The notes beneath the pieces were generated by a model. It searched no databases. It was not told where the DNA came from and saw nothing but the letters and a program-made list of their open reading frames with translations. Below, one piece after another: positions 1 to 64,000 of a DNA stretch of 64,000 bases. The stretch is from Glandiceps talaboti (taxonomy: Eukaryota > Hemichordata > Enteropneusta > Spengelidae): the NCBI RefSeq assembly GCF_964340395.1, contig NC_135570.1:9825322-9889321 (forward strand), given 5' to 3'. Within the stretch, counting starts at the first letter, position 1. The number at the start of each line of letters is the position of its first letter. The translations under genes and the position numbers were made by a program.

Positions 1-1020
1 ATGTGGTCTGGAACTAAACTAGCGGAGGTATAAATTGTAATGATACCATATAGAGACAAGACTAATGCAAACACAACACAGGGCAAGCATGTTGATGGAA
101 ATAATATTTGGTATTATTTTGAAAAACAATTTCTGAAGAAAAAAAATGAAGATCACGAATGTAAATGAGTTGTCCTCTCCCATTGAAAAGTAAACTTTTG
201 TAAGATTATATGATGTAAGTAGAGACAGTCCCTCTTTGTATATTTTATTCAACAACCCTGATAATAACCAATTATTTGTCAAACCACTTTACTCAGAATG
301 ACCTGTATTTATGTCCATCATACACAATTATGAATATTTCTATAATTTATGATTTTAAAAAATTAAAAAAAACTGCATAATCAGTATTATAGTTATTATG
401 GTAATACTATGAATTTTTGCTTGACTATAATAGTCTTATATTTTGTAAAGCTTTGAAAAAATCTCCAAGAAGCAGCAGTAAAGGAATTCTTAATTTATGG
501 GTTATGTTATGGGTAGAGCATAAACAGTATTTCCTGCATGTTGGTGAATGTGAATTTTATATGCTTCTATTTTATTTACAGAAAAATGTGACTTTATTTG
601 CATTTTGAAGGAATCTAGTTATTTCTTTTGGGACCTGATATATATTAATTTGGATTCTGTAATTGCATGTACATTGTTGAAAGGCTCATCAATGGACTGT
701 GCTTTCTTTCATTCTTTTCCCAAATATTATTTTTCAAGAAGACTCTGTCTGATATATTTCTCAATAGTCTTGTCTTTTTCACTCTTCTTTTACTGTCCTA
801 TATTGTTTCATTAGCTCAGGAAGCAAAGTTTGTGATCTTGAAAGTTGATTTACATAGAAATAGTCAGCACTTATTATGTAAAGGTCAGAGTTTTGGGAAA
901 ATTTTCAAGGGTAAAGAATGCTTCAAAGAAGTGCCAAAATTAATGTATAAGCATGCATACAATGTACATATATATGTACGTACGTATGTACACATAGGTA
1001 TGTCCTTATGTCATACATGC
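1..1020. other. No recognised gene
   Basis: AT-rich sequence with only short ORFs that have no recognisable domain. The longer ORF crossing 667-1413 gets most of its length from the adjoining CATA repeat. I see no exon, RNA gene or transposon end that I can support. Confidence 0.5.
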
Positions 1021-1021
1021 A

Positions 1022-1338
1022 TAAAATGCATACATACATACATGCATGCATGCATACATACACACACATACATACATACATACACATACATACATACATA
1101 CATACATACATACATACATACATACATACATACATACACATACATATACATACATGCATACATACATACATACATACATACATACATACATACAGACAGA
1201 CAGACAGACAGACATACATGCATGCATACATACATACATACATACATACATACATACACACACACATACATACATACATACATACATACATACATACATA
1301 CATACATACATACATACATACATACATACGCACGCATG
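1022..1338. repeat. (CATA)n microsatellite with CAGA island
   Basis: About 300 bp of near-perfect CATA repeats with short (CA)n runs and a (CAGA)n block near 1193-1213. It opens long artificial reading frames in all phases on both strands (Ile-His-Thr-Tyr or Met-Tyr-Val-Cys repeats); these are not genes. Confidence 0.97.
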
Positions 1339-1339
1339 C

Positions 1340-2525
1340 ACAAATTTTGCTTTCTGAGCTTAAGTCACTTTAGGCAGTCCTTTCCTTTTTATACCTTCAG
1401 ATCTTTGAATTGACACTGCCAAGTGTAGAGTTTTTCTGAAATTACATAAAAGAAACTATCTATATTCATGATCATGTCTGTCACCACATGAGAGTGACAA
1501 CATTTCTAAATAAATTTCATATTTCAGTGTCAAGTTAGAATGGCAAATTTAGGCACTTGAAAGTTGCTTTTCATTTTTTTGATAGTTGTCCAAATCAGTG
1601 TCTGTAACCATGTGTGAGTGGAAGTTGAATTGAACTGTTTTGGATTGATTGATTGATTGATGAACTACTAATTAATGTAATTAAAATATTCCTATTGCGA
1701 AACTGAAAGATATTTTAGTGTTAGTGACAAATACAAATTTACTTGTGAATACAGAAACTTTGATGAACTTTTTATCTGTATTATAGTAGGATATAGTGCT
1801 AGGATTTATAGTATTCCATTTAGAATAGTGAGATGTCATCCATCATCAAAGGAGTCACATACAGTTGAGTTGAGGCAGTTGTGTTTTTGTTGTCAGACTT
1901 TCAATTTTTAAGAGATTATTATTATCATTTCTGTTGGTTTTTATGAGGGTCTCAGCAGTAGCTGTTGGCAAGTTTGTTTCACAGCTCTGTGTCATATGTT
2001 TATATATGGTTCTAGCTCTGTGCAATCCTCTTGGTGATCAAGACTGAATTAGTCATCATGGTGGGTGCTCAACTGATGTAGTACCCACTTTAGTGTAGAA
2101 CTATTTGTGTTGGTTTGTTGAACATCTCTCTCTCTCTCTCCACAGTATAGTTGAATGGCATTCTTTAATATGACATTCCGTTCCTACCACCAACAGCAGT
2201 GGTTAATGCTATTGGAGTGTTGGTATTGTGTTCTCACATGACTTACTTTCAGCCCAGAGATTGAATTAGTGGTAATCTGAATGATTAAGTAACAACCACC
2301 TGTCAGTGTGTGATAAATCACTACTGACATGCGCTGTTCACCCTTTCCCCAGCAGAAGATTTAGCTAGAATTTCAGTACAATTTGTCCATTTGACTATAT
2401 ATGGAGAGAGAGACGTTGTAGACAAACACACACATATAGTTCTAGACTACATTCACTTATACATTCTCACATCCTCGCACTTTTTGCTAATATCTGTAAA
2501 TATACCAGTTTGACCATGAGCTGTA
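1340..2525. other. No recognised gene
   Basis: AT-rich non-coding sequence. A short (GATT)n run near 1643-1662 resembles the simple tails left by CR1-like LINEs, and there is a short (TC)n run near 2127. No ORF or exon could be assigned. Confidence 0.45.
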
Positions 2526-2584
2526 TAATGGTAAGGCCAATCTCATTGTATGATATGCCCTCAGCACTTAAAATTTCCATAGAT

Positions 2585-2940
2585 AATGAAATAATAACTT
2601 TATTGCGACATAAAACGCAAAAGCTTACAATGGAAATTGATGCAGTTTCGCAGATAAAGACAAGTTATAAGAAAACCAAAAGAACATAAGCTAAGATAAA
2701 ATACAATGGTCGACATGCATTAAAAGCAGTGACATGATATGATCTACTGTAAATATATGGTAAAATAAAGAATTAAAACATTATGCTCTGTTTAGTGTGC
2801 ATATGGCTGGGGGAGGGGGGGGGGTAAAAACTGTTACAGAAACAATTTGTCCGTGATTTAAATGTTCTATACCATGGCCCTAAAGGCAATAATTCAAACA
2901 TATTGTGTGCAGGGTGAAATTCATCTTTGATTATTGATTT
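2585..2940 (-). mobile_element. LINE C-terminal end and 3' UTR, degenerate
   Basis: Read on the minus strand, about 2925-2810 encodes a decayed version of the reverse-transcriptase tail typical of CR1/L2/Rex-like LINEs: residues resembling FELLPLGPWYRTFKSRTN, then NSF. In intact elements a similar stretch comes just before the stop. A G-rich run on the plus strand (2810-2823) interrupts it. The minus-strand 3' side ends in an AATAAAGTTATTATT-like tail near 2590-2610, as expected for a LINE 3' end. The rest of the element is absent. Confidence 0.5.
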
Positions 2941-3067
2941 TGATTTCTTCACTCACTGCGAAAGTATTTCAGTTTTTTTGCAATGTGTGAGCTTTCACCG
3001 TTTGTGGAAATTTTAATAAATTGTAGAGTGCATACTGTACAATGAGATTAGCCTTACATCATCATCA

Positions 3068-3808
3068 TTAATTAAAGTCGATTTCTTCCCCCTGACGGGG
3101 GGTCACCGACTGTCCTTCTTTCCATGTGGCAATCACATTCCTCCACCTCTGCCTGTTCCCATAGTCATTGATGTTCAATCCAATCTGTTTACATTGTCCT
3201 TCCACCATACTCCTCCATGTTAGCTTTGGTCGCCCTCTCCCTCTTTTTCCATCCACCTCCAGATTCCATGCCCTCTTCACTCCTTCTCCCTCATCTTTCC
3301 TCAGCACATGTCCACACCATCTCAGAGAGCTACGCCTTGCTACCTCCACAATTGACTCACCTAGACCTAGCCGTTCCATTAGCATCCCTGAGCCAACCCT
3401 GTCACTCAATTTGACACCACATATCTTTCTAACCATAGCTCTCTCTGCTCTCCTCAAGATACCCTCTTCCACTGCTCTCATCACCCATGTTTCTGCTGCA
3501 TATGTCATAACCGGCCTCACACATGCCTTGTAAATCCGACCTTTCATTGCTAGAGTTAGCCTACAACCACATAGTATGGATTCAAGGTCTCTGAACTTCC
3601 TCCATCCCAGTCCCACTCTTTTTGTCACTGCAAGCTCACTGCCTCCTGCACCATCTAAGGTATCACCCAGATAACAGAACTCTTTCACTCGGTCCAGTTC
3701 CTGCAGCCTTTCACTTACAGCACTTGCATGCTCCGGGTTATCACCAACAAACTCTCCGCCTCGTAGGCATTTCCAACACTCATAATCTGTTGCCATCACA
3801 CTTGTCAC
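3068..3808 (-). mobile_element. Non-LTR retrotransposon, C-terminal part of reverse transcriptase protein
   Basis: A 246-codon open frame encodes the region downstream of the LINE reverse-transcriptase palm. Landmarks in order are FCYLGDTLDG (the conserved YLG block), a KGRIYKACVRPVMTYAAETW block, RRAERAMVRKICG, LRWCGHVLRKDEGEGVKRAW, and KRGRGRPKLTW near the C-terminus. The endonuclease and the catalytic YADD region are missing, so this is a 5'-truncated copy, though the remaining frame is open and therefore fairly young. The minus-strand 3' side runs into a short (ATG)n tail near 3058-3066. Its GC-richer, codon-like composition contrasts with the flanks. The exact LINE clade is not assigned. 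Confidence 0.85.
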
Positions 3809-4106
3809 TCTCCTTACTCCTGCACACCTTTTGTTACAAATAAAGCCAATGGTCCAACTGTTATAGTTACAGACATTTTAGCGAAAGTAGGATATGAGAG
3901 AGTCTAGTATCCACTGTGACAAATCTTTGAGTCAGTGTTCAAGCATAATTTATTAGCATTCATTTTACTCCTGTGTACTCTAGGTGCTATAGTTATCTTA
4001 TGGTAAAGACCAATCCAGTCTGGAACCTATACACATTATATAATAAACTATAGATATTGGAGAGACACAATGTCTATGCATTAACCCAGACGTTTCAGAA
4101 CTTGAC

Positions 4107-4550
4107 CTTGGTAAGGAACTCCGCTAAATGACTGGGGAACTCGGGTAGATTTTACCTGCTTACCACCCTTAACAAAGACATTGGTAGGGAACCCCAATAA
4201 AATGACAGGGGAACTCAGGTAGATTTTACCTACTTACCACCCTTACCAAAAGCACTGGTAGGGAACCCAGTAAAATGATAGGGGAACTCAGGTAGATTGT
4301 ACCTCCTTACCACCCTTACCAAATACACTGGTAGGGAACCCAGTAAAATGATAGGGGAACTCAGGTAGATTTTACCTCCTTACCACCCTTACCAAATACA
4401 CTGGTAGGGAACCCAGTAAAATGATAGGGGAACTCGGGTAGATTTTACCTCCTTACCACCCTTACCAAAAACACTGGTAGGCAACCCTGGTAAAATGACT
4501 GGGGAACTCGGGTAGTTTTTACCTAATTTCCACCTTTAGGAAAAACACTG
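4107..4550. repeat. 73-bp minisatellite, about six units
   Basis: Successive GGTAGGGAAC starts at about 4183, 4257, 4330, 4403 and 4476 give a period of 73-74 bp. The unit holds GGTAGATTTTACC, itself an inverted repeat, followed by CTTACCACCCTTACC. Units differ by a few substitutions; the outer ones are most diverged. Confidence 0.93.
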
Positions 4551-4589
4551 CTAGTTGATGCATGCCCTCTATAACATTATACATGTAAC

Positions 4590-4830
4590 TGTCTTCAGGC
4601 ATATTGTTAGAACAGTTTAGTGGCTTGTCAGGATTTCCTTGATATTTTTTTATATGTATAAAGAATTACATCATTGGATCATTTATAAGTTATATCTTAA
4701 TACCAGGCTTGAGTTCAGTCAGTTGCATGTGATGGTTAAGTATGCTTCAGTAGATGGAATACTGAGAGTACATTTTGGAATGCAGCAAAAATTTTGCCCA
4801 TGAATGTATAAACTCAGCTTGTGTGAAACT
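4590..4830 (+). repeat. Dispersed repeat family, copy 1
   Basis: From about ATTGTTAGAACAGTT through CATTGGATCATTTATA and a GGTTAAGTAT motif to AACTCAGCTTGTG, this stretch can be aligned by eye with 19640-19880 inside UGT intron 3 and, in part, with 33930-34030 and its duplicate near 56613-56713. No ORF or clear terminal repeat was found. It is probably an old non-autonomous element. Confidence 0.6.
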
Positions 4831-5806
4831 CATCTTGCTTTTCATTAATTTGTTATGCATTGTTTTGTTCAATGACTTCACTTTTCTTGAATTCATTCTA
4901 TTGACTGATTTTTCATATTTAAAGACGTATGATTCAATCCCGGGTTCTCTCACTAGTATCTTATCAGTGGAGCCGTAAAGAATACATCAAATCATTTTTG
5001 TGTTCAGGACAAACTGTTTTCTGTAGCTCTACCAGTCAGCTGTTTTTCACACCTAAATTTTAAGTCGAATCTGAACTGGGTTTTTAAAAATCTTTGCTAT
5101 CTGAAATGCCGCAGTAAAACATACTGACTCTATTGTAATAAAATCAAGATGAATTTGTAGGTTCATGAGCTGATTACAGTGTTTATGTGTCATGACATTA
5201 TAGTGGGACAACACCATCAAGTTGCTATGCTATATTACATATACATGTGTATACATATTGACATCATGTGTGAGTTCTTGAACAGCTAAAGGACACAGTA
5301 TCAGGACTATTACAATATATGCATTTCCAAGTACATGGTGGTTCACAATTTAGAAGTTCTCTGTAAGCAACCTTAACATAAATACAGTCAATACTTATAT
5401 TCCAGTATTGTAGAAGACTGGTTTCAATTCAGTGTCATACTTAAACACACTGCCTCATTTTGTATATTCTGTCGACAGTCAAATAAATGTTCATACATAC
5501 ATTAATGTGAACGTGTCCATTTTTCTATTGAAAACCTCCCTCAGGGAATGCTACAAGTGAAAAATTATAGAGCTGTAAACAGGGAATGGACACAGCTGAG
5601 ATTCAGGTGTGCTATATACAAAGCGTGTTTGTGTGTATAAAACCACAGTACCTATGGTGAAACTTGATGGAATACTCTGTTGGGTCTCGAGTTGATTGAT
5701 TGTTTGAGGTGATATAACAAGATCCGTGATGTGAATCTTGGTTTTAAAGGAATGTTCAGTCTAAGCAAATTGATCTGAATTTTGTGGAGTGTGAGCATTA
5801 AGCATA
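4831..5806. other. No recognised gene
   Basis: AT-rich intergenic sequence with no ORF carrying a recognisable domain and no clear repeat structure. Confidence 0.45.
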
Positions 5807-5972
5807 CATACATACATACCTATGTACTGATACAGACAAGTGCTAGCATACAAACACATACATACATACATACATACATACATACATACATACATACATA
5901 CATAAACACATACACACATACATACATACATACATACATACACACATACATACATACACATACACACATACA
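5807..5972. repeat. Interrupted (CATA)n microsatellite
   Basis: CATA repeats broken by short unique pieces and (CA)n steps. Confidence 0.95.
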
Positions 5973-6029
5973 TATATGCATATCATATACTGATATTTTT
6001 TCTTAGTAGGGGGCTTACATACATTCCTA

Positions 6030-6180
6030 TTAAATCTTTTTTTTTACCTAATATTTCTGTATCTCGCCGATATTTCCTTTGAAAAAGAATATTTATTCGA
6101 AACATCAGATTTTACATCTATTTATACGGACTGATTTATAAGTTCCATATGCATTTCTTTCTATATATATATGCATACAT
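6030..6180 (-). repeat. Inverted relative of block B (47050-47160)
   Basis: The stretch with TTTCCTTTGAAAAAGAATAT and TTATTCGAAACATC, then a tATACGGACTGaTTTATaAGTTCC-like piece and TGCATTTCT before a CATA run, is the reverse complement of the start of block B near 47050-47160 and 49344-49450. The shared ends next to CATA tracts suggest a mobile repeat with a microsatellite terminus. Confidence 0.65.
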
Positions 6181-6189
6181 ACATACACG

Positions 6190-7284
6190 CATGTGCACAC
6201 ACATAGTATAGTATAGTATAGTATATTTCATTTGACATGAAATAAAGTAAAAAGTACATTAACGAGTCAAAAACAACATACAGAAACAACAAAGACAAAC
6301 ATAAATACATTGTATATATAAAACACTTTACAGTATTTGAATACAAAGAGAATAATGACATGTACAAATAGTCTAAACCTCACAAAGGTGTCATGTCCTA
6401 TCCCTACTGAAAAAAACAAAGTAGACTGACATGAAAAGAGATTTATCAAGTTCTCCCAACAAATCCAATTTCTATATAAAAGTACTCTTTTGCCCCATTT
6501 TCTTTTAGACTCATTTGATTTTCATATCAGTTTTATGTCAGAGAGAGAGGGGAGGAAGGGGGATAGGTGTACACCTTTTCACCAACTTCACATTCAAAAA
6601 AAATTCTATATATGGAAACGGAGGGAGAGAGACGGATGTGCACTTTTTCACAAGCGTCACTTTCTAAAACATATTTCTATGGAAACGGAGGAGACCACTT
6701 TTGGCGCGGGGGTGAAGTGATATACACCTCACTTGTAAACCCTCAAGTTCCCTGAAAGTAAAGACGTATCAATGGAAATTCGTTATGTATTACTTTACCA
6801 AGGACCGATGGTTTTCTTCTAAGTGTTCGGGTAATGGCGACTCCGACGTGTTATACCGGAGGGGGGGGGGGGGTTATGACCCCGCCATGCCTTTGCTAGG
6901 CACGCCCTCTTTATTAATGAACTATTCTTCGAACAGTGTGCTCATTAAGCGGTCGCTATATTTTGTATAGAATATTTCAATCAAGATCTACTTCAATAAC
7001 ATCTACTTCAATAACACCTACTTCAATAACACCTACTTCAATTCCAGACCACCGTGAGACATCATAACGAGTTTATAGTGCATTCGGCATTGACGTGTGC
7101 CATTTGCCATATGTGTGTGTCAGAGAGTACACACACCCAAGAAAGACATACATTTTACGTACATGTACGTATATGTAAACTTAACACGACTTTGCAAAGC
7201 ATCTTGGCTTGATATTTTTTCTATTGACAAGAAGTGAATGACCTCTGTGTTGTCTGAATTTAGTGTCGCTTTTATACTCTCAAC
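6190..7284. other. Intergenic region upstream of the opsin
   Basis: Contains an (AGTAT)n run at 6203-6226, an imperfect 65-75 bp tandem repeat at about 6541-6735 (units with TATGGAAACGGAGG), a poly-G run near 6861, and four copies of a 15-bp unit resembling AACACCTACTTCAAT at about 6985-7045. No host exon was recognised. The opsin promoter should lie here, but no convincing TATA or initiator element could be called. Confidence 0.5.
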
Positions 7285-8710
7285 ATGGCGACTGTCGGCT
7301 CAGAAGCAAGGACAGAAGAAACGTCTTCAGTCGAGATTCCGTCATTTCTAGCGACAGAACAACACCATGCCTTGGCAGTGACATTGTTAGCTTTTGGTAA
7401 GTTTCTATGTTGATGTTGGTCTTTTCTGTCAACTCATTATAACAATTGGTGTTTGGGAAGTGCGCTCACGAGGTAGTACTAGTAGGCCTAGTTTACTGTG
7501 TACATACAGCAGTTGAAATTTGCTGTATGGGTCATTACAATGAAAAGACCGCAAAGCACATATTTCACGGCGTAAAGGCGAAATCGCAGTGTTAAACGTA
7601 CAGTGTATTAACTGATCATTTATGAGTCGGATTTAGATGATGTAAAAATCAGCTTGAAGCCGTTCCCTCACAATATATAGAACACATCGATAGTTTCCCA
7701 TATGCTGACTCGTATGTGCTGTTACGTTATTATTTCAATTCCGATGCTTAAAATCGAAGGTATCCGGATTGTTTCAGAAATGACTGCAGAAACGAACAGA
7801 ACATTGTGAGTAGATGCTCAGTTGGTGGTTATATGGGTACGAGGAGGTTTGTATGTTTCAGTTTAGATGAACAGAAATTTAAAGTAAAAGACGAAGAAAA
7901 TAAGAGATACAGCGATAAGCTGAGAAAAAGAGAAGATAAGGTTCATCAGGCGCTGACACAACACACAAGGAGTATATCTGTGAATGTACTAGTATATTGA
8001 ACAGTATGGCAATTACAACTCGTGAGAAAAAACCGGTGCGTTTGCGCCTTGTAAGCAGGAATGAGACAAGTTTCATGCAAAAACATTCGTTCAGTACTAG
8101 TAACCTATCAAAAACATAAACACCACATGGGCCATGGTCCCAATGACTCTTCTTGCTATAGGCACGGTATCCGTACATTTCTCCATTATTAGTGATAAAT
8201 TTTTATAACATCTGTCGAGAACATTTCTTTGTCTTGCATTACAATAATTGGACACATGGGAGAAGGAAACAATATACTTACAAGGTACAGCTTTACAGAC
8301 AATGAAAATAATTACTGAATTATCTCTCATTTGGCAATCGTTTACACTATGTGATTCCCACTGCGTGACACGCTGCATGACTACGATTCAAACATTTCAC
8401 TAAATTGCGCTATGACCGTGAGAATGTACTGAAAACTTGAAATTACATCTCAGTTGCATGTCGGTCTATTATAAACAATTCAAGATCAATTTTACTGATG
8501 ACAATATTGAAATGTACGCTATCAATAATACTCGACGGTAAAGCATCTATCAGAAAGTTGTCTGAAAGGTATATGAGGCTATAGGAGAATATTAAACTAA
8601 TCATTATTCGTTAATATGGGGTGATTAAATCTTGATGAAAATCACGACATTCTGGTCACGATGATGAAACTAGATTACAGTAAAGATATACAAATGTTAT
8701 GCAATGTATG

Positions 8711-8744
<34 letters not shown>

Positions 8745-8752
8745 TGTATGTA

Positions 8753-8783
<31 letters not shown>

Positions 8784-11700
8784 ATGTATGTATGTATTGT
8801 ATGTATGTATGTATGTATGTATGTATGTATGTATGTATGTATGTATGTATTGTATGTATGTATGTATGTATGTATGTATGTATGTATGTATGTATGTATT
8901 GTATGTATGTATGTATGTATGTATGTATGTATGTATGTATGTATGTATGTATGTATTGTATGTATGTATGTATGTATGTATGTATGTGTGTGTGTATGTA
9001 TGTATGTATGTATGTATGTATGTATGTATGTATGTATTGTATGTATGTATGTATGTATGTATGTATGTGTGTGTGTATGTATGTATGTATGTATGTATGT
9101 ATGTATGTATGTATGTATGTATGTATGTGTCTGTCTATCTGTACGTACGTACGTACGTACGTACGTATACGTACCCACGTATGTGTATGTGCGTGCGCAT
9201 GTGTGTATGTGCGCGCGCGTGCGTGCGTATGTGCAATACATTGGTAATATGTATAGTTACAACGCACACAAAACTAACTACATTGATAACGTTTGATATC
9301 TCTATTCATTTCAGCTATCCTTGGAACTATCCTATCCAGCATGAACATTCGTATGTTCTTGGTAAATCCTGAGTACAGGGCGAAGGGAGGAATATTTTAT
9401 TTCCATATGGTTATCACGAATATGTGTAAGGTCTTGAGTACCATCTTGCTGTTATCAAGCTTCGATTGTCACAAACGTTACAACATTATTTACTTGTATA
9501 TATTACTGGTTGACGGTGATTTCATCGTTCAAGTACTCGTACATGAAAAATGATTTCCCACTCTGCTTAATAAGGTGGAAATATATAAATGTGTGTTTCC
9601 GATAACATGGCTTCAGTATATAGGGTAGATAGGCCAGGATTTTATTTTATTTTATTTTATTTTATTTTATCTTCTTAGTTTGATTGGTTTATTCAAATAT
9701 TGCTTCACAACCAAAAACAAACAATGTCGGTCACAATACCCCTTCTGTGACAGTTTGATGAAAAGTACAGACATCACTGGGGAAAGAAAACAGACGTGCC
9801 TGAAGGTCAAGAAGACAAAGAATTTGTTTTTAGATTTTTTTTTTAATTACTTAGGTTCGGGGGCTTAAACTAGGGTCGGCCTGGCTATCCAAAACACACA
9901 ATTCTTTTTATTCGGCCTAATGCAAGAAGTCATAAAATCACTTTTACAGATCTAGGGAGTGATTACATCCATTTGATCACCGCAACGTTCTAAAGTTGTA
10001 TCGTAGAATCAGTATGGCTTTAATTTAATTAAATTAAATTAAATTAATAGACTCCATGTAATATAGCGATAAACATGTGGACGTAGATATTAGCATAATT
10101 AATTAATTAATTAATTAATTATAAGGTCGTTGACTCCTGCCAGTCTTAATCAAATTGTAGCGGTAGGTCAGTGACAGTGTCAATCAACTTGAGTGGATGC
10201 TATAATCTCGCGATCGTGTGTGATAAACACATGAAACATGCGGACGTAGAAATTAGCATAATTAATTAATTGTAAGGTCGTCGATTCCTGCTAAAGTCTA
10301 ATTGAATCTATCAAATTGTACTAGCGGTACAGTGCACAGACATGTTCAGTGCTCAGACCTTTGTAGTGGCCTGAGGTCAGTGACAGACTAGTGTCAATCA
10401 ACTTGGGTGGATCGTGTGCTATAAACATGCGGAAGTAGATATTAGCATAAGTAATTAATTAATTAATTATAAGGTCGTTGACTCCTGCTAGGCCTATTCG
10501 AATTTATCAAATATTAGCTGTAGTGAAACAGAATACTTAAACAATAATGTACGCCCTCCCAGCCCATAATGGACGAAAGCAAACTTTGAACGACATAATG
10601 GGCGAGGCGACAGCCGAGCCCATTATGGAGTGCAAAGTTTGCTTGAGTCCATTATGGACTGGGAGGGCATACATTATTGTTATTATTTTATAGTTTTGCC
10701 AATGCCAGTGAATTTGTAGCCCGAGAAACGCAAAACAACGTATAATATACACAGCGCTGAACATCGTCTGCCATGTTCGGCCCGGAAGCTGAATACTAAT
10801 CCTAGCGACACACGTACGTACATAAGCTTGTATTGTTATGCTCGTTCCAGGGCTGCGATGCCCAATAACGGAGTACATTATCAGTAATAATGTACAGCGA
10901 TGACGTCACAAAATTCACTGGAATTGGTAATGCTATAATATAATATTCTTTACGTGGTTCAGATATAGCTGTCGAATGGGGTGGGGTATGTGGGGCATGG
11001 GGTGGAAGTGTAACGTGTATTAGCTTTTCTGTCAAATATCCCAGATATTCCTTCCGTGGTAGAGCGTTTCCCGTGTGAGAAGAACGCTTCTTGTCCGCGG
11101 CTTCACTTGCATATATCATTTAACTTTACGTAGCCGGCATACATTTTAGGATAAAGTCATTTTCTTACATGTAAATGGACACAAGCTGAGCTTATACGTT
11201 TTTTGTTGTTTGCAATATGCTACTTATTGCAACATACTTAACCATCGATCACTTGCAAGTTACTAAACTCGAACCTGGTATTCAGATAACTTATACCATA
11301 CGGTCGTATAAACATATCGAGGAAATCACTACTATGCAGTCAACTATTCTAAAACGCCAAACGATATTATAACATTATTGAGTGCATGCATCAACGTTAA
11401 CATCACACTAGAATTGTTAAAGTTCGGTTTTATGTAAGTATTTAAATTTTCACTTGAGTAAATAAAATGCTTATAGACCCAGCAGGCTGTACCACTTTTA
11501 GCTCTGGATGTATACGCTTTTCTCCGCCTTGAAGGGAGAAGACGTGTTGAAACCCCGTAATTAACGTTTACTTCCAGAGGTAGTCCAACTTATAATTTAC
11601 TTTAATATGTTCCATTTTACTAACATCGTCTACAGGTATGGTAATGTTAGGTACACCCTTTACTGCAGTCTGCCATTTCGTTGGGACATGGGTGTTCGGA

Positions 11701-13745
11701 GACATCTTCTGCCAGATGTACGCCTTTTGTGGAATGTTCTTCGGAATTGCTAATATCTTCATGTTGGCGTTTATTAGCATGGATCGGAGCCGTGTATTAT
11801 GCTCTCCAAAAGATGGTGAGTGAGGGTACTTGCAATAAGTATGCTGTGTGTAACCTGTAGCAGAACGTGCTCGTATGAAAATTACTTCAAATGGTCGTAT
11901 GGTCGTGCAGTAGAAAAACACATACAGAAGCACTTATATCAAACATTGGCCCAACCGTCGTCTCTTGAATAACTCATGAACAACATCATGCAAAACACAT
12001 TCATTGGTTGTAAAATGAAAATCCGCACACAAAATTGATGTCTTAGTATTAACACCTCATCTAAAATTCTACGACATCGTGCCACACAACAACACAGCAA
12101 TGACATCAGCCTACCACAGTACTTTGTGAGAGTTTGTTAAGTCTCAAAATCTTCAAATGTTTGAGTTTGTAATTCATTTTTAGCTGTGAAAAGCTCAACT
12201 TTAAAAAAAATTCTACTAGTCTCGCAAGGGACTGTCCCAGGGCTATACGCTTTCACCCAACTGTTTCACAAATAAATCAGTCGGGGTTATCATATTTCAG
12301 CGCACAAAAGAACGCAGAGTTGTGGATTCTTTCTTTAAAATGTCTTATTCAAATGAACAATGAAAAAAGTCCGGAGACTTTGGCAAATCTACAGTGACAG
12401 TAAATAGTCACTTTTTCACAATTTCTGTCAAACCTGACGATGCCGTTCAACAACATGAGAATTGCTTGTATGACACGTTTTAGAAGTTTATTTTAGCTGT
12501 CAAACACTGTCGTTGATGGCGCCGTAGTAGATTTACTATAATACTCAAAGCTAATTTCGATAATAGTTTTATGATATTGGAGGTCCGGTATACTTGATAT
12601 CGTTCAAATTAAGAATTCCACAATTATTCTCCTTTTTCAGCCGATGATGGCGCTAAGTATTATCCATTCTTGGTCGCTGCTGGTTGGTTTATTGGTTTTT
12701 TAGCAGCATCAGCACCCTTGTCACCTTTCGGCTGGTCTCGTTATACATACGAGCCATCAGGGACTGCCTGTGCAGTTGATTACATGACGAATGATTCTAC
12801 CTATGTGAAGTATATCACGACGGTGTTCGTTGTTTGTTTCCTCGTTCCATTTGGATTAATGCTATACAGTTATGGCAAAGCTTGTGTTGTTATCAAACGC
12901 ACAGGGAAAGTGTGTGACTGGGCTGATGAAACAAACGTTTGTTGGGTAAGAAAATGATATCTTTCTTAATTTTTTTACTCATTTTTTTTCTGTTTGCTTG
13001 ATTTTATAACAGGTCAGTACAAAACTCAGGCGAGGTCAGGCTGGGTTTTATTTATTGAAAATGTATAGTATAACTTTCAGCAGCGCAGAATAAGAAAACT
13101 GAACTCTAAAAAAGAATTCAAATCTAAAACTCAATCTGAGCAAAAAATAATTAAAGTAGAGAGGTAAATCGTATCAGTCTGAATCCCAAAAAAATACATC
13201 TGGATTGGACTGGGCATGGGTTTATAAACAAACACATATTATTTTGAGTATTAGATTGATTTTAATAGCCTATCCTGGACCATACCAATGAAAACCAACT
13301 ATGCCTGCGTTTCATAGTATTCATATGAAGCATAAAGCTTTGGACTTTGTGATTTGTGATTTGGGGAGTCTCGGTTGCACAGCCTCTTGCCTTTGAGGGC
13401 ATAACCCTGGGGTTATGCCCTCAACGGCAAGAGGCTGGGTAACCGAGACTATGATTTACCCAACATAATATTTGAATTATGTTGTAGATTTATTATATGA
13501 AATGTTATACTTTCTTCCAGCAATCATGTCTCTGTTTGCTTCACCTTGTCTTCTGTTGGGGTTTGTATGGTGTTACTTGTTTGTGGACTGTATTTGTCGA
13601 TCCCAGTACCTTGCCGTTGATGCTGACCGTTATCGCTCCAGTCGCAGCGAAAGTCTCTCCTATACTCACCTCATGGATTTACATCATGCAGATCAAACGT
13701 TTCCGGGGAGCTGTTGCTGATATGTTCAAACCAAAAAAAGAGTGA
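7285..13745 (+). CDS. Atypical opsin (RGR/peropsin-like), five coding exons, 310 aa
   Basis: Seven-helix retinal-binding receptor family. Exons: 7285-7396, 9315-9425, 11636-11815, 12641-12945, 13521-13745; all introns are GT-AG, phases match, and the total is 933 nt including the stop. Seen in the protein: Cys100 and Cys178, aligned with the bovine rhodopsin C110-C187 disulfide; GWSRYTYE with Glu172 at the E181 position; Trp249 in CWGLY (helix 6); and Lys280 in APVAAK at the K296 Schiff-base position. Unusual: helix 1 Asn (1.50) is Ser45, helix 2 Asp (2.50) is Asn73, DRY is Asp124-Arg-Ser, and NPxxY is TSWIY (286-290). The ends are short, as in RGR-type opsins, with a C-terminal KPKKE. Family knowledge: opsins bind retinal as light sensors or photoisomerases. 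Inference: the lost activation residues favour a non-canonical role. Subfamily assignment is tentative; opsin identity is firm. Confidence 0.9.
8703..9170. repeat. (TGTA)n microsatellite in opsin intron 1
   Basis: About 430 bp of TGTA repeats interrupted at intervals by TATTGTATG and short (TG)n steps, ending in (ACGT)n and GCGC-rich alternating purine-pyrimidine sequence up to about 9230. Confidence 0.97.
10060..10510. repeat. Three imperfect tandem units of about 165-190 bp in opsin intron 2
   Basis: Motifs CATGYGGACGTAGATATTAGC, an (AATT)n run, AAGGTCGTTGACTCCTGC and GTGTCAATCAACTTG recur from about 10074, 10237 and 10424. The (AATTAATT) tracts and a (TTAAA)n run at 10020-10045 make this intron patch highly AT-rich. 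Confidence 0.8.
10541..10680. repeat. Foldback element (long imperfect hairpin) in opsin intron 2
   Basis: The left arm starting ACAATAATGTACGCCCTCCC is mirrored by a right arm ending GGGAGGGCATACATTATTGT. Both arms continue through CCATTATGG and CAAACTTTG motifs, leaving a small centre. No ORF. The structure is MITE-like. Confidence 0.85.
13367..13450. repeat. Near-perfect 84-bp hairpin in opsin intron 4
   Basis: AGTCTCGGTT at the left edge pairs with AACCGAGACT at the right edge. The arms continue through CAGCCTCTTGCC and GAGGGCATAACCC with very few mismatches and almost no loop. It lies about 70 bp upstream of the last opsin exon. Confidence 0.9.
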
Positions 13746-14580
13746 GTTAAGCAGACGTCGGCGTTAGTTCACTACAATCCCAGAGTACTTTATCTTAATG
13801 GTATAAGAGTGGACTATATGCTACTAAGGAGAAAGGGTTTCTATATACAATGATATACATATACTGATATAGAGGGACATAAACTTGACCATAACTAAAA
13901 TATATCGCCAGTCGGTAACATGATGAGGGGAAGCTTACGAGATACCGGGCGTCTGTCTGTCTGTCTGTTTGACTGTATATGTACCATCTATATCTCAAGA
14001 ACTCCTGCTGGTTTGAAATGAAATTTTGATCCACAGATTCGAGAAAGTGTGGAGAAATTATTAGGTTTTGATATTACCAACATCCTATGAATATTAATGA
14101 TGCATGAGAATAGATAATACTTTTTGGTAATTAGGCAATATCTCAGAATCAAACTTCAAATTTCATGTAATTTCGTGGAGGATAGCAAAGTGCATGGGTC
14201 CTATAAAGCTTGTTTATATAGATTTAAATTTTAGTGAACAATATTCATGACTCGTGTGACGATTTTCGGTAAGTAGGCAATATTTAGAGAATGCAAGTTT
14301 CAAATGTCAAATGATTTGGTACATTATTATATTAACGATAATAAAGCGCACGTGCCCTGCAATGATTTTTGTTTCACCAGAACACAAATGTTTAACTAAC
14401 GTCATGTGAATTTGAGTATTTCTTGTAAACTGTGAACTTGTAACGTTTATCGCCGAGCTGTCAATTGATCGATCTATGAATAAACTGATTATATAACATT
14501 ATATCAATTAACAAAGAATGTGACTTTATTTCGCAGACCACCGACGATTGTCGAAAGTAAGTGCACGCACACGCATGTGT
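13746..14580. other. Opsin 3' flank, repeat-like, no gene
   Basis: The opsin 3' UTR should begin here. An AATAAA near 14478 is a possible but distant polyadenylation signal. A (GTCT)n run at 13950-13970 and phrases such as CCTATGAATATTAATGA resemble the repeat at 16088-16490 and 22440-22812. No ORF of interest. Confidence 0.45.
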
Positions 14581-14584
14581 GTGT

Positions 14585-14770
14585 ATGTACATGTATGTAT
14601 GTATGTATGTATGTATGTATGTATGTATGTATGTATGTATGTATGTATGTATGTATGTATGTATGTATGTATGTATTTATTTGTATGTATGTATGTATGT
14701 ATGTATGTATGTATGTATGTATGTATGTATGTATGTATGTATGTATGTATGTATGTATGTGTGTGTGTGT
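14585..14770. repeat. (TGTA)n microsatellite
   Basis: Almost pure TGTA repeats with one TTTATTTG interruption near 14676 and a terminal (TG)n run. Confidence 0.97.
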
Positions 14771-14774
14771 ATGT

Positions 14775-14886
14775 ATAAGCGAACTATAAGCGAACGAAGT
14801 TCGCTTGTACGTATGTATGTACGTACGTACGTACAAGCGAACTTCGTATGTACGTACAAGCGAACTTCGTTCACTTATAGTTATAG
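14775..14886. repeat. Nested palindromes of AAGCGAACTTCG type
   Basis: GCGAACTATAAGCGAAC and AAGTTCGCTT recur in both orientations around (ACGT)n spacers, so several alternative hairpins can form. The outer edges CGAACTATAAGCGAACG and CGTTCACTTATAG mirror each other imperfectly. Confidence 0.85.
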
Positions 14887-14889
14887 CAT

Positions 14890-16087
14890 CGAAAGAAAGC
14901 CCGAACGTCTAGCAGCAAGACTATGAAAACCGAGGCTTTCTCAGTTGTGTAGAGCTACAGTCTGGACATTCGTCTGCGCAGCCTGTCTGCGCATATTTAT
15001 CGTGCATTCACGTTGAAATCCATTTCGATCTAGATATTCATAGAATTTGATGTTTTTTTTAAAGTTTGAATTTTTAAATACAACATGACAAACATTATTA
15101 TGAATAAGGCTCTCTGAGAAGTGGAAATTCCAGCAAATGTTCCGAAAGAATTACAACATTTTTATCGATTGATCACAGAGTGCATCATGACTTATCCAAG
15201 TGACATATTTTCGACACAAAAAAATATATGTAAAGTGAAATGTTCTTTGATGAAAAACATGTTTACACATAAACAAGCAAGAACAAAATCACATGAGATG
15301 AAGTTTATATCTGGAAAATACATGGGCCAATTGTGTTTATTATTTTTAAAACACCGCATAGAAATTATAACTCCTAGCTGATCAATGATGACTAAAACTG
15401 AATTATCGAAAATAAAAATCGCCTTGAAAGTTTGACTGTCATTTGACTTTATCGGCAAAATTAAAGACTGTGGTCAGATTTCGTGAATTTTCATACAGTT
15501 ATTAACTGTGCGGTGAATTTTAGCATGATGCATTTTGATCACATTTTACTTGCATACGGACGGAAAACGAGCCAGTAAAACCTACAGTAGTCTAGAGTAC
15601 ATTGCACTAAATTTCTAAAAACAAACAAGGTTACATGTTCAGAGATATAGTTGAATATCATTGCATGGACAGATTTTACGTTGCAGGGCTTCATCTGTGT
15701 AGAATTTAATAACAAATCGAATAATGTGTGTGACATGCTTAGCCCGTGCGTCTTTCTCTTAGCCCAGGCCGTTTTACGACGGGTATGTTTTCTTCATGGA
15801 AGAGAAACTGAGAAATCTAAAAACGAACATCGACCAAACAAAACGGTATTATGAAAAATCTCACGTAAAACTATGTTTTTTGAAGGTACAAAACATGTGA
15901 GTATGTCACTTGTAGATTGTACTGTGACTTTGGAATTTGTACATGTAGCATTCTAAAAATAACACTGTATTGTTATGTAGATAGCATCTCATGGGAACAC
16001 ATGAAATAGCGCGCCATTTGACGTGATTCAACTCTGACCGTATGCAAATGAGATCGAATGTCCAGACTGTATGTAGAGCTAATGTAG
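14890..16087. other. No recognised gene; possible 1.1-kb element with 16-bp inverted ends
   Basis: ACAGTCTGGACATTCG at 14957-14972 is matched by its exact reverse complement at 16055-16070, enclosing 1,114 bp without a recognisable transposase. An 86-codon open stretch at 15121-15381 has no domain that I recognise and begins without ATG. Confidence 0.4.
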
Positions 16088-16345
16088 AGCATGAGTATAA
16101 AGTTGGCGTCAGATTCAGATTCGGATCTGAGGCCATCTGACTCTCAATATAACCTTCATAAGACAATGCTACCTGAATCTGAATCTGACGCCAAGTTTAT
16201 ACTCGTTCGATCGATTAATTACTCAAATTGGTCATTAATATTCATCGGATTATTATCAAAACCTAATCAGTTCTGGCCATTACCCTACGGAACATGTCTA
16301 TGAAATTTTGTTTGAATTGATGCAGCTGATTTTTCGGAAATGGTG

Positions 16346-16379
<34 letters not shown>

Positions 16380-16490
16380 ACGCGCTCGCGCACGCACGCA
16401 CACACACACATACACACAAACAAACAAACAAACACACACACACAGACTTCATCGGTATATTATAACCTTCCTTACGGAAAGTAAAAATGA
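16088..16490 (+). repeat. About 400-bp repeat, first of an inverted pair flanking UGT gene 1
   Basis: Begins with AAAGTTGGCGTCAGATTCAG, has an internal reverse-complement partner near 16175-16204, runs through GAGTATAAAG, TAATTACTCAAATTGG, CCATTACCCTACGGAACATG and GAATTGATGCAGC, then (CA)n and CAGACTTCATCGGTATAT. The same order occurs reversed at 22440-22812. The (CA)n tract covers about 16346-16445. Confidence 0.85.
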
Positions 16491-16561
16491 CCGGCCGCCC
16501 CTAATGCAAATCGTACCAATGCCTCGTTTTGAAATAAGATTCACAAGACGTTAGTGTGAAC

Positions 16562-18571
16562 ATGGGCCCCTGCAGAAGTGGTTTACTTCTCACCTTGACC
16601 ATCGTACTGGTAGTTGCGCTGTTCATAAACCAGACGTCATGTAGCAACATACTGGTTATACCGAGTATCAGTGAAGGCAGTGTATTCATCTTATTGAAAA
16701 CTATGGCAGATGACTTGGCAGCACGGGGACATAATGTGACACTGCTGGTATCCAGTATTTATTACTCAAATATTGTGGAGTCGATTGACCCCGACAGTGC
16801 AGACGATATGCATATTGAGCAGTTTCCAGGCATCTACGATCTTGCCAATGCTGATGGCGATAAATTCAACAAGCTTGCCTTAACTGGGAGAGCAGGGTGG
16901 TATTCCATGTTTTTAGCTTTTGAAGTGATAGTTCCAGAATGTGACTTGTTGTTGTCTGATAAAGCCGTGTTGATACGACTGAAGAACTCACAGTTTGACC
17001 TCATAGTGACATGTGAGCTCACACCATGTGGTGCACTCCTAGCTCATCACCTAGGCCTCCCGTTCGTTCTCATTTCGTCAAATCGTGTTATCCCTGAATG
17101 GGATGCAGATATGTATAATATTCCAAACAACATGGCGTACACACCATGCATAGGGACAGGTCTTACAGACAAGATGTCTTTTCTCGACAGAGTGTACAAT
17201 TCGGCTTACTACGTAATGAAATACATTTCGAACGCCATAGTACTCGCTGGATATGGAAAAATAAAACAGAAACATAACATCAAACCATATTTGAGTATGC
17301 GCGATGTGTTTGCTGACGCGGAGCTATTTCTGTTTTGCACAGATTTTTCACTGGATTTCCCGAGACCTATGATGCCGAATGTTGTGTTTGTGGGAGGCGG
17401 CTATCTCACTAAAACTGCAAGAGTCTTGGACAAGGTCGGTTTCATTCATAAGTTTTTGTAGTAGATGTATTTTAACTATGCACGCCTTTCCAGCTTTTCC
17501 TGAGTCAAACAACTATTAAAAAATCTACAAATGTATGTCGCCCCCCCCCCCTTCCTCCTAAGGTTGCGATAGACACCCTCTACGGTGACATGACCCCCAT
17601 GTCAAGGTTATTGTCGCACGAAGTTTTTTTTTATCATGACAAGTCAGTGTAAGTAAGGTACACCCTGGGTACACCGTGTGTCGTATCGTTCAGCCCTAGA
17701 AATCAGGTGGTATCTGAAAGGGTGGCATGATGACACGTTGTATCTCACAGTCAGGGACCCTGGCACTGGGGTTGCCGACATCAGGGATTGCCTAGAATTC
17801 AGGCATTGGGGATTTTGAAATTGGGAAGTAACGAATTCAAAACCCCCATTCGCATGGATTCCAAGCCGACTGTATATCACATCAAGGCACATTCAGTAAT
17901 TACAAGGGGGAGGACGGGGAAAATCATGATCATGCCCTGTATGTTGCGTATTTACCCTCCCCCAATTCCGTCATGCTAAAAAGTGACACTCTCTCAATTT
18001 CCATTCTCTAAAACATAATTCCCCTGGATAATCTATATTTTCTGTTCAAATGCAATAATTTGGCTTGCGCATGGTGTAAAAGCTAATAGCCTTATTTCCT
18101 TTTATACGCAGGAACTTGAAGACTTTGTTCAATCGTCTGGTGAGGACGGCGTTATCATATTCTCTCTCGGAACATACGCTGAAATTGATGACGAAGATAA
18201 ATTTAGGAAGTTCGCCACGGGTCTGAAAAAACTGCCACAAAAGATTATCGCTAAATACAATGGTGATCAGCCACCGGATTATCTGGACACGACTAAGTTT
18301 AAACTTATGAAATGGATACCACAAAACGACTTATTAGGTAAAGTTCAATGACACCAGCAATATCAAGTTCAACTACAGTCACAACAAAATACCTGACCAC
18401 TGACCCAACTTGACAAGGGGTTTGTGCCAATACCACCCGTTTAATGTTAGCGTTCGCTGACTCTGTTTTATACAAGCAGGCAGAAACCAATGCGAAATAT
18501 CAAATTCTGCACGTGTACACATCAACAACAAGGCAATTTGCATGAATGGTTTGTTTAAAGATTAACGTACG

Positions 18572-18666
<95 letters not shown>

Positions 18667-20399
18667 TATATATAATATGCATGTCTTCAACATCGAATCT
18701 ACTTTGACATATTCTTCATGTGAAAGTATTCATTTTGATGTCATTCAAATCGTTATGGAAACTAAAGCTCAAGCATGGTAGGACACTTTTGAAGCATGAC
18801 ACTGACAGAAACATGGGTGACAAGGACGGTTACCGTTTCTCTAGTCGTTTAGTTTGTTCATATTTTCTATCAAGATGCATACCATAACGTATGAGAGTTT
18901 ATAATTTAATATCAATATCATATTGACAATATTCTCTCCCCAGGGCACCCAAAGACCAAAGCATTTGTGTCTCACGGTGGTCTAAATAGCGTCTATGAAG
19001 CAATTTATTATGCAATACCGATGATCGGAATACCATTGTTCTATGATCAACATGACAACATCAAGGCGATTGCTGACAAGGGAATGGGTATTGCACTGGA
19101 TATTAGAACTCTCACATCAGACGATCTGTACGAAGCTACAACCGAAGTCATTAAGAATCCCAGGTACGGTCACAATAATATATTGGTGCTCATATAACTA
19201 TCTCAAAGTTCTGTAACATTTTTTTGTCTCCTTTTTTTGTGTGTTACAAAATCAATTTTTACTTTATTTAAGGGGTAGACGATGAGTTGCTACAATTTGG
19301 GGTGTAAGTTTTGATGCATATTGAAAAGGTACTCGTAATATTCGTAAGCATAATTTGTAATCCAGAGAATTCATACATAGCATGAAGATATAACTCTGAA
19401 AAAATCTGATGACGTCATTCATTTTATGTGTAAAAATATAACTGTTGATGAACTCCCCACTATACAATGCAAAAAGACAATTGTGATGTCATAGAAGACA
19501 TGCATTGAGTTGAGTTTATAAGCTTTATACCCAAGTAAAAATACTTGCTTACAAGATATTCATTTAAACTTTTCTAGTTATCCATTCTTGTAACTATTCT
19601 GGTAATGTTAGTGTTGATGCAGTCTTCTATGACATCATAATTTATGTTCTGGTATTGTTAGAACAGTTGATTGCATAGTAGGGAGTTCCGTACATTTTTG
19701 ACACGTATGATAAATGACGTCATTGGATCATTTATACGTCATATCCTAATACCAGGTTTGAGAGTCAACTGCAAGGGATGGTTAAGTATACACCAGTAAG
19801 CAAAATACTGTGGGTACTTTTAATACACTCCAAAACATAAAATACACTCCAAAAACATATCAACTCAGCTTGTGCCCCTTTGACCAACCCAAGAAATATA
19901 ATTGTGACATTTTATATAAACACAATGTAGTGTGTCGATTACTTTATGATTGTGACGATTTTCTTGTCTTCAATGTTTTAGTCGAACAGGAAGGGGCACC
20001 CTCTCAATGAGGAACCTATTTGCCCGTGTGTGGACAGGCGCCCCCAACGACGCAACGTACAGAGTATTTTGTTTACTACAGATACGATGAAGGTCATAAA
20101 AAGTAATCCAATCTTGTTCTTGTAGGTACAAGGATAATGCTGTTCGTCTATCTGCAATCCATAAGGATAAACCCATGTCCCCTAAAGACGCCATGATCTA
20201 TTGGACTGAGTACGCCATCAAACATGGAGGGAAACATCTCCAGTCACAGGCAGTGAATCTAAATATCTTCCAGTACTATTTAGTTGATGTTTTTGCCTTT
20301 ATAATCTGTGTCTTTGGAGTTGTTGCAATTATATCGTTTTGGACATGCTGCTTTGTTGGTAAGATGTTCTGCAAAAGACATAAAGAAAAAGTAAACTAA
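16562..20399 (+). CDS. UDP-glycosyltransferase (UGT1 family type), four exons, 530 aa
   Basis: ER membrane enzyme family that moves a sugar from a UDP-sugar to small lipophilic acceptors. Exons: 16562-17434, 18112-18337, 18944-19163, 20126-20399; phases agree and the total is 1,593 nt. The exon 1 donor is a weak gtcggt. Residues 1-28 form a signal peptide. Exon 1 carries the acceptor-binding half; exons 2-4 carry the UDP-sugar half with [29 protein letters not shown] and PLFYDQHDN, the UGT signature with its DQ pair. A C-terminal membrane helix is followed by KRHKEKVN, whose KxKxx end fits COPI retrieval. Odd: the position of the catalytic His (H35 of UGT2B7) is Val41, and that of its partner Asp (D151) is Cys151 followed by Glu152. 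Length is normal for the family. The substrate is unknown, and classical His-Asp catalysis is doubtful. Confidence 0.93.
18571..18662. repeat. (CA)n(TA)n compound microsatellite in UGT gene 1 intron 2
   Basis: About 60 bp of CA followed by about 30 bp of TA dinucleotides. Confidence 0.97.
19610..19880 (+). repeat. Dispersed repeat family, copy 2, in UGT gene 1 intron 3
   Basis: Shares ATTGTTAGAACAGTTGAT, CATAGTAGGG, ATTTTTGACACGTATGATAA, CATTGGATCATTTATACG and GATGGTTAAGTATAC-type segments with 4590-4830 and 33930-34030. Confidence 0.65.
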
Positions 20400-21520
20400 C
20401 CCAGCTACAGCATTATCTTGTAGCCGAAGAAAATACTTGAAGGAATAACGTCTTGAAGAACAATCTCAAGAATCACAAAATAGGAGTGTCTTCTTCAAGT
20501 TACATTTTCAGGTTGCTCAATCATGACACAATCATGAGGTCACAACTAGCTTCGGACAGTTTTGCCAGCTTGCCCAGGGTAAATGTAGAATGGTGAAAGA
20601 AGCTATCATATAATTTATATTTATGAATGTTAATAGTGACGTACAATGTGTACGTCACCTGAAGTCGGGAATGAATTTATATGTAAATTTACATGTAATT
20701 TAATTTCAGCTTGCCCAGCGTGTCACGTGTCAGAATCAAGTGGTCATTTTTAAAAAAAAGAACATTCACAACACCTATTTTTTTTGTCAGGTTGTGAATA
20801 TTCTGTGATGTTAAACTTGTAAATTTAAGTTTACAAAACTTTGAAATTCCAAGAAGTGTGTTTGACTGTTTTGTGTAATCTTATTGTTTGCATTTACCGT
20901 TGTACATTATGCCACAGTGATTATGGTGGCCTTCAAGAGTGATGGCCGAGGCGCATTTATTTGTTAATGCAATGATAGTACAATCGAGCTATTATAAATC
21001 CTGTATTTCAATTCTTTAACGGTTCTTTTTCTTTATTCAAACTGAATTGTTTAAGGCATATTGTATAACCACGTGCTGTGTCCATATGTCTTGGGAGTGT
21101 TTACGCACAGAAATGCATAGATGATGTACGAATGACTTGTAGGTAAATGTCTTCAAGATGTCGTTTAAACTTTTGTAAAGCGACATTTGAGTATTTCAGA
21201 AACTTTTAATTTGTAATCGCGAGGTTATGATGTAACAGAGAAGGGATCGACGTTATACTTACTACTGGTCTGTGTTTTTCGTCGACCTGTGATGTTAATA
21301 AGCATATTTTGCAAGCAATTTCGCTGTACAAAGAAATTATATCAGTACAAGTTAAACCCGTGACATCTGTATGTGTGTTCTTTTTATTTCTCCAGTAATT
21401 GTGGTCCTTCCCCATCCTGTACTTTAGAAAAACTTAATAGCGTTCGTGACACGCGCCTGCAGCAAAAGGGACAGCTACAATTTCAGCTCTGACAGACACT
21501 GGGCGCGTACATCAAGTTCT
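20400..21520. other. UGT gene 1 3' UTR and intergenic DNA
   Basis: No further exon recognised. A short perfect hairpin GTGACGTAC...GTACGTCAC lies near 20636-20658. AT-rich throughout. Confidence 0.45.
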
Positions 21521-21524
21521 TGAG

Positions 21525-21890
21525 ATATGACGGGGGGGGGGGGGCTACTCCCCTTATTTGAGTGTACGTATATGTGCCGCCCTTTGGGGTGCATTTTCAA
21601 GCCCTTTGGTCTAAAGTGGGGTCTGCGTTTTTGGAGCTGAAAAGTCTAAAACGGGATCCTCTTTGCAGTATTTTTATGGTCTAAAGTGTGGTCGATTGTC
21701 TGTTATCAAATCATAACCCGGAATCATAACTACTATTAATTGCCCCGAAATGTTGCCTCTAAGAAAAAATGTATTTTCATCTTTCAAAAACCTGTAATGG
21801 GCTAAAATGGGGTATTGATTTTTGGCCAAAGTGGGTCTAATATGGGGTCTGGGGTTTCCAGCATTGGCCACCCCCCCCCCCCCCTACCAG
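21525..21890. repeat. Low-complexity repeat with poly-G and poly-C ends and GGTCTAAA phrases
   Basis: A poly-G run (21531-21543) and a poly-C run (about 21870-21884) bracket degenerate copies of GGTCTAAAGTGGGGTCTG and CTAAAATGGGGTAT. No coding potential. It looks like a dispersed repeat with G/C-tract ends. Confidence 0.7.
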
Positions 21891-22439
21891 AGCGGACAAC
21901 TGCACTGGCCGGTACTATACCGCCCCCCATGCCAAGCGAAAAGCAAGATGGCAACCGTGTCTGCGTAAAGTAATTTCATTGGCGAATGCAACTTTGAGTG
22001 TAAGTATAGTCATACATCATTTTTTCGAGAAAGTTCACGTACATTATTGTTTACTTTCGACCACCGCGGTTGAAAGTACAAATCATATAGCAGTAGGCGG
22101 ACATGTATACGGGTAAGATAATTTTTTATTGAACAGGTCATCGACCTACAACATATACGTTTAATTACATGATGAAATATTTGACCGCATATGAGTTGAA
22201 CCTAGGTCACAGGTCAAAGATCACTTCGATAGTATGAACAGTACGATAGTATTTTACCAATGTTGTTAGCAATGAATAGTTCACCGAGTCGTAAATAGAC
22301 AGCAGTTCGAGGTTTCCGCGTGTCCTGACGAAACTGTACATGGTATGTTCTAACTATCTGACTCGCCCTTGTCGATAAATATCCGAATGTCTAGCATATA
22401 TAACGAGAACATTTTCGATTCTAATGAACCGCCATTTTT

Positions 22440-22461
22440 AGGGTTGTAATATATCGATGAA

Positions 22462-22509
<48 letters not shown>

Positions 22510-22518
22510 GTGTGTGTG

Positions 22519-22553
<35 letters not shown>

Positions 22554-22812
22554 ATCACGCTTTCCGATAAAAAGGCTGCATCAATTCAAACGAAATTTCA
22601 TAGACATGTTCCATAGGGTAATGGCCAGAACTGATTACTAGGTTTTTGTAATAATCCAATGAATATTAATGACCAATTTGAGTAATTAATCGATCGAACG
22701 AGTACAAAGTTGGCGTCAGATTCAGATTCAGATTCAGGTAGCATTATCTTATGAACATTATATTGAGCGTCAGATGGCCTCAGATCCGAATCTGAATCTG
22801 ACACCAACTTTT
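22440..22812 (-). repeat. Second, inverted copy of the repeat at 16088-16490
   Basis: On the minus strand this repeats the order seen at 16088-16490: CAGATTCGGATCTGAGGCC, TAATTACTCAAATTGG, CTGGCCATTACCC, GAATTGATGCAGCC, then (AGAC)n(CA)n and GACTTCATCGATATAT. The microsatellite occupies about 22466-22553. Confidence 0.85.
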
Positions 22813-22875
22813 AACAGAGTCTTTCTCAGTAGTGTAGAGTATAATATACTCTACACTACTGAGAAAGACTCTGTT
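22813..22875. repeat. Perfect 63-bp hairpin
   Basis: AACAGAGTCTTTCTCAGTAG and its exact reverse complement meet at an AT centre (GTATAATATAC), with no loop. It resembles two element ends fused head to head and abuts the repeat at 22440-22812. Confidence 0.92.
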
Positions 22876-22879
22876 TCAG

Positions 22880-24035
22880 GGGTTTCATGCCAACCTTATT
22901 CTGTGTGTCCCTTGGATCTGCACTCTGCATTGGCTGCACAAACAAAAGAAGAGAAAAAAGATGACCAAGGCAGTGAGATGACCAGCAATTAAGTGATTCA
23001 AACTCACCAGAAAACAATTTTTTTTTCTTGGCCTTAAAATAGGTTTACAATGAGCGCAGAGTTCACAAACAGGTGAAATATTTATCATTGTTTCAATTTC
23101 GTCAAATATGGATTTATCATTTTCAAATTTCACACACTGATGCGCCGATGAATAAAGAGAAATCATATCTTTTTAGATTTTCGATTAGAAGTTTAGGAAG
23201 TATTATATTGATATATTCTTCTTTTCCGATTTCTCTCGATAACAAACTACCACTGTTTGTTGCAAGGCTTGTACATAATCATTTATCTAGCTCTGTATCT
23301 CAGGATATAAATACATTCTCACATATTTATCAAGTGTAATAATCCATAATTTATACCCAAATGTGTGTGGTCAAAATATGGAAAATAGACCAAGCCTTGC
23401 CTAGCCTACGAAGAAAATTTCGCGACAATGTATCAATAATGGTGACCTATACATTGTCCTCTATATAATTAGTGTACAGTGAGGGCGCGCCACTCAACAA
23501 AATCTTGAGAATGTGTAAACTCGTGGTGCCGGGACGGAGAGAAGGAAGTTCAACACGCACATGCCATATCCCGGGTATGTAGGGGATCACGAAAGCCGAG
23601 TGAAGTCGAGGATGGCAAGCTTTCCTGTGTTGAGAATATGAGGCATGGCGGGAAATTGAAAAACATTTTTGACAACTAACTTTCATTGGGACTTGACGAA
23701 TCACAGAGCTAAATTTCTTGCATAAATCCTTACGGAAGGCATTCAGTTTAAATCTGGTAGTATTTCGTGTGACGGCCTATATATTTAAATATTGTACACT
23801 TTTTGTCATTTCGCTAGACTTGTTCATGCGTTCTAGGTCCGGTTATCTTGAACGTGCCTAACGTTGCAATATTTAAACGATCTCGGTTGGGGCGGTCTAA
23901 AATTTTCCATTGAGACCGTTTTACCTCTCACGTGCTGGTGGCCCTTTCATTCTCCTCAAGAGAGCTGTAACAAATTCAACTACTGTAAATGTGAATGAGT
24001 GAACAAATGAAGACAAAATTGCCAATATTTTCTGA
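22880..24035. other. No recognised gene
   Basis: AT-rich sequence with several short ORFs without recognisable domains, on both strands. Confidence 0.45.
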
Positions 24036-24039
24036 AGAA

Positions 24040-24340
24040 GTTTTGTGTATTGATTTTGGAATGTTGAAGTGAACATCTGGTTATCAGGACAGATGGTCGA
24101 ACTTCGCAAATCAATAATTGGCAAACGAAAGTTAATCTTCAAGTTGGTAGACATGTAAATGAACAGTTTGTTATTTACGGTGTGGAGACGGATACGAAAC
24201 CGGGTGAATAATTCTGTGTTTTTTGAAAATGGAGACAAGGACACCCTGTTATTCAGAATGTTGCAGTGCCAGTGGATAAAGCCAAGAACTGTGATTACGT
24301 CAGACTGTTGGATGGCATAATACCACGTAACGGAGTAAGT
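24040..24340 (+). pseudogene. Merlin / ISXO2-type DDE transposase relic
   Basis: Decayed transposase in shifting plus-strand frames. About 24087-24143 gives GQMVELRKSIIGKRKL, aligning with the VEIDESKFGKRK block of the ISXO2-like (Merlin, IS1016-related) domain. The next frame gives VGRHVNEQFVIYGVE, corresponding to GRxVxxQWVxGGxE. Later frames give DTLLF and IKPRTVITSDCW, the second catalytic Asp block. The first catalytic Asp (DES) is replaced by Arg, there are at least two frameshifts or stops, and the C-terminal third is missing. The family assignment rests on the order and spacing of these blocks, as I know the family; no database search was run. Confidence 0.72.
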
Positions 24341-24349
24341 ACAATATCT

Positions 24350-25980
24350 CACTATATCTTTCTGATTTATATGCTTAGACACTGCTCATGCGCCCCTATT
24401 TTAGGAAAATCTCAACATTTGCACAGGGTTATATGAAGAATTGCCACTGGTGTCTTTTTGAATGTCCGTTTTCATTGGTTCCCATGTCGGTGATTTCGTT
24501 AGTGGTGATAGGAATTAAAACTGACTTTCTTAAAAAGCCAAGTAAACTATTTATGAGGAAGGCAAGGAAAATAATTGCACCTGTTGTGACTGCACAGCGG
24601 CTGTTTTTTTTTTATTAATTACAACAAAGAAAATTTACATGTTAAACTGTATCCCAGACCACTATTATCTAGAGCGGTTGAAACTGTATACAGACTAGCT
24701 ACCCAAGTTCGCAAGTACCCTGCATGTGTAATATTTATGTGCTGTAACTTTTTTTTAGCTAACCTCGCCCATTTCATTTTATGTCATAGTCATAGTTTTC
24801 TTAGGTAAGGTTGAAATGTTTAGAAATATTACACCAAATAATATCCATGGAGATAAGAGGGGATTTTGCCGGGCATTGGGTAGTATATTGTAACTGTGAT
24901 CTTAAAAGGGAGGGTAATACACATTTGATGGTAAGCCACGGTGATACCTCGCAAGGCACAGTACAATTTTTCTGCTGCGCAGCGAAACGCCGCTTGACGG
25001 TGCGCGTGCGTCGCGGACGGTGCCGTAAAAGAGGTCGTAGCGTAGTTTACGACGATGCGGTGAAACCTACTACAAGATCTGAAGAATGGGAGCACATACA
25101 AACACAACTGAAGATACTTGACTTCATGTGAATACATTTATTTTCAATTCGGAACTACCAATGAACAATTCAATGATTATTTCATGGAGTGGCTATAACG
25201 CTAAAGATAATTTTACAGTTGCTTAATTTTTCCACATTTCAAGAGAATTTTCGACAGATAAATCCCAACAAGTAATGGTAAGTACTGCATTTCCTCTTAT
25301 ACGTATTATACATATTATATAATGTAGTCGTTCCCATCATGGACCATTTCCCATTCACTACCTATTTGTACACAGTGACTCGAGGTACATGTAATAAAGT
25401 AGTAACTTAGGCAAAATAAACAATTATAGTGTTTTCCCCATAAGCACATACCGTTACATAGCCCATAGGTGTTGGGTTTATGCTACCATGGCGACTGCCA
25501 TGATAGTAAATGTATATGGACAAACATATGCAGATGAAATCCATGCAAATAAGAGATACACAATAAATAATCCAGCTTCGGTGAATATGATGGTATATAC
25601 AGTACTAGTACTGGTGGAAATAGATGTTGTCTCTGTCCAATTGTAGTTATCGATATATCTAGCGAGACGGTCATCGTGACTTGAATTCACTTCAGGAGCG
25701 ATTGTGAATTGATTTAAACTCGGTTCATTTTGTCGATCTATTTTGTATGAAAAAAACGAACACTGAGGAGAAACCATTCATTATAAATGACTAAACTGTG
25801 TCCCGTTTATATCAGGAGGAAAATGCGGGTCTTATTTGAAATTTCAAAAACCCTTACATTTCTACGGCTATCAAGTGACAAAATTATATGTGTTCACTAC
25901 AGATACATTTACATTACAAATTACAGTAAAACCACGCCTTTATGAAAATGTGTGGATTGTTTTGAAATAGTGGACATAGA
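24350..25980. other. Intergenic, with one GC-rich Arg-rich ORF of unknown status
   Basis: Mostly AT-rich. The plus-strand ORF 24811-25131 (106 codons) has a GC-rich centre (24970-25050) encoding a basic stretch (KRRLTVRVRRGRCRKRGR) followed by a charged tail. I do not recognise it. It could be a chance frame over a GC-rich patch or a diverged exon. Nothing else supported. Confidence 0.3.
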
Positions 25981-25984
25981 ATAG

Positions 25985-26225
25985 ACCGTCACATCAACTA
26001 TACATATACTCTTTTGGAGTGTAAGGTTTACCCTTCCTATAATAAATTCATTTCATTATCGAATTCTAATAATGTAACATATTCAAATAATTTAGCTTCA
26101 GTTATTCATTTTGCAATGAAAAATAGAGAAGAATTTCCCTCTATGAACCGGAACGTTTGTGACATTGTTTGCTCTTTAGGCCTGTGGCCTTATTGTTCTG
26201 AAATAAACTGATTGATTTGTCGTGA
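25985..26225 (+). mobile_element. LINE 3' end fragment
   Basis: A 65-codon open end (26014-26211) starts with ECKVYPSYNKF and ends ...GLWPYCSEIN just at GAAATAAACTGATTGATTTG. That GAAATAAA plus GATT-type tail is typical of CR1-like LINE 3' ends, and the Cys-x(3)-Tyr start resembles their terminal zinc-knuckle region. The remainder of the element is missing. Confidence 0.5.
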
Positions 26226-26493
26226 TGCGTGTCGCTAAAACTGAGCAATGACTTTTCAAGTAAATGTGGAGGTAAGATTACCGTATGCACGAGACACCGG
26301 TTACTCGGTGGGAAAACAAATTGGATGAGGTAGGTTTCAAATTGTATTGCTATATAAAGGAAAAATATAACTGATAATTTGTCAATAAGTAAACATCATT
26401 AGTAACTATTACTAAAAAGTATAGTTGGCAAAACATTCTAGAGAATTGAAATCATTAAAAATAGAATTCGTACATTAGTAACTTGAGTGACTT

Positions 26494-29400
26494 TTACGCA
26501 ACTTTTTGTTTCAGTTTTCTTTGAAATATTCTGCTGATAAAACAGCACGACCGAAAAATCACGAATACACAAACTGCAGTAACACAGATTACGAAAACAA
26601 AGACATCAATCAAATAATACTGGAAGAAATTCAAATCGACTGCCTTGGATTCGAGATGTTTGCCACCATGTTTGATGACGTATTCAACCCAATATATCAT
26701 GGTGTCCTTAGGGGACATGGGTTTATCCCTGTGAATACCGGACAGACGGACAGCATTCTCCTTGTACCTGCAAAATATAGAGGATGGACCAGAATGCATC
26801 ACACTGTTCACGCTTCGGCAAAATTTATATAAGATAAGGTTCACAGAATTATCTATAATGTGTGCATTGAAACCATTCACACAGTGTAACATTGATAAAC
26901 AACTCATATTGCAATGGAATAATGGCTATCCAAAGAAGGGTCAAAGGTTACACGCAAAATATTATTGCTGGCAGTTTATCTAGATAAGTTGTATGTTGTT
27001 TGAGTTGTGCAATTTGTTGATAGTAATCCAATACAAGCAGCAATCAAGCTGTGTTGTTAGTGATTAGAATCTATCTAATTAAGTCATATAGTACACGGAG
27101 ACCGGCGATGGCACTTACTCTATGGATTTATGTGAGAAGCCAATTTTGAAGACAGGAAAAAAAAAATCTGGCATAATAAAAACAACAGAGAAATCAGACC
27201 GAATACGGGATTTGGGTTGATTGTGTCTGCGCCTAGTGAGAACTGGCACATTATGAATACTCTTAATTCTTATTATTATAAACAAGGCGTATTTATGTAA
27301 TTATGAAAACGTGGAATGCACAATTGAACGTCATTCTTGTGTACCTTGGATCTGTTATCACCATGGAAACGGCTTCATACAGGTTTTCTGAGGAGAAAGT
27401 CTTCACATCGAGAGTTACACCCATTCCCTTGTCCGTCATCGTCTGCACATTGTTATGTTGATCGTAGAATAAAGGTACTCCTACGATTGGTATCCCGTGG
27501 TAAAGTGCCTCGTAAAGACCGTTTATACCACCGTGGCAAACGAATACTCTGGTCTTCGGATGAGCTGCATTTGTAAAACATACTGAAATTAAGTCTGATA
27601 TTGTGTTTTAATTAATTCATGAAATGAAATTTTCCCAAAATTTGCTATAATGTGATTGGTCAAAGTTCAAGATTACAGTAGTTACTCGGTTTAGCGCCCT
27701 CACACGGGCAAGCGCCCAGTGTGTTTGTTTCGACAATGTCTATTTTTAGATAATTGGAATCCTGGCATACTACTACCCACAATTACTTATCGTGGGAAAT
27801 ATGCGTTTAATATCAAAACGATATCAAATTAAATGATATTGGACATTATTTTCATAAGTTGGTAGGTATGTCGTATCTAAGAAATACAACATCTTCGTGT
27901 TATACGTACTTGAGTAAACTGTTAGAACGACATTGAGTAATGAATTAAGCTCATTATTATTGAAACACTCAAACACCCTTACATTTCCTGCACTTTTGCC
28001 TCTATATAATGCGTCGTACTATGTTATAAAATATGCGTTTGGACGCGTGTTTATCACTAATTAGATACGATTGCTTGGTGGGGGAACTGCAGAGGCTTGG
28101 GGATCTTTGTATGATTGGATGGACAAGAACTTGATCGCGAAGCAATAAAGGGTCACTTAATATGAGCTCCTCGTTTTGAGCCGCGTTAGTGCACACGAGG
28201 AAATACAATTTTTAAAGCCTTCTTGTGTCACAATAAATCAGCGACGTCATCATTCTAATTTATATTACAACAGTTATATTTCCTTACCCAGTAAATCATT
28301 TTGTGGAATCCACTTCATCAATTTAAACTTGTCATCGTTCTGTAGGTAATCGGGTGGTTTATCCCCTCCGAACTTTGCTACTACTTTCTGCGGTAGTTTT
28401 TGGAGGCCCAAGGCAAACTTTTTGAAATGCTCTTCGTCGTCGAATACTGCATACGTTCCCAGAGAAAATACGATAATGCCATGCTCTCCCGATGATGCAA
28501 TAAAATTTTCGAGATCCTGTAAGTAGGGAAACCTAGTGTTACATCAAATGTCAGGACAACCACTATATCTATCTTGTCTAGGGGTTAAAAATTGTTTCAT
28601 TTCATTACATATTGAGCCTAGATCGTGTCGTTCCGCCCTCATCGGCCTCCTCTCGCTGACCGATGTGTGAGGGCGCCCCTTCACGGCGTACCTCACAGAC
28701 TAACATTGCGCCCTAAGCTATATATTACAGTGTGAAGAAGTTCTATATATAAGCATCATGATCTGAAATATCTAACAATATATCCCTGCTCTTTCAGCTT
28801 AGGCCAAATAAAAAAATAGTGTCTTTCCGATAACCCGACCGACCGTATATATAGTTTAACATTTTTTGCATGCAAAAAGCTAAAATGGTAAGAATTTACT
28901 TCATTTCCGTGTACACCTTCATGCCTTTGCCTAATTTTGTTGTAAATTTTGTTGTAAAAATTGTGTTCCAGAGAGAAACCAGGTCGTCTTAGACAATAAC
29001 AGTATAGTCTTTATAATGTGTTCATCTACTTAACTTATAATTGTCTTCATTTACTTCTTTTACACCTCATCAAACCCTCGAAAAAAAAATTGTAGCCGAC
29101 GAGTGTCTTATCTTGGGGTCAAGTAATTAAAAAAAATTAAAGTAAAAATAAAATGAAATTACCATATTTTCTGGTCATGTTATCGGAAACAAACCTTCCT
29201 TTTTTAATTTTGCCTTACTAACATATGTTAGATATACACAAATTAAAACTATTGTGTCGATGTGGTACATTACATATAAGTGTGTGATAACTGTTATGTG
29301 GTTATAATCACTCTCTGATTAAGATAGTGTGCACACTTCAAGGCCCCGAATTAAACACTGCATAATCACGGAGGTCATATCAGAAGCCATTCAATGGCTT

Positions 29401-29758
29401 ATATCAATATGTCGCAACAAATAAAGTTTTATGTCAGCTTAGTTTGCTGGAAGCTACGTTGCTGTTCTCGTACAGAAGAATTAGAAATGCCTCATCGTAA
29501 TTTGCCTTAAAATTTGAAATTCTTCTAATTTTGATCGTGAGCATTGTTGCTGACAATATGACAAAGAATCGCCACATACAAATAAGCTTATGTACCATCA
29601 TTTGGATCCCAAGTTACCATATCTACTTAAAAAAAATAAACACTTGCATGAATTTGTTCTTCATATTAACAAATAAAATAATATTCATTAAAGTTTAAAA
29701 GGCACTTGCACTTCATTTAACAATCGCAATAACAAGTTTACACAGTTTAAAAGATAAC

Positions 29759-29810
<52 letters not shown>

Positions 29811-30667
29811 CCTACCTTTTCTAAAGGCGAAACTGGTGTGATTAGATAACCACCGCCTAAAAAGATAACTTTTGGCATGAAAGGCCTCGGAAAGTCAAAC
29901 GTAAAGTCTGTATTAAACAAAAATACGTCTGCGTGAAGAAACACTTCCCAAATATTTAGTTCAGGTTTGATGTTATATTTTTGTTGTATGTCTTCATAGG
30001 AAATGAGTAGTGTGGATACCATTATGTATTGCATAGCGAAGTACGCTGAATTGTACAGTCTATCCAAGAACGACATCTTGTTTGTTAGACCTAAGCCTAT
30101 GCTTGGTGTATATGCTGGGTTTACCGGGATATCATACAACAGGGCATCCCATTCCGGTAGGATGCGGTTTGCAGCAATCAAAATGAAGGGAAGGTTAAGA
30201 TAGTGGGCGAGTAGAGCACCACAGGGTGTGACTTCACAAGAAACTATCAGATCAAATGAAGTGTTCTTCAGTCGTGTCATTAAGGCTGTGTCCTGGAACA
30301 GTGACTCACAATCAAAGCTAAGTTGATACAAATACTGGAACATGTGAATCCATCCCATATTACCACTTAAAGCAAGGTCAGGTAAGGGATTCTCCTTATG
30401 GTTAAACTTGCCCGTAAACACATCAACATTCAACTTAACTGATTCTGATTTTAAAGAGATGTTTATGTTTGGGTGATAGACCCTGGATACCAACAGGGTC
30501 ACATTGTGTCCACCGTCTGCCAGGTCTTCTGCTACTTTTTTCACAAACAAGAAAAGGCTACCGGTGCTAACACTTGGCACCACAAGTATATTGCTGCAAC
30601 ACACATCCTTTGTGGCAATCGTAGCAAAAGTCAAAGTCAAAAGAGTCAAATGAACCAAATTAGTCAT
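26494..30667 (-). CDS. UDP-glycosyltransferase, four exons, 524 aa
   Basis: Second UGT, convergent with the one at 16562-20399. Exons on the minus strand: 30667-29816, 28516-28288, 27564-27345, 26767-26494; total 1,575 nt in phase. Exons 3 and 4 have exactly the same lengths as in the first gene (220 and 274 nt), showing a shared origin. I chose the Met at 30667, which begins a signal peptide ending near CCSN; an in-frame Met exists at 30724. Seen: [38 protein letters not shown], a C-terminal membrane helix and a KxKxx-type tail (KLKQKVA). The catalytic His position is Leu38 and the Asp partner position is Cys144, followed by Glu145. ER-membrane glycosyl transfer is family knowledge; the substrate is unknown. 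The exon 1 donor sits directly beside a (CAA)n tract. Confidence 0.93.
29758..29811. repeat. (AAC)n microsatellite at the exon 1 donor of UGT gene 2
   Basis: About 18 AAC triplets on the plus strand. On the gene strand the intron therefore begins GTAGG followed by (TTG)n. Reading through the donor would append a poly-cysteine tail, which is an artefact. Confidence 0.95.
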
Positions 30668-30729
30668 CTTAAAAACGTTAGCCGTTAGCGATTCTCCACC
30701 CTGGCATGTTTTTAAGCATAGCATTCTAT

Positions 30730-31385
30730 GTGTAAAATGCGCTTGTTTGTTTGACTAGTCCAGGCTTAAACAAGACAATACCGCTGGGTATGAACTGATG
30801 TAACCCGTAACATTCTAGAAACTATTAATCATAATAGTTCTGCTACTTTGTTTACGAGCCCAACAGTCTAAAAATAGAATGACATATGTTATTTTTTTTA
30901 CATTTTTTATCCCCACATATCTAATGGGTTATAATTGGAAACATTTCAATGAATTTTAAGGGTAGGGAATAAATATTATTGTGGTCTCATAGATAATACT
31001 AACTCCTAGTAAGGAGATTATTTTGTTAAGTCTTTCACATTGAAAGCGTATGCAATATCAGAAATAGTGATCATGGAACCCTTGTTACTTTTAAATATTT
31101 TATGACTTTATGAGTTTGTATACTTGCATTACCTTTTCCAGCCAGACAGGGGGAGAGGAAGATTTGAGAGTATGTTCCACGTGTAGTCCATTGTAGCATG
31201 TCTTTTTATTGTCAAGTATGATAGTGCTGATATAAATATATATATATATATATATATAGTTTTGATTGTAACTCGGAGTCTCACGCATAGTGCGATCATC
31301 AGACCTATCGAAACTATCAAAACTATTGCGCTCTGCCACTGCGGTATAGAGCACTGTGTCTTAGCAGATTGATACTCACCGAGAT
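30730..31385. other. Upstream flank of UGT gene 2
   Basis: AT-rich, with no exon and no convincing promoter element. A short (TA)n run lies at 31232-31258. Confidence 0.45.
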
Positions 31386-31387
31386 AT

Positions 31388-31620
<233 letters not shown>

Positions 31621-31849
31621 AGCACAACCTTCCGTAACGGAAGGTAAAACTTGGTAAACTCCAAATATGCAGATTTTATTAAAAACCAGTTTTATATCCT
31701 AGAAACATACCCAACTAAGTTTCATAATATAGAATTATACGTGATACAGAATACGTATATTTAATCTTAGGATAAACACGAGAAAACACTCAAGGCGTAA
31801 ATTTCTTTCAAAAGAAAACTATGTCTTGTATAATTGTATCACAGATAGC

Positions 31850-32410
31850 ATAAATGATACCATTTACTATCTCTTAAACCTGTATTAGATGCTCTTTGGA
31901 AATTTCAAATAACCAAAGATATATATTCACTCAAAATTGGTCAATTACTTATTAAAAAAAGACATTGCAGCTGCGAATTAGTGGTCAATATTATCTGTCG
32001 GTAGTGTAGTGGTAAGTTTAAATCTTGAGCGAAAGCTTGGTTTTGAATATGTCACCATGTTAAAACTGAACTAGTTATAAGTGGAATATCATTTTCAATC
32101 AGACAACCATAATATATTCACTGCAAACTGTTAAAATACCAATAATTATATATTGTACATGTTAACCAGTGGTCGACATTGCCCATAAGCAGTACAGAAA
32201 CAGATTGAAATCGTAATCGCCGTTGGGGACGTTGATTTTTGAGTGAAACCCCCAAAAATAAATTTGATTTGATTGATTGATTGATTGATCGTGTGTGTAT
32301 ACGTATACAGCTACAAAAGATATGTTTACCCACAAGTTATGCAATATTGATCACTGTGTACGATATTTCGAATAATACGTTAATGCAACTAACAAAACAC
32401 AAAAAAGTTC
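31850..32410 (+). repeat. SINE-like repeat with tRNA-like core, copy 1
   Basis: The core near 31998-32056 has GTAGTGTAGTGGTAAG, like a tRNA A box region, and TGGTTTTGAATATG, a weak B box. Flanks (CAGACAACCATAATATAT, TACCAATAATTATATATTG, CCAGTGGTCGA) match the copy at 32785-33280. A LINE-like (GATT)n tail interrupts it at 32258-32290. Diverged and presumably inactive. Confidence 0.55.
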
Positions 32411-32784
32411 CAGGTGAAGCTAGTGCACATTTAAATAAAATATCTCTGTCAAATCCAGTTAGACTATAGCAAAATCTATGGATAGACACTGAAGAAGGTA
32501 CAAGTGATTTGTTCGAAACAAGTATATATCTCAATCTAAAGTGGAAGAAGAGAACCTGTTTTTGAATAATCTCAGTTGTTTAAGCACATCTGAGACAATT
32601 AAGTAACACAGTATCCCATTTTTTAAAAACTTGCCAGGAACTAAACTCCTAAACTAATAACGTTAATGTATAATGACTTGAAACCATTAAAATTCATGTA
32701 ACACATTTCCTGGAAATGAGACGAAAATGGGAGAACAACATCTACATAAGTATCGTGTATATAAATCTCATTGGTTGTAATTTT

Positions 32785-33280
32785 AATTGTTAAACCTGCA
32801 CTAGCTGCAACTGGGACATTGTTTTTTCATCAAATAAACAAAGATATATTTCCCTAAAAATTCGCCCATTACTTACGTTACTTATTATACATCGTATCTG
32901 TTAATTAGTTGTCAATACTATGTGTACGTAGTGTAGTGGCAAGTTTAAATCTTGCTAAAGTTCGTGTTTGAATCTGTCACACTGTTAAAACAGCACTAGT
33001 GGAAACTGGAGTATTATTTACCGATCAGACAACCACAATATATTGTTAAAATACCAATAATCATATATTGTAATGTTAACCAGTGGTCGATATGTATCCC
33101 TAAAGCAGTACAGAAACATGTTGAAATCGAGGTCGCCATTGAGGGCGCAATTTACTAGATAAATCGTGCAGGTACAGAAAATATGTTTACTCACGTACAC
33201 GTGATGCAGTACTGATCACGGTGTACGATACTTCGAGCAATAAGTTAATGTACCTAATAAAACATTTTTTTGAAAAACGT
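32785..33280 (+). repeat. SINE-like repeat with tRNA-like core, copy 2
   Basis: Same order of motifs as copy 1, with the tRNA-like core ACGTAGTGTAGTGGCAAG near 32925-32985. This copy lies inside the large duplicated segment and is repeated at about 55470-55965. Confidence 0.55.
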
Positions 33281-33283
33281 TCT

Positions 33284-34305
33284 AGTTACAACTGGTGCAG
33301 CTTTTGATATAAAATTTTTAAATAAATTTGTATAGGCACATCTAGAATATTCAAATTTTTATGAGTAAAAATGAGACAACAACACATTGATTGTAAATTG
33401 TAATTGTTAATGTTTTTTTGTAACTGTTATGGTTATTTTTAACACCTAGTCTATTTAGGTGTTTTATTTTCTTACACTCTTTTGATATTTTGTTGATAAA
33501 AATGCAACATTTCAAAAACTTTGGATAACAATGATTGGTTTGCAGTATTTTCACTTGTAAAGTGTGATTTTTTGAAAGAAATAACCAAAACCTTGAAAAT
33601 TATGATGTAAAATTTATTACATTTGCTAAAAAAATAAAGACTCCAAATTTTATATATTTGCCCACTGTAGTTAATGTTAGTATTTCTTATTCTTATTTCT
33701 TTCTGCCATACTTACTGTATTTTTAATGATTTCCTCATCCGTTATGACGTGTTCTTTCACGTCTTCTTATCAACACATACACAGTATAGCGAAAAAAGAG
33801 ATAGGTTTAAAGTGGCACAATCTGAGTTTATAAGCTTTTCACTCGAATGAAAATTCTTACATGAAAAACTTGGTTAAACTATTTTAGTATAATGTTAATG
33901 TCAATGTATACCTTCTATGACGACACAACAATGGTCTTCTGGCATTGTTAGAACAGTTGATGTCATAGTAGGGGTTTCTTGAACATTTTTGATACATATG
34001 ATAAATTATGTCATCGGATTGTATATGAGTTAGGGACCGGTCAGTTTCTCCAGCCTGGAGGGGGGGGGGCGGTGGATTCTTAAATTGGGCCGACAAAAAG
34101 TCACTGACCCCCCCCCCCCCCCTATCTGTAAAACCCAAAACAGGCTGACCCCCCCATCACTTAATTCTAAAACATGATGACCCCCCCCCCCCCATATATG
34201 ATATTCGCATGAGTGACAGGTATTTTTTGATCGTGACTCAGTGTGGACTGCTTGACTGTCTTGCATCTACTTTATAAGATCCCGGGTTAGCACTATCATA
34301 ATTAT
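33284..34305. other. AT-rich spacer with C-tract repeat
   Basis: No gene. Part of the dispersed family (4590, 19640) recurs at 33930-34030. Poly-G (34060-34069) and three poly-C runs (about 34108-34195) form a low-complexity patch that differs slightly in length in the duplicate. Confidence 0.6.
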
Positions 34306-34307
34306 AA

Positions 34308-35116
34308 TTATTGAATACACAGGGTAAATATATTTGAAAAGGAGTTTAGAACGACGTCGGTGTTGACGAAGAATAACTCGTCGTCAGCATATACATCTCG
34401 TATACCCAACTCTGGCTTAATGTTATATTTCTGTTTAACCTTCCCATAAGGTGTAAAGACGATGTTGATTGTGATGTATCTCATGACAAAGTAGAGAGTA
34501 TTGTATGTTCTCTGAAGAAAGTTCATTTCATCTGGCAGACCTGATGCTACACATGGTATATACGCTGGGTTGTTTGGGATATAGAACATGTCGGCATCCC
34601 ATACGGGTATGATACGAGTAGCTCCAACAAGAACGAAGGGAAGGTCTAGGAAATGAGCCACTAGAGCGGCACAGGGGGTAAACTCGAACGCAATTACCAG
34701 ATCAAAATTGATTTCTGTAACCGCTTTATAAAAGTCTCGTCAGAGAATAAACTTACGCAATCTTCACTGTAATTGTACAAGAAAATAGATATATGAAAAC
34801 AGCTCATTGTTCCACTCAGTGCGATGTCAGAAAACAGTTCTATGTTATCACCCATATCCATGACTCCCTTGAACCTCTCTAAAGTTATGTTCGACAAATC
34901 TGACGACTGAACGATGTCTTCATAGTAAACACTGGACACTACTATTGTTACACGGTGTCCCTGTTCGTTCAGGTTCCTTGCAATCTGGGCCATCACGAAA
35001 AATCGACTTCCAACACTCATGCTTGGTACTATTAGTATATTACTACACGACACGTCTCCGATGATTTGGCTTACAACTACAGCTAATATACTTAAAGACA
35101 CTACGAGCGAAGCCAT
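34308..35116 (-). pseudogene. UGT first-exon pseudogene, copy 1
   Basis: Encodes a signal peptide (MASLVVSLSILAVVVSQ) and the acceptor-binding half of a UGT with NILIVPSMSVGSRFF, GHRVTIVVSS and, in the next frame, FDLVIAFEFTPCAALVAHFL and IPNNPAYIP. A one-base deletion just before the FDLV block shifts the frame near 34700. The exon then breaks off at NTDVVLN, before the FPRP-type end of the domain, and no exons 2-4 are found in the 1.9 kb downstream to the start of the duplicated segment. It also lacks the catalytic His (Arg at that position) and Asp (Phe). Related to but distinct from the two intact UGT genes. Non-functional as an enzyme. Confidence 0.88.
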
Positions 35117-35639
35117 TTGCAACTCGTACAACTGTTTGCTTTCTTTGAAAGAAACACTTATTTGAATAACGCCTTTATTTAAAGAGTCTCTACGTCTCAC
35201 CGTCGCTGGTGGCGAGATTACTCTCTTAATGTTATAGTACCTCTTCATAGCATGATAGCATCATTCTCTCAACAAAATTACTAAGAGAGCTCGACCCTTC
35301 AGTAATTTACAAGTGGGTGAGTGTCAGGGAAATGGGGCTAGGTCAGACTTTACAAATCAGTTCTCAGGAGAGGGCAAAATTTAAGAAAATGAAATTAGGG
35401 GAGGGTACATGACTAAATTTATTATCTAACTCTGCATTGTGTTGGGAGTTTTTAGCATCTCACCACTGCCACCACTGCCACATCCCACTGCTGCCACATC
35501 CCATCGCTGCTACTGTTGTACCATAATAACATAGCATAACATATCAGTGAAATCGCTGCATGCAACCATGCAATGAATACATTGTTAGTTGTGGTGTGAA
35601 GAGAGGAGTAGGTTTCACAGAAGAGTAGGGAGAACCGTG

Positions 35640-35965
35640 TTGTTAATTACTGAAAATCATTAATTATGCAAATAACTCATTAAAACTAACTGTTACATCG
35701 ATAAACTGTGCCACACATGTGCATCCTGGTTTCATGAATGTGTGTACGACATTATATAGAACTTGAAGCTTGCACTCTTCGTATATAGCCTAATTACTGA
35801 AAAACATTAATTAATTATGCAAATGACTCATTACAACTAAAAGCTACATCAACAAGGTTTTCAGGACATGTGCCCTTTGTGTTGTTTGAAGTATGTACCA
35901 AATTATATTCAGTTCTTAACAGATAGCCTAATTACTGAAAATCATTAATTATGCAAATGAGTTCC
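35640..35965. repeat. Three tandem units of about 145 bp
   Basis: TAATTACTGAAAATCATTAA followed by TTATGCAAATRACTC recurs at about 35644, 35790 and 35932, with intervening ACATGTGC and TTATATAGAAC-like segments. Duplicated at about 58324-58648. Confidence 0.8.
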
Positions 35966-36359
35966 AGTTTATGCATAGCCACGTGCTATACAGTGACTAG
36001 CTGGAACACTGCAATTTGGTTTGCGTCTCATTGTTGTGTCTGGGCAAAGTTTGTGCTCAAGTCAATCCAGCTGAATATATGGGAACCTGATAGGATTGAG
36101 GTTATTATGTGAATGATACCTCTTTGCGTTTAGAAACAGTAGGGATTGCTAACTTCCACGAGAGTTTACGAGTAGAAAGATGGTTGTGTCATTGTATATT
36201 GTGCCATATACTGGGGCGGGCAGGGAGAGGGGCTTAACGTTGTTACTATGAATAATGTAGGGAAAGGTAGAATGTCGTGTAGTATAGTGGGCTCTGGTGA
36301 GATATTGGATGTGTGATCTGGTATGGTGTTTTATGTTGTAGTATGGTCTCTAGTGAAAT

Positions 36360-36425
36360 GTGGTGTGGTATGTTGTCGTGTGATGTGATGTGATGTGATG
36401 TGACGTGATGTGATGTGATGTTATG
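36360..36425. repeat. (GATGT)n pentamer repeat
   Basis: Tandem TGATG units on the plus strand. The duplicate near 59060-59090 is shorter. Confidence 0.9.
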
Positions 36426-36843
36426 GTGTGTTGTATGGTATGGTGTCTTGTTGTGATATGAAATTGTATTTTGTATTCACATTATGGTCATCTAAATAAG
36501 GTAGAGTTGTATTTTTCACTTATCGTCCTTTAGTGATAATTATATTGATACCTCAACTTCACTCTGATATAATAATTAATAAAACAGTAAACAATACATT
36601 GTATACCTGCTAAATAGATGTCTTTAATTGCTATTTCAAACTCTCAAATTACAAAGCAATTGATTTGATATAATAAGCGAGAACATCCCTATGCAGCAAG
36701 TCTGAGATTTGTTTCGATGTATCTGTAGGAGAAACATAACAAGAAGTTATTAAAATGTACAGCCTTTGTTGAATACGTTTATACAACGAGTATACAACTG
36801 AAGTAACGCTCTTTCTCTATGTACTACCCTCGTTTATAGCATT

Positions 36844-36957
36844 CATATCAAGTGTAAAAGTATACTGTTTCAATTGGTTTATTTACAAGCCTAGCACATG
36901 GCCTTCCTAAAGTGGTCAATTAGCAAATGAAGTCAGTATACTTTTACACTTGATATG
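36844..36957. repeat. Small foldback element downstream of subtilase gene 1
   Basis: CATATCAAGTGTAAAAGTAT and three further bases at the left edge are exactly mirrored at 36935-36957 (23-bp arms), enclosing about 68 bp. On the gene strand the loop contains AATAAA (plus 36877-36883 TTTATT), a candidate polyadenylation signal about 110 bp after the stop codon. Confidence 0.88.
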
Positions 36958-36990
36958 GATGTTACGAATGACTTTACCTTGCTATCGTGT

Positions 36991-42130
<5,140 letters not shown>

Positions 42131-44420
42131 GATGATGAAATTGTACTGAAAGCAAACAAACAAGAAAGAAAGTGACATTTTGGCGTTATGTAGTAATGGA
42201 AGGCATACGTGTGAAGTATTGCTCGTAATCAATTGATATACACCATTTCATACAAACAAAGTGCCTCATTCATGCCTTAATCAAGAAACAGATGTAGTGG
42301 ACATGTACACTTTAGACCAAAACGCCATACTGCGTCTTGTTGCCTACTTGTAAAGGATGACACTTCTACTTACCTGACAACTGTGAAGATCTGTCGAATG
42401 TATCAACTATGCTGAATTCAACCCCTTTTATTTCTAAGTAACTCTCATTATCTTGTCAGCATATGACATATTTCTAAGATAAATTGCTTCCTCCCTGATA
42501 AACACCTGGAACAAAATGATGATAATACACCATTTTTACTAAGTATAGTAACATTTCGTGTTGTCAGCTGATATGAAAAAAATGCTTAATCGTTGAAAAT
42601 GATGAATTACGAAGATGTTGTTTCCCATGGCTCACACTGATGATAAGATGTGAATAACTGGCATGTAGTCTGACAGAGGCACATTGGGTTAGTCAAACAC
42701 CCCCCCCCCCAAAAAAAGCCACAAATACACTCACCAATATACATACATACATACATACATACATACATACATACATACATACATACATGCATACATGCAT
42801 ACATGCATACATACATACATTTTGAATACATACACTTTTGAATGAGATTCGAATTTTGTGGTTGATCCGTTCATGTTAGGGGTCAAGAAACGAGGACAGG
42901 GATCTAAACACATAGGTCAAAATCATGGAGTGTACGGTAAAATCGCACTATTTCTCGAGATCGATTTTGACATGGATTTGCAGAAGACGATTATATCGTT
43001 AATGATACAAAATGACAATTGTGAATCATGGAATTTTTGATGCCCGAATTGGTTGATGGCATTTAATGAATTGCCAGATTTCCCAACGAAAACAAGGCTA
43101 ACAGTCGTCTGGTACTGAATTTCCCTTCCCCTACCCCTCAGATATGCACCAATAATTTGTCTGAAATCCTGATGTCACGTGACACCAAGTTGATATTTAC
43201 ATTGCTTATACAAGACTGCATGTGTTATACAATTACGATACACTTAATATCAATTAGCATGTCAAAGCTAGGGGTTAATTTGGTAAACTTTCTGGGTATT
43301 ATGTTTCTAACCCTAACAATTACCCTAATTATACATGTACTTCCTTTAATACTATTCTGCGACATTTAAACAAAATGTTCTTGCTTGTAAAGTGTTTCAG
43401 GGTATTCGATTACTACATGTGTGGTGCGTAATTGTATGCGAAGAAGTAATAGAGCACTCAAGGTAAATAATCAAAGGGTTGTACATTAGTGTCCCGGTAT
43501 GTCTACACAACAGCATTGAGACAGAGGAATCAAACTCCATTCCTTAAGCTCGGAATACGTCGAATACAGCGAGATCGTCCAGGTGGAATTCCTTGTTTTT
43601 CCACACTATTTTGTTTTACTCCAATTCAATACAAATATCTGTGTTTATGATATACATACATACCATATCGCCCTCGACTATTGGATTTACTCTAGATTTT
43701 GCAGTTAGGATGCTTGTCTTTCGGTAGTTTAAATAAAGACCACTATAATGGTCTGAGGTTTAAAAAAAGAATGCACATAAAACTAAAACAACGGGAATAA
43801 TGCTGTTAACACGTTAAAATCTGAACAATTCATCATATTATGGGATGATTAGCGTCATGTTGTATAATTGTAGAGGTGTTAGAGCAAAAAAAAAAAACCC
43901 ATAAAAATCAGACAGATATCATTTTATGTCGGCCTGTGTATGTTTTGAGCAGATTGTGTTAACTTTTAAACTGTTTATATCTCGAATCATTTTTATTACA
44001 CTTTAAATATAAGGATGGTCAGTTTACCATTTTACTCTAGTTTGTCCCCTGTACCAAAATCTCAGACAAAAGTACTTACCAGAATGGTCATATGTAAATC
44101 CTACTATTGAAAAGTTTTATTCACTTATGTCGTCAAACAAAGGTCCAGTAATTCTAAACCTAGCTGCGTATGTATATAGAGCAGAGGTTTTAAGAAAGGA
44201 ATTCTGCTAATTTGTTTTCTGTACACTTCCGTGAGATGATGTTATCTAGTACTGTAATTTTTTTTTGCGATATAGGCGGAGGCCTTAAGAAGCAATAAAC
44301 CATTATTATTATTCATAGTTTAACAACGAATATTCATGACAGATCTTTTACACGGAAGGATGGTCAGTTTAAGAGACTAGCGTCTTAAAGACAATCAAAT
44401 ACGGTATACGTACACACGTG
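42131..44420. other. Upstream flank of subtilase gene 1, no other gene
   Basis: The promoter of the subtilase should lie just above 42130; no TATA box could be called with confidence. A (CATA)n tract sits at 42738-42821 beside a poly-C run. Remaining sequence is AT-rich, with no recognisable exon. Confidence 0.45.
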
Positions 44421-44467
44421 ACACACACACACACACACATACATACATACATACATACATACATACA

Positions 44468-44499
<32 letters not shown>

Positions 44500-45265
44500 C
44501 CTTGAGCTATTGAGTTCATATCGAGTTGATCAAACCGAGTGAAACATCCATATGTTATCCTCGTGAGTTACGATATTGATATGATAGACAGATTAGCAAC
44601 GACATAAATCATCGTCTTTTGAAGCTAGAGTTATATCATATCAAAATTTTACCAATCTATATTATCTACTCAACTGTACCTACTAGGAGCTGTGACACGA
44701 ATGCGTTTTAGCCTAAAACGAGATTTGGCAAGATTTGTCGAGTGAACATGCAAAGGAATGCTAAATGCACTAAACGGAAAATGTATCCGAACATTTATTG
44801 TAAGTATAATAAACTAATTTATATAGCGATATTTTCAAGAGTCACCTGTGACTGCATTTGTAGCGGTTAATTCAGGCGGTCACATTTCCAACCGAGTATA
44901 TTATCAGCCACTTGCCATGTGTACACCGTATGTTCTGGCGCCGGTCGCTATCAATTTTCGTGATGAAGCATAGATGTGTGTGAGTACGTACACTCATCAG
45001 GCAGGGTACAGTCGCTTCGTACATTTCGCTTCATGGAGACTACTTGGCTAATTCAACAATTTTTGTTCAACTTGAATGTACATAGCTCTCGGAATTGGAA
45101 GGTTTCCTTTGATGGCTGATCTTCAAAGTTAAACATACATGTCTCAGTGAAGTTTACATTTTTTGCGGATGTCTAAGATTTTAAGTTGGTGGAAAAGTAT
45201 AAATCCAAATTTTAGAATAACCTACTATTACATACAATACATACATACATACATACATACATACA

Positions 45266-45293
<28 letters not shown>
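44421..45293 (+). repeat. Block A1, short form, with flanking (CATA)n
   Basis: Starts after (CATA)n (44437-44495) with CCTTGAGCTATTGAGTTC and ends TTTTAGAATAACC before the next (CATA)n (45233-45293). Compared with A2 and A3 it lacks about 845 bp between CAAAATTTTACCAATCT and CTACTCAACTGT, including the foldback found in the other blocks. It is more diverged than A2 and A3 are from each other. Confidence 0.9.
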
Positions 45294-45297
<4 letters not shown>

Positions 45298-46868
45298 CCT
45301 TGAGCTATTGAGTTCATATCGAGTTGATCAAACCGAGTGAAACATCCATATGTTATCCTCGTGAGTTACGATGTTGATATGATAGACAGATTAGCAACGA
45401 CATAAATCATCTTCTTTTGAAGCTAGAGTTACATCATATCAAAATTTTACCAATCTTTATCACATAAGCACGTGCATATCTTCTACTGTGTGACGTCAAG
45501 CATGGCAGATCAAAAACGCATATCACTGTGTTCTACCGAACTTTTTTTCTCAACTACTGTTGGATGGTTCCTGCTACACTACGATCAAGTTGTCGTAATA
45601 ATTATGTACTTTCAAACACTAAATGCACACATTACTTTACATACACCATTTGGTGGCATGAGTCCGATACGTAGAGGTACTTTTATTTTTATTGAACAGA
45701 TTTTATTGTATCTAAAAGTCATGTAGATTATCGATAACAATTTGTATGTAGGCTCGCAGCTGGTGGTACGATTTTCCGTTGAGCTCAAAACTCAGAATGA
45801 AATCCTTAGCTAATATAATTAAATTGTCGGAACAAAAGTCGCATTCAGACAAAGTTTACTAATGTTTTAAAACTAAATTTGATATAACATGACGTACATC
45901 GCTAGGTTATAACCGATGATTTTGGTCGAGAATCCAAGGCACAGTGTAACTAGGCTGCACATAAGGTTGACCTCGCAACAGGTCACGCGATTACGTAATT
46001 TGCATTGACATCGGACGCATTTTTGATAGGCGGTGAAAAATAAAGTGCGATGAAACGATGTAGTGTTCGTAAAATTCGAATCAAAATGGAGGGAAAAAGT
46101 GGAAAAACTTAATTATGTGATAAATATATAATCCCATGAAATCAATGTTAGTTTTACATTTTCCTGTGCGTCGTATGATTCCGCGCACTACAAATTCTCG
46201 CCTAACCGCTCCAATTTGTATTAGTCCGCGGAATCATACGCGGAGCAGTATGACGTAAAACTAGCATTGATTTCATGGGGTTACATACTAAATATCATTT
46301 ACTCAACTGTATCTACTAAGAGCTGGGACACGAATACGTTTTAGCCTGAAACGAGATTTGGCAGGATTTGTCGGGTGAACATGTAAAGGAATGCTAAATG
46401 CAGTAAACGGAAAATGTATCCGAACATTTATTGTAAGTATAATAAACTAATTTATATAGCGAAATTGTCAAGAGTCACCTGTGACTGCGTTTGTAGCGGT
46501 TATTTCGGGCGGTCACATTTCCAACCGGGTATATTATCAGCCACTTACCATGTGTACATCGTATGTTCTGGCGCCGGTCGCTATCAATTTTCGTATTGAA
46601 CCATATAGATATGTATGTGTGGGTACGTACACTCAGGCAGGGTACAGTCGCTGCGTAAATTTCGGTTCATGGAGACTACTTAACTAATTCAGCCATTTCT
46701 TTTCAACTTGAATGTACCTGGCTCTCGGAATTGGAAGGTTTCCTTTGATGGCCGATCTTCAAAGATAAACATACAATGTACATGTCTCAGTGAAGTTTAC
46801 ATTTTTTGTGGATGTCTAAGATTTTAAGTTGGTGGAAAAGTATTACTCCAAATTTTAGAATAACCTAC
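45294..46868 (+). repeat. Block A2, full form
   Basis: Full-length unit of the array, closely matching A3 (offset 2,328 bp) and A4. Contains an 84-codon frame at 45472-45726 that lacks an ATG start and is repeated in A3 and A4; it has no recognisable domain and I do not treat it as a gene. Confidence 0.93.
46130..46284. repeat. Foldback element in block A2
   Basis: TAATCCCATGAAATCAATGT with GTTTTAC at the left is mirrored by GTAAAAC and ATTGATTTCATGGGGTTA at the right; the arms continue to GTATGATTCCGCG / CGCGGAATCATAC. About 155 bp with a small centre. It is also in A3 (48458-48612) and A4 (52132-52288), but not A1. Confidence 0.9.
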
Positions 46869-46910
46869 ACACACCTATACATACATACATACATACATAC
46901 ATACATACAT

Positions 46911-46969
<59 letters not shown>

Positions 46970-47498
46970 TACATACATACATACATACATACATACATAC
47001 ATACATACATACATACATACATACATACATACATACATACATACATACATAGAAATGCATAAGGAACTAATAAACCAGTCCGTATATATAGCTGTTAAAT
47101 CCGACGTTTCGAATAAATATTCTTTTTCAAAGGAAAAATTGGCGAGACAGAGAAATGCCAGGTGAAAACCCGAACATTTCTAAATATAATGGAACAAAAC
47201 CGCGCGTGATATAAATAAACGGTTATACGTGGGATAAGTTCTTAAATTCGCACGCACCTAATAGAACCCAATAGAATACGCCTGAAATTTAAAAAAATAC
47301 CCAATAATCATGATAATTAGATTGAGAAAGACGAGAATAATCTATTAATTCCAAGGGGTTCCAGCGTTCCAAGTCGGAAAATGATTTCTTCTTCCTTCAA
47401 CCTCAAAGCTTTCTCATCACCAGAAACCTTAGATGGAGATGTTCCACGAAACGATCACCAAGACGACGTAAAGTTGAACCTATATATAGAAAACCACA

Positions 47499-47529
<31 letters not shown>

Positions 47530-47536
47530 CATACAT

Positions 47537-47569
<33 letters not shown>

Positions 47570-47593
47570 TACATACATACATACATACATACA

Positions 47594-47622
<29 letters not shown>
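46869..47622 (+). repeat. (CATA)n, block B2, (CATA)n
   Basis: A long CATA/CA tract (46873-47052), then a 450-bp unique block (47053-47503) from GAAATGCATAAGGAACTAAT to GAAAACCACATTACATAC, then another CATA tract to 47622. Block B starts like the inverted repeat at 6030-6180. Confidence 0.93.
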
Positions 47623-47626
<4 letters not shown>

Positions 47627-49197
47627 CTTGAGCTATTGAGTTCATATCGAGTTGATCAAACCGAGTGAAACATCCATATGTTATCCTCGTGAGTCACGAT
47701 GTTGATATGATAGACAGATTAGCAACGACATAAATCATCTTCTTTTGAAGCTAGAGTTACATCATATCAAAATTTTACCAATCTTTATCACATAAGCACG
47801 TGCATATCTTCTACTGTGTGACGTCAAGCATGGCAGATCAAAAACGCATGTCACTGTGTTCTACCGAACTTTTTTTCTCAACTACTGTTGGATGGTTCCT
47901 GCTACACTACGATCAAGTTGTCGTAATAATTATGTACTTTCAAACCCTAAATGCACACATTACTTTACATACACCATTTGGTGGCATGAGTCCGATACGT
48001 AGAGGTACTTTTATTTTTATTGAACAGATTTTATTGTATCTAAAAGTCATGTAGATTATCGATAACAATTTGTATGTAGGCTCGCAGCTGGTGGTACGAT
48101 TTTCCGTTGAGCTCAAAACTCAGAATGAAATCCTTAGCTAATATAATTAAAGTGTCGGAACAAAAGTCGCATTCAGACAAAGTTTACTAATGTTTTAAAA
48201 CTAAATTTGATATAACATGACGTACATCGCTAGGTTATAACCGATGATTTTGGTCGAGAATCCAAGGCACAGTGTAACTAGGCTGCACATAAGGTTGACC
48301 TCGCAACAGGTCACGCGATTACGTAATTTGCATTGACATCGGACGCATTTTTGATAGGCGGTGAAAAATAAAGTGCGATGAAACGATGTAGTGTTCGTAA
48401 AATTCGAATCAAAATGGAGGGAAAAAGTGGAAAAACTTAATTATGTGATAAATATATAATCCCATGAAATCAATGTTAGTTTTACATCTTCCTGTGCGTC
48501 GTATGATTCCGCGCACTACAAATTCTCGCCTAACCGCTCCAATTTGTATTAGTCCGCGGAATCATACGCGGAGCAGTATGACGTAAAACTAGCATTGATT
48601 TCATGGGGTTACATACTAAATATCATTTACTCAACTGTATCTACTAAGAGCTGGGACACGAATACGTTTTAGCCTGAAACGAGATTTGGCAGGATTTGTC
48701 GGGTGAACATGTAAAGGAATGCTAAATGCAGTAAACGGAAAATGTATCCGAACATTTATTGTAAGTATAAAAAACTAATTTATATAGCGAAATTGTCAAG
48801 AGTCACCTGTGACTGCGTTTGTAGCGGTTATTTCGGGCGGTCACATTTCCAACCGGGTATATTATCAGCCACTTACCATATGTACATCGTATGTTCTGGC
48901 GCCGGTCGCTATCAATTTTCGTATTGAACCATAGATATGTATGTGTGGGTACGTACACTCAGGCAGGGTACAGTCGCTGCGTAAATTTCGGTTCATGGAG
49001 ACTACTTAACTAATTCAGCCATTTCTTTTCAACTTGAATGTACCTGGCTCTCGGAATTGGAAGGTTTCCTTTGATGGCCGATCTTCAAAGATAAACATAC
49101 AATGTACATGTCTCAGTGAAGTTTACATTTTTTGTGGATGTCTAAGATTTTAAGTTGGTGGAAAAGTATTACTCCAAATTTTAGAATAACCTACACA
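47623..49197 (+). repeat. Block A3, full form
   Basis: Differs from A2 at only scattered positions, including its foldback at 48458-48612. Flanked by CATA tracts on both sides. Confidence 0.95.
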
Positions 49198-49232
49198 CAC
49201 CTATACATACATACATACATACATACATACAT

Positions 49233-49285
<53 letters not shown>

Positions 49286-49790
49286 TACATACATACATAC
49301 ATACATACATACATACATACATACATACATACATACATACATAGAAATGCATAAGGAACTAATAAACCAGTCCGTATATATAGCTGTTAAATCCGACGTT
49401 TCGAATAAATATTCTTTTTCAAAGGAAAAATTGGCGAGACAGAGAAATGCCAGGTGAAAACCCGAACATTTCTAAATATAATGGAACAAAACCGCGCGTG
49501 ATATAAATAAACGGTTATACGTGGGATAAGTTCTTAAATTCGCACGCACCTAATAGAACCCAATAGAATACGCCTGAAATTTAAAAAAATACCCAATAAT
49601 CATGATAATTAGATTGAGAAAGACGAGAATAATCTATTAATTCCAAGGGGTTCCAGCGTTCCAAGACGGAAAATGATTTCTTCTTCCTTCAACCTCAAAG
49701 CTTTCTCATCACCAGAAACCTTAGATGGAGATGTTCCACGAAACGATCACCAAGACGACGTAAAGTTGAACCTATATATAGAAAACCACA

Positions 49791-49873
<83 letters not shown>

Positions 49874-49893
49874 TACATACATACATACATACA

Positions 49894-49921
<28 letters not shown>
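49198..49921 (+). repeat. (CATA)n, block B3, (CATA)n
   Basis: CATA tract at 49203-49343, unique block 49344-49793 nearly identical to B2, then a CATA/CA tract to 49921 of different length from its counterpart. Confidence 0.95.
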
Positions 49922-49926
<5 letters not shown>

Positions 49927-50433
49927 CTTGAGCTATTGAGTTCATATCGAGTTGATCAAACCGAGTGAAACATCCATATGTTATCCTCGTGAGTCACGAT
50001 GTTGATATGATAGACAGATTAGCAACGACATAAATCATCTTCTTTTGAAGCTAGAGTTACATCATATCAAAATTTTACCAATCTTTATCACATAAGCACG
50101 TGCATATCTTCTACTGTGTGACGTCAAGCATGGCAGATCAAAAACGCATATCACTGTGTTCTACCGAACTTTTTTTCTCAACTACTGTTGGATGGTTCCT
50201 GCTACACTACGATCAAGTTGTCGTAATAATTATGTACTTTCAAACCCTAAATGCACACATTACTTTACATACACCATTTGGTGGCATGAGTCCGATACGT
50301 AGAGATTCTTTTATTTTTATTGGACAGATTTTATTCTATCTAAAAATCATGTAGATTATCGATAACAATTTGTATGTAGGCTCGCAGCCGGTACGATTTT
50401 CCGTCGAGCACAAAGCTCAGAATGTAATCCTTA

Positions 50434-51803
50434 GGGAGTGTACATTTTTAATTTCCAGGGGAGGCCGGAGGATTTCTAATGAAGCAAGGGATTTTTATTG
50501 GTGGCCCCCCCTACAAAAACTGGTATAAATTATCTGCCCCCCCCCCTAAGACTTCTTGTTTTTATTTCACGGCCCCCCTGAAACCACTAACAAAAATACG
50601 CACAGATGAAACACAGATACAGCAATACATAGATTTGCCAGCAGTTGCTACATGTATTAACTTATTCCATATTTATACTTACTTCAGAATTGAACCAGTG
50701 CACAAAGTTGTTGAATCATGGAATTTATTAGGGATTCATGTATACAAAATGGCTCAAAGTGCAGTTACTGTTCCACTACAGATTGGGTATCGCCATCTAT
50801 GAACAGAATACCACATCCTATGCCAGATATGCACAACCCAGGTCATTATATGGATGTGTTTGAAACACCAAACATAAATCGAACTGTTGATGACTACCAA
50901 CCACGTGCTAACTTAAAAAAGCTCTATGTTTCAAAACAATTAAATGATGAAGCTGCTATTTCTTGTTTTGCTGAGAAATGTATTGTCAGTGTGAACAGTG
51001 TTAAAAACTACATTGAACATTTGAGAAATTTGGAGAGGATGAAAAACATTAGATCCAGACATCGGTTAGAGGTACAGAAGAAAAGAGAAAACAAGAATTA
51101 TAATGACTATGACTGGTTGCAGTTATTCATAAGTGGAACGCTAGAAAAACTGAACGTAAAAGAGCTAGATAAATATCTAGACAAGCATAAATTGCCAAAA
51201 TATAGAAAATTAAAAGGAGAAAAAGTAGACATAATATCAACGCACATACTTGGAACACCTAAATTAAGGTCAAGAAAAGTGACTGCAAATGAACTTCAAA
51301 CTACAACTACAGACATCAGTGATACAAATAGTAGTGACTCTGAAAGTGAAAATGCTATAATAGGTGTTATAGACAGTGATGATTGTTTTTCTGATAACTC
51401 TGAAACTTCAAGCATGGCTCAGACAGTGATTGTGATGAAACAAGTCCTACACAATTTCATGGGAAAGTTACCTTGAGAAGTGGCAGAGTCGCCGGTCAAT
51501 TTTTGTTTCACTGAATACAAATATTGTGATTTAATAGGTTTGTGCACTGTTTTATCATCAATCCATGTTAAATGCTACTTCTGTAGGACATTGTGCACAG
51601 TCAAGTGTTGGGTTTTGCCTATATTTTATTTTATACATATCTGGCACTTGTCCATCCTGACATTCAGGTTTAGGGTTTTTTTTGTGCCCCCCTAACAAAT
51701 AGTGAAATTTTTTTTTAGCCCCCCCCCCCTAATTTTTCTTGAGAAAAATTGGTGCCCCCCCCCCCTGAAAATCCCCCCCTGGAAGTTAAAACTGTACACT
51801 CCC
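50434..51803 (+). mobile_element. Harbinger-like DNA transposon insertion, 1,370 bp
   Basis: Terminal inverted repeats of about 28 bp begin GGGAGTGTACA at the left and end TGTACACTCCC at the right. They are flanked by the 3-bp direct repeat TTA (50431-50433 and 51804-51806). Blocks A2 and A3 have the uninterrupted site CCTTAGCTAATAT, so insertion and target duplication are directly visible. A 3-bp TTA duplication is typical of the PIF/Harbinger superfamily. No DDE transposase is present, so the element is non-autonomous or has lost that gene. Runs of C and G lie just inside both ends. Confidence 0.87.
50718..51476 (+). CDS. Transposon-borne protein with SAP-like C-terminal motif, 252 aa
   Basis: A single ATG-started open frame inside the Harbinger-like element. 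The N-terminus has a CSYC motif. The middle (about residues 65-120) is helical and charged, with KNYIEHLRNLERMKNIRSRH and a KKRENKNYNDYDW stretch. Residues about 135-177 (LEKLNVKELDKYLDKHKLP then KGEKVDIISTHIL) resemble a SAP-type helix-extended-helix DNA-binding motif. The tail is Ser/Asp-rich. Similar DYDW plus L-x(2)-L-x-V-x-ELDKYL arrangements are known to me from uncharacterised transposon-associated proteins of marine invertebrates. It could be the accessory DNA-binding protein of the element. The intact frame suggests recent activity. Function is not shown. Confidence 0.6.
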   Translation: MEFIRDSCIQNGSKCSYCSTTDWVSPSMNRIPHPMPDMHNPGHYMDVFETPNINRTVDDYQPRANLKKLYVSKQLNDEAAISCFAEKCIVSVNSVKNYIEHLRNLERMKNIRSRHRLEVQKKRENKNYNDYDWLQLFISGTLEKLNVKELDKYLDKHKLPKYRKLKGEKVDIISTHILGTPKLRSRKVTANELQTTTTDISDTNSSDSESENAIIGVIDSDDCFSDNSETSSMAQTVIVMKQVLHNFMGKLP

Positions 51804-52733
51804 TTAGCTAATATACAGTAATTAAAATGTCGGAACAAAAGTCGCATTCAGACAAAGTTTACTTATGTTTTAAAACTAAATTTGATATAACATGACGTAC
51901 ATCGCTAGGTTATAACCGATGATTTTGGTCGAGAATCCAAGGCACAGTGTAACTAGGCTGCACATAAGGTTGACCTCGCAACAGGTCACGCGATTACGTA
52001 ATTTGCATAGCCATCGGACGCATTTTTGATAGGCGATGAAAAATAAAGTGCGATGAAACGACAAAGTGTTCGTAAAATTCGAATCAAAATGGAGGGAAAA
52101 AGTGGAAAAACTTAATTATGTAATAAATTTATAATCCCACGAAATCGATGTTAGCTTTACGTCATCCTGTGCCTCGTTTGATTCCGCGCACTACAAATTC
52201 TCGCCTACCCAGCTCCAGTTTGTATCAGTCCGCAGAATCATACTCGGAGCAGTATGGCATAAAACTCACACTGATTTCATGGGGTTACATATAAATATCA
52301 TTTACTCAACTGTATCTACTAAGAGCTGGGACACGAATACATTTTAGCCTGAAACGAGGTTTGGCAGGATTTGTCGGGTGAACATGTAAAGGAATGCTAA
52401 ATGCACTAAACGGGAAATGTATATGAACATTTATTGTAAGTATAATAAACCAATTTATATAGCGATGTTTTCAAGAGTCACCTGTGACTGCATTTGTAGC
52501 GGTTAATTCAGGCGGTCACATTTCCAACCGGTTATATTATCAGCCACTTACCATGTGTACATTGTATGTATATAGAATAATGTGATGTACTTTCGTAATT
52601 GGAAGGTTTCCATTGATGGCTGATCTTCAAAGTTAAACATACATGTCTGAAGTTTACATTTTTGTGGATGTCTAAGATTTTAAGTTGGTGGAAAAGTATT
52701 ACCCCCCACATTTTAGAATAAACATTTATTTAT

Positions 52734-53475
52734 GCATCAGAGTTTAGATATTTTTAAAAAATCATCACACCCAAGATCATTGTCTGGCATAAAGTCTATC
52801 CGATCTCATTATAGCGTACATGTATATTTATAGTAACTGACTTAAATTGAATTGTCCGACCATCGATGTCGATCTTTTTTTTAAGCGATGCTCAATGAAA
52901 GCCTGGTGGTCTCATTATTCAATCTAGTATTTTTTCCATGAGTGTAATTACAACAACTTATAGTCCTAATTATAATTTCAGTTCAAAAAAGGAACAGTAC
53001 TACGATTAAATGTACGAATTATACATTCTGGTGTATGCTTGTTGAATTATATTTACTAGTTGCTCTTGGTTTGGACGAGGGGAGGGGGGCTACTATGGTA
53101 ACTGTATTAGGGCGTATTATTTATGTATATATGTAGTACACTTTGGAACTGATCGAATGAATTTCGTGTATGGTCTATGAGTGAATAATCTTCGTTGGTA
53201 ACCGTTGGTAAACACTTATGTTATCCCTGTATGACTAGCATACGAATTTCCGAGCTCCGGTGGATTTTGCATGGATTTTATATTTGAAAGAATATTTAGT
53301 TCTGAAGCGTACAAACACAAATTTGAAAATTGTTACGTGATTTTTTTCGACTGCGAACTTTAGTCTTTGTCAATAGATTGATCGTGACATTAAAGTGGCC
53401 ATATGGATGGGGATTTGGTGGTTTTTTATAAAAAAAATTTATCATGGTTTCCTATTTCAAAAATCAATGTGAAAC
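52734..53475. other. No recognised gene
   Basis: AT-rich spacer between the block array and the LINE/receptor region. Searched for upstream exons of the Cys-loop receptor on the plus strand; none recognised. Confidence 0.45.
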
Positions 53476-53770
53476 GACATATGTCTGTATCTGTATCTGT
53501 ATCAGTATCTGTATCTGTATCTGTATCTGTATCTGTATCTGTATATGTATCTGTATCTGTATATGTATATGTATAGTTACGGTGTAGGTCCTGGGTAAGG
53601 AATAACACACCGGGGGAGAGTATTTAGTCGGAATGATTTTTGACAGTGACTGCCATTTTAAAGGTGTCACAAGATTTAGCGCACACAGTACTATTGTCCA
53701 GATGGTTCCAGTCTACTAGTGTTTTTACAAAGAATGACTCTTTGTATTGAGCAGTTTTACAATTGTCAAA
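53476..53770 (-). mobile_element. LINE 3' fragment with (GATACA)n tail
   Basis: On the minus strand it encodes the last reverse-transcriptase residues (FDNCKTAQYKESFFVKTLVDW and on), then a short 3' UTR, then about 95 bp of GATACA-type hexamer repeat (53478-53575). The protein end is the same as that of the plus-strand copy at 54474-55115, so the two are fragments of one family in opposite orientation. Confidence 0.85.
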
Positions 53771-53814
53771 CCATGTGTTTGTATGAATAAACAACAATGC
53801 TGTCGTTGTCGCAG

Positions 53815-54304
53815 ATTGCAGCCAAAGAGAGATCGTAGCAACGTCCATGATGAAGATACGACCGATAACACACGTGTCGTAGAATTAAACGATCTCACAA
53901 CTTCACGTCCAACCAATGGTGTGCCCTCAGTTTGTACTGGCAAAACAACAACATTAACAACAACAACAACAACAACAACAGATGACGTAGCGTCAGATTG
54001 TGTCAACAAAATTGATTCCGACAAATGTCTCAATGTACTCGAGAACAGACCATGCACCCGAGAATTCTACGGAACTCGACCTACCCAAACACGGAGTGCG
54101 AAAAACGTCGAGAAACTGTTACATCACCTGTCTGGCTTTACAACGAGACTGCAAGACGAAGAACGACTCTCTCTAATCATCTTTGAATGGAAAATGATTG
54201 CTCGTATTATAGACAGATTGTTACTGGCTAGTTTTAGTGTGGTTTTATTTATAGTTATTGTTGTAATATTTTCCATTGAGTCCACACAGAAACCCTCAGA
54301 CTAA
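53815..54304 (+). pseudogene. Orphan last exon of a Cys-loop (nicotinic acetylcholine receptor-like) subunit
   Basis: The frame ends with DEERLSLIIFEWKMIARIID, then RLLLASFSVVLFIVIVVIF and a short polar tail. This is the amphipathic MA helix and fourth membrane helix of nicotinic-type ligand-gated channels (compare EWKFAA...DRLCL in animal subunits). The preceding part is hydrophilic, with a Thr run from (ACA)n, consistent with the M3-M4 cytoplasmic loop. A possible splice acceptor is GTTGTCGCAG at 53805-53814. No upstream exon (ligand-binding domain, M1-M3) was found on the plus strand, and LINE fragments flank it on both sides, so it may be a broken or retroposed piece, or the upstream exons may be far away. 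The frame itself is intact. Confidence 0.6.
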
Positions 54305-54473
54305 AACTTGCTCATATTTGTACCTAATGTGAATCAATATTTACCAAGTCTGTGTTTTGTAACTTTGGTATTGTACTTACAATAACAAATATTTTAAATG
54401 TTTATCAGTCTTTTTGCAATTTATTGAGTTACAAATAACGACTTGACATTTTAATGCCAAAAAGTGCTACATC

Positions 54474-55115
54474 ATGTCTCTTCGAAATAAATCTTCTCAT
54501 TTCTATACACTGAGTAACTACATATTGCAGCAGGTCACACAAAATCCTTATCTTGGTCTCACTTTGTCAGAGGACATGAAATGGACTCCACATATTGCAA
54601 ATATCACAAAGAAAGCAAACTCGACATTGGGGTTTCTGAGAAGAAACCTTCGTCATTGTACACAGTCATGTAAGAAAACAGCTTACATCTCACTGGGAAG
54701 AATATGGTTCAGTGCTAGAATATGGTTCAGTGGTTTGGGACCCTTACATAAAAACATTGACCGACTCGAACAGGTACAGCGCAGAGCAGCACGTTTCATC
54801 ACAGGGAACTACAGGAGTAGGGACGAAGGGTGTGTCACCAAAATGGTAGAAAGCCTCGAACTTACATCACTCCAGGATAGACGCACAGCAAACAGGCCAA
54901 TTTTGCTACATAGGGTGGTTGAGGGCCTAGTACCAGCAATTCAACCAGCGGACTATCTTAAATCCGTAAGACCCAAAAGATCTATAAAAGCTAGGAAATT
55001 TGCGGACTGTATCTCATCTAACATTGTTGAACAAAGAGTTACTAACAACTCAAAGTGCTTTGAAATTGACAATTGTAAAACTGCTCAATACAAAGAGTCA
55101 TTCTTTGTAAAAACA
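54474..55115 (+). mobile_element. LINE (CR1/Jockey-like) reverse transcriptase, C-terminal part
   Basis: About 214 codons: PYLGLTLSEDMKW, TLGFLRRNLRHCT, a degenerate RIWFSARIWFSGLGPLH with a small in-frame duplication (RIWFSA / RIWFSG), DRLEQVQRRAARFI, SLQDRRTANR and KTAQYKESFF. This is the thumb and C-terminal region of non-LTR reverse transcriptases. The normal end (KTLVDWNHL..., seen at 53624-53770 on the minus strand) is cut off: the frame runs straight into the left breakpoint of the segmental duplication at about 55113. Confidence 0.88.
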
Positions 55116-56990
55116 TTTAAATAAAATATCTCAAATCCAGTTAGACTATAGCAAAATCTATGGTTAGACACTGAAGAAGGTACAAGTGATTTGTTCGAAA
55201 CAAGTATATATCTCAATCTAAAGTGGAAGAAGAGAACCTGTTTTTGAATAATCTCAGTTGTTTAAGCACATCTGAGACAATTAAGTAACACAGTATCCCA
55301 TTTTTTAAAAACTTGCCAGGAACTAAACTCCTAAACTAATAACGTTAATGTATAATGACTTGAAACCATTAAAATTCATGTAACACATTTCCTGGAAATG
55401 AGACGAAAATGGGAGAACAACATCTACATAAGTATCGTGTATATAAATCTCATTGGTTGTAATTTTAATTGTTAAACCTGCACTAGCTGCAACTGGGACA
55501 TTGTTTTTTCATCAAATAAACAAAGATATATTTCCCTAAAAATTCGCCCATTACTTACGTTACTTATTATACATCGTATCTGTTAATTAGTTGTCAATAC
55601 TATGTGTACGTAGTGTAGTGGCAAGTTTAAATCTTGCTAAAGTTCGTGTTTGAATCTGTCACACTGTTAAAACAGCACTAGTGGAAACTGGAGTATTGTT
55701 TACCGATCAGACAACCACAATATATTGTTAAAATACCAATAATCATATATTGTAATGTTAACCAGTGGTCGATATGTATCCCTAAAGCAGTACAGAAACA
55801 TGTTGAAATCGAGGTCGCCATTGAGGGCGCAATTTACTAGATTAATCGTGCAGGTACAGAAAATATGTTTACTCACGTACACGTGATGCAGTACTGATCA
55901 CGGTGTACGATACTTCGAGCAATAAGTTAATGTACCTAATAAAACATTTTTTTGAAAAACGTTCTAGTTACAACTGGTGCAGCTTTTGATATAAAATTTT
56001 TAAATAAATTTGTATAGGCACATCTAGAATATTCAAATTTTTATGAGTAAAAATGAGACAACAACACATTGATTGTAAATTGTAATTGTTAATGTTTTTT
56101 TGTAACTGTTATGGTTATTTTTAACACCTAGTCTATTTAGGTGTTTTATTTTCTTACACTCTTTTGATATTTTGTTGATAAAAATGCAACATTTCAAAAA
56201 CTTTGGATAACAATGATTGGTTTGCAGTATTTTCACTTGTAAAGTGTGATTTTTTGAAAGAAATAACCAAAACCTTGAAAATTATGATGTAAAATTTATT
56301 ACATTTGCTAAAAAAATAAAGACTCCAAATTTTATATATTTGCCCACTGTAGTTAATGTTAGTATTTCTTATTCTTATTTCTTTCTGCCATACTTACTGT
56401 ATTTTTAATGATTTCCTCATCCGTTATGACGTGTTCTTTCACGTCTTCTTATCAACACATACACAGTATAGCGAAAAAAGAGATAGGTTTAAAGTGGCAC
56501 AATCTGAGTTTATAAGCTTTTCACTCGAATGAAAATTCTTACATGAAAAACTTGGTTAAACTATTTTAGTATAATGTTAATGTCAATGTATACCTTCTAT
56601 GACGACACAACAATGGTCTTCTGGCATTGTTAGAACAGTTGATGTCATAGTAGGGGTTTCTTGAACATTTTTGATACATATGATAAATTATGTCATCGGA
56701 TTGTATATGAGTTAGGGACCGGTCAGTTTCTCCAGCCTGGAGGGGGGGGGGCGGTGGATTCTTAAATTGGGCCGACAAAAAGTCACTGACCCCCCCCCCC
56801 CCCTATCTGTAAAACCCAAAACAGGCTGACCCCCCCATCACTTAATTCTAAAACATGATGACCCCCCCCCCCCCCCATATATGATATTCGCATGAGTGAC
56901 AGGTATTTTTTGATCGTGACTCAGTGTGGACTGCTTGACTGTCTTGCATCTACTTTATAAGATCCCGGGTTAGCACTATCATAATTATAA

Positions 56991-57799
56991 TTATTGAATA
57001 CACAGGGTAAATATATTTGAAAAGGAGTTTAGAACGACGTCGGTGTTGACGAAGAATAACTCGTCGTCAGCATATACATCTCGTATACCCAACTCTGGCT
57101 TAATGTTATATTTCTGTTTAACCTTCCCATAAGGTGTAAAGACGATGTTGATTGTGATGTATCTCATGACAAAGTAGAGAGTATTGTATGTTCTCTGAAG
57201 AAAGTTCATTTCATCTGGCAGACCTGATGCTACACATGGTATATACGCTGGGTTGTTTGGGATATAGAACATGTCGGCATCCCATACGGGTATGATACGA
57301 GTAGCTCCAACAAGAACGAAGGGAAGGTCTAGGAAATGAGCCACTAGAGCGGCACAGGGGGTAAACTCGAACGCAATTACCAGATCAAAATTGATTTCTG
57401 TAACCGCTTTATAAAAGTCTCGTCAGAGAATAAACTTACGCAATCTTCACTGTAATTGTACAAGGAAATAGATATATGAAAACAGCTCATTGTTCCACTC
57501 AGTGCGATGTCAGAAAACAGTTCTATGTTATCACCCATATCCATGACTCCCTTGAACCTCTCTAAAGTTATGTTCGACAAATCTGACGACTGAACGATGT
57601 CTTCATAGTAAACACTGGACACTACTATTGTTACACGGTGTCCCTGTTCGTTCAGGTTCCTTGCAATCTGGGCCATCACGAAAAATCGACTTCCAACACT
57701 CATGCTTGGTACTATTAGTATATTACTACACGACACGTCTCCGATGATTTGGCTTACAACTACAGCTAATATACTTAAAGACACTACGAGCGAAGCCAT
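56991..57799 (-). pseudogene. UGT first-exon pseudogene, copy 2
   Basis: Duplicate of 34308-35116 with the same one-base deletion, the same truncation and the same start. At least one coding difference is visible (a Phe to Ser change, from CAAGAAAATAG to CAAGGAAATAG on the plus strand). The shared break shows that the sequence was already a pseudogene before the duplication. Confidence 0.88.
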
Positions 57800-59658
57800 T
57801 TGCAACTCGTACAACTGTTTGCTTTCTTTGAAAGAAACACTTATTTGAATAACGCCTTTATTTAAAGAGTCTCTACGTCTCACCGTCGCTGGTGGCGAGA
57901 TTACTCTCTTAATGTTATAGTACCTCTTCATAGCATGATAGCATCATTCTCTCAACAAAATTACTAAGAGAGCTCGACCCTTCAGTAATTTACAAGTGGG
58001 TGAGTGTCAGGGAAATGGGGCTAGGTCAGACTTTACAAATCAGTTCTCAGGAGAGGGCAAAATTTAAGAAAATGAAATTAGGGGAGGGTACATGACTAAA
58101 TTTATTATCTAACTCTGCATTGTGTTGGGAGTTTTTAGCATCTCACCACTGCCACCACTGCCACATCCCACTGCTGCCACATCCCATCGCTGCTACTGTT
58201 GTACCATAATAACATAGCATAACATATCAGTGAAATCGCTGCATGCAACCATGCAATGAATACATTGTTAGTTGTGGTGTGAAGAGAGGAGTAGGTTTCA
58301 CAGAAGAGTAGGGAGAACCGTGTTGTTAATTACTGAAAATCATTAATTATGCAAATAACTCATTAAAACTAACTGTTACATCGATAAACTGTGCGACACA
58401 TGTGCATCCTGGTTTCATGAATGTGTGTACGACATTATATAGAACTTGAAGCTTGCACTCTTCGTATATAGCCTAATTACTGAAAAACATTAATTAATTA
58501 TGCAAATGACTCATTACAACTAAAAGCTACATCAACAAGGTTTTCAGGACATGTGCCCTTTGTGTTGTTTGAAGTATGTACCAAATTATATTCAGTTCTT
58601 AACAGATAGCCTAATTACTGAAAATCATTAATTATGCAAATGAGTTCCAGTTTATGCATAGCCACGTGCTATACAGTGACTAGCTGGAACACTGCAATTT
58701 GGTTTGCGTCTCATTGTTGTGTCTGGGCAAAGTTTGTGCTCAAGTCAATCCAGCTGAATATATGGGAACCTGATAGGATTGAGGTTATTATGTGAATGAT
58801 ACCTCTTTGCGTTTAGAAACAGTAGGGATTGCTAACTTCCACGAGAGTTTACGAGTAGAAAGATGGTTGTGTCATTGTATATTGTGCCATATACTGGGGC
58901 GGGCAGGGAGAGGGGCTTAACGTTGTTACTATGAATAATGTAGGGAAAGGTAGAATGTCGTGTAGTATAGTGGGCTCTGGTGAGATATTGGATGTGTGAT
59001 CTGGTATGGTGTGTTATGTTGTAGTATGGTCTCTAGTGAAATGTGGTGTGGTATGTTGTCGTGTGATGTGATGTGATGTGATGTGATGTTATGGTGTGTT
59101 GTATGGTATGGTGTCTTGTTGTGATATGAAATTGTATTTTGTATTCACATTATGGTCATCTAAATAAGGTAGAGTTGTATTTTTCACTTATCGTCCTTTA
59201 GTGATAATTATATTGATACCTCAACTTCACTCTGATATAATAATTAATAAAACAGTAAACAATACATTGTATACCTGCTAAATAGATGTCTTTAATTGCT
59301 ATTTCAAACTCTCAAATTACAAAGCAATTGATTTGATATAATAAGCGAGAACATCCCTATGCAGCAAGTCTGAGATTTGTTTCGATGTATCTGTAGGAGA
59401 AACATAACAAGAAGTTATTAAAATGTACAGCCTTTGTTGAATACGTTTATACAACGAGTATACAACTGAAGTAACGCTCTTTCTCTATGTACTACCCTCG
59501 TTTATAGCATTCATATCAAGTGTAAAAGTATACTGTTTCAATTGGTTTATTTACAAGCCTAGCACATGGCCTTCCTAAAGTGGTCAATTAGGAAATGAAG
59601 TCAGTATACTTTTACACTTGATATGGATGTTACGAATGACTTTACCTTGCTATCGTGT

Positions 59659-60944
59659 TTAATCACAGTAGAGGAGCAGGTTTGGAGAACCATTGCCAGG
59701 ATTACTGATTACGCCTCTTGTAGCATCGCCTGCTATCTTAGATTTGCAGTCTGCTCCAGTTGAACACTGTCCAGATGCCAAATGCACAGCGAGGACACCT
59801 GTTGATTGAGACAGTAGTACATGTTATTATATCATCAGCTTCTGTTGGTTGTCTTACAAATCTTTTCGCCTCTCGTCGATTGTTTTATCCTTGGGTTACT
59901 GCAGAATATATTTGTCATAAGTATCGCTATTAGTTTTGTAAAATGCACAAATAGATATTTCCCCCCAATATTTTTCTTGGTTCAGCCAAGGAAAATAGGA
60001 GTGACCCAAGGGGTCTTTGTCACTACGAGTCGCTAGACGAGTAGTGATAACCATTAAGTCATGAGTATTTTCCGGCTGAATGAAGAAAAATATCAGAGAA
60101 TAATATAATTATACCTGGACCAGTAATATCAAAGAAAGGTCGGGAAAAGTAATATCAATTTTGAACGTTTTAACTCAAATTTCGAACACAGCAGAACCAG
60201 TGACGTAGACACCCGTTGTTGTGACATAGAGTGACATAGAACGACAGGGGCATAAATGCTACATTTTTCGCTATGCATGGTATAACTTTACTTACCAGCA
60301 ACATGTGGGCAGGACATGGAAGTTCCACTCATGGTTGTATAAGATGAGTCTGAAAGATGGTATGAACTGTAGACGCTGGACCCGCCAGCAAAGACATCGA
60401 CACATGTACCGTAGTTAGAGAAACTTGATCTTGCATCAGAGCTTGTAGTAGAACCGACAGTTTCGGCCTGTAAGTAGTGCAAAAACTTTCGCTTAGAAGC
60501 TACTTAAATACAACTTACTAGTTATTGTACTATTGTTTAGCACCTTTCTGTATATACAAAGATATTTATACTGTGTTAAAAATGAGTGCTTTTACTAAAC
60601 TGCCAATGATCACGTTAACTCAGCTGGTTAGAGCACTTTGGCTACTATTCAGGGGACGGATTCGAATTCTACACGTGTTCTTTTTTCCCCTCGATTTCAT
60701 TTCGTTTAAAATATTTAAGCGAGTTTCCTATGTACACATGTCAACTGGATAATCTCAAAAAAACTCAACTTAAAAGGTGAAAGGTTAAAGGTTTCCAAAT
60801 ATACTGACTAGCCTTCAAAGATTCATCAGACAAGCAAAACCAAAGTTATCAAAACATGTACACACACACACACACACACACGCACAAAGCACACACAAGC
60901 ACGCACATACATACATACATACATACATACATACATACATACAT

Positions 60945-60991
<47 letters not shown>

Positions 60992-61519
60992 TACATACAT
61001 ACATACATACATACATACATACATACATACATACATACATACATACATTCATACATACATACATACATACATACATACATACATACATACATACATACAT
61101 ACATACATACATACATACAAATACAATTTGTACTGTTTATAATTCTCTATCTTTTTATGGTACATAGAATCTAACCAACCACAAATGCAAAACAGACTAG
61201 TAAGTTATTAAGATAAAGAACTAACATCAGTCCAACTACAGAGTGATGTGCACACTGTGAAAAGCCAAGTCTTGAGGAAAGTAGTAGCAAGTTTGATAAT
61301 GAACATATAGGATTAAGTAGTATCTTTTATTCAACGTTTCGGCTTTACACAGAAAGCCTTCTTCAGGCATATAGCAATGTAGAGGCGAGCTTTTACCTAG
61401 CTAGCAACACACGCCTGTACATTGCTCTATTCCTGAAGAAGGCTATCTGTGTAAAGCCAAAACGTTGGATAGAAGATATCGCTTAATCCTTCGTGTAATC
61501 CGTGTCTTCATTATCAAAC

Positions 61520-61565
<46 letters not shown>

Positions 61566-61574
61566 CTTAGTTAG

Positions 61575-61621
<47 letters not shown>

Positions 61622-63730
61622 GCTAGCTAGTTCTATTTAGCTTCCTAAAAAGACAAAGTTTACACGCTCACCTCAGGAGTTCTAGCTGGAGATTGGTTGC
61701 AGGCATCGGCATTGCTGTTACCAGCAGACACAGCAGTGGGGACACCAGCAGCAATGAGGTCACGCACTCCATCGTCCAATGCGTTACTGGCACCACCTCC
61801 AATAGACATAGAGCATACACCTGGTCTTAAACCACTATTTTTAATTGCTTCCAAACCTAAAAGCGATCGATAAGAGGTTGTGGTTTTATCAAAAGCAAAC
61901 GATTACTCCGATTGTTTGAGAAAACCATTAGAATATTGTTAGTTTCATTTTTTTCTTTTTCAACATTTTAAACGGAGAAGCAATGTGAATACTAACCAGC
62001 GACAATATTGCTTGTTAAACCAGACCCTTGGCAGTTAAGCACACGAACAGCATGTACATCGGCACCTCTGGCAACTCCAACACCACCATTCAGAGCTCGT
62101 CCAGTAGCAGTACCACCACAGTGGGTACCATGTCCATGGCAATCCTCTCCCTATTAATATTACAACATCAAAAATAGAATTCAATGAGCTAAGATTAAAT
62201 ACATAAGTAAACTGTAAATTGCAACACAAATTGATACATACCATACGTTTTGGAGAAATATCCATCACAATAACACAAGACTTACAAAGCAAGTCGAGTG
62301 ATATAAAATCGTATTAAAAGCATGTCAGTCAAAACTTAGAATTCGTGAAGAGCTGAACACTTGCTAGGCGCCTTTAAAGGTTAAGTGATGGCAATTCATC
62401 CTCGTTCTGATGTTCACAAGTTGGTCAGATCAATACAAGCTATAGAGTCAGAATTGTTTAATGGGTCAAATTGAGTTACCAATTTTGGTTTTCCTATTCG
62501 GTGTGATATTGTAATGCATATAAATATGTCGAAATAGTTTGCGGGTTCAGGCTCGGCCAAACGAGAGTATGGATTTTGCACATTTCATTTATACTATGAG
62601 AAAAAACCGACACATTTGCAAATGGAAACATATGTTTTAAAGAGTCAACATACATCACCGCCGCTGGTGAAATCATATAAGAAAAATGCACGATGGGCAA
62701 ACTCTTGATGGGTGTATCTCAGACCAGTGTCAGCAATAAAAACATGGGCACCTTCACCTTTACCTGTATTTGATATGATAAAAGAAGTGGTAATATGGAT
62801 GAGAAATTAGCGATTTAGTCAAACAACTTTACTGTGTTTTCTACTTACATTTAAGTCCCTAACTTAACAAGTCGCACGATCAACATTAACCTGGGTTTGT
62901 TGAAAGTAATTTGAAATAAGCCCCGCATACTATTAGTCAACTAGTAAATACAACAATAAAACAACCAAAGTTTAATCCAGGTATTATAACAGCAACCCTT
63001 TCCCCCCACGATAAAAAATATTAGTATTGCATGAGTAAAATCGAGATAATGCTTGGAAATCTCAGAATTAGAGGAAGGAAATCTGATAAAATTTGCATAT
63101 ATGTTAGTACCTTGTATCATAATGTTTTCTCTAATAATTAACTATTATCACCTGTCTCTGTGGTGATAACTGTTCTGGACATGGAAAGCAGCTAATTCAC
63201 GCCACGCGTAAACTGCTTTCAGTCCTAATTTCTTCATTGCACCAATAAAAACACTAGGGCCCTGAGCGTTTTGTCACTACTCGTCTTTTGACTTGGGAAA
63301 AATTAATGTCAATTTTGAAAGTTTCCACTCCATATTTGACACCGCAGAACAAATGACGTACACGTGCATTTGGCGTGACATATATGGCATGAAATTTGTC
63401 AAAAGCGATGAACTTGACTTATAAAGCCTTATTACATTGAAAATGAGCCTAACTTGATATGTAAATCTCTTTTAAATAATCTGCAGGGGATGTTTAGTCG
63501 TCCTATTACTTCCAATATTGACTTGAATGAGATATAACAACCGTATACAACATTTTCTTATAGGACGACAGTACGAATTTGATATTATAAAGAGGTGTAT
63601 TCCTACCATAGATATCCATACGGCCATCCAATGGCAGGTTTGTCTGGTCAAGACGATCGCAACCCCATTCAACGTCTGCTGTCATGATCATATCTTCTTC
63701 AATATATTCAACTTCAGGAAAGGTTCTCAA
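59659..63730 (-). CDS. Second proteinase-K-like subtilase, exons 3-8 (5' end outside window)
   Basis: Minus-strand exons at 63730-63607, 62763-62654, 62150-61997, 61856-61672, 60467-60296, 59798-59659 correspond one to one, with equal lengths, to exons 3-8 of the gene at 36991-42130. All catalytic residues (Asp, His, Asn, Ser) and splice sites are kept, and the frame is intact. Exons 1 and 2 (signal peptide and most of the propeptide) would lie beyond 64000. Relative to copy 1 numbering it has Q101E, R110T, L117R, N145H, A215K, D216N, I219L, N238D, A270P, N345D, S356R and A364N, with no silent change seen. Likely a functional, divergent paralogue. Confidence 0.93.
60609..60678 (+). repeat. 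tRNA-like sequence in subtilase intron (copy 2)
   Basis: Identical in its boxes to 37941-38010; carried along by the segmental duplication. Confidence 0.5.
60857..61119. repeat. (CA)n, (CATA)n and (CAGA)n microsatellite
   Basis: Counterpart of 38192-38416, with a shorter CA run and longer CATA runs. Confidence 0.97.
61290..61520. repeat. Foldback element with GAAACGTT-type ends (copy 2)
   Basis: Counterpart of 38587-38816, same arms and centre, followed by (TTAG)n/(CTTA)n to 61622 with altered unit counts. Confidence 0.85.
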
Positions 63731-64000
63731 CTGTAATGTGAATATTTTGTGGAATATCCGGTCATCATGTAATCAGTACTTTGGACACCAAGTACAATAA
63801 ATAGCTATATATATTGAATGGATGATACAGACTATAACTTCATGTTATTTGTGTGCTCTTTGTGGTTATTTTAAGTTCTGTTATTATTTGCTGATACTAT
63901 TGATTTGTGTCAAGAAGCTGGTAGCTGTTGTTAGGATTGCACTTAATTCTGATACAAAGTAACACTATGGCATCGTTTATTCGGTACCAAAACTTTGGGG

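What the first reader, a model, noticed from the sequence alone, without database searches (positions are those of the whole stretch)
7285..13745. Opsin that keeps the retinal pocket but lacks most class A receptor switch residues
Aligned by fixed spacing to bovine rhodopsin, the protein has Lys280 (K296), Cys100/Cys178 (C110/C187), Glu172 (E181) and Trp249 (W265). Residue 1.50 is Ser45 instead of Asn, 2.50 is Asn73 instead of Asp, DRY is DRS, and NPxxY is TSWIY. Distances between landmarks are exactly conserved (28 residues 1.50 to 2.50; 24 from the helix 3 Cys to DRY; 6 from Lys to 7.49), so these are true substitutions. RGR-type opsins are known to deviate in such motifs and act as photoisomerases. 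A light-driven retinal isomerase, or an opsin with unusual coupling, is a reasonable inference.
Basis: partly seen in the sequence, partly recalled or inferred. Interest (0 to 1): 0.78.

Follow-up and report, generated by a model that had tools for sequence, protein, structure and literature searches.

The report
Acorn-worm opsin missing receptor hinge residues
An acorn worm carries a light-pigment protein of the peropsin kind that keeps the retinal-binding site but has lost hinge residues that receptors of this type normally use to signal, so it may handle retinal with light rather than act as an ordinary light receptor.

Summary
A five-exon gene at 7285-13745 (+) encodes a 310-aa opsin identical to the NCBI record "visual pigment-like receptor peropsin [Glandiceps talaboti]", an acorn worm. 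The named substitutions and spacings hold. P6.50 and P7.50 are kept in 30 of 30 control GPCR frames from the same genome (27 distinct). The Ptychodera flava orthologue (55% identical) also lacks both prolines, so the trait is inherited. "Most switch residues" is too strong: R3.50, Y5.58, E6.30, W6.48, Y7.53 remain. It groups with chromopsins (peropsin, RGR, retinochrome) at moderate support; ciliary and melanopsin-type groupings are rejected. A DW motif before helix 6 and shared introns favour the peropsin lineage; branching inside chromopsins is unresolved. The genome also holds a canonical paralogue with all X.50 residues intact. Best reading: a retinal-binding chromopsin that lost ordinary light-driven G-protein activation, probably a photoisomerase or retinal-handling opsin. 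Function was not tested. A new variant of a known kind.

The parts
7285..7396 (+). exon 1: N-terminus and start of TM1; ends phase 1
   Evidence: ATG, donor G|GTAAGT
9315..9425 (+). exon 2: rest of TM1, IL1, TM2 to 2.52; phase 1-1, 111 nt; carries S1.50 and N2.50. The matching segment is absent from the Ptychodera isoform X2 protein
11636..11815 (+). exon 3: TM2 end, TM3 with C100, Y103, DRS
12641..12945 (+). exon 4: TM4, ECL2 with E172 and C178, TM5, IL3 with DWAD motif
13521..13745 (+). exon 5: TM6 (L6.44, W6.48, L6.50), TM7 (P7.39, K280, TSWIY), helix 8, stop

Best explanation
A hemichordate chromopsin, probably of the peropsin lineage, that binds retinal through Lys280, with Glu172 (E181) as likely counterion, and isomerises it with light, but has lost the hinges of ordinary class A activation (N1.50/D2.50 site, F6.44/P6.50 in TM6, N7.49/P7.50 in TM7). 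It most likely works as a light-driven retinal isomerase or retinal-handling opsin, not a light-activated G-protein switch. Shown: gene, residues, orthologue in a second family of acorn worms, paralogue with intact motifs, affinity to chromopsins at moderate support. Inferred: retinal binding, isomer preference, photoisomerisation, loss of G-protein activation.
For: K280, E172, C100/C178 and W249 are in place, and the model is a 7TM with helix 8 whose best structural matches are opsins. Pocket sites (recalled list) are 23 of 26 identical between the two acorn worms against 145 of 244 in the core (hypergeometric p 0.0008). P6.50 and P7.50 are lost in both species but kept in 30 of 30 control frames and in the canonical paralogue P0012. 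Chromopsin group at 84/91, or 88/92 without the recalled rows, L041 and GPR63; groupings with c-opsins (p 0.004, 0.019) and melanopsin/Kumopsin (p 0.0225, 0.012) rejected. In PMC8628405 RGRs and retinochromes, the opsins held there to be photoisomerases, show the strongest deviations and are the only groups of that family departing from NPxxY (passages).
Against: Several activation residues persist (R3.50, Y5.58, K5.66, E6.30, Y7.53, F7.60), among them pairs that PMC8628405 reports as altered in RGR or retinochrome. Opsins and receptors with altered NPxxY can signal, and PMC9368030 disputes that RGR serves visual opsins as an isomerase. Spider peropsin is a poor isomerase compared with squid retinochrome, and its chimeras behave as dark-active receptors (PMC5824942 abstract and discussion). 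Pocket make-up does not single out retinochrome: 14 of 26 shared, as with melanopsin. The same test in the canonical Glandiceps-Ptychodera pair also shows excess pocket conservation (24 of 26, p 0.008), so pocket constraint says 'opsin', not 'isomerase'. No expression or biochemical data.
Confidence: 0.5

Rival explanations
1. A signalling receptor after all: dark-active and light-inactivated like the engineered peropsins, or coupled through an altered mechanism that does not need the TM6 and TM7 prolines.
For: R3.50, Y5.58, E6.30, K5.66, Y7.53 and F7.60 are kept in both acorn worms; helix 8/C-terminus 13 of 17, TM6 20 of 28 and IL3 10 of 16 identical; peropsin chimeras are dark-active (PMC5824942); altered NPxxY can signal (PMC9368030).
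Against: P6.50 kept in 30 of 30 and P7.50 in 30 of 30 class A frames of the same genome; D2.50 and N7.49 lost together in Glandiceps; Y3.51 lost.
Confidence: 0.27
2. A chemosensor or retinoid-binding protein whose light response no longer matters.
For: Some chromopsins lost Lys296 altogether (gluopsins, nemopsins, sea urchin astropsins; PMC9368030 passages).
Against: K280 and E172 are kept in both species, and the pocket is better conserved than the rest.
Confidence: 0.13
3. A decaying or non-expressed gene.
For: Long stem branch of 1.1 changes per site; no transcript data seen here.
Against: Intact frame and splice sites; annotated orthologue 55% identical in another family; structured conservation.
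Confidence: 0.04
4. A true RGR-opsin (orthologue of vertebrate RGR) that has diverged.
For: Grouping with recalled bovine RGR is not rejected (AU p 0.445); RGR-opsins of hemichordates are reported (PMC9368030); L6.44 shared with recalled RGR.
Against: The DW motif before TM6 is absent from the recalled RGR; core identity to RGR 22.8% against 28.8% to RRH (recalled) and 32.4% to P0012; TSxxY/NSxxY, not NAxxY. The four introns match the canonical peropsin-type gene, but RGR introns were not compared.
Confidence: 0.06

Closest known systems
Ptychodera flava 'visual pigment-like receptor peropsin isoform X2' (P0002)
   Same: Orthologue: 55% identical, 100/100 support; K296, E181, Y113, L6.44, S7.50, DW motif
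   Different: M not L at 6.50; N kept at 7.49 (NSWLY); DRC not DRS; the record lacks the exon-2 segment so 1.50 and 2.50 are unknown
Canonical hemichordate 'peropsins' (P0012 Glandiceps, P0013 Ptychodera, P0014 Saccoglossus)
   Same: Chromopsin group; DW motif before TM6; for the Glandiceps gene, same four intron positions and phases
   Different: All seven X.50 residues intact, NPxxY, DRY; H113; acidic residue at 292 where this protein has P; core identity 28-32%
Retinochrome (Physella acuta, P0007)
   Same: N at 2.50, altered 7.49, Y113, E181, P292; retinochrome is a light-driven isomerase in cephalopods (PMC8628405 passages)
   Different: Keeps P6.50 and P7.50; no DW motif before TM6; 24.6% core identity
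RGR-opsins (recalled bovine sequence)
   Same: Altered NPxxY, L at 6.44, E181, K296
   Different: NAxxY; keeps N1.50, D2.50, P6.50; no DW motif before TM6
Vertebrate peropsin (RRH, recalled mouse sequence)
   Same: DWADxxxV before TM6, Y113, P292, 28.8% core identity
   Different: All seven X.50 residues intact, NPxxY and DRY intact

Membership tests
Opsin | Lys at 7.43 (K296) | tested here: met
   K280
Opsin | Class A 7TM fold with closest structural matches among opsins | tested here: met
   PF00001 E 1.4e-26; model pLDDT 76.6, top-ranked matches opsins
Opsin | Binds retinal and absorbs light | not testable with these tools
   needs expressed protein
Chromopsins | Falls in the RGR/peropsin/retinochrome clade | tested here: inconclusive
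   best tree says yes, 84/91 and 88/92, below the tool's star; c-opsin and melanopsin/Kumopsin placements rejected, placement with L040/L042 not rejected (p 0.146); no named Go-opsin or neuropsin row was available
Chromopsins | P292 (7.39) and R314, given as conserved in PMC9368030 | tested here: met
   P276 and R298, both species
Peropsin | Conserved NPxxY (PMC9368030, PMC8628405) | tested here: not met
   TSWIY, NSWLY
Peropsin | Gene structure of the peropsin type | tested here: inconclusive
   all four introns match the Glandiceps canonical gene; vertebrate peropsin introns were not compared
Peropsin | Clade with vertebrate/hemichordate peropsins | tested here: inconclusive
   in the best tree but support 33/0 and 62/79
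RGR-opsin | NAxxY motif | tested here: not met
   TSxxY / NSxxY
RGR-opsin | Clade with RGR | tested here: inconclusive
   AU p 0.445, one recalled RGR row
Retinochrome | VPxxY or YPxxY motif | tested here: not met
   P7.50 is S
Retinochrome | All-trans retinal bound in the dark and isomerised to 11-cis | not testable with these tools
   needs spectroscopy and retinal extraction
Gluopsin | Glu in place of Lys296 | tested here: not met
   Lys296 kept
Astropsin (echinoderm) | Clade with astropsins | not tested
   no astropsin sequence was obtained; some are reported with Glu296 (PMC9368030)

The most novel reading that the evidence does not exclude
A separate hemichordate opsin lineage in which both proline hinges of class A receptors (helix 6 and helix 7) and, in Glandiceps, the sodium-site pair are gone, so that light cannot drive the usual helix-6 swing: a third, independent route from a signalling peropsin-like ancestor to a non-signalling retinal photoisomerase, beside RGR and retinochrome, with an intact signalling-type paralogue still in the same genome.
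Probability: 0.35. Interest if true: 0.62.

Novelty: new variant of a known kind. Interest (0 to 1): 0.47.

Why it matters
How opsins turn from receptors into retinal isomerases is argued in PMC8628405 (passages) from two cases, RGR and retinochrome, each with its own altered residues. This gene offers a third pattern, with a control beside it: an intact paralogue in the same genome with the same intron positions. It also gives a natural class A fold lacking both P6.50 and P7.50, useful for asking whether helix-6 movement can occur without its hinge.

Tried and rejected
Alternative exons: translated frames at 4-17 kb were scanned for NPxxY-like and Asp-bearing TM2-like strings (three NPxxY-like, all on the minus strand; three TM2-like on plus and two on minus), and the whole window for Lys-x5-NPxxY (two, at 36.0 and 58.7 kb); none sits in opsin-like sequence. 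tblastn of eight proteins (P0001, P0002, P0004-P0009) gave, outside the five exons and their edges, one chance match (E 0.24, 31 kb). Pocket composition as a guide to retinochrome-like chemistry: not discriminating. A structural comparison could not decide active or inactive state; both kinds of rhodopsin entry are among the best matches, and no RGR, peropsin or retinochrome chain is in the 50 rows shown by each program, which is not evidence of absence. Protein searches returned 3 proteins and 11, in both only P0001 itself and P0002 as close kin; no Saccoglossus copy of this gene appeared although the same database gave a Saccoglossus canonical peropsin. That search depends on shared words, so loss in Saccoglossus is not shown. 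Whether the genome holds an RGR gene is unanswered: the search for it did not complete. Pseudogene and chance-motif readings are disfavoured by the orthologue and the control.

Literature: searches over the open-licence library listed no paper that, by title or start of abstract, describes this gene. I saw passages only of PMC6233551, PMC4898813, PMC4847921, PMC13403383, PMC9776813, PMC8628405, PMC4289182, PMC5115664 and PMC3583139; the abstract and discussion of PMC5824942; and of PMC9368030 the abstract, passages and sections 4.3, 4.6 and figure legends. PMC13403383 includes P. flava and S. kowalevskii opsins in a tree; its supplementary tables were not read, so the Ptychodera orthologue may already be listed there. 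One opsin phylogeny (doi 10.1093/gbe/evw248) was not held, and an Ambulacraria opsin study that I recall was not looked up.
Full report
WHAT IS THERE. The window comes from Glandiceps talaboti, an acorn worm (Hemichordata, Enteropneusta, Spengelidae): the spliced product is identical over 310 aa to an NCBI protein of that species named 'visual pigment-like receptor peropsin'. The window's place in the whole genome is contig C24, 9825322-9889321. The gene has five exons with GT-AG borders and intron phases 1, 1, 1, 0.

RESIDUES. The stated residues and spacings are right. Two more belong on the list: F6.44 is Leu245 and P6.50, the helix-6 proline of the CWxP motif, is Leu251. So of the seven X.50 positions, 1.50 (S), 2.50 (N), 6.50 (L) and 7.50 (S) are changed and 3.50 (R), 4.50 (W), 5.50 (P) are kept. 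Residues of the G-protein face that remain are D3.49, R3.50, Y5.58, K5.66, E6.30, Y7.53 and F7.60; the Y of DRY is Ser. The pairs named in PMC8628405 (passages) read here: D83/N302 lost, R135/Y223 kept, K231/E247 kept, Y306/F313 kept, NPxxY lost. That is a pattern of its own: that paper reports R135/Y223 altered in retinochromes, and K231/E247 and Y306/F313 altered in RGRs.

CONTROL. From loci L001-L008 and L013-L038 (34 loci) the longest frame over the middle was taken; the 30 of at least 300 aa were aligned with the 19 opsin and receptor rows. Three pairs are the same gene fetched twice (L002/L026, L004/L034, L006/L030), so 27 are distinct; some (such as L020 and L023) are themselves opsin-like. 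N1.50 is kept in 26 of 26 scorable frames, D2.50 in 27 of 29 scorable (one of the two exceptions, L020, may be misaligned), R3.50 in 29 of 30, W4.50 in 28 of 30, P5.50 in 29 of 30, P6.50 in 30 of 30, P7.50 in 30 of 30. These loci were picked by similarity to the Pfam 7tm_1 model or to this protein, so typical receptors are favoured. The window protein is changed at four of seven, recalled bovine RGR at one, recalled mouse RRH and the three canonical hemichordate peropsins at none. The script counts a gap as a loss: retinochrome P0007 scores two, N at 2.50 and a gap at 4.50 (I), and the scores of P0002, L041 and other incomplete rows are not used. In Ptychodera only 3.50-7.50 can be read, and two of those five (6.50, 7.50) are lost.

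SECOND SPECIES. The Ptychodera flava record P0002 (266 aa, isoform X2; family Ptychoderidae) is 55% identical. It lacks the segment of exon 2, whose 111 nt in the window are flanked by two phase-1 introns, so it is consistent with in-frame exon skipping. It shares L6.44, a lost P6.50 (Met), a lost P7.50 (NSWLY), a lost Y3.51 (Cys), and K296, E181 and Y113. Between the two species 23 of 26 pocket sites (my recalled list) are identical against 145 of 244 core sites (p 0.0008). The canonical Glandiceps-Ptychodera pair gives 24 of 26 against 187 of 261 (p 0.008) and Glandiceps-Saccoglossus 19 of 26 against 176 of 285 (p 0.15). So pocket constraint is present but is not special to this gene.

PARALOGUE. 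The genome search with the protein found the gene's own five exons and no second copy among the 122 matches (128 of 231 candidates scored); the best multi-exon match elsewhere was on contig C20 (47% over 79 residues). That gene (L039; record P0012) has canonical motifs: LGN, ADL, DRY, WLPY, NPALY. Introns: (A) seven codons before 1.50, phase 1; (B) codon 2.52, phase 1; (C) eleven codons after 3.49, phase 1; (D) twelve codons before W6.48, phase 0. All four are the same in both genes; exon 1 of P0012 was not found in the fetched stretch, so A is read from its acceptor and the GCT codon. MAFFT places C one column apart because of a gap in IL2; the ungapped distance from D3.49 is equal. In two other Glandiceps opsin genes (L040, L042) C is also present and the acceptor of D lies at the same place, so these two introns are not specific; their TM2-TM3 stretch lies in one exon, so B is absent (donors read by eye). 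B is therefore the informative one: present in the window gene and P0012, absent in the other two.

RELATIONSHIPS. A 19-row tree puts the pair (100/100) in a chromopsin group at 84/91 with RRH, RGR, retinochrome and the hemichordate peropsins; without the recalled rows, L041 and GPR63 the group has 88/92. Holding the pair with c-opsins is rejected (p 0.004; 0.019) and with melanopsin/Kumopsin (p 0.0225; 0.0124); with RRH, RGR, retinochrome or L040/L042 it is not (p 0.502, 0.445, 0.251, 0.146). No named Go-opsin or neuropsin row was available, so those are not excluded; L040 and L042 are of unknown class. A DW motif just before TM6 occurs in 6 of 19 rows: the pair, the three hemichordate peropsins and recalled mouse RRH; four rows (Kumopsin, L040, L041, L042) lack part or all of that loop and cannot be scored. 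This favours the peropsin lineage. PMC9368030 (abstract, passages and sections) describes the chromopsins, gives P292 as conserved (met here), peropsins with NPxxY (not met), RGR with NAxxY (not met), and retinochromes with VPxxY/YPxxY (not met). So it looks like a chromopsin, but fits none of these three subclasses by motif.

MECHANISM. Inferred: retinal on Lys280, counterion Glu172 (Tyr at 113, as in many E181-type opsins of Acanthaster, PMC6233551 passages), light isomerisation, little or no ordinary G-protein activation. RGR and retinochrome, the photoisomerase-family groups reported as departing from NPxxY, are the ones held to be isomerases in PMC8628405. But PMC9368030 doubts that RGR serves visual opsins as an isomerase and cites receptors that signal with altered NPxxY, and spider peropsin isomerises poorly while its loop chimeras are dark-active receptors (PMC5824942 abstract and discussion). 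A dark-active receptor therefore stays the main rival.

WHAT IS NEW. No paper found here describes the gene (listings of an open-licence library only), though the NCBI annotation exists and one 2026 paper includes P. flava opsins in a tree whose tables I did not read. Altered NPxxY in chromopsins is known; loss of P6.50 together with P7.50 was not met in any other row aligned here or in the passages read. Acanthaster 'peropsin' and RGR also show altered motifs (NPLMF, NAALQ), so erosion of the TM7 motif in ambulacrarian chromopsins is not unique.

Noticed in passing
P0012, P0013, P0014 (P0012 gene on L039, G000:C20): The canonical hemichordate 'peropsins' of three genera carry an acidic residue (E, E, D) at 292, one turn from Lys296, and His at 113; chromopsins are said to have P292. 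A possible alternative counterion.
   Followed up: partly
window 9315-9425: Exon 2 is flanked by two phase-1 introns; the annotated Ptychodera isoform X2 lacks the equivalent segment, losing much of TM1 and TM2 in frame.
   Followed up: partly
window 16538-20396 (+), 26497-30754 (-), 34311-35260 (-): Cluster of UDP-glucuronosyltransferase genes next to the opsin; Pfam PF00201 matched four frames (16.5, 18.9, 26.5 and 29.8 kb). The 34-kb frames are assigned by eye only; the one tested (34697-35260) had no Pfam match.
   Followed up: partly
window 32427-41334 and 55113-64000: Recent segmental duplication of about 8.9 kb, 98.4% identical, offset about 22.7 kb, running to the window's end and holding the UGT-like frames.
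   Followed up: partly
window 45230-50434: Tandem units of about 2.3 kb starting near 45.2, 47.6 and 49.9 kb (the last partial), 97% identical.
   Followed up: no
window 3071-3877 (-), 54447-55121 (+): Open frames that look by eye like reverse-transcriptase fragments of non-LTR elements; no Pfam match at 1e-3.
   Followed up: no
L040, L042: Two other multi-exon Glandiceps opsin genes with YR[LY] instead of DRY and no Pro at 5.50 (Q, H), grouped together at 99/96; class not determined.
   Followed up: no
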